NCBI GenBank assembly: GCA_030272155.1
Contig: CP126198.1
Location: 1,860,001-1,924,000 of the forward strand
Reading direction: 5' to 3'
Source: Tetradesmus obliquus
Taxonomy: Eukaryota; Chlorophyta; Chlorophyceae; Sphaeropleales; Scenedesmaceae
DNA length: 64,000 nt
Each line of letters begins with the position of its first letter. The stretch's first letter is position 1. Shown here one piece after another: positions 1-64,000 of this stretch. The notes below the pieces were generated by a model. The model was not told the DNA's origin and did no database searches. It worked only from the letters and a program-made list of their open reading frames with translations. The position numbers and the translations under genes are program-made.

Positions 1-314
1 GCATCCACGCAACCAGCCACAAAGGATGCGTTCATGACACCATTAGTCTGTCAAAGCGTCACATGGTCAACACAAGGGATGCTGCCGCACCTCCTCCTGC
101 AGCAATTCCCCACACGCAGTCAAACAATGAATACCATCAGCCAAACTCTGCACACAGTAGTCTCACCCTCCCAATGTTTACAACACCAACACCATGTGTG
201 CATCATGCAATCTGCTCACCCAATGTTTACAACACCAACACCATGTGTGCATTATGCATTTCATATTGTGTCAGCTCAGCTGCCCTTCCTCCTGAGCAGC
301 AATGCCCTCACGCA
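1..314. other. 3' flank of the histone H1 gene
   Basis: No gene is supported here. It contains a direct repeat (the phrase around 170-205 recurs at 222-255, sharing the core CCAATGTTTACAACACCAAC). It is probably 3' untranslated or intergenic sequence of the minus-strand H1 gene. Overlapping open frames in this stretch are triplet-repeat artefacts. Confidence 0.5.
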
Positions 315-367
315 TTACGCCTTGACCTTGGCATCAGCCTTCTTTGCGCGCTTGGCCGGGTGCTGCA

Positions 368-458
<91 letters not shown>

Positions 459-737
459 GCAGCAGCAGTCAGGCCACCATAACCATGGCATGCTGCTGCT
501 GAATCCAGCTCATCACCATCCAAACGCATACCCAGATGCACACACAAAGTCGCTGCAGGGCTGCTAACCAGTGATGCACCGCAGCATCAGCAATGGCAGA
601 GGCACTGAGGAGCAGGAGCTGTTTTCCTGTAGCTGGCAGCCTACCTTGGCCTTGGCTGGTGCCTTCTCCTTCTTCTTTGCAGGCGCCTTGGCCTTCATGG
701 GCTCCTCCACCTTCATCTCAGCCTGCAGCGAGCCAAA

Positions 738-772
<35 letters not shown>

Positions 773-1723
773 GAGCAGCAACATATAAGAAACTCCTTCT
801 TGCAAGAGTTCACATGGCAAGCAGCAGCACAGACACTTGGTGTGTATTGGTCCATACAGCTACATGTCAGCGGTAGTGCAGCTGCATAGGGCCTCCGAGT
901 CATTAACACTGAATCAGGCCCACCTTGGGCTTGCGGGGCCCCTTCTTGCGTGCCTGCTTCTCCTGCAGGGCCTTGCTCATCTTGAACATGCCGGGGTGGC
1001 CAGGCACGTGCGCCAGCTCATGCTTGTCGGCCATCATCTTCACAGCAGCAGACAGCCGCTTCTCCCAGTGGGCCGGCAGGTCCTGCAGGAAATAAACGGT
1101 ATGGCGGAGTGGGGTGGGGTGGGGAAGGGTGAAAGAGTTGCAGGCATCGACACCCCTAGGAGTGCAGGGGTTCAGGAGTGCAGTATTGCACCCCTGTGAC
1201 AGCAAGGCAGGCTGGCAAGTGGTAGGCTCTGACGTGGCAGGTCCACCGCGCGGCGTCCTAAAGACACAGCAATGGCGCATTTGAAGTTTTATGATAGCAT
1301 GAGTCAGTTTGTGCGATTGCCGTATATGCTTGCATGTGCATCGCGTGTCGAGCTTGACCTGGTGCCATCTGGTGGAAAAGCGATCCGCAAAGTGCAAAGC
1401 AAGAACAGCGCACCAGTTATAAAGAAGCGCAAGCCAATCGACAGCCACTATGTGACCGTCAACGGTCTTTTGCGTGATTTGCAATTGCATTCTCCGGAAC
1501 AGGTGGAACGCTTTCGTCTTGAATAAAGCCGTGAAGCAGCTGTAAGCCTTATAAAACTATAGTTCAAACTAAATTGTCTGTAACTCACGTGATGCTTGGC
1601 CTCAACGGCGTGCTTGATGGCACCCAGGCCGTGCCCATGCACATGACCCTCCTCCTTGTCCTTCAGCGACACGAGGGCCTCAACCACCATGTCGGGATAG
1701 CTATGCATTCGCTTCTTGTCCAT
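315..1723 (-). CDS. Linker histone H1 (H15 globular domain), 4 exons
   Basis: A linker histone binds nucleosome entry/exit DNA in the nucleus. Exons on the minus strand are 1723-1589, 1082-924, 722-645 and 362-315, all phase 0, giving 139 residues. The globular domain is split between exons 1 and 2: the start MDKKRMHSYPDMVVEALVSL matches helix 1 of H15 domains, followed by GLGAIKHAVEAKHH, then DLPAHWEKRLSAAVKMM and a GMFKMSKAL end. The tail is short, basic and Ala/Lys/Pro-rich (PMKAKAPAKKKEKAPAKAK, then HPAKRAKKADAKVKA and stop). The intron before the last exon contains about 30 CTG triplets (sense strand) directly upstream of the acceptor. H1 genes in animals are usually intronless, while introns are normal in plants and algae. 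Identity is secure; the exact boundaries are by consensus. Confidence 0.88.
370..468 (-). repeat. (CTG)n tract upstream of the last H1 acceptor
   Basis: About 30 near-perfect CAG triplets on the plus strand, which are CTG triplets on the sense (minus) strand. The tract sits immediately upstream of the acceptor CTGCAG at 363-368, where a polypyrimidine tract is expected. Confidence 0.9.
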
Positions 1724-2126
1724 TTCGCGGTGCTCAGCAGGTGCAGTGGGTGACTGCAGTAACGAAGCTCTTCAGCTGGTTGCAGCGCGTGTGCGGTAAG
1801 TCGCTGAACGGTGGTGAAAAAAACAGTGAATTCTGCTGACAACAATGATCCCAGTGCACAGATGCCAGGAAGTATGGATCGCAAACGTTTGCTAACAATG
1901 CTGACTGGGACATTAGGGCCTAGAGCTGTAGCATTGTCAGTGCGTCCGAGTTTCGGCTGAACACTTCAAACCGCTGTTCTCTTTCAACACGCTGCTATTT
2001 TACGTAGCATCCAGGCAACAAAAGCCTGCGCAACCCCATTGTACTGCTGGCCATCACGGACGGCAGTAGCAGTACAGCAACGACCACAGGTTGCGGTGCA
2101 AATGCTGGTGTATATGGAGAAAAGAA
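1724..2126. other. Intergenic region between the H1 start and the EF-hand gene stop
   Basis: No coding motif was recognised. It should hold the promoter and 5' untranslated region of the minus-strand H1 gene and the 3' end of the minus-strand EF-hand gene. No clear TATA box was picked out. Confidence 0.4.
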
Positions 2127-2742
2127 CTAGGATGCCAGGGAGGACTTCATCCTGGGCGTGGATCTGCTGCTGACTGGCGCTTGTTCAAAAGTGTCCGCAT
2201 CTTGCGCTTGCCTGCAATCAGAAGCAGCAGCATAGACTGTCAGAGGTCGAGGTCGTGGCACTGGCAGCACATGCCTGATGCGCAATTTGCTGTCAATGTT
2301 CTAAGACAGTACAGCTGTTCTAAAACAACCACTCTGGATTGTGTTAGGAGATCCCAGCTTTCTAGTCCTTGAAAGAGCGATCAGCACAATAGCGGCACTT
2401 GCATACAAAGGATGGCACATATTTTGTGAATGCCAACATCAAACACGCGCCGCAGCTGCCTCTATACAGTTAACACTGCCACCTGTGTTACTTGCTGTAT
2501 GCATGTCAAATGACAATTGGCCAGTGCCTAGTTCCAACACTCACCCCGGCAAGCTGTCCTCCTGCTCCACCTCTGAACTGCGCTTGCTGCCACTGTATCC
2601 AATTGTAGACGGATGCTGCCCAGATCCCATACCATCTGAATCATCCAGCTGCTGCTGGTGGTGCGCATGCAGCTGCTTGTGTTGACGCGGACTCTGCTGC
2701 TGCAGCCTTGGGCTGTGAGGCTGCTGAGGGCTGCTGAAGTCA

Positions 2743-2775
<33 letters not shown>

Positions 2776-3499
2776 TGCCGTGGTGTGTGCAGCAGGCTCT
2801 GCCAGGCTGGCCCAGGCTGCACTGCTGCAGCTGACAACTCGTGTTGTAACTGCTGCATTTGTGCAACTGCTGGCTCAGCTGCATGCCCACTGGGTCTGCT
2901 GCTGCTGCTGCCGCTGCGGTGGTGTGCTGCTGTCGCCGCGCCGAGTTCATCTGGTGGTGCCAGCGACGCAACACTGCAGCGCAGCAGCATGAGCAGTGGC
3001 AGGGGCATGCAGCACAGCATCAGCCACACTTGCATCCACTGGGTACGCTCTGTGCTGATTACATGTCTGCATCGCAAGCGCTCAGCGTGCACGGCCACTG
3101 CTGCTAGCCCCTGCATGCAGCAGTGTCATGCAAGCTTGTAACCCAATATTTGCAGCGGTACTACGCAGCCCTCATCTAGTTGCAAACACAGTTGGAGGCC
3201 AACTCACCTGCGCTGTGCGCTGCCCCTGCTGGCACCAGCACCACTGCTGCTGCGCTGCGCGCCGCTGCCAGCACCATCATGTGAATGGGCGCTAGCCCTA
3301 GCAACGCCAGCATAAGGCTCCTGCTGCTCACTGATGCAGCCGCCTGCTGCAAACGCTGCTCTAGCTGCTGGTGGCGGTGCCAGGTAATGCTGCTGCTGGT
3401 GCTGCTGCTGCATCTCTGGGTGGTCCTCCTGTGAGCTGGCGCGTGCGCGCACAAACTTTGGCACCTCGCTGCGCAGCGTTGTCAGGAACTCTTGGTACT

Positions 3500-3589
<90 letters not shown>

Positions 3590-4040
3590 CAACCAACCCC
3601 AGTCAGCAGTGCTAGGTACCTCTATCAGCAGCTGCGAGCCTGCTGTCTCCTGCTGCAACCATGGTCAAACAGCAGAGCATGGCCGCACTGTGGCAATGCA
3701 GAGCTGTGCACGTTGCCATGCACCTCATCCTGCAATCAGCGAACGCAGGCTGTTGTCCAGGGCCCACAGGCGTCGCCCTCACACTCATCCCATGCACAGT
3801 GCCACCACCTCATCCTGCATTCAGCTAACAAATAACATACACTGTCAGCCAGGCCCCAGAGCCGTCGTAAGTCACTCACCCCAATGACGCCGTCATTGTC
3901 CACATCCATGATCGACACAAATGACATGATCTCCTCCTCAGTGAGCAGGTCCCCTAGCTCACTCATGGTGGTGCTGCGCGACAGGCAAGGCACAGCAACA
4001 GCAACGGAGCAGCAGCGGCAGCAGCAGCAGCAGCAGCAGC

Positions 4041-4081
<41 letters not shown>

Positions 4082-4439
4082 TATCAGCATCAGCAAGAGC
4101 AGCAGAAACCTACAGCATGCAGCAGAACACGGCACATCCACCTGCAAGCCTTGTGCTTCAGCCTGCAACATCCACGCGTGCGAGCTTACTGCTGCTGCTC
4201 ACTGCAGCCCTGGCAAGTTCACTGCAACCTCACATGCACTCAGCAGCCCATACAGAGGTCACATCTCACTCATGCTGAATGCTGACAACCACACTGCTGC
4301 TGCTGCTGCTGTTGCTGCCGCTGCTCACCGCAGCTCCGCCACATCGATCTCTCCGTTGCCGTCCTTGTCGAAGAAGGCAAAGGCGCGCTCCAGGATGCGG
4401 TCCTCATTTGCAGCATCACGCAGCAGCAGCGACCTGGCG

Positions 4440-4470
<31 letters not shown>

Positions 4471-5768
4471 AGCCGGGCAACATGAGTGCTGGTAGGCTGC
4501 AGCCTGTTTGCACAGGGCCGCAGGACGACGACTTGCAGGCGCGGTCTGTCCTTGCAGGCAGTGGTGCACGGAAACGCCTATGGCAGCAGGGCAGCCCTTG
4601 CCAACTTGCTTCTTGAAAACTGCTGCTGCCCCCTTCGACATCAGCCACCGTGACAACTGCTGGTAGTGGTTGTGCTTGCCGTCCTGCAAAACTGCGAGGC
4701 CAGCAAGGCGCACTGCTGCTTTTGCTGTTGCTGCTGCTGGTGCAAGACTCGCGGTACTGTGCCGCTTGTGCTGCAGGCGTGCTGCAGACGACACTGCCCT
4801 GCTTGCACTACTGCTGGTGCTGTGCAGCAGCAGCTGCAGTTGCGCACCATACATGCGCCAGTTCACCCCAAGTGAAGGTTTCCTCCTTGTGCAACCGCAG
4901 CAGCCGCAGCTTGCCATGCAGCACATCAGGTGTGGGGTTCTGCGAGCAAGCACAGCCATAAACAACCACCGACAACAGTTGGTGAAGTGTGTGCATAGCC
5001 ACCCCGACAATACTGCAATGCCTGCAGTTCTGCAACCTCATATGGGCGCCCGGTTGCACAAATGGCATGTCACAAGCTATGCTGTTGCTCACAAGACTCC
5101 TGTTGCTCAAGGATCGAGTCGGCCAAATGCGCAACCGATCACCTGCAACTGTGACAGCGACTGCTGTGGCAGATGTCCCAGCATACAAGGTCAACCATGG
5201 CCTTGTACGCTTGCAGGACTGTGCCGCATGGTATGCCACATCAGCTGAGTTGCACCTGCTGCAGGACTGCCTACCCTTGCTGCACTGCTTACACCAACAC
5301 ATGCTCACCATGCCCACTGTGTAAAGAAAATCCATTATGTTTTCCCGTGTCAGTGCTTCCGTGTGCTTATGCAGCTTGAGCAATCGCAGCGCCTTGAGCC
5401 CAGCATCTGCAGGCACAGCAACCTCTTCACCAATTGCATGCTGATGCTGCCGCAGTAGCGGTCGTCCATACTTGATCCAAAAATACATGAATGGAAGCTT
5501 GTTCATGTTGGCTGGCTTGTAGCAGCTGGCTGTATGCATTACTAGCATCAATCACCAGGCCTGAGCAGTACGGAACACTGAAACTGTACATCAGGCTATC
5601 CTCTGTCTGCTCACTGATTTGCTTTTGGCCCAGCACGTAATGGGCCGACAGAACAACCTTCTCATCCTGCGGTTTCTTTAGCAGACGATTCCACGCTGCC
5701 AGTCCGAACATGGCTGGGTGTTTGGTGTGACCTGCTGCTGCTGACCGACCACCAAGCAGAGCCAACAT
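2127..5768 (-). CDS. EF-hand calcium-binding protein with Gln-rich C-terminus (N-terminal model incomplete)
   Basis: The 3' exons are firm by phase: 4433-4329, 3973-3880, 3497-3208, 2913-2545 and 2211-2127 (stop). They encode two canonical EF-hand loops, DKDGNGEIDVAE and DVDNDGVIGYQE, each with acidic residues at positions 1, 3 and 12 and Gly at 6, separated by ELGDLLTEEEIMSF as in calmodulin-like pairs. The tail is Gln/Ser/His-rich and of low complexity. Upstream open segments at about 5768-5570 (starting MLALLGGRSAAAGHTKHPAM), 5530-5290 (MNKLPFMYFWIKYGRPLLRQ) and 4940-4860 (KLRLLRLHKEETFTWGELAH) look coding, but I could not join them in phase, so the N-terminal half is unresolved. It could be the regulatory half of a calcium-dependent kinase or an unrelated calcium sensor; no kinase motifs are visible. 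Intron 3974-4328 begins with CAG repeats and ends with CTG repeats. Confidence 0.6.
3499..3588 (-). repeat. (CTG)30 tract upstream of an EF-hand gene acceptor
   Basis: Thirty perfect CAG triplets on the plus strand, CTG on the sense strand, abutting the acceptor of the exon that begins YQEFLTTLRSEV. Confidence 0.92.
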
Positions 5769-6075
5769 GTGCCCACATGAAGTAAAGGCACCTCTAGGGT
5801 AATTGTTTCATCAACCTTTCGTCCGGGTTACTTGTTAGTTTCGCATGACTAAGGGCGGGACGCGGGTAATTGGACGTAAGGTAAGTGAACGTCACCCATC
5901 TGGGAGCGAAACCCCTCGTGGCACCTTGCTTCTAATCTGATGACACGCACAGCCAGAGAGTTACAGAACGTAAGTTTTAGGTTGTGCGCTGCTTCGTTAA
6001 AGTCTGCAGACAAACTTCCAAGGAGATCAAGATCCACACACCACACCACACACTCCTGCCCCTGACAGCAGCAGC
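5769..6075. promoter_or_regulatory. Divergent intergenic region (candidate bidirectional promoter)
   Basis: About 300 bp separate the minus-strand EF-hand gene start (5768) from the plus-strand fibrillin start (6076). The sequence is free of triplet runs and less repetitive than its surroundings. The promoter role is inferred from the head-to-head arrangement only. Confidence 0.4.
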
Positions 6076-7594
6076 ATGGCCTTATCATCACAGCACAGGC
6101 TCCACAACATGCGCTGCAGACCTTCTATCAACACTAGCACCAATGTACGGCCAGCAGGGTGCAGTGCTCGTCGTGCAGCAGCACCAGCGCCCTGCAGAGC
6201 AGCAGCGGTTGACACCAAATCTGTGGTAGCAGAACTATTGGCAGACATTGCTTCCATCCCAGGACCAGGAGGGGCAGATACACCTGCAGAGGTGCAAGCA
6301 AGAATCTTCAGCAAAGTGGAACAGCTGAAGGCAGCGCAGCAGGGCAGCACTACCACAGAAGCCAGCACGCTCACTGGGACATGGAAGCTGCTATGGACAA
6401 CAGAAAAAGAGACGCTGTTCATCGTGAAGAATGCACCAGTGTTTGGCACCAAAGCTGGGGGAGTATATCAGGCAAGTGCAGTGCATATCGTGGCAGCTGC
6501 AACAGCAATAGCAACAGCACAGTCAGCTAATCAGAAAGGAACGCAGAAACCTGCAAATCCTATGTGTTTGATATGTCAGGTACACGTTGCAGCTGTGCTT
6601 CAACCTTGACAACTGCATCTGAGTTGATGATTGTGTCACTTGGCGTACTTGATCCTGAGGACCAGCAGTCCTGCATCCGCAGTGTGTGCTGTCAGCTGGT
6701 AGAACGGTCACCATGGCAGCAGGTGGCAGCAACCCAACAAGCGCTTTGCTGCTTCTGCACACAAGCACTGTGCCCCTCACAATCACTGCAATTGCACCCT
6801 GTCACCTGTCACTGCTGCCATCACTGCTGTGGACAGGTGATCGACGTGGATGCCAAGCGCCTGCAGAACGTCATCACCTTCCCTCCCTCGGGCGCATTCA
6901 TCGTGGACAGCAGCATTGCAGTGGAGGGCCCTCAGCGCGTGTCCTTCAAGTTCAATGCAGCAAAGCTCAAGACAGCCAGCAGGGACTGGGGAGTGCCGCC
7001 CTTTGGGCAAGGCTGGTGAGCTGCCAGGCTTAGCGTCAGGCGCAGCAGGGTGAAATGCAGCAGCTTGCAGCTGTACTTTGTTCTGGCTCGCTGCAAACCG
7101 CTTGCTGGCTTGCTTGCTGGCTTGCGTGTTTACTTGCTGCCTGCTGGCCGACTGGCTGGCTGGCCGGCTGGCTGGCTGGAAAGCAGGGACTGGGGCATGC
7201 CGCCGTTTGGGCAGGGCTGGTCAGCTGGCAGGGCCAGGGGCAGGATCAAGAGCAGCAGGGTGCAGCTAGGCTGCATTGCTTCTGACTAGCTGGGCTGCAG
7301 CCTGCTTGCTTGCTTGCTTTGCTGCGAGGGGCTTTAACTATGGGCGCGCCGTCATCTGTAAATGCTAATGAGATGTTAGCGCTTGATGTCAGCTGGTATC
7401 AACCTGGGCTGGGCTGGCCACAGCATGCGCCAGCAGCAGGTGCACTAATGTGCTGAATCACGACCCCTGCTTGGTGATCGTCTGCCTGCAGGTTTGACAC
7501 TGTGTACGTGGATGGCAAGATTCGCATCGCGCAGGACATCCGAGGGGACACGCTGATCGTGGAGAATGACGGCCGGCCACGCATCTTTGAATGA
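6076..7594 (+). CDS. Plastid lipid-associated protein / fibrillin family, 3 exons
   Basis: Fibrillins (PAP domain) associate with plastoglobules and thylakoids. Exons are 6076-6471, 6837-7015 and 7492-7594, giving 225 residues. The first ~45 residues are Ser/Arg/Ala-rich like a chloroplast transit peptide. Then follow a helical region (KSVVAELLADIASIPGPGG), the lipocalin-like start TLTGTWKLLWTTEKETLFIV, the middle strands VIDVDAKRLQNVITFPPSG and FIVDSSIAVEGPQRVSFKF, and the family-typical C-terminus VYVDGKIRIAQDIRGDTLIV followed by ENDGRPRIFE. Intron 1 has a GC donor (CAG|GCAAGT). The end of exon 2 plus its donor is duplicated within intron 2, and the end of the last exon, stop codon included, is repeated downstream. 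It is a short fibrillin; the subgroup was not assigned. Confidence 0.85.
7183..7250 (+). repeat. Duplicate of exon 2 end plus donor inside fibrillin intron 2
   Basis: AGCAGGGACTGGGGCATGCC and the following bases copy the exon 2 end (AGCAGGGACTGGGGAGTGCC, about 6979) including the donor region. In the copy the donor GGTGAGC has become GGTCAGC, so it would not splice. Confidence 0.8.
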
Positions 7595-7990
7595 GCAGCG
7601 AATGAGCAGCCAGCACAAGCGCAGCATCTGGCAGAGCCTGCTGAGTCAGCAGCAGCTGGCGATGTACAGACACGCTCATTGTGGAAAGAGATGGCCCGCC
7701 ACGCATCTTTGAATGAGCAGCAAGTGCAAGTGCAGCATCCAGCAGAGGCGGAGTCAGCAGCTGGCGATGTACAGGGCGCGCTCATTGTGCAGAGTGATGG
7801 CCCGCCACACAGTTTTGAATGAGCAGTGCAGCAAGTGGGAGCTCTGGCAGAGCCTGCTGAGTCAGCAGCAGCTGGCGATGTACAGGGCGCGCGGATCGTG
7901 GAGAATGACGGCCCGCCACGCATCTTTGAACGAGCAGCCGCAGCGCCTGGCAGCATAAGCTGAGTCAGCAGCAACTGGCCAACCGGATTG
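7595..7990 (+). repeat. Tandem copies of the fibrillin C-terminal coding end and start of the 3' UTR
   Basis: Three extra degenerate copies follow the stop. Each contains a variant of GGCCCGCCACGCATCTTTGA, derived from the coding end GRPRIFE-stop, followed by GAGCAGC and a GAGTCAGCAGCAGCTGGC linker. They sit at about 7675-7715, 7780-7825 and 7890-7940. Copy 3 has GAACGAG where the stop GAATGAG was. They lie in the presumed 3' untranslated region. Confidence 0.85.
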
Positions 7991-8720
7991 TCATGGCAAC
8001 GTTCAGCACTGTGCACTGCGCAAGCTGCTGCAAGATGCAGCACTGCCAGCTGTAAAAGTAACTCAGCACACCCGTGTTCTGTGCACACATCACAGCAGCT
8101 TGACAGGTGGGTGCCACTACGCAGCCGCCACCTGTCAGCAGCAACAGCAGCAGCAGCAGCATTTGCAGCTGGCACATGCCGGTCCGCTTGAGTGACACTA
8201 GCGTGCCACTTTCTGGCACGTGTGTTATGGTGGGGGTGCATGTGTGTTACGGTGGGGGTGGCTTAGCTTGGTGTGCTGGTGCCATCATGATGGAAGTGTA
8301 TGGTCCGACATGTAGTGTTTTGCTTAAGAGCATTTACTTTGCCTGTGGGGCAGATGAGTCATCTGCAGAGAGTGCCATCTGGCATAGCCGATGGCAAGGT
8401 GCCGTGTGTTGTCAGAGGGGACAGCTGTGGTTGAGCTGGAGTTTGCACCAGCGGCTGCTTGGTTGACTGCTAATTGCACCTGTGCCTGCTGGCACTTGAG
8501 CCATGCTCACTACAACCATTGTAGGGCCTAGCCTGCAAGCTTTACTGAGTAATGCAGTGCACTGCAGCAGAGCTGGTATCATGCTTGTCCCTTATCCACA
8601 GACCTCGCCATGTGACTGCTGCATCTGCTGGTTCAAAATCGTCATTACAAATGCCCATCCTGCAGCCCACACAACTTGCCTGCAGTTGCCAAGTGCGCCA
8701 GACTGCTGTAAAATGACAGT
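7991..8720. other. Intergenic or 3' untranslated region without recognised gene
   Basis: No conserved motif was found. It contains a short doublet of a G-rich phrase (TGTGTTATGGTGGGGGTG and TGTGTTACGGTGGGGGTG) at 8220-8260. It is probably the fibrillin 3' flank. Confidence 0.35.
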
Positions 8721-8721
8721 T

Positions 8722-9281
8722 TTACACTGCCAAGTAGAACACCCACCGCTGCCAGCTGTGCATGCAAGAGGAGCTACCTGCACCAAAGCGGTAGCTGAGA
8801 TCAGCCACAAACAACACCCTGAGGTGCGATAGCCGGGCCAGCATCTGCCACCGACTCAAACTGGACAGATGCATATGCAGTGCCGCTTGCAGGAAAGACA
8901 TCACACTGCAGCGGCACTCACTATCCTGACTAACAGAGTGTACCGCACACTCCCACAAATGCACCGTGCGCAATATATCACTGGCATGGCTGCACGGGTT
9001 AAGCAGCATCATGCTGAAAACACTGCTGAAAACACTGTAAGCATACGGGTACAGGGAGCAGGGCTCGGCTACTGCTCCATGACTGCCGCGTGCAAGTTGC
9101 ACCAACGCCAGCAGCGCTGTAGACTGCTTCACCACCACCTCCGCCAGCCAGCACACAGCGCAAGCTGTGCTTACAACAGACGGCATCAACGCATCCAACT
9201 GCATGCAGCAGCAGCATGCGACACACTGCTGAGCACAGCCAGGAGGCCACAGGTACAACGCTGCTGTTGCAAGCAGCCCAA

Positions 9282-9325
<44 letters not shown>

Positions 9326-9375
9326 TTTTTCAGCCATGCAGGGCGTGCATGCCCCTGTCGTGCAGCTGCAGCCAT
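8722..9375 (-). CDS. Uncharacterised open frame (possible exon of an unknown protein)
   Basis: A continuous 217-codon minus-strand frame with a Ser run (from a CTG repeat at about 9282-9322) and Leu-rich segments such as LSRWQMLARLSHLRVLFVAD followed by LSYRFGAG. A GTAGCT donor-like site follows FGAG. I recognise no family. The Leu-rich helical composition would fit an alpha-solenoid protein, but the frame may equally be chance within low-complexity DNA. It lies tail-side of the fibrillin gene and downstream of the DUF1279 gene on the same strand. Confidence 0.2.
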
Positions 9376-9744
9376 GCTTGCTGGCTAGCAATGCACGCTG
9401 CAACATGGAACATACATGCAACGCACTGTCAGCAGCAGACGGGCATTACACTGATCACCAAGCACATACCTATTGCAACTGGCTCTGCTTCCGCTAAACC
9501 ACAATGCCATGTGCGTAAAGGCAGCCAATGGCCTGAGCAATGGCCATTTTCCATCAGCTATAGCTGCTGCTGCTGCTTGCTTCAGGGAGTCCTTGCACTG
9601 CCAACAACAAAAGTAGCTTGCCAGATCAGCCTCCTGCAGAGCTGATCCTGCAAACCTCACCCCAAATGATACAACACATACACTAATGCTGCTAGTCACC
9701 ACACCAGCAGCTCCTGCTGCCTGTAACATTGCTGATATCTCAAA

Positions 9745-10908
9745 CTATCTGGGCTGTTGCTGCGCTGATTTGGCCGCCTGCTGCACTGCCCGCTGGAAGA
9801 ATCGCTGCTCTAACCTGCAATGCATACACAAGGGGCAGGCGACAATGCGGCAGCAGGTGTCAGTGTAGCACGGATGCAGCTGGCTCATGAAACGGGCAAT
9901 CATCTGACTGGGATACCTGACACCAAATGATTCATGGAAAATGCCTTGTTTGCATCAAACAACAATAGTTCTGCTGCTGCTGATGCTGTTGCTGCTGCTC
10001 ACCAATGTACGTAATGCCTTGACTGCATTGAATGGCAATATCGCTGCTGCTGCTGCTGCTGCTCACCGATGTACGTAATGCCTTGACTGCATTGAATGGC
10101 AATAGCACTGCTGCTGCTGCTGCTTGTTCTGCTGCTGCTCACCGATGTACGTATGGCGTGAGTGCCAGCGCCACCGGCAGCTTGATGGGTATGCATGCTT
10201 TGCTGCACATCACCGCCAGCACTATGTGCGAGCCGGGGCCCAGCAGCAGCTTCTGCAGCATGGAGGGCTCGCCCTCCGGCTCGTCTGCAGCGGCAGCAGC
10301 AGCAGCAGCAGCAGCAGCACGCGACAGCACATTACCAGTGCTTTGAGTGTTGGAAAACACAGATGCCTTGGTGCTGTGCTACTGGTAGTGCGTGCGCCAT
10401 AACAGCTGCAAACTGCTGCAGGCTGGCAGCAGCAGCAGCAGCATCGGGCATGGGTTCAGATTGTAGATGTGCTGCTAACCATGCTAGGACTATTGCTGTT
10501 CTGGTAATTATAAGTGTCAGCAGGCATGTGGCAGCTGCAGCGGCTGATGCCATGACAGCACAGAGGCGTCAAGCCACAGTCTGCAGGAATGCATGTATCA
10601 TTGCTGACTGGAGCTCCCGCCTGGTTGCATTACCTTCTATTCCAACTAGCTTCTTGACATCAACGTTGCGCTCAATTGCTATGTAGAAGCCTGCAGCCAT
10701 GTTGCAGCAGCAAGATGCATGGGCACCAGCTACTGCACGGATAGCAGGTGCAGCAATGGCAGCAGCAGTGCAGGGATGCAGCAGCAGCTGCATGAGTACC
10801 TGTGGTGACCATGCTGGATAGTCCTAGGTAGGTGACAATGCCTGATCTGCCATACTTCTTCAGGCCATTCTTCAGTGTCTGCGTGTGTAGCCCCAACGAG
10901 CCCCACAT
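9745..10908 (-). CDS. DUF1279 / FAM210-type membrane protein, 4 exons
   Basis: DUF1279 (FAM210) proteins are small membrane proteins, mitochondrial in animals; the function in algae is unknown to me. Exons on the minus strand are 10908-10800, 10690-10634, 10284-10143 and 9814-9745, 125 residues, phase-consistent. The domain is complete: LKNGLKKYGRSGIVTYLGL, then GFYIAIERNVDVKKLVGIEG, then LLLGPGSHIVLAVMCSKACI and PIKLPVALALTPYVHR, the typical basic helix followed by a hydrophobic stretch and a PI.LALTP end. The C-terminus RLEQRFFQRAVQQAAKSAQ is helical. The chosen start leaves almost no targeting sequence, so a further 5' exon is possible. The donor after YVHR is duplicated twice downstream. 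Intron 3 starts with CAG triplets and intron 2 ends with CTG triplets (sense strand). Confidence 0.8.
9997..10150 (-). repeat. Tandem donor array after exon 3 of the DUF1279 gene (3 donors)
   Basis: The exon end TACGTACATCG|GTGAGC recurs, with GT positions at 10142 (used), 10066 and 10002 on the minus strand. The copies carry ATTCAATGCAGTCAAGGCAT in place of the upstream exon sequence, so only the outermost is joined to a complete exon. Confidence 0.85.
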
Positions 10909-11910
10909 GGCAGCTGCCTATCCCGAAAAACCCCAATAAACAGTTTCAGATGTATACAAACCCAGCAGATGTTGCGAGTTTGTGTAAAGACGTTTTCAGG
11001 GAACGAAGCTGCTGCTTGAATGTCGAAAGGTAAGCCTCGCTGTTCTGGTGAAGCCGCTGCACGCAGTTGAAATAGCAAAGCGTCGAATGGTTACAAAGCA
11101 AAAGATCGGACTGTTGGGTTGTGCACTCAGCTGATGCACAATTGTTATTCGGGTTGGAAGAGGCATCTGTCGTTCGTGACGATCATAGGCATCTCAAACA
11201 AGTCTCATTGCTATATGTGCGTATGTTACAAGCCATTCAACGAAGCTGGTTGTCCTTTTGCAAGCAGGGTTTCCCTAGTGAGCGTTTGGCTCCTTTTGTC
11301 CTCGTCGCTACACAGCTGGACTGCTTCACTGCAACCAACAAGCGTGTCACACACAGATCAAGCCTTAACGTTGCATGTAGACGCGCTGCGCTGCAGGAAG
11401 TCTGTGCCGAGCAATGCACTGATGAACAGCATTCCTGCAGCACAGTCCTTTGGGGCTAGCCAGGCAACGCAGGGTTGCAGGAGGGCTAAGACAGCCATGA
11501 AGCTGCTTCAGACTCAACTTAATAGCAGGCTAGCACGCCCTTCTGTCTGCTCACAGCAACTAAGGTGCGGTTGGGGTGCCATGCTGCTGGCTGGCACAAG
11601 ATGCCATCCTGCATACACTGCAGCAGCACATGCACATCTGATCGACAGGACTCATGCATTATACCGTACCAACCTGCAAAGTCAACGTACGTGGCAATGG
11701 TTCAGAAGCTTGAGACATCTCCCAGCACTGCGCTAGAAGAAAGTTCAGTGCTGCTCCAGCATCTCACAGCCTGTAGATGTGCCTGCCTGTGTAGTAGCCC
11801 CAGCAGTGGTTGTGCAATTGTATAGCAGTTGCACCTGTTGCAAGCAACTGCTCACCAGCCCTTTCGTTGACGATAACCTTCATTGATGATAACCTACATT
11901 GATGACAACC
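10909..11910. other. Region without a firm gene; candidate 5' exon for the 5'-nucleotidase
   Basis: The first 200 bp should be the DUF1279 gene promoter. On the plus strand, ATG at 11422 opens MNSIPAAQSFGASQATQGCR followed by a basic Ala/Leu-rich stretch to 11564, resembling an organelle targeting peptide and ending at a GTGCGG donor. A second plausible segment, STYVAMVQKLETSPSTALEE, lies near 11679-11745. Neither could be joined in phase to the next 5'-nucleotidase exon (12533), so they are only candidates. Confidence 0.25.
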
Positions 11911-12020
11911 TCATTGCAATCCTGCGGCCTGCTGCAGCTTTAGCATGATTTCAGTTGCCCTCCCTGCAGTGGGGTCCCTCACTGTCGTTTCTTGTCGTTT
12001 TGGTTTGCTGCTGTCAATGC
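11911..12020 (-). CDS. Possible terminal exon of an unknown minus-strand gene
   Basis: After a CTG-rich stretch and an AACCCTCAAG acceptor-like site, the minus strand reads EALHSIDSSKPKRQETTVRD then PTAGRATEIMLKLQQAAGLQ and a TGA at 11911. The composition is protein-like, but no family is recognised. An upstream segment, ADTHYCLLCGTLRGG near 12198-12150, might be another exon. If real, the gene is head-to-head with the 5'-nucleotidase gene. Confidence 0.3.
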
Positions 12021-12475
12021 TGTGCAGGGCTTCCTTGAGGGTTTGTTGCAGCGTTAGCAGTAGTGGCAACGGGAGCAGCAGCATTGGCAGCAACAGCAGC
12101 AGCAGCAGCAGTAGCAGCGTCAGCACAGCAGCGACCGCAACTGCCGCAACCACCACGCAGCGTTCCGCAAAGCAAGCAATAGTGAGTATCAGCCTGCAGC
12201 AGGCACCACGTGCATTCCAAGCATTGCCATGCACTGCACGTTGCTAAACAGTTGCCTTGATGATTGATGGTATGTTCACAACAGTGGACAGCAGCATAGG
12301 TTGCTTGGTCAACAGAGTCAGGCCATGCAGAAGAGTTTAAACGATCATCGCAACAGCAGCACTCACTCACCTGCTCAGCCTGCGCAGCAGCTGCATGTGC
12401 CGGGTATGTCCCCTGAGCTGCTGCTGCTGCTCCCTTGGCAGTACCTTGTGAGCTTGGTTGCCACTAGTCATGCAA

Positions 12476-12506
<31 letters not shown>

Positions 12507-12532
12507 GACTGGCTGTGTGCTGCTGCTTGCAG

Positions 12533-15500
12533 GACTATGGAGTCATCCCGGCTCCCCCCAGCAGCAGGCAGGCCATCTGGACGGAGCAGGTGTGGGGCGC
12601 CAGCCCCAGCCTCAGCCGGCAGATCTTCTGCAACAGGAGCCTCAACATGAAGCAGATCAAGGTGCGCATATGTTGTGTAATGTTGCAGCAGACGATACAA
12701 GTCCAGCAGATGCATGTGTGCGTCCCTGCCCTCAACATGAAGCGGATGAAGGTGCAAGTGCGTGCAACGGTGTTACACAAGACGATGTACGTCAAGAAAA
12801 TCAGGTGACTTCTAACTCAAATAAAAAGTACATGTGGCACCTGCACATTTATATGTGTGTTTTGGTGGCGCGGTCGTTCGTGTCATGTGTTCGTTCAAAC
12901 CCCTCTTTCTTTCTGCTCAAAACCCTCCTGCAGGCCATCAGCATTGACATGGACTACACGCTCGCGCAGTACAAGCCTGACACCTTTGAGCTGCTGGCGC
13001 ACAGCCAGTGCATGTTGTTTGTAAACATTCAAATTGTTTTTCTGCAGGCCATTGGATTTGACATGGACTACACGCTCGCGCAGTACAAGCCTGACACCTT
13101 TGAGCTGCTGGCGCACAGCCAGTGCATGTTGTTTGTAAACATTCAAATTGTTTTCCTGCAGGCCATTGGATTTGACATGGACTACACGCTCGCGCAGTAC
13201 AAGCCTGACACCTTTGAGCTGCTGGCGCACAGCCAGTAAATGTTGTTTGTAAACATTGACATGGACTACACGCTCGCGCAGTACAAGCCTGACACCTTTG
13301 AGCTGCTGGCGCACAGCCAGTGCATGTTGTTTGTAAACATTCAAATTGCTTTCCTGCAGGCCATTGGATTTGACTTGGACTACACGCTCGCGCAGTACAA
13401 GCCTGACACCTTTGAGCTGCTGGCGCACAGCCAGTGCATGTTGTTTGTAAACATTCAAATTGTTTTCCTGCAGGCCATTGGATTTGACATGGACTACACG
13501 CTCGCGCAGTACAAGCCAGACACGTTTGAGCTGCTGGCGCACAGCCAGTGCATATTACATTGCTGTTACGAACGCATTCAAATGTTTCCTGCAGGCCATT
13601 GGATTTGACATGGACTACACGCTCGCGCAATACAAGCCAGACACCTTTGAGCTGCTGGCGCAAAGCCACTGCATGTTACACTGATGTTACACATGTATTT
13701 AAATGTTTCCTGCAGGCCATCGGCTTAGACATACACTACACGCTGGCTCAAGCCAGACACCTCCGAGCTGCTGGCGCACAGCCAGTGCATGTTACATTGC
13801 TGTTAAATGTTGAATTCAAATGTTTCCTGCAGGCAATCGGCTTTGACATGGACTACACGCTGGCGCAGTACAAGCCAGACACTTTTGAGCTGCTGGCGCA
13901 CAGCCAGACAGTCGACAAGCTGGTAACTGCTTTTGGCTACCCTCCGGAGCTGTATGACTTTAAGTTTGACTGGCGCTACATGATGCGCGGGCTCATCATC
14001 GACAAGGTGCGCAGGGTTCAGGTTTCAGATGCCACAAATTAGGGCACTGCTTTGCGCCAGTTTTGACTGGCGCTACATGATGCGAGGGCTCGTTACCGAC
14101 AAGGTGCGCAGGGTTCAGGTTTCAACTGCCATGTCTGGTTCAGGTTTCAGATGCCACAAATTAGGGCACTGCTTGGTGCCAGTTTGACTGGCGCTACATG
14201 ATGCGAGGGCTCATCATCGACAAGGTGTGCGGGGTTTAGGGTTCAAGTGCCACGTAGGGTTCCGGTTTCAAATGCCACGTAGGATTCAGGGTTCAGATGC
14301 CACACATTAGGGCACTGCTTTGTGCCAGTTTGACTGGCGCTACATGATGCGCGGGCTCATCATCGACAAGGTGCGCAGGGTTCAGGTTTATTTGCCACAA
14401 TCTAGGGCACTGCTTGCGTGAACCGTGCTTGTTTTCCCGCTGCATGTTGGTGTGGGCCAGGAACTGCTAGCAAAGCTCTGATATCAACTGTAGCCAGCTC
14501 AATACTCGCATATATGTACACATGATTGTTGCTGCCCTCTGCTCCTGCCCGCAGACGCGCGGCAACGTGATCAAGGTTGACAGGCACAAGTATGTCAAGG
14601 TGGCCTACCACGGCTTCAGGTCCCTCAGCAGCGAGGAGCGCAACGCAGTCTACAACCACAGCGCGGTGAGAGGGCTGCACGGTTGTGCAAAAGCATTGGA
14701 TCATCCTTCAATGCTGGGCCTCACAGATTTGATGCAAGCATATGGTTTGATGTGTGTTGTGGCACGCACAGCAGCCTGTAAGCAGTTGATCCTACTTGTA
14801 TGGCATCTGGCAGTTGCTGTGTCGCAATTGGAGTGCAACGCAGTCTGCAACCACAGCGCGGTGAGGGCTTGCAGGAAGGGTTGCAGGCAAAGCTGCAAGA
14901 CATGTGTCGCTGTACTTGCAGCAGTCTGTAAGCAGCTGAGTTCTCTGTTTCTGAAACCAGCATTCGGCAACAGCCTGGTCGCCTTGCCGTTGTAAAAGTA
15001 TAAGATTTGCTGCCTAGTCTCGCTTGTTTTGACGACCATGTCATCTGCCTACTAAGGACACCTGGCTGCAGGTGCGTGATAACTATGAGGAGCCGGCATA
15101 CAGCATGATTGACACGCACACTCTGCTCAGTCCTATTCATAACCCTGGCTGCAACTTTCCCGCTCTTTTTGGCCTGCAGGTGCGTGATGACTACGAGGAG
15201 CCCGCGTATGGCATGATTGACACGCTGTTCAGCCTGGCCGAGGCCTACCTGTTCATGCAGCTGGTAGAGCTGGTGGTGAGTAGCTGTAGTGTTTTACCTT
15301 CTGGAGCACACCGTTTGTTTCTCTAACTAAACGCCCACTATCCTTGTCTTGTAGCAGCTCAATATTGTGAGGGGTGCAAAAACTTTTAAGGGTGTTAGGG
15401 ATGAAGCTTTGCTGTCAGCGGCGCCAGGCAGCAGCAGCCTGTGCAGCTGTGAATGCAGCTTGTTGAGTTAGTGCGAGCAGGTTGGGCCGACCTCCCACAT

Positions 15501-15654
15501 CACAGGTCTGTGCCTGCTCCACGCACGAGTGCCAGTGCTGTCTGTGACATGTGCATCTGCTGCTGCTTGAACTTTAAACAAGCAAGCAAGACAAGGTTCT
15601 GGGCAAGCTGCCCAACTTCAGCAATGCAGTACAAGGGCTGCCTCTGACTGCTGG

Positions 15655-15702
<48 letters not shown>

Positions 15703-15799
15703 TGCTTGCAGGACAAGGCCCCCGGCAAGCTGCCCAACTTCAGCAGTCTTGTACAAGTGCTGCCTCTGACTGCTGCTGCTGCTGCTGCTTGTGCTGTGC

Positions 15800-15830
<31 letters not shown>

Positions 15831-15894
15831 TGCAGGACAAGGCCCCCGGCAAGCTGCCCAAATTCAGCAGCCTAGCTCAATTGCTGCCTCTGAC

Positions 15895-15934
<40 letters not shown>

Positions 15935-18900
15935 TGCAGGACAAGGCCCCCGGAAAGCTGCCCAACTTCAGCGGCTATGCGGGCGTGTACAGGGACGTGC
16001 GTGCAGCAGTGGACCTGTGCCACAGGGATGGCAGCCTCAAGCGCCACGTGGCAGCAAACCCCAGCAAGTACATCCACGATGTGAGTGCGCTGAGCATGCT
16101 GGCTGCTGTTGTGGAGTTTTATAGGTTGATGGTGGATGTAGATCCTGCGGCGTGCTGTGACATCACTCTGCTGGTGTGCATGGTGCCGTGCATCTGGTAC
16201 TGTGGAGTGCAAGCGGCAGCCGTCGGAGGTAGTTTGCAAGCAATGCCCGCCATGTGTTGTTGCTTCTGCTGGCAACTGCCTTGCACAACAGCATGTCACA
16301 TGCACAACATCACAACCATGCACAACAGCTGTTTCCTCAGGGGCATCATACAATCTGCAAGTTGCTGGAAGCAACAGCCACTGCTGCTGCTGCTGCTTCC
16401 TGCTGCCCGCAGGACCCCCACCTGGTGAGCATGCTGCAGATGTACAAGCGCAGCGGGCGGCAGCTGTTCCTTGCCACCAACAGCCTCTGGGACTACACGC
16501 ACGTGGTCATGAACTACCTCTGCGGGTGAGCGGCAGCAGCAGCAGCAGCGGCTGTCGCAACAGCAGACGCTGCAGTTGAGATGCTGTGTTGCGTTTGCAC
16601 TAGGGCCGCGGCGTGCCTGGTCCTGGCGCAGCCATCCATGTGTCCAGCTTGAATAGACTACACTCGCAGCAGCAGGTGCATGCACAGGACAGCACACCAT
16701 CAGCGGCTACATATGTGCGGCTGTGCAGGTCGCCAGCTGTAGCAACAACAACACCAACAACTGTGGAATTTTTCACAGAACTGCTATGTTTGCGCCGGTT
16801 TCCTACCCGCCGCTGCTTGCAGGAAGCGTGTGGGCAAGGTCAACAATGACGAGTGGCTGCGCATGTTTGACGTGGTGGTGTTGGGCTGCGGCAACCAACC
16901 CATAGCATCAAAGAACCAACCACTCCCCTGCCCGCCACTGCTTGCAGGAAGCGCTTGGGCAAGGCCAAGAACGACGAGTGGCTGCGCATCTTTGACATGG
17001 TGGTGGTGGGCTGCGGCAACAAACGCATGTATCAAAGAAGGAACTACTCCTCTGCCCGTCTCTGCTTGCAGGAAGCGCGTGGGCAAGGCCAAGAACGACG
17101 AGTGGCTGCGCATGTTTGACATGGTGGTGGTGGGCTGCGCTAACCAACCCACAACCATTTGCTTATCATCCACAATCACTGCCCTTCTGCCTGCTGCTGC
17201 TTGCAGGAAGCGTGTGGGAAAGGCCAAGAACGACGAGTGGCTGCGCATGTTTGACGTGGTGGTGGTGGGCTGCGGCAAGCCCACTGAACATGTGTATTCT
17301 TTCGCCCGCCACTGCTTGCAGGAAGCGTGTGGGCAAGGCAAAGATTGACGAGTGGCTGCGCAAGTTTGACGTTGTGCCCGTGGGCTGCGGCAAGCCCTCT
17401 GAATATTTGTATACTTGTGCCCGCCACTGCTTGCATGAAACGTGTGGGCAAGGCCAAGAATGACGAGTGGCTGCGCATGTTCGGCGTGGTGGGGGTAGGC
17501 TGCGGCAACCAACCCATATCATCAAAGACCTAACCACTCTTCTGCCTGCTGTTGCTTGTCCGCCGCTGCTTGCAGGAAGCGCGTGGGCAAGGCCAAGAAC
17601 GGCGAGTGGCTGCGCATGTTTGACGTGGTGGTGGTAGGCTGCGGCAACCAACCCATATCATCAAACACCCAACCACCCTTCTGCCTGCTGTTGCTCGCCT
17701 GCTGCTGCTGGCAGGAAGCGTGTGGGCAAGGCCAAGAACGACGAGTGGCTGCGCATGTTTGACGTGGTGGTGGTGGGCTGCGGCAAGCCTGGCTTCTTCA
17801 GCGAGCGGCGGCCGCTGTTTGCGGTCAGCACGCGCGACGGCGCGCTGCACAACACGGACAACGGCGCGCCGATCATCCCCCTTGGGGAGGAGGACCTGCC
17901 CGACGACATCCTGGTGCGTGGCGTGTTCTGGAATTCTGTTTGTTATGTTTGTTTGTTTGATACACGAGTTGGTATGCACCGGCGGCTATTTGGTACACTT
18001 TGCAGGGAGAGAAAGAAACACCGGCCTGTGCGCGCTCAAAGCAGTTTTAAGCGTCTGGGAGAGAATGTCGTGTAAGTAGTAGTCGAGGGTTACATTGGTC
18101 GTGCTCGCGTGAATGTCGCGTGGAGAGACGGAGGAGTTACACGGTGTGTTCACGCGGCATACGCCACGACAGACACTTGGTGCAATAGGAAGATGCAAGC
18201 AGCTCAGCTCGGGCTGTCACTCTGAGGTTCAACCCAAGGAAACCTCTGTGTGTAAGGCATGGAAATTGGAATGTCGCGTCCTTCGGTGAGAGAAAATGAC
18301 GATTCTCACTTCAGAAGCTTCAGCAGCTGTGCACATGCATGCTACGTTCAAACCACCATGAAAGCACCCGATCCCATCAGAACTCGGAAGTTAAGCATGG
18401 TTGGGCTCGATCAGTACTGGGTTGAGGGATCACCTGGGAACCCCGAGTAACGTAGTGTTCTTTTGCCATCAGGTGCGTCATGCCGCCGCTACTGGGCTGG
18501 TGTCAGGTAGGGGTTGCTGTAAACTGATGTGGCGTTGTCTGCAGTCTTGAGTGGGATACAAAAGGCATAAACGCATAAAAGCGTTGAGAGGGGTCTGTCA
18601 CAGGGGTGGGCAAGCTACAACCCGAGAGTGAGTCACTTGCCCCTCTTTCAGCTCACATATCATGAACACCCGATAGCAAGCCACAAGATGCAACCAAAGT
18701 ATAACTCCAGAGGCATCTTGCAGCCCCTACCTCCCCATAAACCAACAAGTACATGCAGTGCAGCATGTGCGAAAAAAAGCGTCAGATATAGATAGAGGGG
18801 TTACACGGTGTGTTCATGCGGCATACGCCACCACAGACACCTGGTAAAATAGGAAGCTGCAAGCAGCTCAGCTCGGGCTGTCACTCTGAGGTTTCAACCC

Positions 18901-21900
18901 CAGAAAAACCTCTGTGCGTAAGGTATGACAATGGTTATGCTAGCATAACCGTCTTCCTTACGACACGCAATTTGGCTGCAATCTGTGAATCTTCGGGCAT
19001 GAATGCAGTATTCTAAGCAGTGTTGGTGACAGCATTTTATACATCTTCCAGTGTAGAGGGCTGGCTGAACATGCTTCGCTGACTCAGCAAAATGCTGATA
19101 CAGACGCAAAGGCAGCACATGTGTAAATGTGAGTAGTGTGCTGGCTTTTGAGAGCACTGCATGTCATCAGCATGAAGCGAGTATGCACTGATGTCAATAC
19201 TCACCCAACAGCCTGGCAGCGTAATTGCCTCATGCTGATAGCATGCACAGCAAGCACGCAAGCAGGTATGCATGTGGAAAGCAGGTCAAGCAATAACACA
19301 CAATTGTACATGACATCATCTGCGAAGCACCCGTAAGCCATTGCCTCGCAAGATAGTGTGCCAGGCAACAAATGGCTGATGTGTGAGCAGCTGGTTCCTA
19401 CACCGACTGGGTACCCAAAAAAGCGTCGTCTGGCCTCCAAGAAAATGACGCTTCTCACTTCAAATGCTTCAGCAGCTGTGCACATGCATGCTACGTTCAA
19501 ACCAGCATGAAAGCACCCGATCACATCAGAACTCGGAAGTTAAGCATGGTTGGGCTCGATCAGTACTGGGTTGAGGGATCACCTGGGAACCCCGAGTGAC
19601 GTAGTGTTCTTTTGCCATCAGGTGCGTCGTGCCGCGGCTGATGGGCTGGTTTCACTATAAACCAGCGCACCAAAACAAGTTTTTGCGTATGTTTCGCTTG
19701 TGGCGTTGGCTACTGGGTGGGAGGACTTGCAAACACATCTTTTGTTTCCAGACATTCTCAGACCCAAGCAATGCAAGCATGTGACCTTATTGACTTGTAT
19801 ACTTGCGTGCTGAAACTCCTGCACTCGTGATTCATGATGCCTCATCAACAACCAACAATAATTCAGCAGCGCTTGGGTTCAACTGGAGCAGCACACTTGC
19901 CAAGCTGTTGTGCTGCACTGTACTGCTGTCTCAGCTGGACGCCGGAGAGGATGGGCAGCAGTGTGTCAGGGCGGCAACAATGTGGACTTTCATTGGAAAC
20001 ACACCGACCCTATGTCTTGTGATTGGACTGCTGTACTGCTGCAGGGCCGTGGCAGCACCATGTCGCAGCTGGACCTAGGGGAGGATGACAAGGCTGCAGT
20101 GTTCCAGGGCGGCAACTATGTGGACCTGCATCAGATGCTGGGCGTGCGCGCGGGCAGTGAAGTGCTGTATGTTGGGGACCACATCTATGGGGACATCCTG
20201 CGCAGCAAGAAGGTGCGCTGGTTATATGGTGCTTGAGACCTTCAATGTTACATAAGTTGCGTAATATGGCAGCGAGGTGCTGTATGTTGGGGACCACATC
20301 TACGGCGACATCCTGCGCATCAAAAAGGTGCGTGATGCGCACGTGTGGTGGTAGATACGTGTTTTCACTACAAACATAAAAGAACAAGGCTTGCCGCTGC
20401 TGTATGTTGGGGACCACATCTACGGCGACATCCTGCGCAGCAAGAAGGTGCGTGCTGCGCACGTGTGGTGGTAGATATGTGTTTGGACTACAAACATAGT
20501 AAGCTTGCCGCTGCTGTATTTTGGGGGCCACATATATGGGGACATCCTGCGCAGCAAAAAGGTGCGTGCTGCGCAAGTGTGGTTTCTGGATGTGGGCATG
20601 TATGGAAGCAGATGCTGTGCGTTGGGGACCACATCTATGGCAACATCCTGCGCAGCAAAAAGGTGCGTGCTGCGCAAGTGTGGTGGTAGCTGTGTTTTGT
20701 TGGCAAGCAGGTGCTGTGTATTGGGGACCACATTTATGGTGACATTCTGCGCAGCAAAAAGGTGCGCTAGATATCTGCTTTTGAACATTTTTTGTAACAT
20801 GGCAGTGAGGTGTTGTATGTTACGGACCATATTTAGGGCGACATCCTGCGCAGCAAAAAGGTGAGCTGCACACCTGATGCTTGGAGGAACATGAGCTGAG
20901 ACGTGTTGTGTGTGTTTGTGGCAGCTGCTGAGGATGATGCAGAGCCTGGTGTTATGTGGCTGAAAAGGCTGCTGCACTAACTATGAATGCGGATGGTGGA
21001 AGCAGATGTCTACCAAATCTGGTAGCGTATTCAGCAAGATCCCGTGGGTGCCACAACAACAGCTTTGCTTGTCCGATGTCAACCTTTGTTTGCTGTGTTG
21101 CATCTGCATCGTCGTGTCTCTGGCTGCACCATTGCCGGCCGATCAACCCCTTCTGCACTCATTGCCACTCGCTCCTGCTGCCCTGCTGCCGTACCATCAA
21201 ACATAACACACATGTAACAGAAAACAACACAAGAATAACAGTCGCTGGGCTGGCGCACGATGCTGATGGTGCCTGAGCTGGAGCAGGAGCTGACTGTGGC
21301 TGAGGCTGCTACATTGCTTCTGCGGTCCTCGCCTTTGCTGTGTGCTCCGTGCACCTTTGTGCCCGTGGCTGCAACATTAGCGGCACCTGGCACCTCTGAT
21401 GATCAAGACTTCCGCACTCACTATCATTTGCTCCTGCTGCTGCCCTGCCATGAATCAAGTAAACTAACACAATATAACACAAAAAAATAACATTCGCTGG
21501 GCTGGCGCACAATGCTGGTGGTGTCTGAGCCGGAGCAGGAGCTGGCTGTGGCTGAGGCTGCTACATTGCTTCTGCACTCCTAGTCTTTGCTGAGTGCTTC
21601 CGTGCATCTTAGTGCCTGTGGCTGCAACACTAGCAGCCCCTGACACCTTCGCTGATCAACACTTCCGCACTCACTATCATGCGCTCCTGCTGCTGTACTG
21701 TCTGACGTTAAATATAACACCTTTATGACACAAAAATAACACAATATAACAGTCACTGGGCTGGCGTACGATGCTGGTGGTGCCTGAGCTGGAGCAGGAG
21801 CTGGCTGTGGCTGAGGCCACCCGGACAACACAGTTTGAGCTCAAGATGCTGCGCAACGCTCGCTCAGACCTGGACACGCAGGTAAGGGACAGAGCAGCAT

Positions 21901-23991
21901 TAGACAGGCGTGTGCGCTGTTGCATGCAAGCAGCTTTAGATAGGGAGTTTGCTGAGGCCACCCGGACAACGCAGTTTGAACTCAAGATGCTGCGCAATGC
22001 TCGCTCAGACCTGGACACGCAGGTAAGGGGCAGGAAGGTAGCGGGCAGCTGTAGATGAGCTGTGTCCTGTTGCTTATGCTGTTGCTTGTGCTGTTGTGTG
22101 TGCTGGCGTGCGCGTGCGTATGCTGCAAGATGCTGCGCAACGCACGCTCAGACCTGGACACGTCGGTGCGGCACAGCTCAGCTTGAAGCAGCTTTTGATG
22201 TGCCGTGAACTGTTCATCAGCGGTCGTGCTGGCCTGCAAGTGCTGCAAGATGTTGCGCAATGCACACTCGGACCTGGACACTAGGTTTGGCAGCGCAGTC
22301 GAGCTGATTGGGGTCTAGCCAGGCTACAAGCTGTGTGAGTTGGCTGGCACGCGCTTGGGTGCACAGATGATGTTCAAAGCGCTCTGCTTTTCACGACAAT
22401 GGTGTGCTGTGATGTATGCTCTGCCCAACCACTTGCACCTGCACTGCATAACCACACTCACCTGCACTGCATGTACTGCCATCCACATGCCAATGTACTG
22501 CCGACCACATGCACCTGTACTGCAGATCCAGCGCCTGGAGTGGGCCTTCAAGCAGCGCGAGATTCCCCCAGAGGCGCTGCTGCAGAACCACTCACACCTG
22601 TACTGCTTGTACTGCCCCCCTCATGCATCTGTACTGCAGATCCAGCGCCTGGAATGGGCTTTCAAGCAGCGCGAGATTCCCCCAGAGGCGCTGACACTGT
22701 ACTGCTCAACAACATGCCTATGCACTGCCCAACAACATGCCTATGCACTGCCCAACAACATGCCTATGTACTGCCCAACAACATGCCTATGTACTGCCTA
22801 ACGTTGTTTGCAGATCCAGCGCCTGGAGTGGGCTTTCAAGCAGCGTGAAATCCCACCGGAGGCGCTGCTGCAGAACCAGGAGCAGCTGGCGCTGCTGCGT
22901 GCTGAGCGGGAGGCAGTGAAAGACAGGCACTCGCGGCTGCTGCTGGAGCACCATCAGGCGTTCCACCCCATATGGGGGCAGCTGCTGAAGACGGGCTATC
23001 AGAACAGCAGATACGGGCATCAGATAGACCGCTTCGCGTGCCTCTACACCAGCCATGTGAGTGCTGTTTGGGATTAACAGAAAGTCGATGCAAAAAGCAG
23101 ATGGGTAGTGCTGTTTGATGGGTGTGCAAATGTGCTGTGGGCATCAGCTAGACAGGTCTGCGTGCCTTTGCACCAGCCACGTGAGTGCTGCGTGCGTACA
23201 GGGGTGCAATGAAGGCATGGTACTGCTGCCTGTTTGGATGCGCTTGCGCGTTTAACTAGTACTAAATGTCGAGTTGGTGCTTCTGAGCGTACTGTGTTGC
23301 TACTTGTTGTGTTGTTATGCATCAGTGTTTACTACGTCTGCTGGTTGTGTCCCTTTGTCCAATCGCGCCGCACGTCGCCAACCTGGTGTTGTACTCACTT
23401 GACTGCTGGATTGGTTGTCGGCTGTCACAGCCAGCACTTGCACAGCGCTCTTCAACTTCGTCTCGATTTCTTTTGGTCTGTGTGTTTCGGTGTGTGTTAC
23501 GTCTGCTGCCTGCGCCATTTCTATCCTCCCTGCAGGTCGTCAACCTGGCGTTTTACTCGCTTGTCCGCGCATATGGCGGCCGTGTGGACTGCATGGCTCA
23601 AAAACTTCCATCGCTAAAGCATTGATTGGCATCCGCCTCTCACCCGCGCCACTCCTTGTCAGTAGATGCCCTTATTGTTTGTCTCACAATCTCTCTGTAC
23701 CCTTTTTCAAAGCCCTGCAGGTCGCGAACCTGGCGTTCTACTCGCCTGACCGTGCGTATGGCGGCCGCGTGGACTGCACAGCCGCCGTCAAGCCTGGCTG
23801 GCGCACACCTCTCATCTGCATCACTGCTGGTTGTCTCATGTGTGACATGCGTTTTGTGCTGCCTGTGCCTTTTATTGAACACCATGCAGGTCGCCAACCT
23901 GGCGTTCTACTCACCTGACCGTGCGTATGGTGGCCGCGTGGACTACATGGCTCATGAAGATGTGATGGGGCTGGAGGGCATGCAGAACTAG
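12533..23991 (+). CDS. HAD-superfamily 5'-nucleotidase (cN-II/NT5DC type), internal and C-terminal exons
   Basis: The family dephosphorylates nucleoside monophosphates such as IMP/GMP. Exons are 12533-12661, 13833-14006, 14555-14665, 15180-15275, 15940-16080, 16413-16525, 17715-17913, 20045-20212, 21753-21881, 22814-23056 and 23890-23991. All are phase-consistent, giving about 533 residues without the N-terminus. Motifs in order: [13 protein letters not shown], the HAD nucleophile motif [51 protein letters not shown] segment, motif [22 protein letters not shown], motif III region [21 protein letters not shown], motif [45 protein letters not shown] [18 protein letters not shown], and the C-terminus [18 protein letters not shown]. 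The catalytic aspartates are intact. Exon 1 with any targeting peptide is not resolved. Nearly every splice junction is tandemly duplicated and the 20045 exon is preceded by a 2.1-kb intron with 5S rRNA genes. Confidence 0.9.
12700..12770 (+). repeat. Duplicate of the exon end CTCAACATGAAG plus donor
   Basis: CCTCAACATGAAGCGGATGA ending AG|GTGCAAG (donor GT at 12752) copies the true exon end CCTCAACATGAAGCAGATCA ending AG|GTGCGC (GT at 12662), with 90 bp spacing. Confidence 0.8.
12934..13907 (+). repeat. Nine-copy acceptor array carrying the HAD nucleophile exon start
   Basis: Copies start at 12934, 13048, 13162, about 13254, 13360, 13474, 13595, 13716 and 13833. The unit is 114 bp where perfect: 75 bp of exon (AIGFDMDYT to LLAHSQ) followed by intron sequence TGCATGTTGTTTGTAAACAT through TTTCCTGCAG. 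No copy but the last continues into the exon, and none of the truncated copies has a GT at the cut. Copy 4 lost the intron part and acceptor; copy 8 has an internal deletion. The middle copies are almost identical to each other. Confidence 0.95.
13958..14400 (+). repeat. Four-copy donor array of exon end FDWRYMMRG
   Basis: TGACTGGCGCTACATGATGC ending GACAAG|GTGCGC recurs with donor GTs at 14007 (used), 14104, 14225 and 14371. The intronic parts share GGTTCAGGTTTCAGATGCCA and TTAGGGCACTGCTT. Spacing grows from 97 to 146 bp because the intronic linker itself is expanded. Confidence 0.92.
14822..14885 (+). repeat. Duplicate of exon end NAVYNHSA plus donor
   Basis: GTGCAACGCAGTCTGCAACC then ACAGCGCG|GTGAGG (GT at 14861) copies the true end GCGCAACGCAGTCTACAACC then ACAGCGCG|GTGAGA (GT at 14666). 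Confidence 0.8.
15066..15235 (+). repeat. Two-copy acceptor array of exon [15 protein letters not shown]
   Basis: The acceptor-proximal sequence CTGCAG|GTGCGTGATAACTA at 15072 duplicates the used one at 15180 with 108 bp spacing. The upstream copy breaks off after GATTGACACG. Confidence 0.85.
15592..15970 (+). repeat. Acceptor array of exon [11 protein letters not shown] with CTG runs
   Basis: Copies at 15712 and 15836 and the used exon at 15940 begin GACAAGGCCCCCGG and follow CTTGCAG or CCTGCAG. A more degenerate copy lies at about 15592. Each intronic linker contains a run of 8 to 16 CTG triplets, so each acceptor has its own CTG pyrimidine tract. Confidence 0.92.
16823..17786 (+). repeat. 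Eight-copy acceptor array of exon [17 protein letters not shown]
   Basis: Copies start at 16823, 16948, 17072, 17207, 17322, 17437, 17576 and 17715 (used), with spacing of 115 to 139 bp. Each has about 72 bp of exon (GAAGCG to GGCTGCGGCAA) plus a linker ending CTTGCAG. Copy 6 (17437) has GCATG instead of GCAGG and has lost its acceptor AG. The exon-derived part is visibly more uniform than the linkers. Confidence 0.95.
18125..18930 (+). repeat. 5S intergenic spacer repeats
   Basis: A segment of about 110 bp beginning GTTACACGGTGTGTTC and containing GCAAGCAGCTCAGCTCGGGC occurs at about 18134 and again at about 18799. The 5S copies are 1,149 bp apart while these spacer markers are only about 665 bp apart, so the second unit carries roughly 480 bp of extra sequence between about 18925 and 19440. 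Confidence 0.8.
18339..18458 (+). rRNA. 5S ribosomal RNA, copy 1
   Basis: 120 nt. The ends pair perfectly in helix I with G-U wobbles (ATGCTACGTT against AACGTAGTGT). The internal promoter and loop signatures are present: AAAGCACCCGATCCCATCAG, AACTCGGAAGTTAAGC, GTACTGGGTTGAGGGATCAC and TGGGAACCCCGAG. Sequence is close to chlorophyte (Chlorella-type) 5S rRNA as I remember it. A pol III terminator TTCTTTT follows at about 18458. It sits inside a protein-gene intron in the same orientation. Confidence 0.95.
19488..19607 (+). rRNA. 5S ribosomal RNA, copy 2
   Basis: 120 nt, nearly identical to copy 1. Differences include GATCACATC for GATCCCATC in the A-box-flanking region, CCAGC for CCACC, and GAGTGACG for GAGTAACG. 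It has the same TTCTTTT terminator. The change in the conserved CCCATC may mean this copy is degenerate. Upstream (AAAATGACG, GCTTCAGCAGCTGTGCACAT) and downstream (GCCATCAGGTGCGTC) flanks are shared with copy 1. Confidence 0.93.
20150..20875 (+). repeat. Seven-copy donor array of exon end [16 protein letters not shown]
   Basis: Donor GTs are at 20213 (used), 20328, 20448, 20562, 20663, 20762 and 20861. Each copy holds about 65 bp of exon end (from GTGCTGTATGTTGGGGACCA to CGCAGCAAAAAG) then a variable linker. Copy 7 has an in-frame TAG (ATTTAGGGC) and GTGAGC as donor. The region encodes HAD motif IV, GDHIYGD. Confidence 0.95.
21060..21835 (+). repeat. Three-copy acceptor array of exon [17 protein letters not shown]
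   Basis: Copies begin at 21242, 21494 and 21753 (used), 252 to 259 bp apart. The linker includes GCAACA...TAGC, TTCCGCACTCACTATCAT and ATAACACAATATAACA. In copy 2 the acceptor AACAG is AACAT, so it cannot splice there. The intron 3' end is unusually AT-rich for this locus. Confidence 0.9.
21815..22290 (+). repeat. Four-copy donor array of exon end [13 protein letters not shown]
   Basis: AAGATGCTGCGCAACGCTCG to the donor recurs with GTs at 21882 (used, GTAAGG), 22023 (GTAAGG), 22166 (GTGCGG) and 22285 (GTTTGG). Copies are progressively shorter and more diverged downstream. Confidence 0.9.
22520..22880 (+). repeat. Three-copy acceptor array of exon [18 protein letters not shown]
   Basis: Copies begin at 22526, 22640 and 22814 (used). 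ATCCAGCGCCTGGAGTGGGC through GAGGCGCTG is preserved. The linkers contain a separate short tandem array of GCCCAACAACATGCCTATG, four to five copies at about 22705-22800. Confidence 0.92.
23130..23195 (+). repeat. Duplicate of exon end FACLYTSH plus donor
   Basis: GGGCATCAGCTAGACAGGTC to AGCCAC|GTGAGTGCTG (GT at 23181) copies GGGCATCAGATAGACCGCTT to AGCCAT|GTGAGTGCTG (GT at 23057). Confidence 0.85.
23372..23960 (+). repeat. Four-copy acceptor array of the last exon ([15 protein letters not shown])
   Basis: Copies begin at 23372, 23536, 23721 and 23890 (used), 164 to 185 bp apart. Copy 1 has lost the AG (GCACGTCGCC for GCAGGTCGCC). Each copy reads roughly [18 protein letters not shown]. Confidence 0.92.
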
Positions 23992-25000
23992 TGTGAAGTT
24001 CACACTGTGAAGTGCGAGGTGTGAGGTGTGAAGTTCAGCACACGAATGCTGGTGACAGGCCCCTGGCTGGCAGTTTTAGTGAAGTTTTTGTTGTTGTTAT
24101 ATGAAGAGAGCTGCCAGAACGGGTGGTGGTGTACTTGTAGTGAGCGAGGAGTGTCTGCGTTGGCTGTCTACTTGGTGCGCCTGCGTGTTAAGTTTGTCAG
24201 AATCAATTTACAAAAGGTTAACAGTGTTAGTTCCCCAGAGGTTTATGGTGGTGAGCTCATGTCAGCCTGGCGTTTCATGGAGCCCTAGGTGCACAGGTTT
24301 GGAATGGCCAGTGCAGCTGAAGATTCCATTCCATGCTTCGGCTGAGCTGTTAACAGAGAGATTGCAGTTTGCAAGTAAGCTGCACACCCTGCATGCACGC
24401 ACGCTGGAAGCTGCTGCTGGAAGCTTTGAAAGCTGGATGGGCTGTGTGCTGCGTGGTGGCTTTTGAATCTTTGAAGCTCGTGTGTGCGCTGCATACCGTG
24501 CGCTGTATGTGCAGTGCAGCTGTAGGGACGCATGATTGGGATGCGGTAGCTGCGGTTGTGGTGAACTGGGATTGCAGTGGCTGCATTGGGGGCGGCACCA
24601 GTGGCTGCTGCCACGCTCCAGGTGTGGCTGTGTTGATTGTGCAGGCCTGCGCCTGCAGCTGCAGGCTGCAACCTTCCTGAATGAGCCACAGCCTGTAAGA
24701 GTGTTTGTCGCCGTGTTGGCTCTTGCGATGCAGGTTGCACCAGAGCAAGGAGGGTGTTGTGTTGGTCACAGGAGCGTTGATCACAGTGCCACTGTGCAGT
24801 GCATGCTGAGCTAGACAGGCTGCTGGGTCTTCTAAAGTGTATACGTGTTATTTTGTGCATGGCTTGGGTCGCCGTCAGTGGCTGTGCAGCATGGTCGATG
24901 GCGCGCCGGCAGCATGCATGCGCGCGTGGCATGCACAATGTTTCAGTATGGTGCTGTCCATGCCAAAGTCATGGGGGCAGAGGGGTGACCGAGCACAACG
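23992..25000. other. Intergenic region without recognised gene
   Basis: This is the 5'-nucleotidase 3' flank, beginning with a short GTGAAGT / GTGAGGTGTGAAGTTC direct repeat at about 23990-24040. Open frames on both strands have no recognisable motif. Confidence 0.35.
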
Positions 25001-27190
25001 GTCGTGCTGCTAGCCCCAGTGGCTGCAACTTTGCGAGTACTGGACACTGTCACTTTGTGGGACGGTCCCAACATGGCACGTTGCCGACAGTGTAACAAGT
25101 GACCTTGGACTGCGCTTGATTGTTGCAGTGGTTGCCCAAAACCCAGCCGAGAAATCTGCAGCTGTATAAGAACGAATTTACACATCCGCTGTCCAAAGCA
25201 ACGTGATGATCAGGCTTGCAGTCCATGCAAGCCACTACCATTTGATGATGTCAAACAATTTGCGTTACACACAAATAATGAAAAACACGACTGTCCTGTG
25301 ACATGACATCAAACTGGGACATTCATGTGGCAACCACTGGTCTGTGGCACAGACAGCACCACAAAACTACACGGTAGCACAATGACATTTCCTGTGCTAA
25401 AACGTGCTGCTTTGTGGCGGCACATTGTGTGATCAAAACAAACATGCAGAAGGTGTGCTCCATGGCAGGCAGCCACTATTAGTAATGTGTGAGTCCTATA
25501 ACTGTCAAAGCCAAAACCCATGCTGTAGCAACCTCTGCACACTAATTTGCATTCGACAGCGGCAGCAAGCAGCGCCTGCTGCCATAAGCAGCGTTGTTCA
25601 CTGTCAGAAGACTCCAACCGTTCGCTAGCAGCCGCCAATCGGCCACGTGGCACCGCTGCTCTGCGTCAGCTTGCCTGCTATCTGCAACTCTCCAGCTGCT
25701 GCATTTGCGGCTGGCTTGAGTGTGTTGCATTCCCGTCACTTGGCACCACAACTCTGCATCTGCTTCGCAGCTTTCCCTATGTTCCGCTGCTGCTGCTGCT
25801 GCTGCTGCCCCTGCTGCCCGCTGCCATTCCCGCCATTCCCGCCACTTGGCACCACAGCTCTGCGTCTGCTTGCAGCCCTCCCTATGTGTTTGATTGTCCA
25901 GCTGCTGCACATGCAGCTGCCTCACGTGCCATCATCATCTGCGCAAGCGGGCAGCCCAGCAGCCACACACAGACACAGGCGGGGTGAGCACTGTGCCTGT
26001 GTGTGTTGCGCTGCCACTGCTGCTGCTGCTACTGCTCCCCGCTGCGCTTTGCCGAACGTACGTGCTGCTGCTGCTGCCTGTGACCATCCTGTCAGCCTCA
26101 ACTTGTGTGTTGTGCCGAGCCGCTATCATGTCCCATCATCATCTGCGCACGGCACAGCGACGATGGGGCCTATTAAGTGCCATCGTCATCTGCACATGAG
26201 GTGCATGTGGGCAGCAGGCGCCCGATTATCACTCAGCAGCGCTGCAGAAGCTGTGCGAATGTTGTCCATGTGCTGTGTATGCCATGCATACATTGGCTGC
26301 TGCTTGAAGTTAACATGCAAAGCAGTGCTACATGCAGCTGTCATGCTGTGCACACTGTGCTGCGGTGCAGCTGCTGTTTGCTGACAACACAACCCGCACA
26401 GGGCAGGACATGCGAGTTTGGTTTGGTGTTGACAAGGGCGGCAAGTGGTAGCTGCAACACTATCATTTACTGCAGCTGAACATATGTCAAGTTGCCCAGA
26501 CACTTTGAAGTGACCCAGCAACGGTGCTGATCTAAACCAGAGAAGCAGCAGGCTGCAACTCACCCAGGCCGAAGATGCTGACGCTGAGGTGCATCGCCCT
26601 CCAGGCTGCTAGTATCGACCTTGAGCTGCGGCCTACTAGTGTGGGCATCATGTTGCTCCTCTGGCGCAGCAATCTTCAGCAGCAGCAGCATCAGCAGCAG
26701 CAGCAGCATCAGCAGCAGCATCAGCATCATCAGCAGCAGCAGCAGCAGCACAGCTGCGGTTACTGATCATCTTGCTCAGTAGTACGTCAAACGGCATGCA
26801 GCTGATGGTGACATGGTAGTGACACTGGCGGTTGAATACGGCTTATACGCTGCCAGGTGCAAGCATACAAGGGCTGAAAGTGTTTATTTACAGTCAAGCA
26901 TTGCGCATGACATCACCCTGCGTTGGCTGCATACATCAGTACAAGCACAGTGCACAATGAAACAGCTTGCGCAGCGCTGCTGTATGGTACAGTAGCCTGT
27001 GCACATATACACTGAAGCATGCCCCTACATACCTGCTGCGTTCGCATGCCCGTAGTGTGTGCATGCCCTGCCGTTCAGATGCGCCCAGTATGCCTGGTGA
27101 TCGCTGTGCTGGCTGCTGCGCTGAGAACGCCCGCATTGTGCTGCTGCGCAGCTGCTGTGCTAGGCGCCTCATGCTCTGCCTGGCTGCCAT
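25000..27190 (-). CDS. Tentative gene with organelle-targeting-like N-terminus; extent uncertain
   Basis: The minus strand from ATG at 27190 reads MAARQSMRRLAQQLRSSTMR then AFSAQQPAQR, typical of a mitochondrial presequence, to a GTATGT donor (exon 27190-27033, phase 2). A second exon, about 26682-26573, follows a CTG run and an AAG acceptor; in phase it reads LLRQRSNMMPTLVGRSSRSI then LAAWRAMHLSVSIFGLG and a GTGAGT donor. Further exons were not identified. The downstream sequence to about 25550 contains tandem segments (GCAGATGATGATGGCAC three times; GCAGACGCAGAGCTGTGGTG and relatives three to four times) that look like junction-spanning duplicates as in other genes. I do not recognise the protein; FGLG followed by more sequence is reminiscent of TatA/Tha4 proteins, but no FGP motif was found. 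Confidence 0.35.
25540..26220 (-). repeat. Tandem duplicated segments within the tentative minus-strand gene
   Basis: On the minus strand the phrases GTGCGCAGATGATGATGGGA and GCGCAGATGATGATGGCACG recur at about 26205, 26130 and 25945. GCAGACGCAGAGCTGTGGTG, GCAGATGCAGAGTTGTGGTG and CTGACGCAGAGCAGCGGTGC recur at about 25875, 25765 and 25665. Each follows an AG, so these resemble acceptor arrays of unidentified exons. Confidence 0.6.
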
Positions 27191-27229
27191 GGCGGCAGAT
27201 CTGGGCTATGAGATGCTACCTGCCTCTTT

Positions 27230-27849
27230 TCACACAAATATAATTCCTGAATGAGCAGAGATGGTGACTGGCAGTAGATATTCACGACGAGTGACTATCG
27301 TTCGGGATCTGGCAACCAGTTGGACGAACGACGTTAACTCACGATCAAAGCAATGCCACAAACTAAACGCGATGACGAGCAACGTAGCATTAACTGCACG
27401 ACCAGCTTTCAAGTAGGGCTTGTTTCTGACACGTCCCCGTGTTATCCTGGTGCTGAAGCCTTCTTCGTAGCGGAAGCCACATCAGTCGGCTGATTGCTAT
27501 GTCGATTCCCCCATAGGCCAGTTTGCACCACTCGAGGTTAAGTCCCGTGTAATCTAGCTGCAGCAGCAGTAGCAGCAGCAGTGAGCTCTGCTTGTGTTGA
27601 TGGCATCCCAGTCTTGATCCTTTCCTGTGTACCTGCACCGCCTGACAAAGCATATTCATAATCGTACTGTCAGCAGCAACTGTTTGCTTTAACGCGTCGA
27701 CCTGTGATCGAGCTGTGTACTGCTGGGCGCTGAACCCACACCAATCCAGTACCAACACGCAGCAACCACAAGGGCAGCACAGACCATCACGTAGCTAAAT
27801 CTGCTGCCAGCTGAAACAACAGCTGGACCGAAGCACAAAGGAGCCCACC
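27230..27849. other. Intergenic region with possible small minus-strand coding segments
   Basis: It lies between a minus-strand start at 27190 and the FNTB start at 27850. On the minus strand two protein-like stretches occur: AGRAVNATLLVIAFSLWHCF preceded by a basic segment (about 27470-27320), and QVDALKQTVAADSTIMNMLC (about 27720-27650). They may form a small membrane protein gene, but I could not build a phase-consistent model. Confidence 0.25.
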
Positions 27850-27925
27850 ATGGCGCCCACATTCCTAGAAACAAGCACCTCCAAGCAGCAGCATGAGCTG
27901 GAGCTCAAGGTGTGCTGTGGTGACG

Positions 27926-27956
<31 letters not shown>

Positions 27957-30900
27957 TGGAAGCACTCGTCCTGCAGCCGTTGTCTTGCCATTTGTCTCCA
28001 TGTCGCGAACAGAACTCAACAGCAGTAGCAGCAGGACTGGCAGCAGCTGCTGCTGGGATTAGCAGGTTCCACCAGAGCAGACTACAAGCTGCTTGCCGGT
28101 CACATAGTTGCTGACTACGTATCACAGTGGCATGTGGCGACATGCTTGCAGAGTACCTTAGTCGTACGTGCCAAATCCTTTTTTGCCTTTGCTGAAGAGT
28201 GTGAACTCCGCACTCACCACAGCAACTCAGCATTCACAAGCCTGGGCTTGCCTCTGCAGGTGTGTGATGCTTACCAAGACCTTCTGGAGTTTGAAGGTCA
28301 GGACAGAGATGAGCTCCTGCTGCTGCTGAAGGACCGCCACGCGCGCTACCTGCAAGCAGGACTTGGCCAGCTGCCATCAGGTAGGGTGGAGATCAAGACA
28401 AAGTCTGAACTCGCAGCTGCAGCAGCAATCGCTGCAGCACAGCAGCTGGTGTGGCACCTGCATTTGGTGAACTGTCGAGCAGTGCAGGTGGAAACTTCCT
28501 TTTTAATGTTGTTCTAAGTGTTGTGTTGCTATGTGCACACCTGCTGGCATGCCTTCCGTTTAGACACCAGCTGATTGCTTGACGCGGCCCAAACCCGCCA
28601 AATCCGTACCGCCATTCCATCTTACCATATCACAATACAGGCTTCATCAGTCTGGATGCAAGCAGACCTTGGATCTGTTACTGGGTGCTACACGGCCTAG
28701 CACTCCTGCAAGCGCCCCTGCCCAGCAGCATCTCCAGCAGCCAGGTCATCACTTTCCTGCAAGCATGCCAGCACGCCAGCGGCGGCTACGGCGGCGGGCC
28801 GGGGCACCTGCCGCACCTGGCGCCCACGTACGCTGCTGTGTGCGCGCTGCTGACATTGGGGGGCGCAGAAGCCTACGACAGCATTGACAGGTACAGTGCG
28901 GCTGCAGCTGTTTGCCTTTCTTTGCGCTGCGTCGCACTGTGCGAGTGTTTGTAATGTAGCATGCCCGGCGTCCTCGTATGCTGCCGTGTGCGCGCTGCTG
29001 ACACTGAAGGGCGCAGAAGCGTACACCAGCATTGATCGGTTAAGGTGTACCTTTGACGTGCAGCTGCAGCTGTCTGCCCATTTTTACGTGGCTTCACAGC
29101 GTGCAAGGTTTTTGCAGCATGTGTGACCGCATGTAAATACTCATGGTGCATGTGGCAAGATGGGCTGAGCAGTGCTGCTGCTGCTGCTGCTGCTGCTGCT
29201 GCGTGTTGCTCAAAGGGCTGGTGTGTGGGATTTCCTGTGCCGCATGGCTGTGCCACCGGAGCAAGGAGGCGGCTTCCGGATGCATGAAGGTGAGCTGCAG
29301 CTGCATGCCTGTCTGTGTTGTGGTTTCAGCAAGTTACATGGCTGGGGTCCCAGCAAGGTGCTGAACATGCAAGCCTAGAGGTGTTGGTGCTGTGGTATGT
29401 TGCTGCTGTGGGTCCGGATAGCAACCACCAGCCACTGCTCAGGGTTCTGGCAGCACCGTGTTTGTTGGCTTGCCCCCCACTCTGTACTATTCAGTGTTGC
29501 TGCATTTTGTTGATGTGCCTGCCCTCACAATGAGCATCACTCGCACCTCATCCTCTGAATGTTTAGGCCCTCTGCTTACATGCAGAATGCAAATCATTGT
29601 AACTCTATGTCTACATCTGTCACTATCCTGCTTGCATGCAATTGGATAAACCCCGCTGTCAGCATCTGTGAACACCTATGTGTCATCTGTGTAACCATGC
29701 AGGCGGCGAGTGCGATGCGCGCAGCTGCTTCACGGCGCTGGCGGTGGCGTCGGCACTGTGCCTGGACGTGCCTGGCCTGGTGGCCAGGTCTGGGGTGGTG
29801 GACTTCCTGCGCCGCTGCCAGGTGAGGCAGCAGCAGCAGCAGCAGCTGTTTGCGTTCTGATTGGGGTTTGCCTCTGTGCCTGGCCTGGTGGCCAGGTCAG
29901 GCGTTGTGGACTACCTGCGCGGCTGCCAGGTGAGACAGCAGCAGCAGCAGCAGCAGCGGCAGCAGCAGCAGCAGCACAGCTCAGCCCTTTGCATTTGATT
30001 GGGGCATTCTCCTCCATTTGCCTCTCTTATGCCCTGATCAGCGGTGCCTTCTACCAGCCAGCCCATGTTTAGCCAGCCCATCGTCTACAGGCACCTGGTG
30101 CTCTCCTGGTCAGCGGCCTGCGTGCTGGCCCTTCCATCCTGTATGCAAGTTGCTTGCGGTCTGCACATCAATCCTCGTCACCGCACTCACCGTTGTTGCT
30201 CTTGTCTTGCAGACATATGAGGGCGGCCTAGGCGGTGAGCCAGGCAACGAAGCACACGGCGGCTACACCTTTTGTGGCCTCGCTGCTCTAGTGCTGGCAG
30301 GCTGCCCGCATGCACTCGACCTGCAGAGGCTGCTGCACTGGGCAGCACAGCGGCAGGGCTGGTCAGAAGGGGGCTTCAATGGCAGGACTAATAAGCTGGT
30401 GGATGGCTGCTACAGCTTCTGGCAGGGGGGCGTGTTCCCGCTGCTGCAGGAGCTGCTGGGGGTGCAGCAGCCGCAGGAGGAGCTGGCGCAGCAGGTATGT
30501 GGTGTTTGCCGTGTGAAGCAGCAGCAGCAGCAGCAACAGCAGCACACACGTGGTCATAGTCTGTGTTATCAAAACATGAGGTGACTGGACTGTAATTCCT
30601 TTGGTGGTGCAAGCCATGATCATGTGTGGCTGAAAGCCTTGTGTGCATTGTGCCTGCTGCAGGCGCAACACCAGCTTGGGCTGTGCCGCAACGTTGCAAC
30701 GTATGCACCACTGGAACCGCCGGCCAGCTGGCAGCAACAGCAGCAGCAGCAGGAAGAGCTGGTGGTGCCTGATCTCCCTGACCTCAGCAGAGTGCTGGGA
30801 CCCCTGCAGCAGGTGGGATGTGGCTGAGCTCTTGCTGCGTCTGTGTCTTGGTGGCTACTGCTGTGCATCTGACACCGTGGACACCGCGGTGCGACTCATG

Positions 30901-32035
30901 ATCAGAAAAAAATGAGCACGTGACAGCTTAACAGCAGGTGCGTTAGTGCTCTTGTGACCTCTGCTTAGCCACGCGCATTGCGTGCATGCGCAGTGCTCGG
31001 GCATGTGTATTTTATCGCGACATGCTGATGCGTGCCTGATGCTTGTTTACATTTTGACCTGTTGTGTTTCACATTGTGGCGTTCGCAGGCAGAGCTAGAA
31101 GCTGAGCGGCTGAATGCAGCGTGTGATGCCCTGGCAGAAGCAGCAATACAGCGGCACAAGGACGACACAGCAGCAGCAGCAGCAACAGCAGCAGACACGG
31201 GCAAGCCTGAGCAGGCAGCGGCAGAGACAGCTGGGCAAGGCAGTGCTGCAGGGGAACCCGAAGTTGTAGAGCGGGACAGCACGCAGCAGCTGCTGGAGAG
31301 GGCACAGGCTGCAGAGCAGGTGTGATTCAGCAAGGGCCCTGCTGCAATGCGGAAAATGTCTACGCTGATGCTGCGACAGCTGGCGCCTTCCTGCAGCTTG
31401 CATAGGCTCAGCTTGCTTACACATATGCTTCTAAACCATACGTTCATCATGCTCCTTGTTGCCGCTTGTGCTTTCGGATTGAAGTAGCTCCTAAACCTTC
31501 ATGCAACCTTAGCTGTGCATCTGCCTGCCTGCCTGCCTGGTGTACACTGTTGTGTCTGCAGGCTGCTGAGTATGCTGACCAGAATGTGGAGATAGCTACA
31601 GCCAGCGCGGCAGTGCTGTACCCCTGCAGTGGTGCACCCTCTCCTCCGGATCTGTACACACTGTTAGCCTCTCCTGCTGCAGCAGCAGCAGCAGCAGCAG
31701 CAGGCGTGCCAGACCGCAGCAGCGCTGAAGGTGATGGCAGCGCAGCAGGCAATCCCCTGTTCAACCCCCGGGCGCTGCAGTGCTGGCTGCTGCGAGCCTG
31801 CCAGCAGCTGAAAGGCGGCCTGCGTGACAAGCCTGGCAAGTCTGCAGACTACTACCACTCCTGCTACTGCCTGAGTGGCTTGTCTATGGCGCAGCACATT
31901 GCTGGCGGCGGTGTGGTGGGGCCAGCACAGAACCAGCTGCCTCGCGTGGACCCGCTGGTGAATGTGCTTGCAGGAAAGCTGCAGCAGGCGAAGGAGCACT
32001 TTGGGGCGCTGCCGCAGCCTGGCAGGCTAGGGTAG
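27850..32035 (+). CDS. FNTB: Protein farnesyltransferase subunit beta, 10 exons
   Basis: The catalytic beta subunit attaches farnesyl to CaaX-box proteins in the cytosol, paired with an alpha subunit. Exons are 27850-27909, 28260-28380, 28641-28890, 29216-29289, 29703-29821, 30213-30494, 30663-30812, 31089-31319 and 31562-32035, phase-consistent, about 586 residues. That is nine visible exons; the count of ten allows for one possibly missed. Prenyltransferase alpha-alpha repeats are clear: LDASRPWICYWVLHGLALLQ, ACQHASGGYGGGPG, GGGFRMHEGGECDARSCFTA, TYEGGLGGEPGNEAHGGYTF. Zinc ligands are visible in KLVDGCYSFWQGG (Asp and Cys) and in YYHSCYCLSGLSMAQH (His). An Ala/Gln-rich insert of about 150 residues separates the two zinc-site segments, longer than in animal enzymes and reminiscent of the insert in plant ERA1. 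Two exon ends are duplicated with donors (29039, 29930). Introns 1, 6 and 7 begin with CAG-rich stretches. Confidence 0.92.
28955..29045 (+). repeat. Duplicate FNTB exon end TYAAVCALLTLGGAEAY plus donor
   Basis: TATGCTGCCGTGTGCGCGCT to ATTGATCG|GTTAAG (GT at 29039) duplicates the true exon end at 28890 (TACGCTGCTGTGTGCGCGCT, donor GTACAG), 148 bp apart. Confidence 0.88.
29875..29945 (+). repeat. Duplicate FNTB exon end VPGLVARSGVVDFLRRCQ plus donor
   Basis: GCCTGGCCTGGTGGCCAGGT to GGCTGCCAG|GTGAGA (GT at 29930) duplicates the true exon end (GT at 29822), 108 bp apart. Both donors are followed by CAG triplet runs. Confidence 0.9.
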
Positions 32036-32924
32036 ATAGCTAGCTGGAGTGTAGTGCTGTAGTTTTAGCTGGGGGCGAGGTGCAGAGGGGTTGAATCATC
32101 GCACAGAAAGTGACAGCCTGGCTGGGAGCAGCCTGCAGTGCTGCCTCAGCAGCGCTTGCTGAAGCAGCTTGCGTACCCGTGGCATGGGGAGGTCAGCAGG
32201 CCTCAGGCCATCACACGCGATTGCTGACTCAGCTCGTGCAAAACCATTGTTCGCCTGGTTCTTGCTGCACATTTTGTGTCTGTACTTGTATCTGGAGTGC
32301 TGTATCCAGCGTTGCACCTGAACAACAACAGCAGCAGTTGCTGCTGGGCTGCCAGCAGCACCAGGCTGCTGCTAGTGATGGGTGGCAGCAGCGCCTGTCC
32401 AGGTGATGCCGCTGCCGCTGCTAAATGCTTCTTAAGACTATCACCAGTTACAGTACCTGTCAATGCAGCACCCTTAGCCATGCAATCAGTCAACATGATG
32501 GCTGGTTGCAACAGGACCGTCGTCGTCATCTGCCTCCAGTACAAAACAGCTGCTTGAAATGAGCTTGTGACTCAGCATGTTCACAAATATAAGAACCTAA
32601 AACATAATTGCAAGCGTGGATTCTGATCAGGACGGCGAACATGACGGGGTGGACTCGACAGCACACAGCTGACCAAAGCTACCGTGTTGCATCAGCGCAT
32701 GCATGCGAGACAATACCGCAACAAAACATTCAAACTTGTTGTTTGTTCAACACGATATCAGCGTCCCCGCGCACTCGGCGCCTAGACCCTGAGGGCACTA
32801 CTGTGCTTCACACAGTTGGTGTGGAGCCCACATCCCCAAGAGGCTTCTCAGCGTCTGCAGATCGTCTCCTCGACACGCTTATTTCCTACTTCTTGACGTT
32901 TCTGCCCAGCGACGTTGCAGCACA
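32036..32924. other. Intergenic region between FNTB and 14-3-3
   Basis: No gene is recognised. The last 200 bp should hold the 14-3-3 promoter and 5' untranslated region; sequence here is less repetitive than average for the window. Confidence 0.4.
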
Positions 32925-35028
32925 ATGGCTCTTGACAGGGAGGACTCTGTGTACATAGCAAAGCTCGCCGAGCAGGCTGAGAGATACGATGAGATGGTTG
33001 AGGAGATGAAGAAGGTCGCTCGCATGGTCCATGACCAGGAGCTGAGCGTGGAGGAGAGGAACCTGCTGAGCGTGGCTTACAAGAACGTTATCGGTGCACG
33101 CCGTGCCTCTTGGCGCATCATTTCTAGCATAGAGCAGAAGGAGGAGAGCAAGGGCAACGAGGAGCACGTGAACAGGATCAAGAAGTACCGCCAAGTGGTG
33201 AGTTGTGGCTTTGATCGGAGCTTGGCGCTGCTGCCGCGGGCGGATCAGGCGCAGTGGGCCACGGCGAGGCTGTTTGAATGTTTCGACAATATTTCAGCCC
33301 TGTCCTCGCGCGGAGCCAGGCGCCTGCCACCAGCGTGGGAGCCAAACAGCAAGGGGGCCTCCCCTGGCTTCTGCTGCCCAGGCAGTTGGTCCCTGTGCTT
33401 TGGCCGAGTTTTCCTCGCTGCGTGCCTGCAAGCATCATCAGCCTCCTTTTGTATGTGCCCTGGGCTGTTCTGCAGGTGGAGAAGGAGCTGAGCGAGATCT
33501 GCGCCAGCATCCTGCAGCTGCTGGATGAGCACCTCATCCCGACCGCCTCCACTGGCGAGTCCAAGGTGTTCTACCTCAAGATGAAGGGCGACTACCACCG
33601 CTACCTGGCAGAGTTCAAGACAGGAGCAGACAGGAAGGAGGCGGCAGAGCACACGCTGCTGGCATACAAGGCCGCGCAGGTGCGCTGCGCTGCGCTGCTC
33701 CTGCAGCTGCTACTGCTGCAGATGTCAGCGCCTCACAGTGCCACTGCTGCAGCGGAAGGGCTGTTTAGCGTTGCAGCATAGCAGAAGCTGCAGCAATTAG
33801 GAGGGCAAGTAATCTGACAGGTGCCGCAGTAGGCTGCATGCTGCGCCCTGGGGTTTGCAGGAGCAGTCGGGCGCATGAGCAGCAGCATGCAGGTGCTGGA
33901 CTTGAAATGTGCTGACCGTTTGGTTGGCAGTGCAGCGCAGCCAAGGCACAATGCAGCTCACCTGTTCCGTGTTTCTCTGTCCTTGATGACTCTATCCATG
34001 TCGCTTAGTTTCCTGCTTTTGCAAAACAAGCGGTTAATTGCCAGATTGTCCTGCACCGCTCTGTGTATCCTCGCTGCTCAACTCATCACGCGCGCTGTGC
34101 TTCTCTTGGCTCCTGCACTGTCTGCACTGTGTGCTTGCAGGACATCGCGCTGGTGGACCTGGCACCCACACACCCCATCAGGCTGGGCCTGGCGCTCAAC
34201 TTCTCCGTGTTCTACTACGAGATCCTCAACTCCCCCGAGCGCGCGTGCCACCTGGCCAAGCAGGTGCAGGGTGATGGCCTAGCTGCTGCTTGCTGCTGCA
34301 GCACCATTGTGTGCCTGTGTTATAGCCTGCTTGCTGGTTACCGCCATGTAGAGATGGAGATGTTGTGCATCTGGCAATGACATGCATGTAGTGGTGGAAA
34401 CCTTGCACGTACGCGTGCAGGTCACTGTGCGCGGCGGTCATGATGCATGCGCAGCGGTGCATTCACTACCTACTCTGTATGTCCCTGGCCGTTCATCAAT
34501 TGCAGGCCTTTGACGAGGCCATTGCTGAGCTGGACACGCTGGGCGAGGAGTCATACAAGGACAGCACGCTCATCATGCAGCTGCTGCGCGACAACCTGAC
34601 ACTATGGACCTCAGACATGCAGGCAAGTGACTGGCAGCGGCACGAGGATGCGAGCTGATCAGCCGTTTTGAATCATGCAGTGGCTTGCAGCAGGCAGGGC
34701 AGATTTTAGTGAACTGAGGGTTGGCAAAGGTCACACGGCACGTCCTTGAGGTGCCTGCTGGGGTTGGTTCCCTGGTTGAGTACTGCTCGGTCTGGCAACT
34801 CCTGCAGGCGGTTGTGAGCGTTGCAGTTTTGCGTGTGCACGCTTTGCGTACGGAGCGCATGCCGTGCCATCTGTGCAGACTCGCAAGACTCATGGTGTGC
34901 GTCGAAAGCACGAGGTTCGGATGGTAAAAGTATGCTGTGTGTCTGGCATGCTCTGTACTGCGCTGCAGGACCAGGACGAGGGTGCACCTCGCGAGGGTGA
35001 CATCAAGGTCGAGGATGCTGACTCATAA
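32925..35028 (+). CDS. 14-3-3 protein, 5 exons
   Basis: 14-3-3 dimers bind phosphoserine/threonine motifs in client proteins of the cytosol and nucleus. Exons are 32925-33197, 33476-33679, 34141-34263, 34506-34622 and 34969-35028, all phase 0, giving 258 residues, the usual family length. Signatures are complete: the N-terminal dimer helices ([20 protein letters not shown]), signature 1 [20 protein letters not shown] (phosphate-binding Lys/Arg), [13 protein letters not shown] with the Arg-Tyr pair, [20 protein letters not shown], and signature 2 [20 protein letters not shown]. The C-terminus is acidic ([19 protein letters not shown]). The last intron has a GC donor (CAG|GCAAGT). No junction duplications are seen in this gene. 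Confidence 0.97.
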
Positions 35029-36341
35029 ACAGCAGGGCTGGTCGAGCAGCCTGTGCAGCAGCGGAGGGGCATGTGGTCCTTGCTGGCTGCTGCTTCTGCT
35101 GCTGGAGCTTGCAGAGCAACACACATGCGCAGGAGCAGCAGGCGTGTGCGCTGCGGCGCATAAAGCTTTCTATTGCTCAGCAACGAATGGCGTCAGGGCT
35201 TTGTGGGGTGTTGTGCAGCGAATGGCGGTTGCGATAGACACCTGTCTGGTGCTATCAGGCAGCGGCAGCGAGTAGCTGCAGGGTTGGGCATAGGGCTGTG
35301 CACCTTGCGTGAGGTGGGGCGGGTTGGGAGCAGGCCTGGGGAAGGGAGGGGTTGGCAGGTTTGAATATGCATTGGCTCTGTCACAAGTATGCATGTCCGC
35401 AGTCTGTTGCAGACGGGCAGGAGGTCATCACCATGTTTGACCATCGGCTCTGTCGTGCTGTTGCTGTCTGCTGGACTCACATGTTGAACCTCAGTAGTCG
35501 TGCTGTTGCTGTCTGCTGGACTCACATGTTGAACCTCAGTAGTGTCACAGCAGCACTCTGCTGCTACCAGCAGTGCTTGGGGCGCAGTGGCCAAAGTCAC
35601 CCATGGCAGTGCTGTAGAGGTACTTGGGCATCTATCGACGTGCTCTTTGCGGCTGCTTTTGTTGCTGGAACAGGTGTTCTAAATATTTTTTTTCGTCGCC
35701 ATGGCAAGCGTTGCTTGCTGTAACCCCTGGCTACGGACAGGCTCACACTGTGACAGGCTCAGCCTGGCTGACAGACATACAGCACAAGCTGATGGCACTG
35801 CTCGGTCATGCACTCTTGATAGTTATGTGCCGGGAGAAGCGTGATCTCGGCGAATTTTGCTGTTTTCCCCGCATCTATCGCTCGCCCCGACACAACTTCA
35901 ACAGCTGAGCAGAACATTGCTTGTGCAACCGAACCGCCAAAACTGCTTTCATTTGACGTAAGCAAAATGTTGAATCCGATATCCTTCGCCAGCTTGCACC
36001 CAAAATCAAGGACGACACCATGTGTCATGTCATTCTTTTCAAAATTTTCGACAACCTCGCTGGACTCATTGATTCTTCTTGCGCAAAGTCAACAGAATGT
36101 TTCATTGAGTGATTTTGATGCTGGACAATTAACTGGCAGCATGTCGTGTGACGCGCAACAACGCCCAATGCCACTGTATCGAAGCAGTGGGCGGGACTGT
36201 TTGATTTAGTGCTTATCGTGATTTGTTGATCTTTTGGGCTGAACTTCAGCTTGGTTGGCTTGTAGCGCGAGAGCAACAACCGGCTTGCTAGACCGACACC
36301 CGTCCAGGCACGAGACAAAGCACAGCAAATAGAGCACAGCG
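35029..36341. other. Intergenic region with a short tandem repeat
   Basis: No gene is recognised. A 45-bp unit containing CGTGCTGTTGCTGTCTGCTG and CACATGTTGAACCTCAGTAG occurs twice at about 35455-35544. The section from about 35800 to 36341 should hold the promoter of the next plus-strand gene. Confidence 0.5.
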
Positions 36342-39300
36342 ATGAGTTCTGACACACCGAGCTGGTGGAGCGACCCTCTGAAGGGCGACCCTGACCTCAG
36401 CGTCACCCTAGAGGGTGGGTGTAGGAATGCAAAAGCAGCAAAGCAGCAGCGGCAGTGGTGGATGAGAATGGGCAGCTCCGTTGTCTTGCATCCCAGCTAC
36501 CAATGCCTGATGGCTGCTTTTATTGTTGGTTTTCGCTTTGCAGTGCCTCCACAACTTCAACAGGCACAGCAGGCCAAGACTGACAGTGCTGTGGCAGTAT
36601 CAGTGATGGAGGCCAGCCTTGGTGTTGCTGGAGACACACAAAACAGAGACGCTGCAAGTGGGTCGCAATGCCTGTCAGCAGCTTATGCAGCATGTCTGAG
36701 CCACTTTGGCTGCTGCTATCTTGATGTGTGACGTTGTTCCGGCACGCACAGCGCTGGAATGAGGACCACGGCCCTGTAAAGCATGCACGTCACACCAGCT
36801 GCAGCATCACAAGAGACATGCGCAGCTGAACGCTTCCCCCACATCATGCATCAACTCCTTGCTGCTGCGTTGATTTGTGCTTTGTTGCGTTTGTCGCTTG
36901 CTTCATGGTGCAGAGCATGCAGCGTCACCAGCCAAAGCTTCTCCAATGAGGGGCAGGCTCAGCAATGTCAGCAAGCCAGGTGAGCCACCAGGCAAGCGCT
37001 GCACCACATATGCCTGGTATTCCTCAAGTACTTTCTGTCCGCCGTGGTTGCTGCCTACTTGAAACTAGAGCATGCAACACCTGTGTACTGCCCAGTTGAT
37101 GCCCCTGTGCCACACAATTGTCGCGTGCATGTCACCCAGTGCTTGCTGCAACTGCAGGGACAGAGGTTTCCTTTGGCATCTGGCAGGGAAGCGCCAACAC
37201 ACAGCCCACAGAAGCTGGTGCAGCACCAGGTGAGGCCGCAGCAAAGTGCGGAATGTGCAGAAAGCACAGCATAGACATGCTGCACACAGACACAGCCAGC
37301 CTTATCACATGTGTACCCCAGCACAATCTGGTGCGAAGCTCTTGGGCACAGGTTCAGGCCAATGGCAGCACACAAGATTTTGCACTTCATGCGTTGCAGG
37401 CGGTCAGCCCTCCTGCCTGCCTGATGCCAGCTTTGGGGAGTGGGGAGCCAAGTCGCAGAACCCAGGCACAGTGGCAAGGAGCCGTGCAGGTGGGCAACGG
37501 CGATGGCACCCTTGGCATGTGCATGGCACAGCTCTAGCACTCTAGGAGCTGCCAGAAGTAGCATGTTGCCTCCCTGAAGCGTGCAGACTGCGATTGTTCA
37601 TTGCAATTATTGCACTGCAACTCATGGCTGATGCCAAGCAACCGCACCCAAGAAGCCGCCTCAAAGAGCAATTCGAACACTTACATACACGCTTGCTCTG
37701 CTCCTGTCATAGCTACACTTTGCCGACATCTCATCTGTCTGCTGTTGTTTTGCTGGCCTTTGTCACAGACACTGCCTCCAAGGCTGCAGACGTAAGCCTG
37801 CAGGGCTGGGCCCAGCAGGGCGAGCCTGGCGCTGCTGCATCACCCACTGCTGCCGGCGCAGACGCACCAGGTAACTTCCCAGAAGCTGGCACTGCAGTAC
37901 TTGCAATACACAGCACCAGCTGATCACCGTTGCTTTCAAGGTGCTGCCTTCATGCCCTTGCGCAACCTTCGAATAAAGAAATGAACACACACCAAGGACC
38001 CCTGCTGCAGCACCCCACTTCTACCTTTGCCAAGTTGCTGCAGGCGCTGCAGTGTAGCTTAAATGACAATCAACTGCATTTGCTGGCTGAACATACCTTA
38101 GCTGACTCATCCTCACGATCTTATTGCAGGTGGCTCAAAGCTTGAAGACGTCAGCTTTGATGGGTGGGGAGACAAGGCCAAGACGCCAGGCACAGCAGCC
38201 ACAGGCAAAACAAGGGGCAGCAATAGGGTGTCCTTTGCTGTGGGCGTGGCAGAAGCTGGTGAGTTTGCGCATGCGCAAGCATGCCTGCTGTGTTGTGTGC
38301 ATCGAACAATGGCAGCACATCTACAAGCACTGCACTAGATCCAGCTTCAAGTATGCAGGGCTGCTGACACCTTGTGCTGAACTCTACAAATCTGTGCCAG
38401 GACTTATGCCAAGGCATGCGCTGTAACTGTCCAGCAGTTTCGTCGTTAAGCAACGACCAATCTTATGTACAGATTAACAGAAGTGTATCCTCATTTTCCC
38501 TCTTGTGTTTCTCCTGCAGCCGACACGCCTGTGCTAGCCGCCGCTGCTGCTGGCAGCGGCACTCCCTGGTCAGTGGCGGGCTCCTGCAGCGTGTCAGGGC
38601 AGACCCCTGGCAGCACGCTGTCCACAGGCGTGGCCAGCGGCGCTGACATGGCGCAGTGCTCAGTGCGTGGCGCACCAGGAGCCCGAGGTGTGTTATATGA
38701 CATGTTACATATGAGTTGTGGCAATTTTTTGGCAGCTTGTGTGCTTTGGGCTGGCAGCATGCGTGGGGGGGGGGGGGGGACACGCGACACGGGCATGCTG
38801 CATCCTCAGTGCAATGCTTGCCACATGCAGCAGCCCAGGTCAGACACAAACCAGGCGCCGCTTGCACTCGCAGCAAAAGCAGGCAGTGTACTGCCAGAGC
38901 AAGAGAAGAACAGGCTGGGTTTGTCGCAGTTGCGCCTTGCACACGCTGATGCGCTGTCTGCCCTTGATGTGCGCTGTGTGTGCTGTGCAGGTGTACGCAA
39001 GCCCAGGAGCAGCGTGCCAGCCCCTCCAAGGTTCGACGGCTCTGCCTCAGCACCACTACTGGATGGCAGCAGCGAGGACCAGCCACCAGCAGCAGCTGAG
39101 GAGCCAGCTGCAGTGCAGCAGGCAGAGCCGGCCAGCACGGACGCAGCTGCAGAACAGACTGAGAAGCCAGCAGAGCAGCAGGACGATCCAGCTCCTGCTG
39201 CTGCAGCACAGGAGCAGCCAGTGCCTGTAGCGGCTACTGCAGCTCCTGCTGCGTCACCACAGCGTGTGGGCAGGTCCAAGACGCCAGAGCCCAAGCCGAG

Positions 39301-42300
39301 CCCCAAAGCCTCTTCAAGGGCTGCGCGCGCTGCTGCCAAGCCTGCTGCATCAGCGCCAGCAGGCCCGGCAGCAGCAGCAGCAGCCAAGGGTACGGCAGCT
39401 GGCACCGCTGCAGGTGCAGCAGCAGTGCCGCCAAGGTCTCCCAGAGCTCGCGTGCTGTCGGCAGCTGCTGCCAAGGTGCCTTCCAGGATCCCTGGGCCTC
39501 CCAAGTCACCACTGGGTGCGGCAAGGAAGGCAAACAGCAGTGCTGCTGGCACCACCACGGTTGCTGCTGCTGGCAGGCCGCGCAGCAAGACCCCGCCCCC
39601 AGCAGCAGCAATTGCTGCAGCAGCTGGCACCACCACCACTGCTGCTGCTGCTAGCCGCCCGGCTTCTTCTGCTGCTACGGCTGCTGGCAGGGCGCGCAGC
39701 AAGACGCCACCCCCAGCACCAGCAGCAACTGCTGCAGCAGCTGGCACCAAGGCAGCAGCTAGCCCAGCTGCTGCCAGTGCTGCAGGCAAGAAGGCGGCTG
39801 GTGATGCCGCAGCTGCAGCGCCAGCGCCCGCGCCGACAACCAGCACAGCACAGGCAGCGCCTCCTGCTGCCAACAACCAGTTTGTGGCGTGGCTGAGTGC
39901 AACAGGCGCAAGCCTGCACTCGCCCGGCGTCAACATGCCTGTGGCTCGCACAGCGGGCGCTGCCAAGTCCAGGGCGGGCCTCGCAGCCAAGGCTGCAGCA
40001 GGCGCAGCTGCAGCAGCAGGCGCTGGTGTTGCTGCTGACGGCAGTGTGACGCCCACAGCAGAGGCGGCTGCAGCGGCAGAGGCAGCTGCAGCACCAGCTG
40101 AGGAGCAGCCTAAGGTGCCAACTGACCCTGTGCTAACAGAGCACCATGGCCCCAAGGCCAGGACTGGCCTGAAGGCGGCTGCAGCAAGGCCAGGGCTGTC
40201 TGGTGCTGCTGCTGCCAGCAGCAGCGTTGACACAGCCGGCCTGTCGCGCGCGCTGTTTGCTGCTTCAGTGGACGGCAGCGCGGCCGAGCAGGCGGAGAGC
40301 GGCAAGGCAGAAGATGCAGCAGAGGAGGCTGCAGTGGAGCAGCAGGCAGTGCAGGAGCCAGCTGCAGCAGCAACTGAGCAGGATGAGGATGCAAAGGAGG
40401 ATGCAGCTGGCGAGGAAGACGTGGATGCTGCTGCAGAGCCTGCAGCTGAGAGCCAGCCACAGGAGCAGGCAGCTGATGCAGCAGATGCCAAGTCACCTCG
40501 CAGGTCACCCAGGGCAGCTCAGCAGTCCCCCAAGAACTCACTAGCAGCAGCAGCAGCGCCTGCAGCTGCTGCCTCGCCTGCTCAGAAGGAGTTCAGCTTT
40601 GGCACTGCACTGACCGCTGCTGCCAGCCCGGCCAGCATCAGCAGGCGCAGCGGCAGGTCACCAGCAGCAGCAGGTGCTGCAGCTGCTGCTGCAGGAGGCG
40701 GCAGGTCGCCTGCCAAGTCCCCGCGCAGCGCTGCTGCAAGCGCAGCAGCAAGCGGTGGCCGCGCAGCATCTGAGGCAACAGCAGGCTCGCTGAGCTTTGG
40801 CGCGAGGTCCCCACGCACAGCAAGCCGTGCAGCTGCTTCTGGGCCTGCAGCAAGCAGCGGCCGTGCAGCATCTGAGGCAGCTGCAGGATCATTCAGCTTT
40901 GGCATCACAGACGCGCCAGGTGCCGCATCTCCAGGAGACACAGTCAATATGGGCTCAGTGCGCACGGGCGCTGGCACAGGCACGCCTGCAGGCCCGGCTG
41001 CTGCAGCTGCTGCTGCTGCTTCAGCTGGCAAGCCTGCAGGCTCCTTCAGCTTCGGCTGCACAGATGCCGGCACATCAGCAGCAGCAGGCTCCCCTGCTGT
41101 GACAGTCAGCATGCCCAGTGGCTCGCAGCAGCAGCAGCAGGGCACGCCTGCTGCAGCTGCTGCTGCCAGCGGCGCGACAACCATGCAGCAGGGCCCGGAG
41201 CCGTCATTCAATGTCAGTGTGGACTGTGGCCGCTTTGCGCCGCTGATGGGGGCCCCTTCCATGCTGAACATGACACCTGGTGGTGCCAGCACGCCTGGCG
41301 TGACTGGCCGCGCTGCCACGGCTGAGTTCAGCTTCCCTGACATGTCACAGGTGAGGGCTGGCTCGGGTTGAATGTTTACATGGCAGCAGATAAGGGCCCT
41401 ATGTATGGCTGGGCGTGCAGGTGGTGGGGAGGTGTGGGTTTGCTTACTGACTGGCTCATTGATGGAAGGTGCTTGCAGGGACAAAAGTTTGGTCACAAAT
41501 GGTATGCCCTTTACTTGTGTGTGGATGCCAGCAATGCATACAGTGGGGGTGTGCCCAAGGTGACGCACTGTGGATTTGCAGGCACCCTCCACTCCTGCTG
41601 GCCTGTGCCAATGCTTTACCTGCGCTGCTCCCTTCTGTTTGTCACCTGCAGATGACGGTCGGCCGCCTGGCGGGTGCCATCGCCAAGGCAGCGTCAGCTG
41701 TACAGGCCTCGCCCGCTGCAGCGGCAGCAGCAGCAGCAGCAAGCAGCCGCACCCCCACAGGCCCTCGTGCGCCAACGCCCGCAAGCCCTGCCGGCAGCGC
41801 CAAGCCACCAACAGGAGCTAAGGCGCCTCCATCAACTGCTCGCAGGGCCTCCCGCAGGCCATCTGCAGCAGCAGCAGCAGGAGCGAGCCCTGCTGCAGAG
41901 GACCGGCTGCTGCCTCACGCGCCTGCCAGCACGCCAGTGGCTGCAGTGGGTGGGGCGTTTGGCAGCAGCCCGAGCACAGCAGGGCTGGCTTCAGCACTGC
42001 GGGCGGCTGCCACACCTGCAGCCACGCCAGCAGCAGCGCCTGCCAGTGCTGCAGCAGCAGCGGCTGCCAGCCATGGCACGCCTGCTGTGCTGATGAGTGT
42101 GGCAACAAAGCTGGCACTGCTGGCAGCATCATCGCCTGCTGCTGCTGCTGCTGCCAGCCCTGCACCTGCAGCTGTGACGCCAGCTGCACAGGCAGCGGCA
42201 GCGCAGGATGAGGCAGCAGCGGCAGAGCCAGCAGCGGCTGAGGGAGAGGCAGCTGTTAGTGCTGAGCAGCTGGCCCCACTGCAGCAGCTGGCAGGCGTGC

Positions 42301-44771
42301 TGGCTGAGATCGTTGCCTCGCCAGAGGTGGCAGCTGCCTCGCCTGCTGCAGCAGAGGCAGGCACGGCAGCACCAGAGGGCAATGCCGCGGCTGCTGAGCA
42401 TGCGCCCACACCAGCAGCAGCGCAAGTCGCCGCAGCTGCAGTGGGTGCAGATGCTGCGCTGCCAACGCCGCCGCCACCGCTGAGGAGTCTTGCAGATGAG
42501 CTGGCAGCATGGCAGGCGTCTGGACTGCTGGCAACTGGCGCCACTCCTGCGCCTGCTGCTGCAAAGCCTGCAGCAGCGACAGCAGATGGTACCGCTGCCA
42601 CTACACCTGCAGTGGCAGCAACAGCCGCAGGCGCTTCCCCGGTGTCTTCAGCTTACATTGGTGCTGTGCTGGGAGCTGCACTTGAGCAGGCGCAGAGCCT
42701 GCTGGCTGGCACTGCCGAGGCAGAAGGCATTGCAGCTGCGGCTGACACCCCAGCAGCAGCAGCAACAGCAGTGGCAGAGGAGGCAACCGGCACTGCAGAA
42801 GCACTTGCTGCAGCTACGCCAGCTGGCAGCAAAGCCACACCAGGCAAGAAGAAGGCAGCTGCCACACCTCGCAGCAGCAGGAAGAGCACAGCAGGGGCAG
42901 CTGAGGACACAGCAGCAGCAGAATCACACGATGAGGCAGCTGAGAAGACTGATGTGGCAGCTGAGGCAGCTGCAGCAGAGGGTAGTGTGGCTGCTGCAGT
43001 GGGTACGCCCACCGCAGCAGCAACTCCTGGCGCCTCACCGCGCAAGACACCCAGCAGGCGCACGCCCGCTGCCAAGTCGCCTGCTCCAAGCGCTGCCAAG
43101 GCTGCCAGCAGCAGGCGGCTCAGCAAGCCAGCAGCTGAAGAGCCTGCTGCAGCAGCGGCAGCGGAGGACAAGGCTGCAGAGCCAGCAGAGGCTGCTGCAG
43201 CAGGTGATATCATGGCAGTGGATGGCCAGGAGGCATTGCAGCAGGCTGATGAACCTGCTGCTGCTGCTGCTGCTGCTGTTGAAGACAGCTGCATAGAGGA
43301 GGCAGCAGCTGCCGAGGCCGAGGCAGCGCAGCCTGCTGCTGCTGCAAGTACACCAGCCGCTGCGCAGCCTGCTGCCACACCCAACAGGGGCCACAGGGCT
43401 GTCAAGCTGCGGCTGGCAGAGCAGCAGGCAGGTGAGGATGGCAAGCTGCTGTCTGTGCAGCTGCTGATGGCCACACCGCTGCCAGCTGCAGCACCTGCAG
43501 CTGCTGCAGCAGCAGCTGTGGCTGCGGAGCCACAGCAGCCTGAGCAGCAGGCAGAGGAGCCTGCAGCAGAAGCTGCTGAGGCTGCGACTGCAGAACCTAA
43601 GCCAGAGCCAGCAGCAGCCAAGGGCAAGGGCAAGAAAAAGGCCGCTGCTACCACACGTGGCAAGCGCGCCACAAAAGCTGCAGCAGAGGTGGCGGAGGCT
43701 GCTGCGGCTGAGCAGGCAGAGCCAGCTGCTGTAGACGAAAGCGAGGCTGCAGCGGCAGCAACAGTGGAGAAGCCAGAGGTTGCGGCAGCTGCTGAGGAGA
43801 CACAGGCTGCGGCAGCTGAGGAGACGCCAGTCACTGCTGCTGCCACAACAGCGGAGCAGCAGAAAATGGAGGCAGTGGCAGAGGCAGCAGAGGCCGAGCC
43901 TGCTGCTGCTGTTGCTGCGAAGCCACGAGGCCGGCAGGCCAAGGGCAAGGCGGCTGCAGCACCATCTGCAGCACCAGCCGTAGCTGGCAGGCGCGGCGCA
44001 GCACGCAGGGGCGCAGCAGCCGCAGCAGCGGCTGAGCAGCAGCAGGAGACAGCTACTGAGGATGCGCAGCATGAGGGCAAGGAGGCAGAGGCTCCTGCAG
44101 CAGCAGCAGCAGCAAAGGCGGCTGGCCGCGGAGGCAAGCGTGAGCGCGGGCATGTGCAGTTTGCAGATGACAAGGGAGCGCCGCTGGAGCAGTTCCAGGA
44201 GTGCCCAGCGCACCTGCTGCTGACTCCAGAGCCCACCCCTGCGCCTGCAAAGCGCAGCAGGCGGGGCTCAGAAGCAGCAGCATCCAGCGCTGCTGCTGCT
44301 GCACAGCCTGCGGCTGCTGGCAGCAGCAGGCTGAGGAGGGGTACCAGCAGCAGCAAGGCTGCAGCTGCTGAGCTTGAGGAGGCCCATGATGCAGTAGAGG
44401 AGGCAGCGGTGCAGGAGGCAGCAGCTGCTGCGCCCAAGGGCCGCAAGGGCAGTGCAGGCAAGGCTGCTGCTGCTGCTGAGGAGCCAGCAGCAGCTGAGCC
44501 TGCTGCAGATGCAGCAGCGCATGAGGAGGCAGCAGCTGCGCCCAAGGGCCGCAAGGGCAGGGCAGGCAAAGCTGCTGCAGCTGCTGAGCCTGCTGCAGCT
44601 GCAGCAGCGCATGACGAGGAAGCTGCAGAGGAGCCCAAAAAGAAGGGTGGCAGGAAGGTGGGCAAGACAGCAGCAGCTGCAGCCCAGCCAGAGCCAGCAG
44701 CAGCTGCAGAGCCAGCTGAGCCTGCAGCGCCAGCGCCTGCGCCTGGCCGCAAGGGCCGCGGCAAGGCAGCC

Positions 44772-44803
<32 letters not shown>

Positions 44804-45839
44804 AGCTGCAGCTGCAGCGGCCCCTGCTGGTGGCCGCAAGCGCGGCGCGGCTGCCCGCCATGCAGTAGAGGATGCTGAGCCAGAGCCACAGGATGGTGCC
44901 GCTGCAGCATCAGCACAGGCTGGGGAGGCTGCGGCTGCAGCAGCTGCTGCAGCGCCAGCAAGCAAGAAGGCCAAGAAGGGCGCTGCTGCTGCAGCTGCAG
45001 AGGCGGCAGCTGAGGAGGAGGCTGCAGCTGAGGCAGCAGCCAAGCCCGGCAACAAGGCAGGCAGGGGCAGGGCCACTGCTGCACACAAGGAAGATGCGGT
45101 GGGTGAGGAGCAGCATGCTGCTGACGAGGTAGCAGAGGAGGCAGCTGCAGTGGCTGCCAAGCCTGCAGCCAAGGGCAGGGCAAAGGCAGGCAGGGGCAAG
45201 GCAGCAGCTGCAGATGAGGCGCCTGCAGCAGCAGTGGCAGAGGAAGCGGCTCCTGCTCCTAAGGCTGCTGCTGGCAAGGCAGCACGCGGCCGTGGTGCTC
45301 GCAGTGCTGCTGCAGCCGCAGAGGAGGTGCATGACGAGCCTGCTGCTGCAGCACCAGCAGCCAAGGGCAGGAGGGGCAAGGCAGCAGCAGCAGCTGAGGT
45401 GCAAGAGGAGCAGCAGCAGCCAGCAGAGCCAGCAGCTGCGAAGCCGGCTGCTGCAAAGGGCAGGAGGGTCAAGGCTGCTGCAGAGGCTGCAGAGCCTGCT
45501 GCAGTAGCAGCAGCAGAGGAGGAGACAAAGCCAGCAGCAGGCAGGAAGAGGGCTGCAGCTGCTGGCAGCAAGAAGAAAGCGGCTGAGCAGGAGACAGAGC
45601 AGCAGCAGGCTGAGGAGGAGCAGCCGGCGCCTGCAGCCAAGAGGACCAAGCGCGGCGCTGCTGCTGCTGCTGAGCCTGAGGTGGAAGCGGCAGCAGCAGC
45701 AAAGCCAGCTGCGGCAGCAAAGAAGGGCAGCAAGGCTGCAGCTGGTGGCAGCAAGAAGGCTGCTGCTGCTGCTGCTGTTGAGGAGGCTGCTGAGGCTGCT
45801 GCAAAGCCAGCAGGCAGGGCCACTCGCAGCAGGCGCTGA
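36342..45839 (+). CDS. Giant Ala/Lys/Glu-rich protein with SFG motifs (about 2,450 residues), function unknown
   Basis: Exons are 36342-36414, 36544-36657, 36914-36979, 37158-37229, 37400-37489, 37769-37870, 38130-38258, 38520-38687, 38991-41350 and 41652-45839. The first eight introns are all phase 1, the ninth phase 0. The N-terminus reads MSSDTPSWWSDPLKGDPDLS. Exons 4 to 7 each contain a related motif (VSFGIWQGSA, ASFGEWGAKSQNPGT, VSLQGWAQQG, VSFDGWGDKAKTPGT). Exon 9 has repeated EFSFGTA, SLSFGAR, SFSFGIT, SFSFGCT and many SP/TP sites. Exon 10 is mostly Ala with Lys/Arg/Glu/Pro, with GRKGRG-like AT-hook-type patches and one conserved-looking segment VQFADDKGAPLEQF. No enzyme domain is visible. 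A chromatin, nuclear-pore or spindle protein is possible, but this rests on composition only. Exon 10 being one uninterrupted 4.2-kb frame contrasts with the rest of the window. Confidence 0.75.
38764..38779. repeat. Poly-G run in an intron of the giant Ala-rich gene
   Basis: About 14 consecutive G after GCATGCGTG, within intron 38688-38990. The length is prone to sequencing error. Confidence 0.7.
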
Positions 45840-47800
45840 GTGCTGTGAGGTCAGCGGGCAACAGCAGTGAGGTGTTGCGGCATGATGGGCAGCAGCAGTG
45901 TGGTGCTGCAGCTGTGAGCTGATGCAGCTGATGCATGGCTGCTGCTGCGTGATGGGCAGCGATTATGTGCAACTGCCAGGTGGATGAGAAGGGTGGATGA
46001 GAGGACATGACAGTGTGTGGGTGGGCTGACTGGTGGTGGTCTTGGCGACCGTCTTGTTGTGGTGGGGGCTGACAGTACCAAACATTGGATATGCATATGC
46101 ATCATGAAGATCTGAGCTGCAGTGTTCACTCAGAGACCTGATTGTGGCACAGGCGGAAGCAGGGTTTGAGGCTCAAACTTTGAGCAACACTGCAGTGCGA
46201 TGCTTGCTTGGTAGAGCACTTGTTACACTACGGGGACTTACTGGTTCACTTGGGTGGCAGTCATGTTGTGAATGGTGCTGAAGTGACATCTCACCATGGG
46301 AACCATGACGCATGGTCAACACACATGCACAGCATGTCAGCCATGTCGCGGTATCGGCAGCTGCTGTGCGCACAGCGTGCCAACCCTTTGCCTACACCTC
46401 GTGACGGGCCGGCTGCTGGCCACATAAATGACATGGATTGCTTGTGGGGTCCCAGCAGCCCTTGACTGCACTGTGAACTGGTTTGGTGAATGTCCGCGTT
46501 TAGCTTGTACTATGTTGTATGCCGATGTTTGCTGTACTACTAGCATGGCATAGGCTCGAGTGGTAACATTGTGATAATGTGTGTGTGGGCATATGTATGT
46601 GTACATGACTGTGTTGCACCGGAATGCATGCCTCAGTGAACACAAGCAAGCCATCAGACAAATCTTCTGTTGGTCTGCACGGCCGCCTCATGAGGTGATC
46701 ACAGCTGCTACGGCCAAGGCACAGTTGCCTATGACTCATAGTCATCGGATTGCTAGGCACATCAAGAAGCAGCTCTGGAAAAAAGCTTGCAAGTTACCAC
46801 AACACCACAACGGTTGTGGCAGAAGACATCACCACCCCACTGGGTTGTGACAACTTGTCACGGCGTGGCACGCCTGCACCAACTGCACATTGCTGAGCCT
46901 CAGCAGTGTTGCGGCAACACGCTGCAGACCACTGCACGGCTGAGTACTGCTTTGAAAGCTTGCTGTCACTAACCTTATGCAGGAATGCCAGCACAGCACA
47001 GCATGCGTAAAGCAAAGTCACCATATGGGATATGGGCACTATCTGCACAATGTACATTGTACAATGTACCATGCCATGTGGATGGGCCATCCACTTCATT
47101 CAAATTTGCTGCTTCCCTGGCAAAGCGCCAGCCACGCAGACCCATGCATAAATTGCTGCATCCCAGGCAAAGCGCCAGCCATGCAGACTCATTGCCCCAA
47201 AGATGGGGCTAAGCAGCCGCGGATAATCTTCTTGATAAAAGTGACAGTCACAACCGCAAACCTACGATATACAGCAGCATGTGTGCCCTTCCAGTACCGG
47301 ACACTTCTTGAAAACACACACCACCACAGCGCACAAACCAAGATTTGCGCATGCTGCAGCAGTGCAGCAGATGTCCACTCACTGCAAGCTGCGCAGTGCA
47401 GGTTGCTGGCACTGCTCACCACTCAAGTATGCCCTTTTACAGGATACAAGCAGTTTCCACAAACAAAACTGCGCACTTCAGCTGCATGTGCGGCGCTCAC
47501 ATACGGTTCAATACATACACACAGTGCGTAAGAGTAAAGTCAACACATATAGGACCCTCTCCAGCATCACAATTCCACCCTGCAGCAGCATACTTTCTGC
47601 CGTACTGGGCCGTCACTTCCACCACGCCCTGTCTCTCGCTGTGCCACTCCCACCCTGTCAGAAGGACCTCCCTCAGGGTGACATCCATTCTGCCCGGCTG
47701 CCAGTGGGACAGGCACTCGTGTGACGACCATGCACAAAAATAGTGCTGCTGCTCACAAATTCAACACACATCCAGCTAACCCGCAACAAACCACGCCAGC
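45840..47800. other. 2-kb convergent intergenic region
   Basis: It lies between the stops of the giant Ala-rich gene (+) and the lumen protein (-). No coding motif was found. It holds a nested palindrome (ACAATGTACATTGTACAATG at about 47046) and a two-copy direct repeat of about 49 bp (GGCAAAGCGCCAGCCACGCA and GGCAAAGCGCCAGCCATGCA, at about 47119 and 47168). Confidence 0.5.
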
Positions 47801-49859
47801 TCACTCCCTGTATGTGGGCATGGTGGCTCTGAAAGCCTCCTTGTCACTCTCAGAGACCTGAGGGCCCTCAGGGTTGCTGGGGCTGGCCTGCCTGAAGCGC
47901 CTCGCACTGCCGCAGCCGAGGCTCTTGCGCGTGGACACGCCGGTGACTGGGTTAATTCCGTCAGCATACTTGCACAGCGCCTGGCAGATGGTAAGAAGAA
48001 AGAGCAGGGCAGGACAGCAGGCAATATGCAAGTGAGGCAGCGGAGGATGGGTACGGCACTTGCTGGCAGCAGCTGACGCACAGGATGTGATGATATCGCA
48101 CTACATGGCGTTGAACAGACTGCAAGTGCAGCTCAGATCGCGCCAAAGGACGCTGCGCGGAAATGCTTTGCCACTGCATTGGAAGCACACAGTCCGCAGC
48201 GCTGGCAGGACATCCTGCAAGCCGCAAAAAGGGCTGCTGCTGCTGCTGCTGGTTCTGCGGCTGCTGCTGCCGCTGCTGGATCTGCAAGTCTGTGCATGCT
48301 TCCACATTCCTGCAGCTGAGCCTGTCACTTGTCAATGTTTTGTGCAGTTTGATGTCGCCTCACCATCTGCTGGGTCTTGTCCAGCAGAGCATTGGTGAAG
48401 TCAGCTCCTTCGATGTTGGCGCCGCCCAAGTCGCTGCGTGTGAAGACTGCTCGCTCCAGAATGGCGTCCTTCAGGTTCGCCTCGTTCATTACTGAGCGGT
48501 CCATAAGCACATCAGACAGGTTGGCACCCTGCAGCACATATATGATGAATGCAGCAGCAGGAGACGGCGCAACACGTCAAGTTCTTAAAAAAGCAAAGAA
48601 CAATGTGAGCAGGCAGGCAGTGTGAACTGCATGTTTTGTTTAGTGGACTGCTACAGCCTTGCGAGAAGGACGTGAAGTACCTGAAATGGCGAAGGTGTGG
48701 GCGCTGCTCCTCAAGCAACATGCAGTTGCACTAGCTGAGCTTGTGTGCTGCGATGGTGCAGCACACGTGCATGCGTACAAGGCGTGACATGTGTAACAAG
48801 CGGTGTAACTGTGTGTGCTTATTGACTGTGTGATATACATGCACGTGGACAGACAGACAACCTGAGCAGCGGGCCCACCTCAAAGTTTGTCTGGAAAGCA
48901 ACTGCCTTCACTGCAGGCGCAGAGCATTGCAGGACGGCAGTACAGGCAGGTGTTAGGCCGTTACAATGTATCTTGAAGGGTGAGGCTGTCACTTGTGTGT
49001 AAGGGTTAACTGCATTACACAGCTGCAAGTACCGCAGGGCTGGCGCACTTACTGCGAAGGATAAATGATTCCGCTGCTGGCTGTTTGCTGGCGCTGCAGA
49101 ATAGCAGGGATTCCTGACAATTTCATGTCATATCTCAGTGGGTGACATGCTATTGGCGAGAGCTGCTGCATGTTGCAAGTGAAACATAACGATTGCCTGC
49201 TGGTGCTCTGTGCAGCTGCTGCTACTCACTGAAGTATGCGCCCTGCAGGTTTGAGTTTTTGAAGTTTGCCTTCCTGCAGTCTGCTGATGTGAAGTTTGAC
49301 CGCCGCAGGTCCTGCAAGGCACAGCATGGATGGACACATGGTATGCGTGATGTAATCTGTGAAAGGCAGCTAGGTATGTTTACAGACATTACAGGAGGCA
49401 AGTGGTGTGCCACATGCAGCACATGCACCAGCACTCTCGTCACCACACGATGCGAGCCTGGCAGTTGACTTCAAGCAATACGCTGCAGGAGCTACGGCAT
49501 AGCCCATTGGCATGTTCGTGTGTGCATAAAATCATTTCAATGACTATTATGGCATCTTCGCTTTCCCGGTAAGCTGTTTGTATCCTTGCCTGGTTTGAGA
49601 AGTCCTTGCCCTGAATGTCTGCCTCGCCATATTGCTGTGCACTGCCTATTCCAAACTCTCCGCCAGCTGCAGCCTCATACACGTTGAGGTCTGCGAGTGC
49701 TGCTGGGCACATCAGCAATGCTGAAGCCAGCACTGCTGCAGCTGCTTTTTCTACCTTGAACTCTGGAAGAGCATTGCAAACAATGGTGCGTGGTGCCCTG
49801 ATCGCAACCCTGTTGGGCTGCACGAGCGCGCGGGAGTGAGTGCTGCTGAGCAGGGCCAT
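47801..49859 (-). CDS. Thylakoid-lumen pentapeptide-repeat protein (TL17-like), 5 exons
   Basis: Minus-strand exons are 49859-49590, 49311-49230, 48910-48879, 48528-48364 and 47980-47801, phase-consistent, 242 residues. The N-terminus is a bipartite targeting sequence: a Ser/Arg-rich transit peptide, then a hydrophobic thylakoid-transfer segment AAAAVLASALLMCPAALA ending in an A-x-A cleavage site. Mature pentapeptide repeats (A/N-D/N-L-x-x) follow: DLRRSNFTSADCRKANFKNS, then ANLSDVLMDRSVMNEANLKD, AVFTRSDLGGANIEGADFTN. The C-terminal CKYADGINPVTGVSTRKSLG motif is typical of plant TL17/TL15-type lumen proteins. Function of the family is poorly known. The first intron has a GC donor (CAG|GCAAGG). 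No junction arrays are present. Confidence 0.92.
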
Positions 49860-50099
49860 GGTTGGCTGCAGAAGCTTGTTGAACCGTTCAAAAATCGATA
49901 CAACAAGTGTTTGCTAACAACAAAACGGTCGACCCATCAGGCATTGTAGCTGCATCGCTGCCGGCAGTCATCGTATCACCAAGAAATCGTCTTCCCAGCT
50001 TCTGTGGCTACAGCCACACTACAGGTTGGCTGTACACACACTACACGTGCACCGGCCGAGCAAACTGGGTGAATGAGAAACATATGCTAATTGAGGCAG

Positions 50100-50585
50100 A
50101 GCAGGTCACCTGCTGATGAATTGTGCTGGCAGGTGGTTGCCAACATTGGCCCTGGCAGACTCTGAGAGTATGCTGGCACAACTCCGCCTAATCAAGTTGC
50201 GTCATGCCAGAACTCAGAGTGCTTATTTGAAGCAGCTATCGAAGCAGTTTCCTACCAATACAACCCCCATTGTTTGGAAGGGTGAAGCCCATGGAGCGTG
50301 CTGTCACAGATGACAGTCCAGCCTGGACATACAGTTTCCATCGGAGTCAAGTGTTTACCACGCTGTGTCATACTGTGTTGGTTTAGGAATTTGACTCCTC
50401 TTACGCAGCCTGTTGCCCTTGCAGGGGTGCGTGCATCAATTGATGGCTGTTTTATGCATGTTTATGCGTGTTGCTGTTGTACCACTGCAGGAGTGCTACC
50501 CAACGCTCCCCGGATGCTGAAAAGCGACGAAAACCTGTGGCACTTCAAATACTTCACAATCAAGAGGCAGAACTGCTGGGATTAG
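50100..50585 (+). CDS. Tentative small gene of unknown product
   Basis: Two plus-strand segments look like exons. One, 50143-50277 after the acceptor GTGCTGGCAG, reads LADSESMLAQLRLIKLRHAR then TQSAYLKQLSKQFPTNTTPI. The other, about 50493-50585 after CCACTGCAG, reads VLPNAPRMLKSDENLWHFKY then FTIKRQNCWD and stop. A first exon could lie at about 49907-50030 (MFANNKTVDPSGIVAASLPA). The family is not recognised; the basic, compact style would suit a small organellar ribosomal or assembly protein. It would be head-to-head with the lumen protein gene. Confidence 0.4.
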
Positions 50586-51030
50586 CTGGAAACTAGTGTA
50601 GTAGGGTGTTGGCACATGTGGCAAGTTATTTCGCGCTCCCTGGTGACACAGTAGCAGCCCGTCGAAGAAGCGGAGCACCTTTCGAGCTTATCCCAGGATC
50701 ACTGTCGTTGACACTCCTGCGCCAGAGTACGCAAGGAGCAACGCCACAGTCATGCAGACACAGATGAAGCAGGCGAAGGCCTTCGCAGGGGCTCGTGTGC
50801 AGCCTAAGGTGTGGTTATAATAGCGATCGTGAGATGCAGGCTGGCAATGCGTGACGCCCATGGAACCTGTGCTGGATTTGGCGCATTGAAGGCTTTCTGC
50901 ACATTGCCGCATGCACAGCGCGCTCTAGCTTGCTCATTGGCAGTATATAATACGGAATAGTCTCCAGGAATAGCTGCAACAGCGTCACATCGTCGCTGCT
51001 GGGCAAACAACCCTTTTCTGCTGCTGCAAC
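50586..51030. promoter_or_regulatory. Upstream region of CSP41b
   Basis: A 445-bp interval between the tentative small gene stop and the CSP41b start, presumably the promoter and 5' untranslated region. No sequence element was identified with confidence. A minus-strand open frame here ends in a hydrophobic stretch but has no supporting context. Confidence 0.35.
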
Positions 51031-54000
51031 ATGCTGGCTCAGCAGGCTGTCAGGTGCATCACGAATGGCCGTGCACGCCTCGCAGTCAGCTGCCAGGCAG
51101 TGGAGCCAAAGAAGATCCTGATGATGGGTGAGCAGCAGCAGCAACAGCAGCTGCAGTGACAGGAGCAGCGACAGCAGCAGTGGCACGCGCAACAGCTTTG
51201 ACCTTGCACCAACTGCTTATGATTGCAGCAGGGTGAAACAACAGCAAGCACGCAGTGGTAGGTCCCAGCATGCAGCAGCGCTCACAGCTTGACCAGCACC
51301 CCATGGCTGAGCCTCTCTGATTTGAGTTGTGTGGGTGGCTGTACATGTGGAAGTCGGCAGCTGGGACATCTGTGGTCGCCGCAACTCGCTGCAACGCACT
51401 GCACTGAGCAGGTGGCATACGCTTCGTCAGGCTGTACCTGGAGCGCCAGCTGGCTGAGGCCCTCGCACTGCACTCTTTCCAACCACACTTTATTTATACA
51501 TTTGTGTATGTCTCACTGCGCAGGCGGCACTCGCTTCATCTGGTTGTACCTGGCGCGCCAGCTGCTGGAGGCAAGGCACTGCACTGCACTCCCTTCACCC
51601 CTTCACCCCTTATCTATGGGTGGTTTTCTAATAAGTCTACTCGTTGGTTTTCTAACCGAATCATCCTCTAACTTGTTGCGCAGGTGGCACTCGCTTCATC
51701 GGTCTGTACCTGGCACGCCAGCTGGTGGAGGCAGGGCACGAAGTGACCCTGTACACACGCGGCAAGAAGGCCATCACCAGCCAGATCGCTGACGATACTG
51801 ACTGGGGCTACAAGAAGTTTGCCAGCAGCATCAAGCACATTGCAGGAGACCGCCAGGTGCGCTTTATTCAGCATAGTGTTTATGGGGCGGGCATCAGCAT
51901 ACTGATAGGGTTTGGTCACCAGCCAAATCGCTGACGACACCGACTGGGGTTACGAGAATTTTGCCAGCAGCATCAAGCACAATGCAGAAGACCGCTAGGT
52001 GCGCATGTTGTATATGTTGCGCTTTTGGGTGCAGCGCAGTGATTGCTGCTGTTGTAGCTTGTAGTGCTGGATGCAGCGCAGTGGTTGCTGCTGTTGTTCT
52101 GTCTGCTCGTTCTCCACAGCATTGTGAAGCACATCCCGGGGGATCGCCAGGTGCTGTATTAAGCAGTGTAGTGTAGTGTAGTGTAGTTTGTTATGAAACA
52201 GACTGGGGCAAGGAAGGAACATATTCTCAAAACGCCTACTGCTGCGCTGGTGTGCCTTGCAGGACTTCGACGATGTGCGCCGCAAGCTGAGCGGCAGCGG
52301 CTTCCAGGTGGTGTTTGACACAACTGCACATGACCGCATGAACATTTTTGAATATGTGTCACCATCTGCTTGCAGGACTTTGATGATGTGCGCCGCAAGC
52401 TGAGCGGCAGCGGCTTCCAGGTGGTGTTTGACATCAACGGCCGCGAAGTTGTGGAGGCTGAGCCGCTGCTGTGTGGTTTTGTGGCTTGCAGGATCCATAA
52501 GACGTGCGCTGCAAGCTGAGCCCTTGCAGCTTCCAAGTGGTGTTTGACTTTTGCACCTGAAACCCCAGCATCACATGAAACATCACAAATATTTTGTCGC
52601 TATTTGTGCTTGCAGGACTTTGACGATGTGTGCCGCAAGCTGAGTGGCAGCGGCTTCCAGGTGGTCTTTGCCATCAACGGCCGCGAGGCGGTGGAGGCTG
52701 AGCCGCTGCTGGACGCACCTCCTGCTGCTGTGTGGCGTTGTGGCTTGCAGGATTCATAAGACGTGCGCTGCAAGCTGAGCCCCTGCAGCATCCAAGTAAC
52801 CTGTGTATTTGTTGCCCGACCGCACTGCTTGAATTCCAACTCCATGCGTTACACTCTGCTTGCAGGACTTTGACGATGTGCGCCGCAAGCTGAGCGGCAG
52901 CGGCTTCCAGGTCGTCTTTGACATCAACGGCCGCGAGGCGGTGGAGGCTGAGCCGCTGCTGGACGCACTGACTGGCAGGGGAGGCAGCCTGGAGCAGTAC
53001 ATCTACTGCAGCAGCGCAGGTGCGGCTGCATCATGTTTCCAGCAAGTGCCTTGCGGTCGTCGTATGCGGTGGTGTGCGCACTATGAAGCAGTAAGTTCGT
53101 AGTGCGCGATGTCCAGCCCTTGCTGTGCGTATGCCTTCACACCTCTCATGATGTGACAAGCTGCTGGGCTGGTTACCGCTATTACAGCTGGCTAAATAAC
53201 TGCCAGGCTTCCGGGTGAAGTTCAGCAGACCAGCATTTGACACCATCACATTGAGTTGACAATGTTCAGCCTCCTGCTGCTTGTTAGTGTTTGTCCAACC
53301 GTTTCTTTTGCTGGCTCGGCGCTGAACTGTTGATTTGGTCTCTTGCTGCTGCCAGGCGTGTACCTCAAGAGCGACCAGATGCCTCACCGCGAGGAGGATG
53401 CAGTGGACTTCAAGAGCAGGCACAAGGTAGGAGCACTGCGTAGCGAGCAGCAGCAGGTTCAGCAGCAGCAACAGCAGCCAGGGAGCAAGCAAGCAACTCA
53501 GCAAACCAGTCAGCAAGCAAACAAGCAGCAACAGCTGGAGCAGCAGCTGCTGGAGCAGGCTGCAGCGCATGCCGGACAGGAGGCATCTGCAGCTTGGCAC
53601 CGTCTGCTTGCGCGGCCACAGCAAGCACGTCTCCCTGAAGCCCTAGGGCTTGCACGTTCACACAATCAGCATCATACTTGCCATTGCTAAGCTGCCTCGT
53701 GCTCAACCCTCAAACCCGTACCTGACACTCTCTGACACCTCTCATGTCAAACCCAAAAAACCTGAACCCGCAGGGCAAGCTGGAGACTGAGGACCTGCTG
53801 CAGCGCAGCGGCGTGAACTACACCAGCATCCGCCCCGTGTACATCTACGGCCCGCTCAACTACAACCCCGTGGAGGAGTTCTTCTTCCACCGCATCAAGG
53901 CGGGCAGGCCCATCTGCGTGCCAGGCAGCGGCATGCAGGTGATGATCAGTAAAAACAGCGCTGCTAGGATGATTGGCCAGTCGACGAAGCCTTGCCAGAA

Positions 54001-55554
54001 CGGCTTTCCTGCATGTGCTGTAGGTCTATGCTTGTACAATGCTAGCTGTGTCAAGTGAACACCCCTTGAGGACTGCTGAACGAGGCAATGTGCACGGATG
54101 TCCTTATGTGGTCGCGTACGCAAGTACGGCGTTTGACATGTGCAACGGTAGTGGTAGCAGCACAGAAGCCACCAATGGCAACTGCAGAGTGGAGCTAAGC
54201 TATTTTGTCACTGCTGCTGCTGCTGCTGCTGCAGGTGACGCAGCTGGGTCATGTGAAGGACCTGGCAGATGCCTTCCAGGCATGCATCGGCAACCCCAAC
54301 GCAGCCCGCCAGGTGTGTACTTGATGCACGATTTACATGTGTCGGTTCTGCGGCTTTTTTGTCGCAAGCAATTCGTAATCACAAGGACGCCCGCAGGCTG
54401 TGCTGTCCCTCACAGATCTTTTGGTTGCCTCCAATGTTTTGCTGGTTGCCAGGCTGCTGTGCTAGCTTGCACCGCCATGAGTGACCACACAGTGCTGTGG
54501 CAGGCGTGTTTTGACTGTCATTCCGCGTTGCCTGCAGTGTGCAAACATCAGATGCTGCACACCGGGCTCATCCATCGCACTTGATCTGCATCGCTTTTGC
54601 TGCCGCCGCTGCTGCTGCTGTGTCCACACACAACTGTGCAGGTGTTCAACATCAGCGGCGAGCGCTACGTGACCTTTGATGGCCTGGCCCGCGCATGCGC
54701 CAAGGCAGCCGGCGCTCCTGAGCCCGAGATCATCCACTTCAACGCCAAGGATTTTGACTTTGGCAAGAAGAAGGTGAGGCGCAGCTGCTGTTGTTAACTG
54801 TCATTTTGGCAATTTGCTTGTTACGTGTGGTTGTTGATGTAGTGATCATCCACTTCAACGCCAAGGACTTGGACTTTGGCAAGAAGAAGGTGGGGCGCGC
54901 TGTTGCGTGTGTTGCTTTTGCATGTTACGAGTGTTGCTTCTGCATGTTTGATGCATGTTATGCATGTGTGCTGAGCTTGAGGTCATCCACTTGCAACGCC
55001 AAGGAATCTGCCGCTCGAGCGCTCTGCAACCCACCTACAATACTATCACCGTCCCACCATCACCACCACACCACACCCATATGATGCATGCCTAAATGCA
55101 GTCTCGCTGTGATCATTGTTCTACACGCAGGCGTTCCCCATGCGCGACCAGCACTTCTACGCCTCCATCGACAAGGCGCAAGCCCTGCTGGGCGGGAACT
55201 AACTGCAGGCGAATCACAACGCAATGTAGCCAGTTTACTGCTGTTGCTGATGTACGACCCACGTGCAACAATTCCACCATGCCACCACCACCACACACAT
55301 GGTGCATGCCTAACTGCAATCTCGCTGTGAACATATGCACGCAGGCGTTCCCCATGCGCGACCAGCACTTCTACGCCTCCATCGACAAGGCGCAGGCGCT
55401 GCTGGGCTGGAGCCCCAAGTACGGCCTCATCGATGGCCTCAAGGACAGCTACGACAAGGACTTTGGCCTGGGCATGTGCAGGAAGCCGGCTGACTTTGAG
55501 GTGGATGACATGATCCTCAGCAAGCTGGGCAAGCGCAGCTACAGCTACGCCTAA
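51031..55554 (+). CDS. CSP41B: Chloroplast stem-loop binding protein CSP41b (atypical SDR/epimerase family), 8 exons
   Basis: CSP41b is an RNA-binding, epimerase-fold protein that stabilises chloroplast transcripts and ribosomal RNA. Exons are 51031-51127, 51684-51856, 52866-53019, 53356-53426, 53774-53938, 54235-54312, 54642-54773 and 55345-55554, phase-consistent, 359 residues. After a short transit peptide (MLAQQAVRCITNGRARLAVS) comes the Rossmann start KKILMMGGTRFIGLYLARQL, split by intron 1 within the Gly motif, then VEAGHEVTLYTRG, EQYIYCSSAGVYLKSDQMPH (the S...Y region), LLQRSGVNYTSIRPVYIYGP, NPVEEFFFHRIKAGRPICVP, FNISGERYVTFDGLARACAK, EIIHFNAKDFDFGKKK and the conserved end FEVDDMILSKLGKRSYSYA. 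At least five of its splice junctions carry tandem duplicate copies. Intron 1 starts GTGAGCAGCAGCAGCAACAG. Confidence 0.95.
51405..51735 (+). repeat. Three-copy acceptor array of CSP41b exon 2 (GTRFIGLYLARQL)
   Basis: Copies begin at 51412, 51534 and 51684 (used), each after GCAG, with about 55 bp of exon sequence (GGCACTCGCTTCATC to CGCCAGCTG). Copies 1 and 2 read RFVRLYLERQLAEA and RFIWLYLARQLLEA. Confidence 0.92.
51770..52160 (+). repeat. Three-copy donor array of CSP41b exon 2 end (SIKHIAGDRQ)
   Basis: Donor GTs are at 51857 (used), 51999 and 52151. Copy 2 reads QIADDTDWGYENFASSIKHN and ends CGCTAG|GTGCGC, the final Gln codon CAG having become a stop TAG. Copy 3 keeps only about 30 bp (AAGCACATCCCGGGGGATCG). 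Confidence 0.9.
52250..52975 (+). repeat. Six-copy acceptor array of CSP41b exon 3 (DFDDVRRKLSGSGFQVVF)
   Basis: Acceptors fall at 52263, 52376, 52492, 52616, 52751 and 52866 (used). Copies 3 and 5 are a distinct, more diverged subtype (GGATCCATAAGACGTGCGCT and GGATTCATAAGACGTGCGCT) with an in-frame stop, alternating with the closer copies, so a two-copy higher-order unit of about 240 bp has itself been duplicated. Confidence 0.93.
54725..55010 (+). repeat. Donor array of CSP41b exon end IIHFNAKDFDFGKKK
   Basis: GATCATCCACTTCAACGCCA to AAGAAGAAG|GTGGGG (GT at 54890) copies the true end (GT at 54774). A third remnant, GGTCATCCACTTGCAACGCC, lies at about 54981. Confidence 0.9.
55100..55410 (+). 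repeat. Two-copy acceptor array of the last CSP41b exon (AFPMRDQHFYASIDKAQALL)
   Basis: A copy beginning at 55131 after CACGCAG matches the used exon at 55345 for about 70 bp, 214 bp apart. The intronic parts share GCATGCCTAA, GCAATCTCGCTGTGA-like and CACCACCACAC phrases. Confidence 0.92.
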
Positions 55555-56538
55555 GCCCTGACCCCCTGGGCAGGTGGATGTGGCAGCACGGGAGGTATTG
55601 GGTGTCGTGGGGGTGTTTTAGTTGAAGAGTGTAGCTGTGCTGGAGGAATGCTGCACGGCTGTGCAGCTGCTGTGTGCTGGTGGGATGCAAGGTGGAGAGT
55701 GTCAGGTGTGCTCCCTGCTGCAGTCAAGACGGGCCTAGCCTGGCCTGGCCTGGCTGAGTCAGCCGCAACGCATAGCACGAAAAGAAAAAAACAGAATTAT
55801 CTACTGCTTTGAGGCAGGCCATGGTCTGAGGGTTTGACCAGTGATCATGCTAGCAGCGGAAGAACTCTGTGTGGTTGAGCAGTCAAACAGTTGCTGCTTT
55901 GGCAGAAGTGCCATCAGCCCTGCCTGTGCCACAGGCATATATGGGGCTGTGTGTACCTGCCAACACTGTTCACAGCCTACTCAGCCGCTCACACATGCAC
56001 ATGCAACATGCATGCAGTGTTTTGGTTGACGAGGTGATACTCTCGCCTTGTAACATCAGAGAGCGCTGCTGCTGCTAGCCGTTTGATGTGCTTGGTACGG
56101 CTGTGGTACGCTGGAATATCCATGTGGTGGGGCCCCCTTCTAGATGTGTGGTTCAGCAATAGGTTGCATTCAGCTATTGCAAGATGGCGTTCCTGCAACC
56201 GATCAGCAACTCTTCTTACTATACCAGCTCCAGCGGCACAAGCGCACGCTGCATGCTCAGGCTGAGCCCTGATACCCAGCAACACTTGTTACATTGCGCT
56301 TTGCCGTGTCGATTGCGTGCAGTCCCAGCAGAGCATCAGTGAGGCAAATATTGATTTGATCAATGATTGGTTGCTTGCCGTGCCCCTCCCTGATAGCAAT
56401 TGTATGCGTGGGCTCGGCACTACCGAAGTACGGATTATTGCCTGACATTCGATTATACAGCTACTTGCCGAACGTCAACTGGTCTGTCACCAGAAGCTTA
56501 TTGCATTCACTGCAACACCAGCGACAGCACACCCCAGC
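55555..56538. other. Intergenic region between CSP41b and NTAQ1
   Basis: No coding motif was recognised. The first 250 bp are probably the CSP41b 3' untranslated region. A TGGCCTGGCC pyramid of CCTGG repeats is present at about 55735-55755. Confidence 0.35.
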
Positions 56539-57097
56539 ATGGCCACAGCAACAACATCAGCAGCAGCGGCAGCAGCAGTCACCACTCCTGCAAGCCTGGA
56601 GCTGCTCAGCCGGCAGCAGTGCACCTACACAGCCTGTTATTGTGAGGAAAACGCCTATCACCTTCTAAAGCACCTCATACAGGCAGGCGGCAGGCCTGCA
56701 GACTCCTTGTTTGCTGTGTTCATCTCCAACAGCTGTGAAACAGTGAGTTGCCCGGCACAGCATCAGCACCTACTGTCCAGGTGTGGCCTGCAACTGTAGC
56801 GACTTCAGGATGTAGCATGTTCCAGACAAGTGCAGGTTTACCGTGAAACATGCAACATCCGTTGCTTGAAACACAGGATCAGCGCGAAGCAACCCCTATG
56901 CATGCTCAGCAGCTGCCTTTCTGAGGCAGCTGAATCCTTATCTGCTCCATGCTTTGCGCACAGCTACGTGTGTTGCCTATCATGCACTGACACACCGGCT
57001 GTGTTGCCTTACCGCAGATACCGCTTTGGAAGCAGCAGGCAAGCCAGCGGCAAGATGGGCTTGTCGTGTGGGACTACCATGCGGTAGTGCTCGAAGT

Positions 57098-57143
<46 letters not shown>

Positions 57144-58276
57144 CAGCAGGAGCAAGCACAGTGGCTGCAGCAGCCCGCTGCTCTGATTTGGGACCTGGAC
57201 ACAGTGCTGCCCTTCCCCTGCAGCTTCCAGCAGTATGCACAGCACGCACTGGCGACTGACAGCATTGTGCTGGCTCCGCAGTATGCTAGGTGGGTGGTGC
57301 AGCCTGCCACATCACCACTGGTACTACCAGTCAGTGACAGCGTCTGCACAGCAACAGCAAGCCAAAGCGGCAACAACAGCTGCCAGGCAGGCACCAGTTG
57401 CATGTGCAGTGCTTGACTGGTACTCGCTTTGTTGATGGGATGCAGCAGTTGAAGCACAGTTAACAGCAGCATGGTTGCAAGTACTCAACTAAGCAGCTGT
57501 TGCCAGCAGCTTTAAGCTGCTATGCATGCGGCTCATCTGCTGGCACACTGATGTTTCAGGTTGATCCTCTAGCAGTTGCCATGCCTTGCCTGTCCTGCAC
57601 CATCACCAATATGCTTCATGCTGCTGGTACCGCAGGTGCTACCGCATCGTGGCAGCTGGGGCTTTCCTGCAGCGCTTTGCATCTGACCGCAGCCACATGC
57701 GCCGGCCTGATGGCAGCTGGAGTTCCCCACCGCCACGCTACCAGTGTATTGTCGCACATGATGGTTGCACCAATAACCTGCACTGCTTCAGGTATGGGAT
57801 TACCAAGATTGTTAGGGCACGCGTTCAGCAGAGCACTCTTGAAGGAAGCAGCAGCCCACTAGCATGTGTAAGCAGTAGGTCTTGCTACACTGTCATTGCT
57901 TGATGCTGTTCAATTACAGATAATGGAGCGGGGGCTGCCTTGTGCAGCTCAGCAGTCAGGCGCCCCCTGCAGGAAATGCTGTAGTGCGCAGGGGCATATA
58001 TATATATACATGATTCTTGACTGTTTTTTCTTTTACTTTGATGGCAGGGACATGGGCACAGACACACTGGACCATGCAGCAAGAGAAGGAGCATCAACTG
58101 GCGGCATCACCTGGCCTGCGGCAGGACACAGCGGCATGCAAACCTGCTCTGGCATGGATGCAAGCTGGCAGGACATCGGCTTCTTGGCAAGCAGTTGCAA
58201 GTATGGGATTGTGCTGAACGAGCAGCAGCTGGTTGGTGCACTTCTGGGGGTACCCCCAGAGCTCTCAAACGGTTGA
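56539..58276 (+). CDS. NTAQ1: Protein N-terminal glutamine amidohydrolase (NTAQ1), 4 exons
   Basis: NTAQ1 deamidates N-terminal Gln of proteins to Glu, feeding the Arg/N-degron pathway in the cytosol or nucleus. Exons are 56539-56742, 57018-57289, 57636-57791 and 58048-58276, phase-consistent, 286 residues against about 205 in human. The catalytic triad is intact: Cys in YTACYCEENAYHL, His in VVWDYHAVVL (about residue 89), Asp in IWDLDTVLPFPCSFQQYAQ. ASDRSHMRRPDGSW and PPPRYQCI are conserved, and the C-terminal YGIVLNEQQLVGAL corresponds to the family's closing strand and helix. A run of 14 Gln codons sits between the catalytic His and Asp strands, and an Ala-rich N-terminus and an insertion in the last exon (about 40 residues) account for the extra length. 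Confidence 0.93.
57099..57140 (+). repeat. Coding (CAG)14 tract in NTAQ1
   Basis: Fourteen perfect CAG codons, continuing into an imperfect Gln/Glu stretch, in the sense strand of exon 2. Unlike the intronic tracts this one is translated. Confidence 0.92.
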
Positions 58277-58841
58277 AGCTGTGTAAGACAGTTCGAGGTT
58301 GTGCCTGCAGGACATGATTCTACAGGTGGGCAAAGCCGAAATCAGATGGTGATCATCGACTGTCAAAAACCGAGTGGCGGTGATGGCAGACTCTGACGCT
58401 AACGTTTCATCTCCGTGTGTACTGGCTCAGCAAACCCTAGCAGGGCTCAGGGCGGTCATCGTCAGTTTGAATTGCTGCACAAGACGACGGCTCCTGCTCA
58501 TGTGTCACATTGGATGTACGTCCTCAGATAAAACGACCTGGCGTGCTTTCATCGCTCGGAAGAGCTGTTCCCGCGCGACAGTTGTGTTCGTGTGCTTGGC
58601 CACTCGCCGGCATTGCAACGAGCGAGGAAGTATATAATATCATTTCAATAGCTTTGATGCTCTTCCTATGAAAGCCGCCGGCGTTGACAAGCCAAGGAGG
58701 CCTCAGCAGGGAGGGCACTCTTTTGGGGAAGATGGACAAGCTTGACACAGCTGTAAGCAACTAGCAGCAGGCATCATTGTGTTTGCCCCGTCAGTTGCTT
58801 GGACATATCTGGACACTCCTCATAAACGGCAGCCAAGTAAC
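58277..58841. other. Intergenic region upstream of the ABC transporter
   Basis: No gene is recognised. It is likely the NTAQ1 3' end and the ABC transporter promoter. A short AT-rich stretch, GTATATAATATCATTTCAAT, lies at about 58630. Confidence 0.4.
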
Positions 58842-61800
58842 ATGCCTGCTGGTTTCACTGATGCCCTGCTGCTGCAGCATAGTGAGAACTCCAACGACTG
58901 GTTTCCCAGAATCAGAGCTTTCAGACAAGACAGCAAAGACATAGAGCGTGCATCTTGGCCAGGAAACAGCCCACCTGTTGCTGGTGGAGCCTCGAACCAG
59001 GTTAAAGCTGGCATGCAACAAGCAGCTGCTATGACTGCTGGTGAAGCCACAGAACCCCACAGCAAGCGGGCCAGCTTCAATGTGCAAGCAGGGGCACTGT
59101 GGCGAAAGAACGTTGCGTACCAGCGGCGCAACATAGGCACCAATGTGTGTCTGCTTTGCGCGCCTATCCTCTTCTGCCTCGTGCTGCTGGTGCTTCAATC
59201 AGCTATTGGGAGGCTGCTCAAGGGCGAGCAGTCTGAGGTGGGTTGCCTGCTGCTCTTGTCGAAGCTGCAGCAGCAATTGTATCAACAGCATCATCAACTT
59301 GATGGCGCAGAAAACTGCAGTGTCCAGGGTGCAGACGAAACATGCTTAGCACAGGTGCACTATGCATTGGGTTTTGGCATCATGCATACAGCCGTTTTGG
59401 TACCCCAGTTTGGGCCCACCAAGTGCATCCCACGCCTGAAGCCTGCTATTCGTCATAGCACTGCTCAATTGCACAAGTGTAGCTACCAGCAGCTGCTGAA
59501 GATTTGTCGTGTGTCTGCTCCTGTGTGCAGTGTGGCTGCCAGTGTACGCGCTGCTGCTTCAATGGAGATCCCGGCAACTGCACGTCCATCACTCAAGGCA
59601 CCTGCCCCTACCAGTGCCTGCAGCACAACAAGAGCCACTGTGGTGTTGCCTTTTCGACGCCAGCTCAGTACCCATTCTGTGATCTTGATCACACATCCTC
59701 CTGGCCCGCAATCCTGCAGGTTAGAATCAGCAGCGCCTGCAAATCCTGCAAGCATGTGGTGTTGTGTGTGCACATATGTGCACTGCCAGCAGGTGTTCAA
59801 GTTGCAGTGCCCATGCGCTTAGCCCCAGCGTTGACATAGCTGCAGAACGCTGCTGCTGTCTGTGCCTGGCCTGCTTTGTTGGAGCAGTTAATGAGGAGCA
59901 GCTGATTTCCTGCAAGTAATTTTACCTCTCCACCATGCTCTCTCCTCCTGTGCGTGCTTGCAGACACCCTCAGAAGCTCACAGGGCAGCTTTATTCAAAC
60001 CCAAGGCCGCTCTGCTCTACACTGGCAATGATGGTGCGGCTGCACGCACACTTTCAGAGGGCATGCTTTCACCACCCTCGCTGACGCCAGCGATGCTGCT
60101 GGATGCCCAGACGTACTTGTCATCTTTCTCTGGTGACTTTGCACAATTGGAGCAGCAGCAGGGTGCAGGCACCGTGGTTCCTGGCGAGCTGCTTAGCCTC
60201 ATGGGCCTGCAACGGCTGGGCACCAGCAGCACAGTGAAGGCTGGACTGTACTTGGAGACAGCACTGATGGGGGTATGTTCTAGCTGCATGCGAGGTGGTA
60301 AAGAGTAGTTGCGTCAACAACACAGAAAGTATTCTGGTGTCTGCAGCAGTAGCAGCTTGCAGGATAGTGCTTGCAGGAAACAGGGTATGCCGTGCAGCTT
60401 GCGAAGTGCAGGACGCAGCTGTTGGGAGTGAACCTGTGGAGTACAGCCTGCACAGATGGGCAGAAACAGCTGCAACTCAAACTTCATTTCTGCAGCAGCA
60501 TCACATAGCAGGTTCCCCTACGATGTGCTGCTGCACGCAGCATGCCAGATCACAAGGGGTTGAGCAGGCTGCACGTGTATGCATATAGCAGGCCATCTCA
60601 CATGTGCGCCCATGTTCTGTTGTGGCTCCTGCAGGACAACCCTACACTGTATGCTCTTTGGCCAGATGGTACCTGCGCTCGCTTAGGGCTGGAGGGCACA
60701 GCCAACACCAGCCTGTCCACCATGCTGCATGCTATGGTCGATGCATCAAACACTCCCGCACTGGCTTCAGTTCTCAACGCGCGCCTTGACAACATCACTC
60801 AGAGCTTTGCAGGAAATGGCAGTACAGCATCAGCAGCGTCTCAGGTGAACAGTGAGCAGGGAATCCTGCTTGGCCTTCCTGTTCTCCAGGTAGCCATCAT
60901 AATGGCATTGAAGTCGTCATAGAGCGCAATATGAGCTTTGGTTGTGCTGCCAAGTGTGTATGGGGCCTGTGCTGGATATTGACGTGTCGGATTCGCTGCG
61001 CAGTGCACAATACTACACCTGCCGCTAACCTGCCTCACTTGCCTTCCTTTGAATGTGCGCAGATCACCAACCTCAAGATCAACTGCACTGATGTGGTGCT
61101 CCTCAAAGCATCAAATGCTGAGGAACTGCAGCGAACATTGTATTGTGGTTACTTTCAAGCCCGCTGCACTGGCAGCTCTGCCCCGAACGCCTACGCAGCT
61201 GCCTTTGACTGGCGCGACACAGGAGCCACTAAGTTTGCTCCTGACATGCTCTACAATGACACCTATGCGATGAAAGAGGAGTCGAGCACAGTACATGCAG
61301 CGTATCAAAGGCTGCCTCAGGTATGGCAGGGCAAGGCTGATGCGGTGTGCATGGATGCCTGGCCTCTGCTCTTGCCGCAAGAGGGCTGGCTGTCTTGCCT
61401 GCTCATCTGCATGGACAAGAGAATATGTTTGGAAGGTGCTTGCAACGCATGACTTTCGGGAGCACTGTAAAATGGGCGTTGTAAGTGCGTTACATGATCA
61501 TCCTGCCGCAAGCCTGCATTCACATGCTGTCAACTGCGGTAATGCTTGCAGGTGCTGAACATGGCAGTCAACAGCTGGTTGCAGAGCGTGCTTGGTGAGT
61601 AGTATTCAATCGTGCAGTGTTGGCTGCAATTGTACTAATTGGGTGCAATGCCTTCATGCCAGCCAGCTGCGTAGCTGCAGCAGCCCAGCTACAATGCCAT
61701 CTGCCCAGGTCGGATGTGAATTTCAGTGCTCAAACTTGCTGTCTGGCAGGCAGCTGCTGCTTTGATCACAGTGAAGCTGTTGTTGCCGCGTCGGTTGCTT

Positions 61801-64000
61801 GGCAATGCCTGAGCCACCCCCACTTGCACCATCTTGTCTTGATTTGGCAGGTGACAAGCTCGTTGCTGAGCTGGTGGGAGTGATGGACATGCCTAAGGTG
61901 CGTTATGCGGCTGGTATACACTGCTGGCATGCAGCAGCGTGCCTGTCAGTACCCGTGTGCACTACAAGCACCACTCGCGCATGTGCTTGTACATGCAGTG
62001 AAAACAGCCGGCAGCTTGAGCACCCACATGTGTGCCGAGACCAGCTTGACACTGTTTTCTGCTTCAGCACTTTCTCTCATGCTGGCCTCTGCCTGGCTGC
62101 TTGTCATGCCATGCAGTTTGCCAGCTCAGTCCACATGGACTTGAGTCTGCTGTTGGGGTCCATCTTCTGTACTTGGGTGGTGCAGATGCTGCTGCCTGTC
62201 TAGTAAGTGTGCTATGTTGAGCAACAGTTGAATAGTGCTTGTAATTCTGTATATTACCCGAAAATGCCAGCAGAAGGTGCTGTGCCTGCACTGCTTTGAG
62301 TTGTGCAGAGTGCAAAAATAGCAGCTGCCTGTGCCGCCAGCTGATGTACTCACAACAACCTGCGTTAGACAATAACTGCAAGGTGTGCTTGGACAGTTGG
62401 TGAACGCCCTAGTTGGTTGGATCAAGTGCTGCCCTGCCTGATGCATGCTGCGCTTTTCTTGTCCTGCAGTGTGATGCAGCTGGTGTATGAGAAAGAGAAC
62501 AGGCTGCGCATGATGATGAAGATGCACGGCCTTGGGGACGCCGCCTACTGGATTGTGACGTACGGCTGGTTTGCCGTGCTGTATGCGGCCTACATGATTG
62601 TGTTCGTCTTCTTTGGCAGTGTCATGGGCCTCAGCATATTCACGAAGAACGATTATGGTAAGCGCCCAGCCTGACATATTCCTCGCAAGCAATTTACTGC
62701 ACAGAAGAGGACATGTCGGTTGTGACTCTTTGGTGTGTCAGCTGCATACATGCCCATGCTAGCCTCAATTGCTGATGCGCTTTTGCAAAGGATCGCTGTG
62801 ATATGTGCCATTGCCGGCCTAAGCTCTTGCTGCCACAACTTGCTGCGCTGCAGGCATCCAGTTCATCTTGTACGCGCTGTTTGGCAACAACATGATCGCC
62901 TTCTCGTTCCTGATGAGCTGCATCTTCACCAGCAGCAGGACTGCGACAGTGTTTGCATACCTGCTGGTGTTCAGCAGTGGCCTGGTTGGCAGCCTTCTGC
63001 TTAGCCAGCTTGCCAATGGTGGCTACTGGTATGCAGACTTGCTGGAGTTCATTCCTTCGCTCGCACTGTACAGGTGGGTGTCTGGCTGCTACAGATGCTA
63101 CTGCTGCTGATGCATACCCACCTGCACCTTCCAAGAGACAACATATGGTCCAACTGGTAGCTTGTAGCTAAAAAGGTGTTTTACCACTGATGCTGTCTTC
63201 ATGTGTGTATGCGTTTGCAGGGGGGTTTATGAGCTGAACGAGTACTCTTCCCTGGCTGTGAACCGCAAGTCGTTTGGCCTGGCTGCTGCCAACTTGAGTG
63301 ACCCTCAGAATGGCATGAAGACCGTCTGGCTGATCCTTGGTGTGGAGTGGGTGATCTTCATGCTGGCAGCGTGGTACCTTGAGCAGGTGGGAGGGCTGTT
63401 GTTTTGTGCAGTGCCTCTTTGCACTTTGGGCCAAGCGGGGACAGGCAGGTGCATGCGTGCCACGCGCCGGGCAGCAAGAGTGGTCCTGCTGGAAGCATAC
63501 GTGCTGAGCACTCTCTGTGCAGCACGAAGCATAAGACACGGGACAGCACTGATCAATGTATGATGCCTGCATTGCATGTGCACCCACAGCAGTTGGACCG
63601 CCGATATATATCGGCCTAGATCGATCTTAGCTGTTACACGGCCCCTATATGTGAGTTGCTGCGTATCAACATGTGTGCAGGTGTACGCCAGTGGCACTGG
63701 CAACAAAAGGCACCCATTGTTCTTCCTTGAGTGGATGTGGCGCAGCAATGGCAGGAAGCAGCCTGCTCGCAAACATCGGGCCAGCAAAGACCTGAACCTG
63801 CCAACCATCAAGTCACCAATCAAGCAGGCGCTGCAGCTACCTCCAGCAGCAAGCCTGCCAGGCGTTGTGACAGTGCCAGCATCATCGCCGCCACCGTCAC
63901 CAGTGCTAGTAAAGCCTGGCGCCCTGCCACTGGTTGATGCGTCCAGCATTGCTGCTGCTGGCTGTGAGTGGCAGGAGCCTGCTGATGTGGCTGCTGAGAG
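58842..64000 (+). CDS. ABC transporter, subfamily A type, N-terminal part (runs off the window)
   Basis: The full protein would have ABC2-type membrane domains and nucleotide-binding domains; only the N-terminal membrane half lies here. Exons are 58842-59237, 59531-59719, 59964-60272, 60635-60844 (or to 60889, same phase), 61063-61320, 61552-61594, 61851-61897, 62117-62202, 62470-62657, 62854-63073, 63221-63386 and 63681 onward. The start was set at the first ATG of the open frame (MPAGFTDALLLQHSENSNDW). Features in order: a pre-membrane segment QAGALWRKNVAYQRRNIGTN and first membrane span (ILFCLVLLVLQSAIG), a large Cys-rich loop (CGCQCTRCCFNG, CPYQC) with NxS/T sites, then a cluster of membrane spans (LSLLLGSIFCTWVVQMLLPV, VTYGWFAVLYAAYMIVFVFF, FILYALFGNNMIAFSFLMSC) and the ABCA-typical EKENRLRMMMKMHGLGDAAY. 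The cytosolic region at the window end should lead into the ATP-binding domain. No junction arrays were seen. Confidence 0.88.

What the first reader, a model, noticed from the sequence alone, without database searches (positions are those of the whole stretch)
12533..23991. Most splice junctions of one gene are tandem arrays of decoy splice sites
In the 5'-nucleotidase gene, about fifteen intron/exon boundaries exist in 2 to 9 tandem copies. At acceptors the unit is intron end plus exon start, and the used copy is last. At donors the unit is exon end plus intron start, and the used copy is first. No decoy can replace the real site because each truncated copy lacks the rest of the exon. The arrays look like independent local duplications with different unit lengths (about 97-260 bp), not one mobile element, since each copies its own exon. 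Geometry alone follows from any duplication that spans a junction and is tolerated because it can be spliced out. What is not explained by chance is the concentration on junctions and on certain genes. It may reflect break/repair or replication slippage at exon edges, a recombination process acting on transcripts, or a role in splicing control. I do not know of a described system with this density, but I could not search.
Basis: partly seen in the sequence, partly recalled or inferred. Interest (0 to 1): 0.93.

Follow-up and report, generated by a model that had tools for sequence, protein, structure and literature searches.

The report
Decoy splice-junction arrays across an algal genome
In the green alga Tetradesmus obliquus, about a quarter of the exon edges that could be checked have been copied side by side into the neighbouring intron, leaving rows of false splice sites; a single such event is known from potato, but I found no report of a genome with so many.

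Summary
The window lies in Tetradesmus obliquus; the gene is a purine 5'-nucleotidase with 13 exons. Of its 24 splice junctions, 14 (13 firm, 1 weak) exist in 2-9 tandem copies, with the used acceptor last and the used donor first. It is not peculiar to this gene: in 17 genes, 51 of 194 junctions carry such decoys, and 12 of 17 genes have some. Random placement predicts 46-49% intron-only repeats; 51 junction arrays stand against 2 intron-only repeats, both in the intron that holds two 5S rRNA genes. Much of that excess is survivorship, because intron-only copies decay beyond recognition: corrected for this, 6-15 should still be visible. The splice site is not the sole anchor: similar duplications cross 3 of 11 stop codons, and repeats wholly inside predicted exons mostly keep the frame (13 of 16). 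Decoys evolve nearly neutrally and score like real sites, so exon context must select the real copy. Annotated isoforms suggest that two decoys are used in frame. Best reading: a high local tandem-duplication rate filtered by selection, with a residual preference for coding edges that I cannot explain. A single precedent is known (potato); nine searches showed no account of this scale.

The parts
11497..23991 (+). 5'-nucleotidase gene (PF05761), 13 exons: 11497-11564, 12028-12181, 12533-12661, 13833-14006, 14555-14665, 15180-15275, 15940-16080, 16413-16525, 17715-17913, 20045-20212, 21753-21881, 22814-23056, 23890-23991 (last one with the stop codon)
   Evidence: exact spliced alignment of P0003; P0001-P0003 found
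12730..12807 (+). donor decoy of exon 3 (1 copy, 22 exonic nt)
12917..13785 (+). acceptor decoys of exon 4 (8 copies, unit about 114 bp, up to 75 exonic nt); the used copy is 13816-13907
14062..14415 (+). donor decoys of exon 4 (3 copies, 42-44 exonic nt); the used copy starts at 13963
14183..14224 (+). one exon-4 donor decoy that annotated isoform P0001 uses as an in-frame 42-nt cassette exon
   Evidence: exact spliced alignment of P0001; same repeated residues in P0002 of strain OEZ85
14830..14873 (+). donor decoy of exon 5 (31 exonic nt)
15066..15117 (+). acceptor decoy of exon 6 (46 exonic nt)
15536..15871 (+). acceptor decoys of exon 7 (3 copies, 33-36 exonic nt)
16806..17647 (+). acceptor decoys of exon 9 (7 copies, 68-75 exonic nt)
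19927..19993 (+). weak acceptor-side copy of exon 10 (interior exon sequence only; the match does not reach the junction)
20268..20883 (+). donor decoys of exon 10 (6 copies, 50-60 exonic nt)
21199..21558 (+). acceptor decoys of exon 11 (2 copies, unit about 250 bp)
21951..22298 (+). donor decoys of exon 11 (3 copies)
22471..22693 (+). acceptor decoys of exon 12 (2 copies)
23139..23190 (+). donor decoy of exon 12
23339..23778 (+). acceptor decoys of exon 13 (3 copies)
51404..55411 (+). second affected gene in the window (CSP41b-like NAD-dependent epimerase): decoys at 5 of 14 junctions modelled
28824..29934 (+). third affected gene in the window (prenyltransferase-like, PF00432): donor decoys of exons 3 and 5, 2 of 16 junctions

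Best explanation
T. obliquus gains short tandem duplications (mostly 0.1-0.15 kb) at a high rate. Inside an exon they survive mainly if they keep the frame. Across an exon edge (acceptor, donor or stop codon) they survive because one copy still sits against the rest of the exon, and the spliceosome, judging by the exon rather than by the site, uses that copy: last acceptor, first donor, that is the shortest exon. Extra copies are then nearly neutral; they multiply, drift, and may occasionally be taken up as in-frame alternative exon sequence. Copies holding only intron decay fast and drop out of sight, which exaggerates the concentration on edges. A residual preference for coding edges remains after that correction, and its physical cause is not known. 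Shown: the arrays, their wide occurrence in the sample, near-neutral decoys, in-frame exon repeats, stop-codon cases. Inferred: the duplication process and its rate, exon-based choice of site, and decay as the main filter.
For: 51 of 194 junctions in 17 genes carry decoys. 133 repeat arrays in 314 kb; of the 80 outside modelled genes 54 are mixed exon and non-coding, 16 exon-only, 3 intron-only, 7 without a predicted gene (exons there are predictions of my own gene finder). Exon-only periods are divisible by 3 in 13 of 16, p 1.2e-4. Similar duplications cross 3 of 11 stop codons, with no donor-like hexamer within 50 nt of those stops. Changes private to one decoy fall 59:53:84 on codon positions 1:2:3, against 4:2:27 where the real exon differs from all its agreeing decoys. 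Decoy sites: GT kept in 52 of 59, AG in 43 of 48; median scores 7.7 against 7.7 (donor) and 9.4 against 9.8 (acceptor), so the site alone cannot decide. Introns with arrays have a median of 258 bp after collapse, those without 282 bp. Simulated intron-only duplicates with each array's own divergence: detection probabilities sum to 16.2 over 48 arrays.
Against: After the visibility correction 15.0 intron-only arrays are still expected (6.3 from two-copy arrays alone) and 0 of the ordinary kind are seen: P 3e-7 and 0.002; if the two repeats of the 5S-bearing intron are counted, 4e-5 and 0.05. Units are set round the edge more tightly than random placement of the same units gives: sd of the exonic part 20.6 against 36.8 nt; exonic and intronic parts uncorrelated (rho 0.009 against -0.58); exonic part 28-67 nt even in exons of 210-636 nt (9 arrays). 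Requiring at least 42 intronic and 16-22 exonic nt does not remove this (p 0.0015 or less); requiring 50 and 22 weakens it (p 0.04 for rho, 0.006 for sd). Decoys are not wholly neutral by every count: changes shared by several decoys fall 12:6:39, and in-frame stops are 6 against 16.5 in a (too high) random model. Start codons have none (0 of 11), which selection against upstream start codons might explain.
Confidence: 0.55

Rival explanations
1. An edge-directed duplication process: something that sits at the boundary of coding and non-coding DNA (paused polymerase, nucleosome or Okazaki-fragment ends, an RNA-templated repair event) makes duplications reach about 55 nt into the exon and about 75 nt out of it.
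For: Two sides independent and tightly set about the edge; no ordinary intron-only arrays where 6-15 are expected visible. Of 22 young repeats (at least 88% matches over the period), 11 hold a coding edge: 6 in modelled genes, 2 by inspection, 3 by gene prediction only.
Against: Of the same 22, 3 are exon-only, 5 lie outside predicted genes, 2 with 36-bp units are intron-only, and 1 (AT-rich, 106-bp unit) lies in a doubtful predicted intron, so young repeats are not bound to edges without exception. No common motif was evident by eye at the exonic break points. The visibility correction assumes that introns near junctions and in mid-intron age alike.
Confidence: 0.27
2. The decoys regulate splicing: they slow it, cause intron retention or feed alternative isoforms, and are kept by selection.
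For: Annotated isoforms use a decoy as a 42-nt cassette exon (P0001; same residues in P0002) and a decoy donor 147 nt downstream in the glutamate-cysteine ligase gene (P0131), both in frame.
Against: Near-neutral codon-position pattern of changes private to one decoy. 12 of 107 decoy sites have lost their dinucleotide; the 5.6% divergence at second codon positions would predict about 12 by drift alone (my arithmetic, no formal test). Annotated isoforms at repeats can be alignment artefacts (PMC10632439, abstract read).
Confidence: 0.08
3. Intron gain or exon gain in progress by tandem duplication: decoys are intermediates toward new exons and introns.
For: P0001 has one exon and one intron more than P0003, made from a duplicated donor unit; the potato case has a like logic (PMC4974935, abstract read).
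Against: The only such case seen among the models made here, known from annotation only; most decoys look inert.
Confidence: 0.08
4. Assembly artefact.
For: Tandem repeats are hard to assemble; raw reads were not available.
Against: The second strain's protein P0002 holds the same repeated residues; copies differ from each other in sequence and in period; the pattern recurs on several contigs.
Confidence: 0.02

Closest known systems
[quoted passage not shown] abstract read)
   Same: a tandem duplication crosses an intron-exon boundary; most splice signals of the copy come from the parent structure
   Different: one event in one gene, with part of the copies spliced as a new intron; here 51 junctions in 12 of 17 genes, arrays up to 9 copies, donors as well as acceptors, and most copies apparently unused
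Exonic AGGT duplication model of intron gain (as described in the same abstract)
   Same: tandem duplication supplies splice sites
   Different: there the unit is exonic and supplies both AG and GT; here units cross an existing edge
Intronic minisatellites (recalled)
   Same: head-to-tail units
   Different: each array copies its own exon edge, and ordinary intron-only arrays are almost absent from the modelled genes
Introner elements (recalled)
   Same: many introns affected in one genome
   Different: introners are one sequence family moving between genes; here different genes share almost nothing
Decoy exons in intron retention, for example OGT (PMC12017769; listing and start of abstract only; details recalled)
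   Same: unused splice sites inside an intron that resemble real ones
   Different: decoy exons are held to be regulatory; these decoys show no clear constraint

Membership tests
Junction-crossing tandem genomic duplication (potato RdRp type) | duplicated unit crosses an existing intron-exon boundary | tested here: met
   51 of 194 junctions; 44 of 46 arrays contain an exon edge
Junction-crossing tandem genomic duplication (potato RdRp type) | a copy is spliced as a new intron or exon | tested here: inconclusive
   annotated isoform P0001, with the same residues in P0002; no RNA data at hand
Exonic AGGT duplication model | exonic unit with AGGT that becomes both splice sites of one new intron | tested here: not met
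   the units of the junction arrays contain an existing junction
Introner elements | one sequence family shared by introns of different genes | tested here: not met
   1 between-gene match at E<=1e-6 over all pairs of gene pieces
Minisatellite or VNTR | head-to-tail units | tested here: met
Minisatellite or VNTR | copy-number polymorphism between strains | not testable with these tools
   DNA of the second strain was not found among the collections at hand
Tandem exon duplication | whole exon copied with both splice sites | tested here: not met
   decoys hold part of an exon at one edge; the nearest to a whole exon is 71 of 78 nt in exon 4 of the glutamate-cysteine ligase gene
Decoy exons (intron detention) | decoy sites conserved or acting in splicing | tested here: inconclusive
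   near-neutral substitution pattern; activity itself not testable here

The most novel reading that the evidence does not exclude
A mutational process in this alga recognises the edges of coding sequence: splice donors, acceptors and stop codons. It duplicates a footprint of about 55 nt of exon and 75 nt of flank, over and over, seeding (by extrapolation from the sample) thousands of decoy junctions genome-wide and supplying raw material for new exons and introns.
Probability: 0.25. Interest if true: 0.9.

Novelty: new variant of a known kind. Interest (0 to 1): 0.7.

Why it matters
How introns are gained rests on few proven recent cases, as the potato paper says in its abstract. Here one genome seems to hold very many junction-crossing duplications of all ages, so gain, tolerance and loss could be watched and counted. 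It is also a natural test of how the spliceosome picks one of up to nine near-identical sites, and it warns that gene prediction and RNA alignment can go wrong in such genes (my own gene finder called decoys exons).

Tried and rejected
Mobile element: rejected, almost no sharing between genes. Pure chance: rejected. Detection bias as the whole cause: at first I projected scores of the intronic parts, which made most arrays look visible; the stricter simulation gave 16.2 of 48 (3 of 51 arrays could not be used), so bias explains much but not all. Tolerance limits as the cause of the centred units: not sufficient, though limits of 50 intronic and 22 exonic nt weaken the effect. Exon-centre anchoring: rejected, the exonic part does not grow in long exons. 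Donor against acceptor: 30 of 97 and 21 of 97, no significant difference. Haematococcus as source organism: a guess from memory, rejected. The paralogue on contig 9 (L012) looked almost free of repeats, but the more sensitive one search shows five arrays there. Break-point microhomology: looked at by eye in one array (sequence), nothing firm. Literature: nine searches, of which I saw listings of 10-20 papers each; none describes this pattern as far as the listings show, and the library lacks most subscription journals. The AS-6-11 strain genome paper (PMC7590803) has no word beginning with 'intron' or 'tandem' in its main text (find and passages only); passages only were read of the Haematococcus genome paper (PMC7617258).

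Rows dropped before counts: gene models from P0241 and P0251 (poor alignment); doubtful small or end exons of the CSP41b, papain-like, OYE, FAD, UBA, P250 and P157 models; a 30-nt gap in FCP1 merged into one exon. Fragments were chosen by hand from the highest coding scores, avoiding very conserved families; 16 of 24 submitted gave a gene that was used, 6 gave none and 2 were dropped. The OYE model keeps one stop in its best frame. One search counts 109 decoys, merges them to 107. Affected genes are ones with annotated homologues, and the window's own genes are not a random choice.

Full report
What it is. The window is part of a 5,918,163-bp contig of a 104.7-Mb genome. A protein search returned OEZ86_014231 of Tetradesmus obliquus from a contig of exactly that length. 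The gene is a purine 5'-nucleotidase of the PF05761 family. An exact spliced alignment of P0003 gives 13 exons and 12 GT-AG introns at 11497-23991.

The observation. Aligning each exon with its flanks to the gene found copies of exon edges with adjoining intron at 14 of 24 junctions, 13 firmly. Arrays have 2 to 9 copies. In the first count 15 of 15 donor decoys kept GT and 21 of 25 acceptor decoys kept AG. P0003 uses the last acceptor and the first donor in these arrays. P0001, and P0002 from another strain, carry a repeated [14 protein letters not shown]; in this genome the second copy is a 42-nt exon made of one donor decoy.

Is it general? I fetched 17 stretches of 10 kb at fixed positions on other contigs, two flanks of the window, the paralogue region and five further stretches. 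Gene fragments were picked by hand from the highest coding scores, not by repeats, and modelled from annotated or homologous proteins. With the 5'-nucleotidase this gave 17 genes in 18 pieces with 97 introns and 194 junctions. 51 junctions (30 donor, 21 acceptor) in 12 genes have decoys; five genes have none. A separate clustering of all repeats inside these genes gave 46 arrays, 44 holding an exon edge and 2 intron-only, both in the intron with the two 5S rRNA genes. A gene finder trained on these models and run over 314 kb found 133 arrays; of 80 outside the modelled genes, 54 were mixed exon and non-coding, 16 exon-only, 3 intron-only and 7 without a predicted gene. A kinesin gene on contig 2 shows six partial copies of one exon, about 138 bp apart, ahead of the fuller match, found by a different method; that listing was cut.

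Is it more than chance? Placing units of the observed lengths at random on genes with arrays collapsed predicts 46-49% intron-only among intron-only and single-junction units. Observed: 2 of 53 (p about 1e-12), or 0 of 37 without the 5'-nucleotidase (p 1.5e-10). This overstates the case. Exon parts of decoys remain recognisable because the real exon is conserved, while intron parts often do not. I therefore mutated synthetic intron duplicates with the pattern seen between each real intron part and its nearest decoy, and searched for them in the same way: detection probabilities sum to 16.2 over 48 arrays. That leaves 15.0 intron-only arrays expected, or 6.3 from two-copy arrays alone, against 0 of the ordinary kind (P 3e-7 and 0.002); counting the two repeats of the 5S-bearing intron gives 4e-5 and 0.05. 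Young repeats are few: of 22 with at least 88% matches over the period, 11 hold a coding edge (6 in modelled genes, 2 by inspection, 3 by prediction only), 3 are exon-only, 5 lie outside predicted genes, 2 with 36-bp units are intron-only, and 1 AT-rich one lies in a doubtful predicted intron. So the bias is real but smaller than it looks, and rests on modest numbers.

Is it about splicing? Not only. Three of 11 stop codons are crossed by a similar duplication, with periods of about 113, 205 and 443 bp; no donor-like hexamer lies within 50 nt of these stops, though one of them (FCP1) has such hexamers 52 to 126 nt beyond. 0 of 11 start codons have one. Repeats wholly inside predicted exons have periods divisible by 3 in 13 of 16 cases (p 1.2e-4). 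This is what a general duplication process filtered by selection would leave.

What is not explained. The exonic part is 57 nt on average (sd 20.6) and does not depend on exon length or on the intronic part; random placement of the same units gives sd 36.8 and rho -0.58, and the observed values were never reached in 2000 trials. In exons over 200 nt (9 arrays) it is 28-67 nt. Limits on tolerated units narrow the gap but do not close it: with at least 42 intronic and 16-22 exonic nt p stays at 0.0015 or less, with 50 and 22 it is 0.04 (rho) and 0.006 (sd). The edge itself seems to organise the unit.

Are the decoys functional? Differences between decoy and real exon favour third positions (155:117:381), but changes private to one decoy are 59:53:84 and those where the real exon stands alone are 4:2:27; changes shared by several decoys are 12:6:39. 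I read this as constraint mainly on the real copy. In-frame stops are fewer than in a random-substitution model (6 against 16.5), a model that overestimates because it spreads the real exon's silent changes over all positions. Of 107 decoy sites 95 keep their dinucleotide, and 61 score at least as well as their own real site. Site strength cannot therefore choose the real copy; the shortest-exon rule fits exon definition (general knowledge). In the glutamate-cysteine ligase gene P0131 extends exon 4 by 147 nt, to the position of a decoy donor, while P0132 uses the real one. Such isoforms come from annotation; aligners are known to err at repeats (abstract of PMC10632439).

Relation to what is known. 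The potato RdRp case is a single junction-crossing tandem duplication that gave a new intron (abstract). A like event is here repeated in many genes, at both kinds of splice site and at some stop codons, and amplified into arrays. Nine literature searches showed no account of this in their listings.

Noticed in passing
window 18340-18458 and 19489-19607 (+): Two 5S rRNA genes, same strand as the host gene, lie inside intron 9 of the 5'-nucleotidase gene in a duplicated stretch 1149 bp apart; a genome search listed six 5S genes in all (lower bound).
   Followed up: partly
window 38450-45839 (+): Two giant open frames (973 and 1458 codons) rich in CAG/GCA repeats, with internal tandem repeats, three of them with periods divisible by 3 inside predicted exons (102, 174, 189 bp).
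   Followed up: partly
L031 (contig 16) 16-6039: Satellite-like arrays with periods of about 279 and 345 bp, no predicted gene.
   Followed up: no
contig 2, 7430665-7431657 (-): Kinesin motor exon with six partial copies ahead of it, about 138 bp apart.
   Followed up: no
L014 6029-6972 (-): Flank of the window: a multi-copy acceptor array in another gene, fullest copy last (by inspection).
   Followed up: partly
L026, P0153: Annotated protein OEZ86_013414 has domains of a mannosyltransferase and of an old-yellow-enzyme family (PF11051, PF00724), possibly two genes fused in annotation.
   Followed up: no
introns of the 17 modelled genes: Introns with decoys at one end tend to have them at the other (both ends in 11 of 97 introns; Fisher p 0.03).
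   Followed up: no
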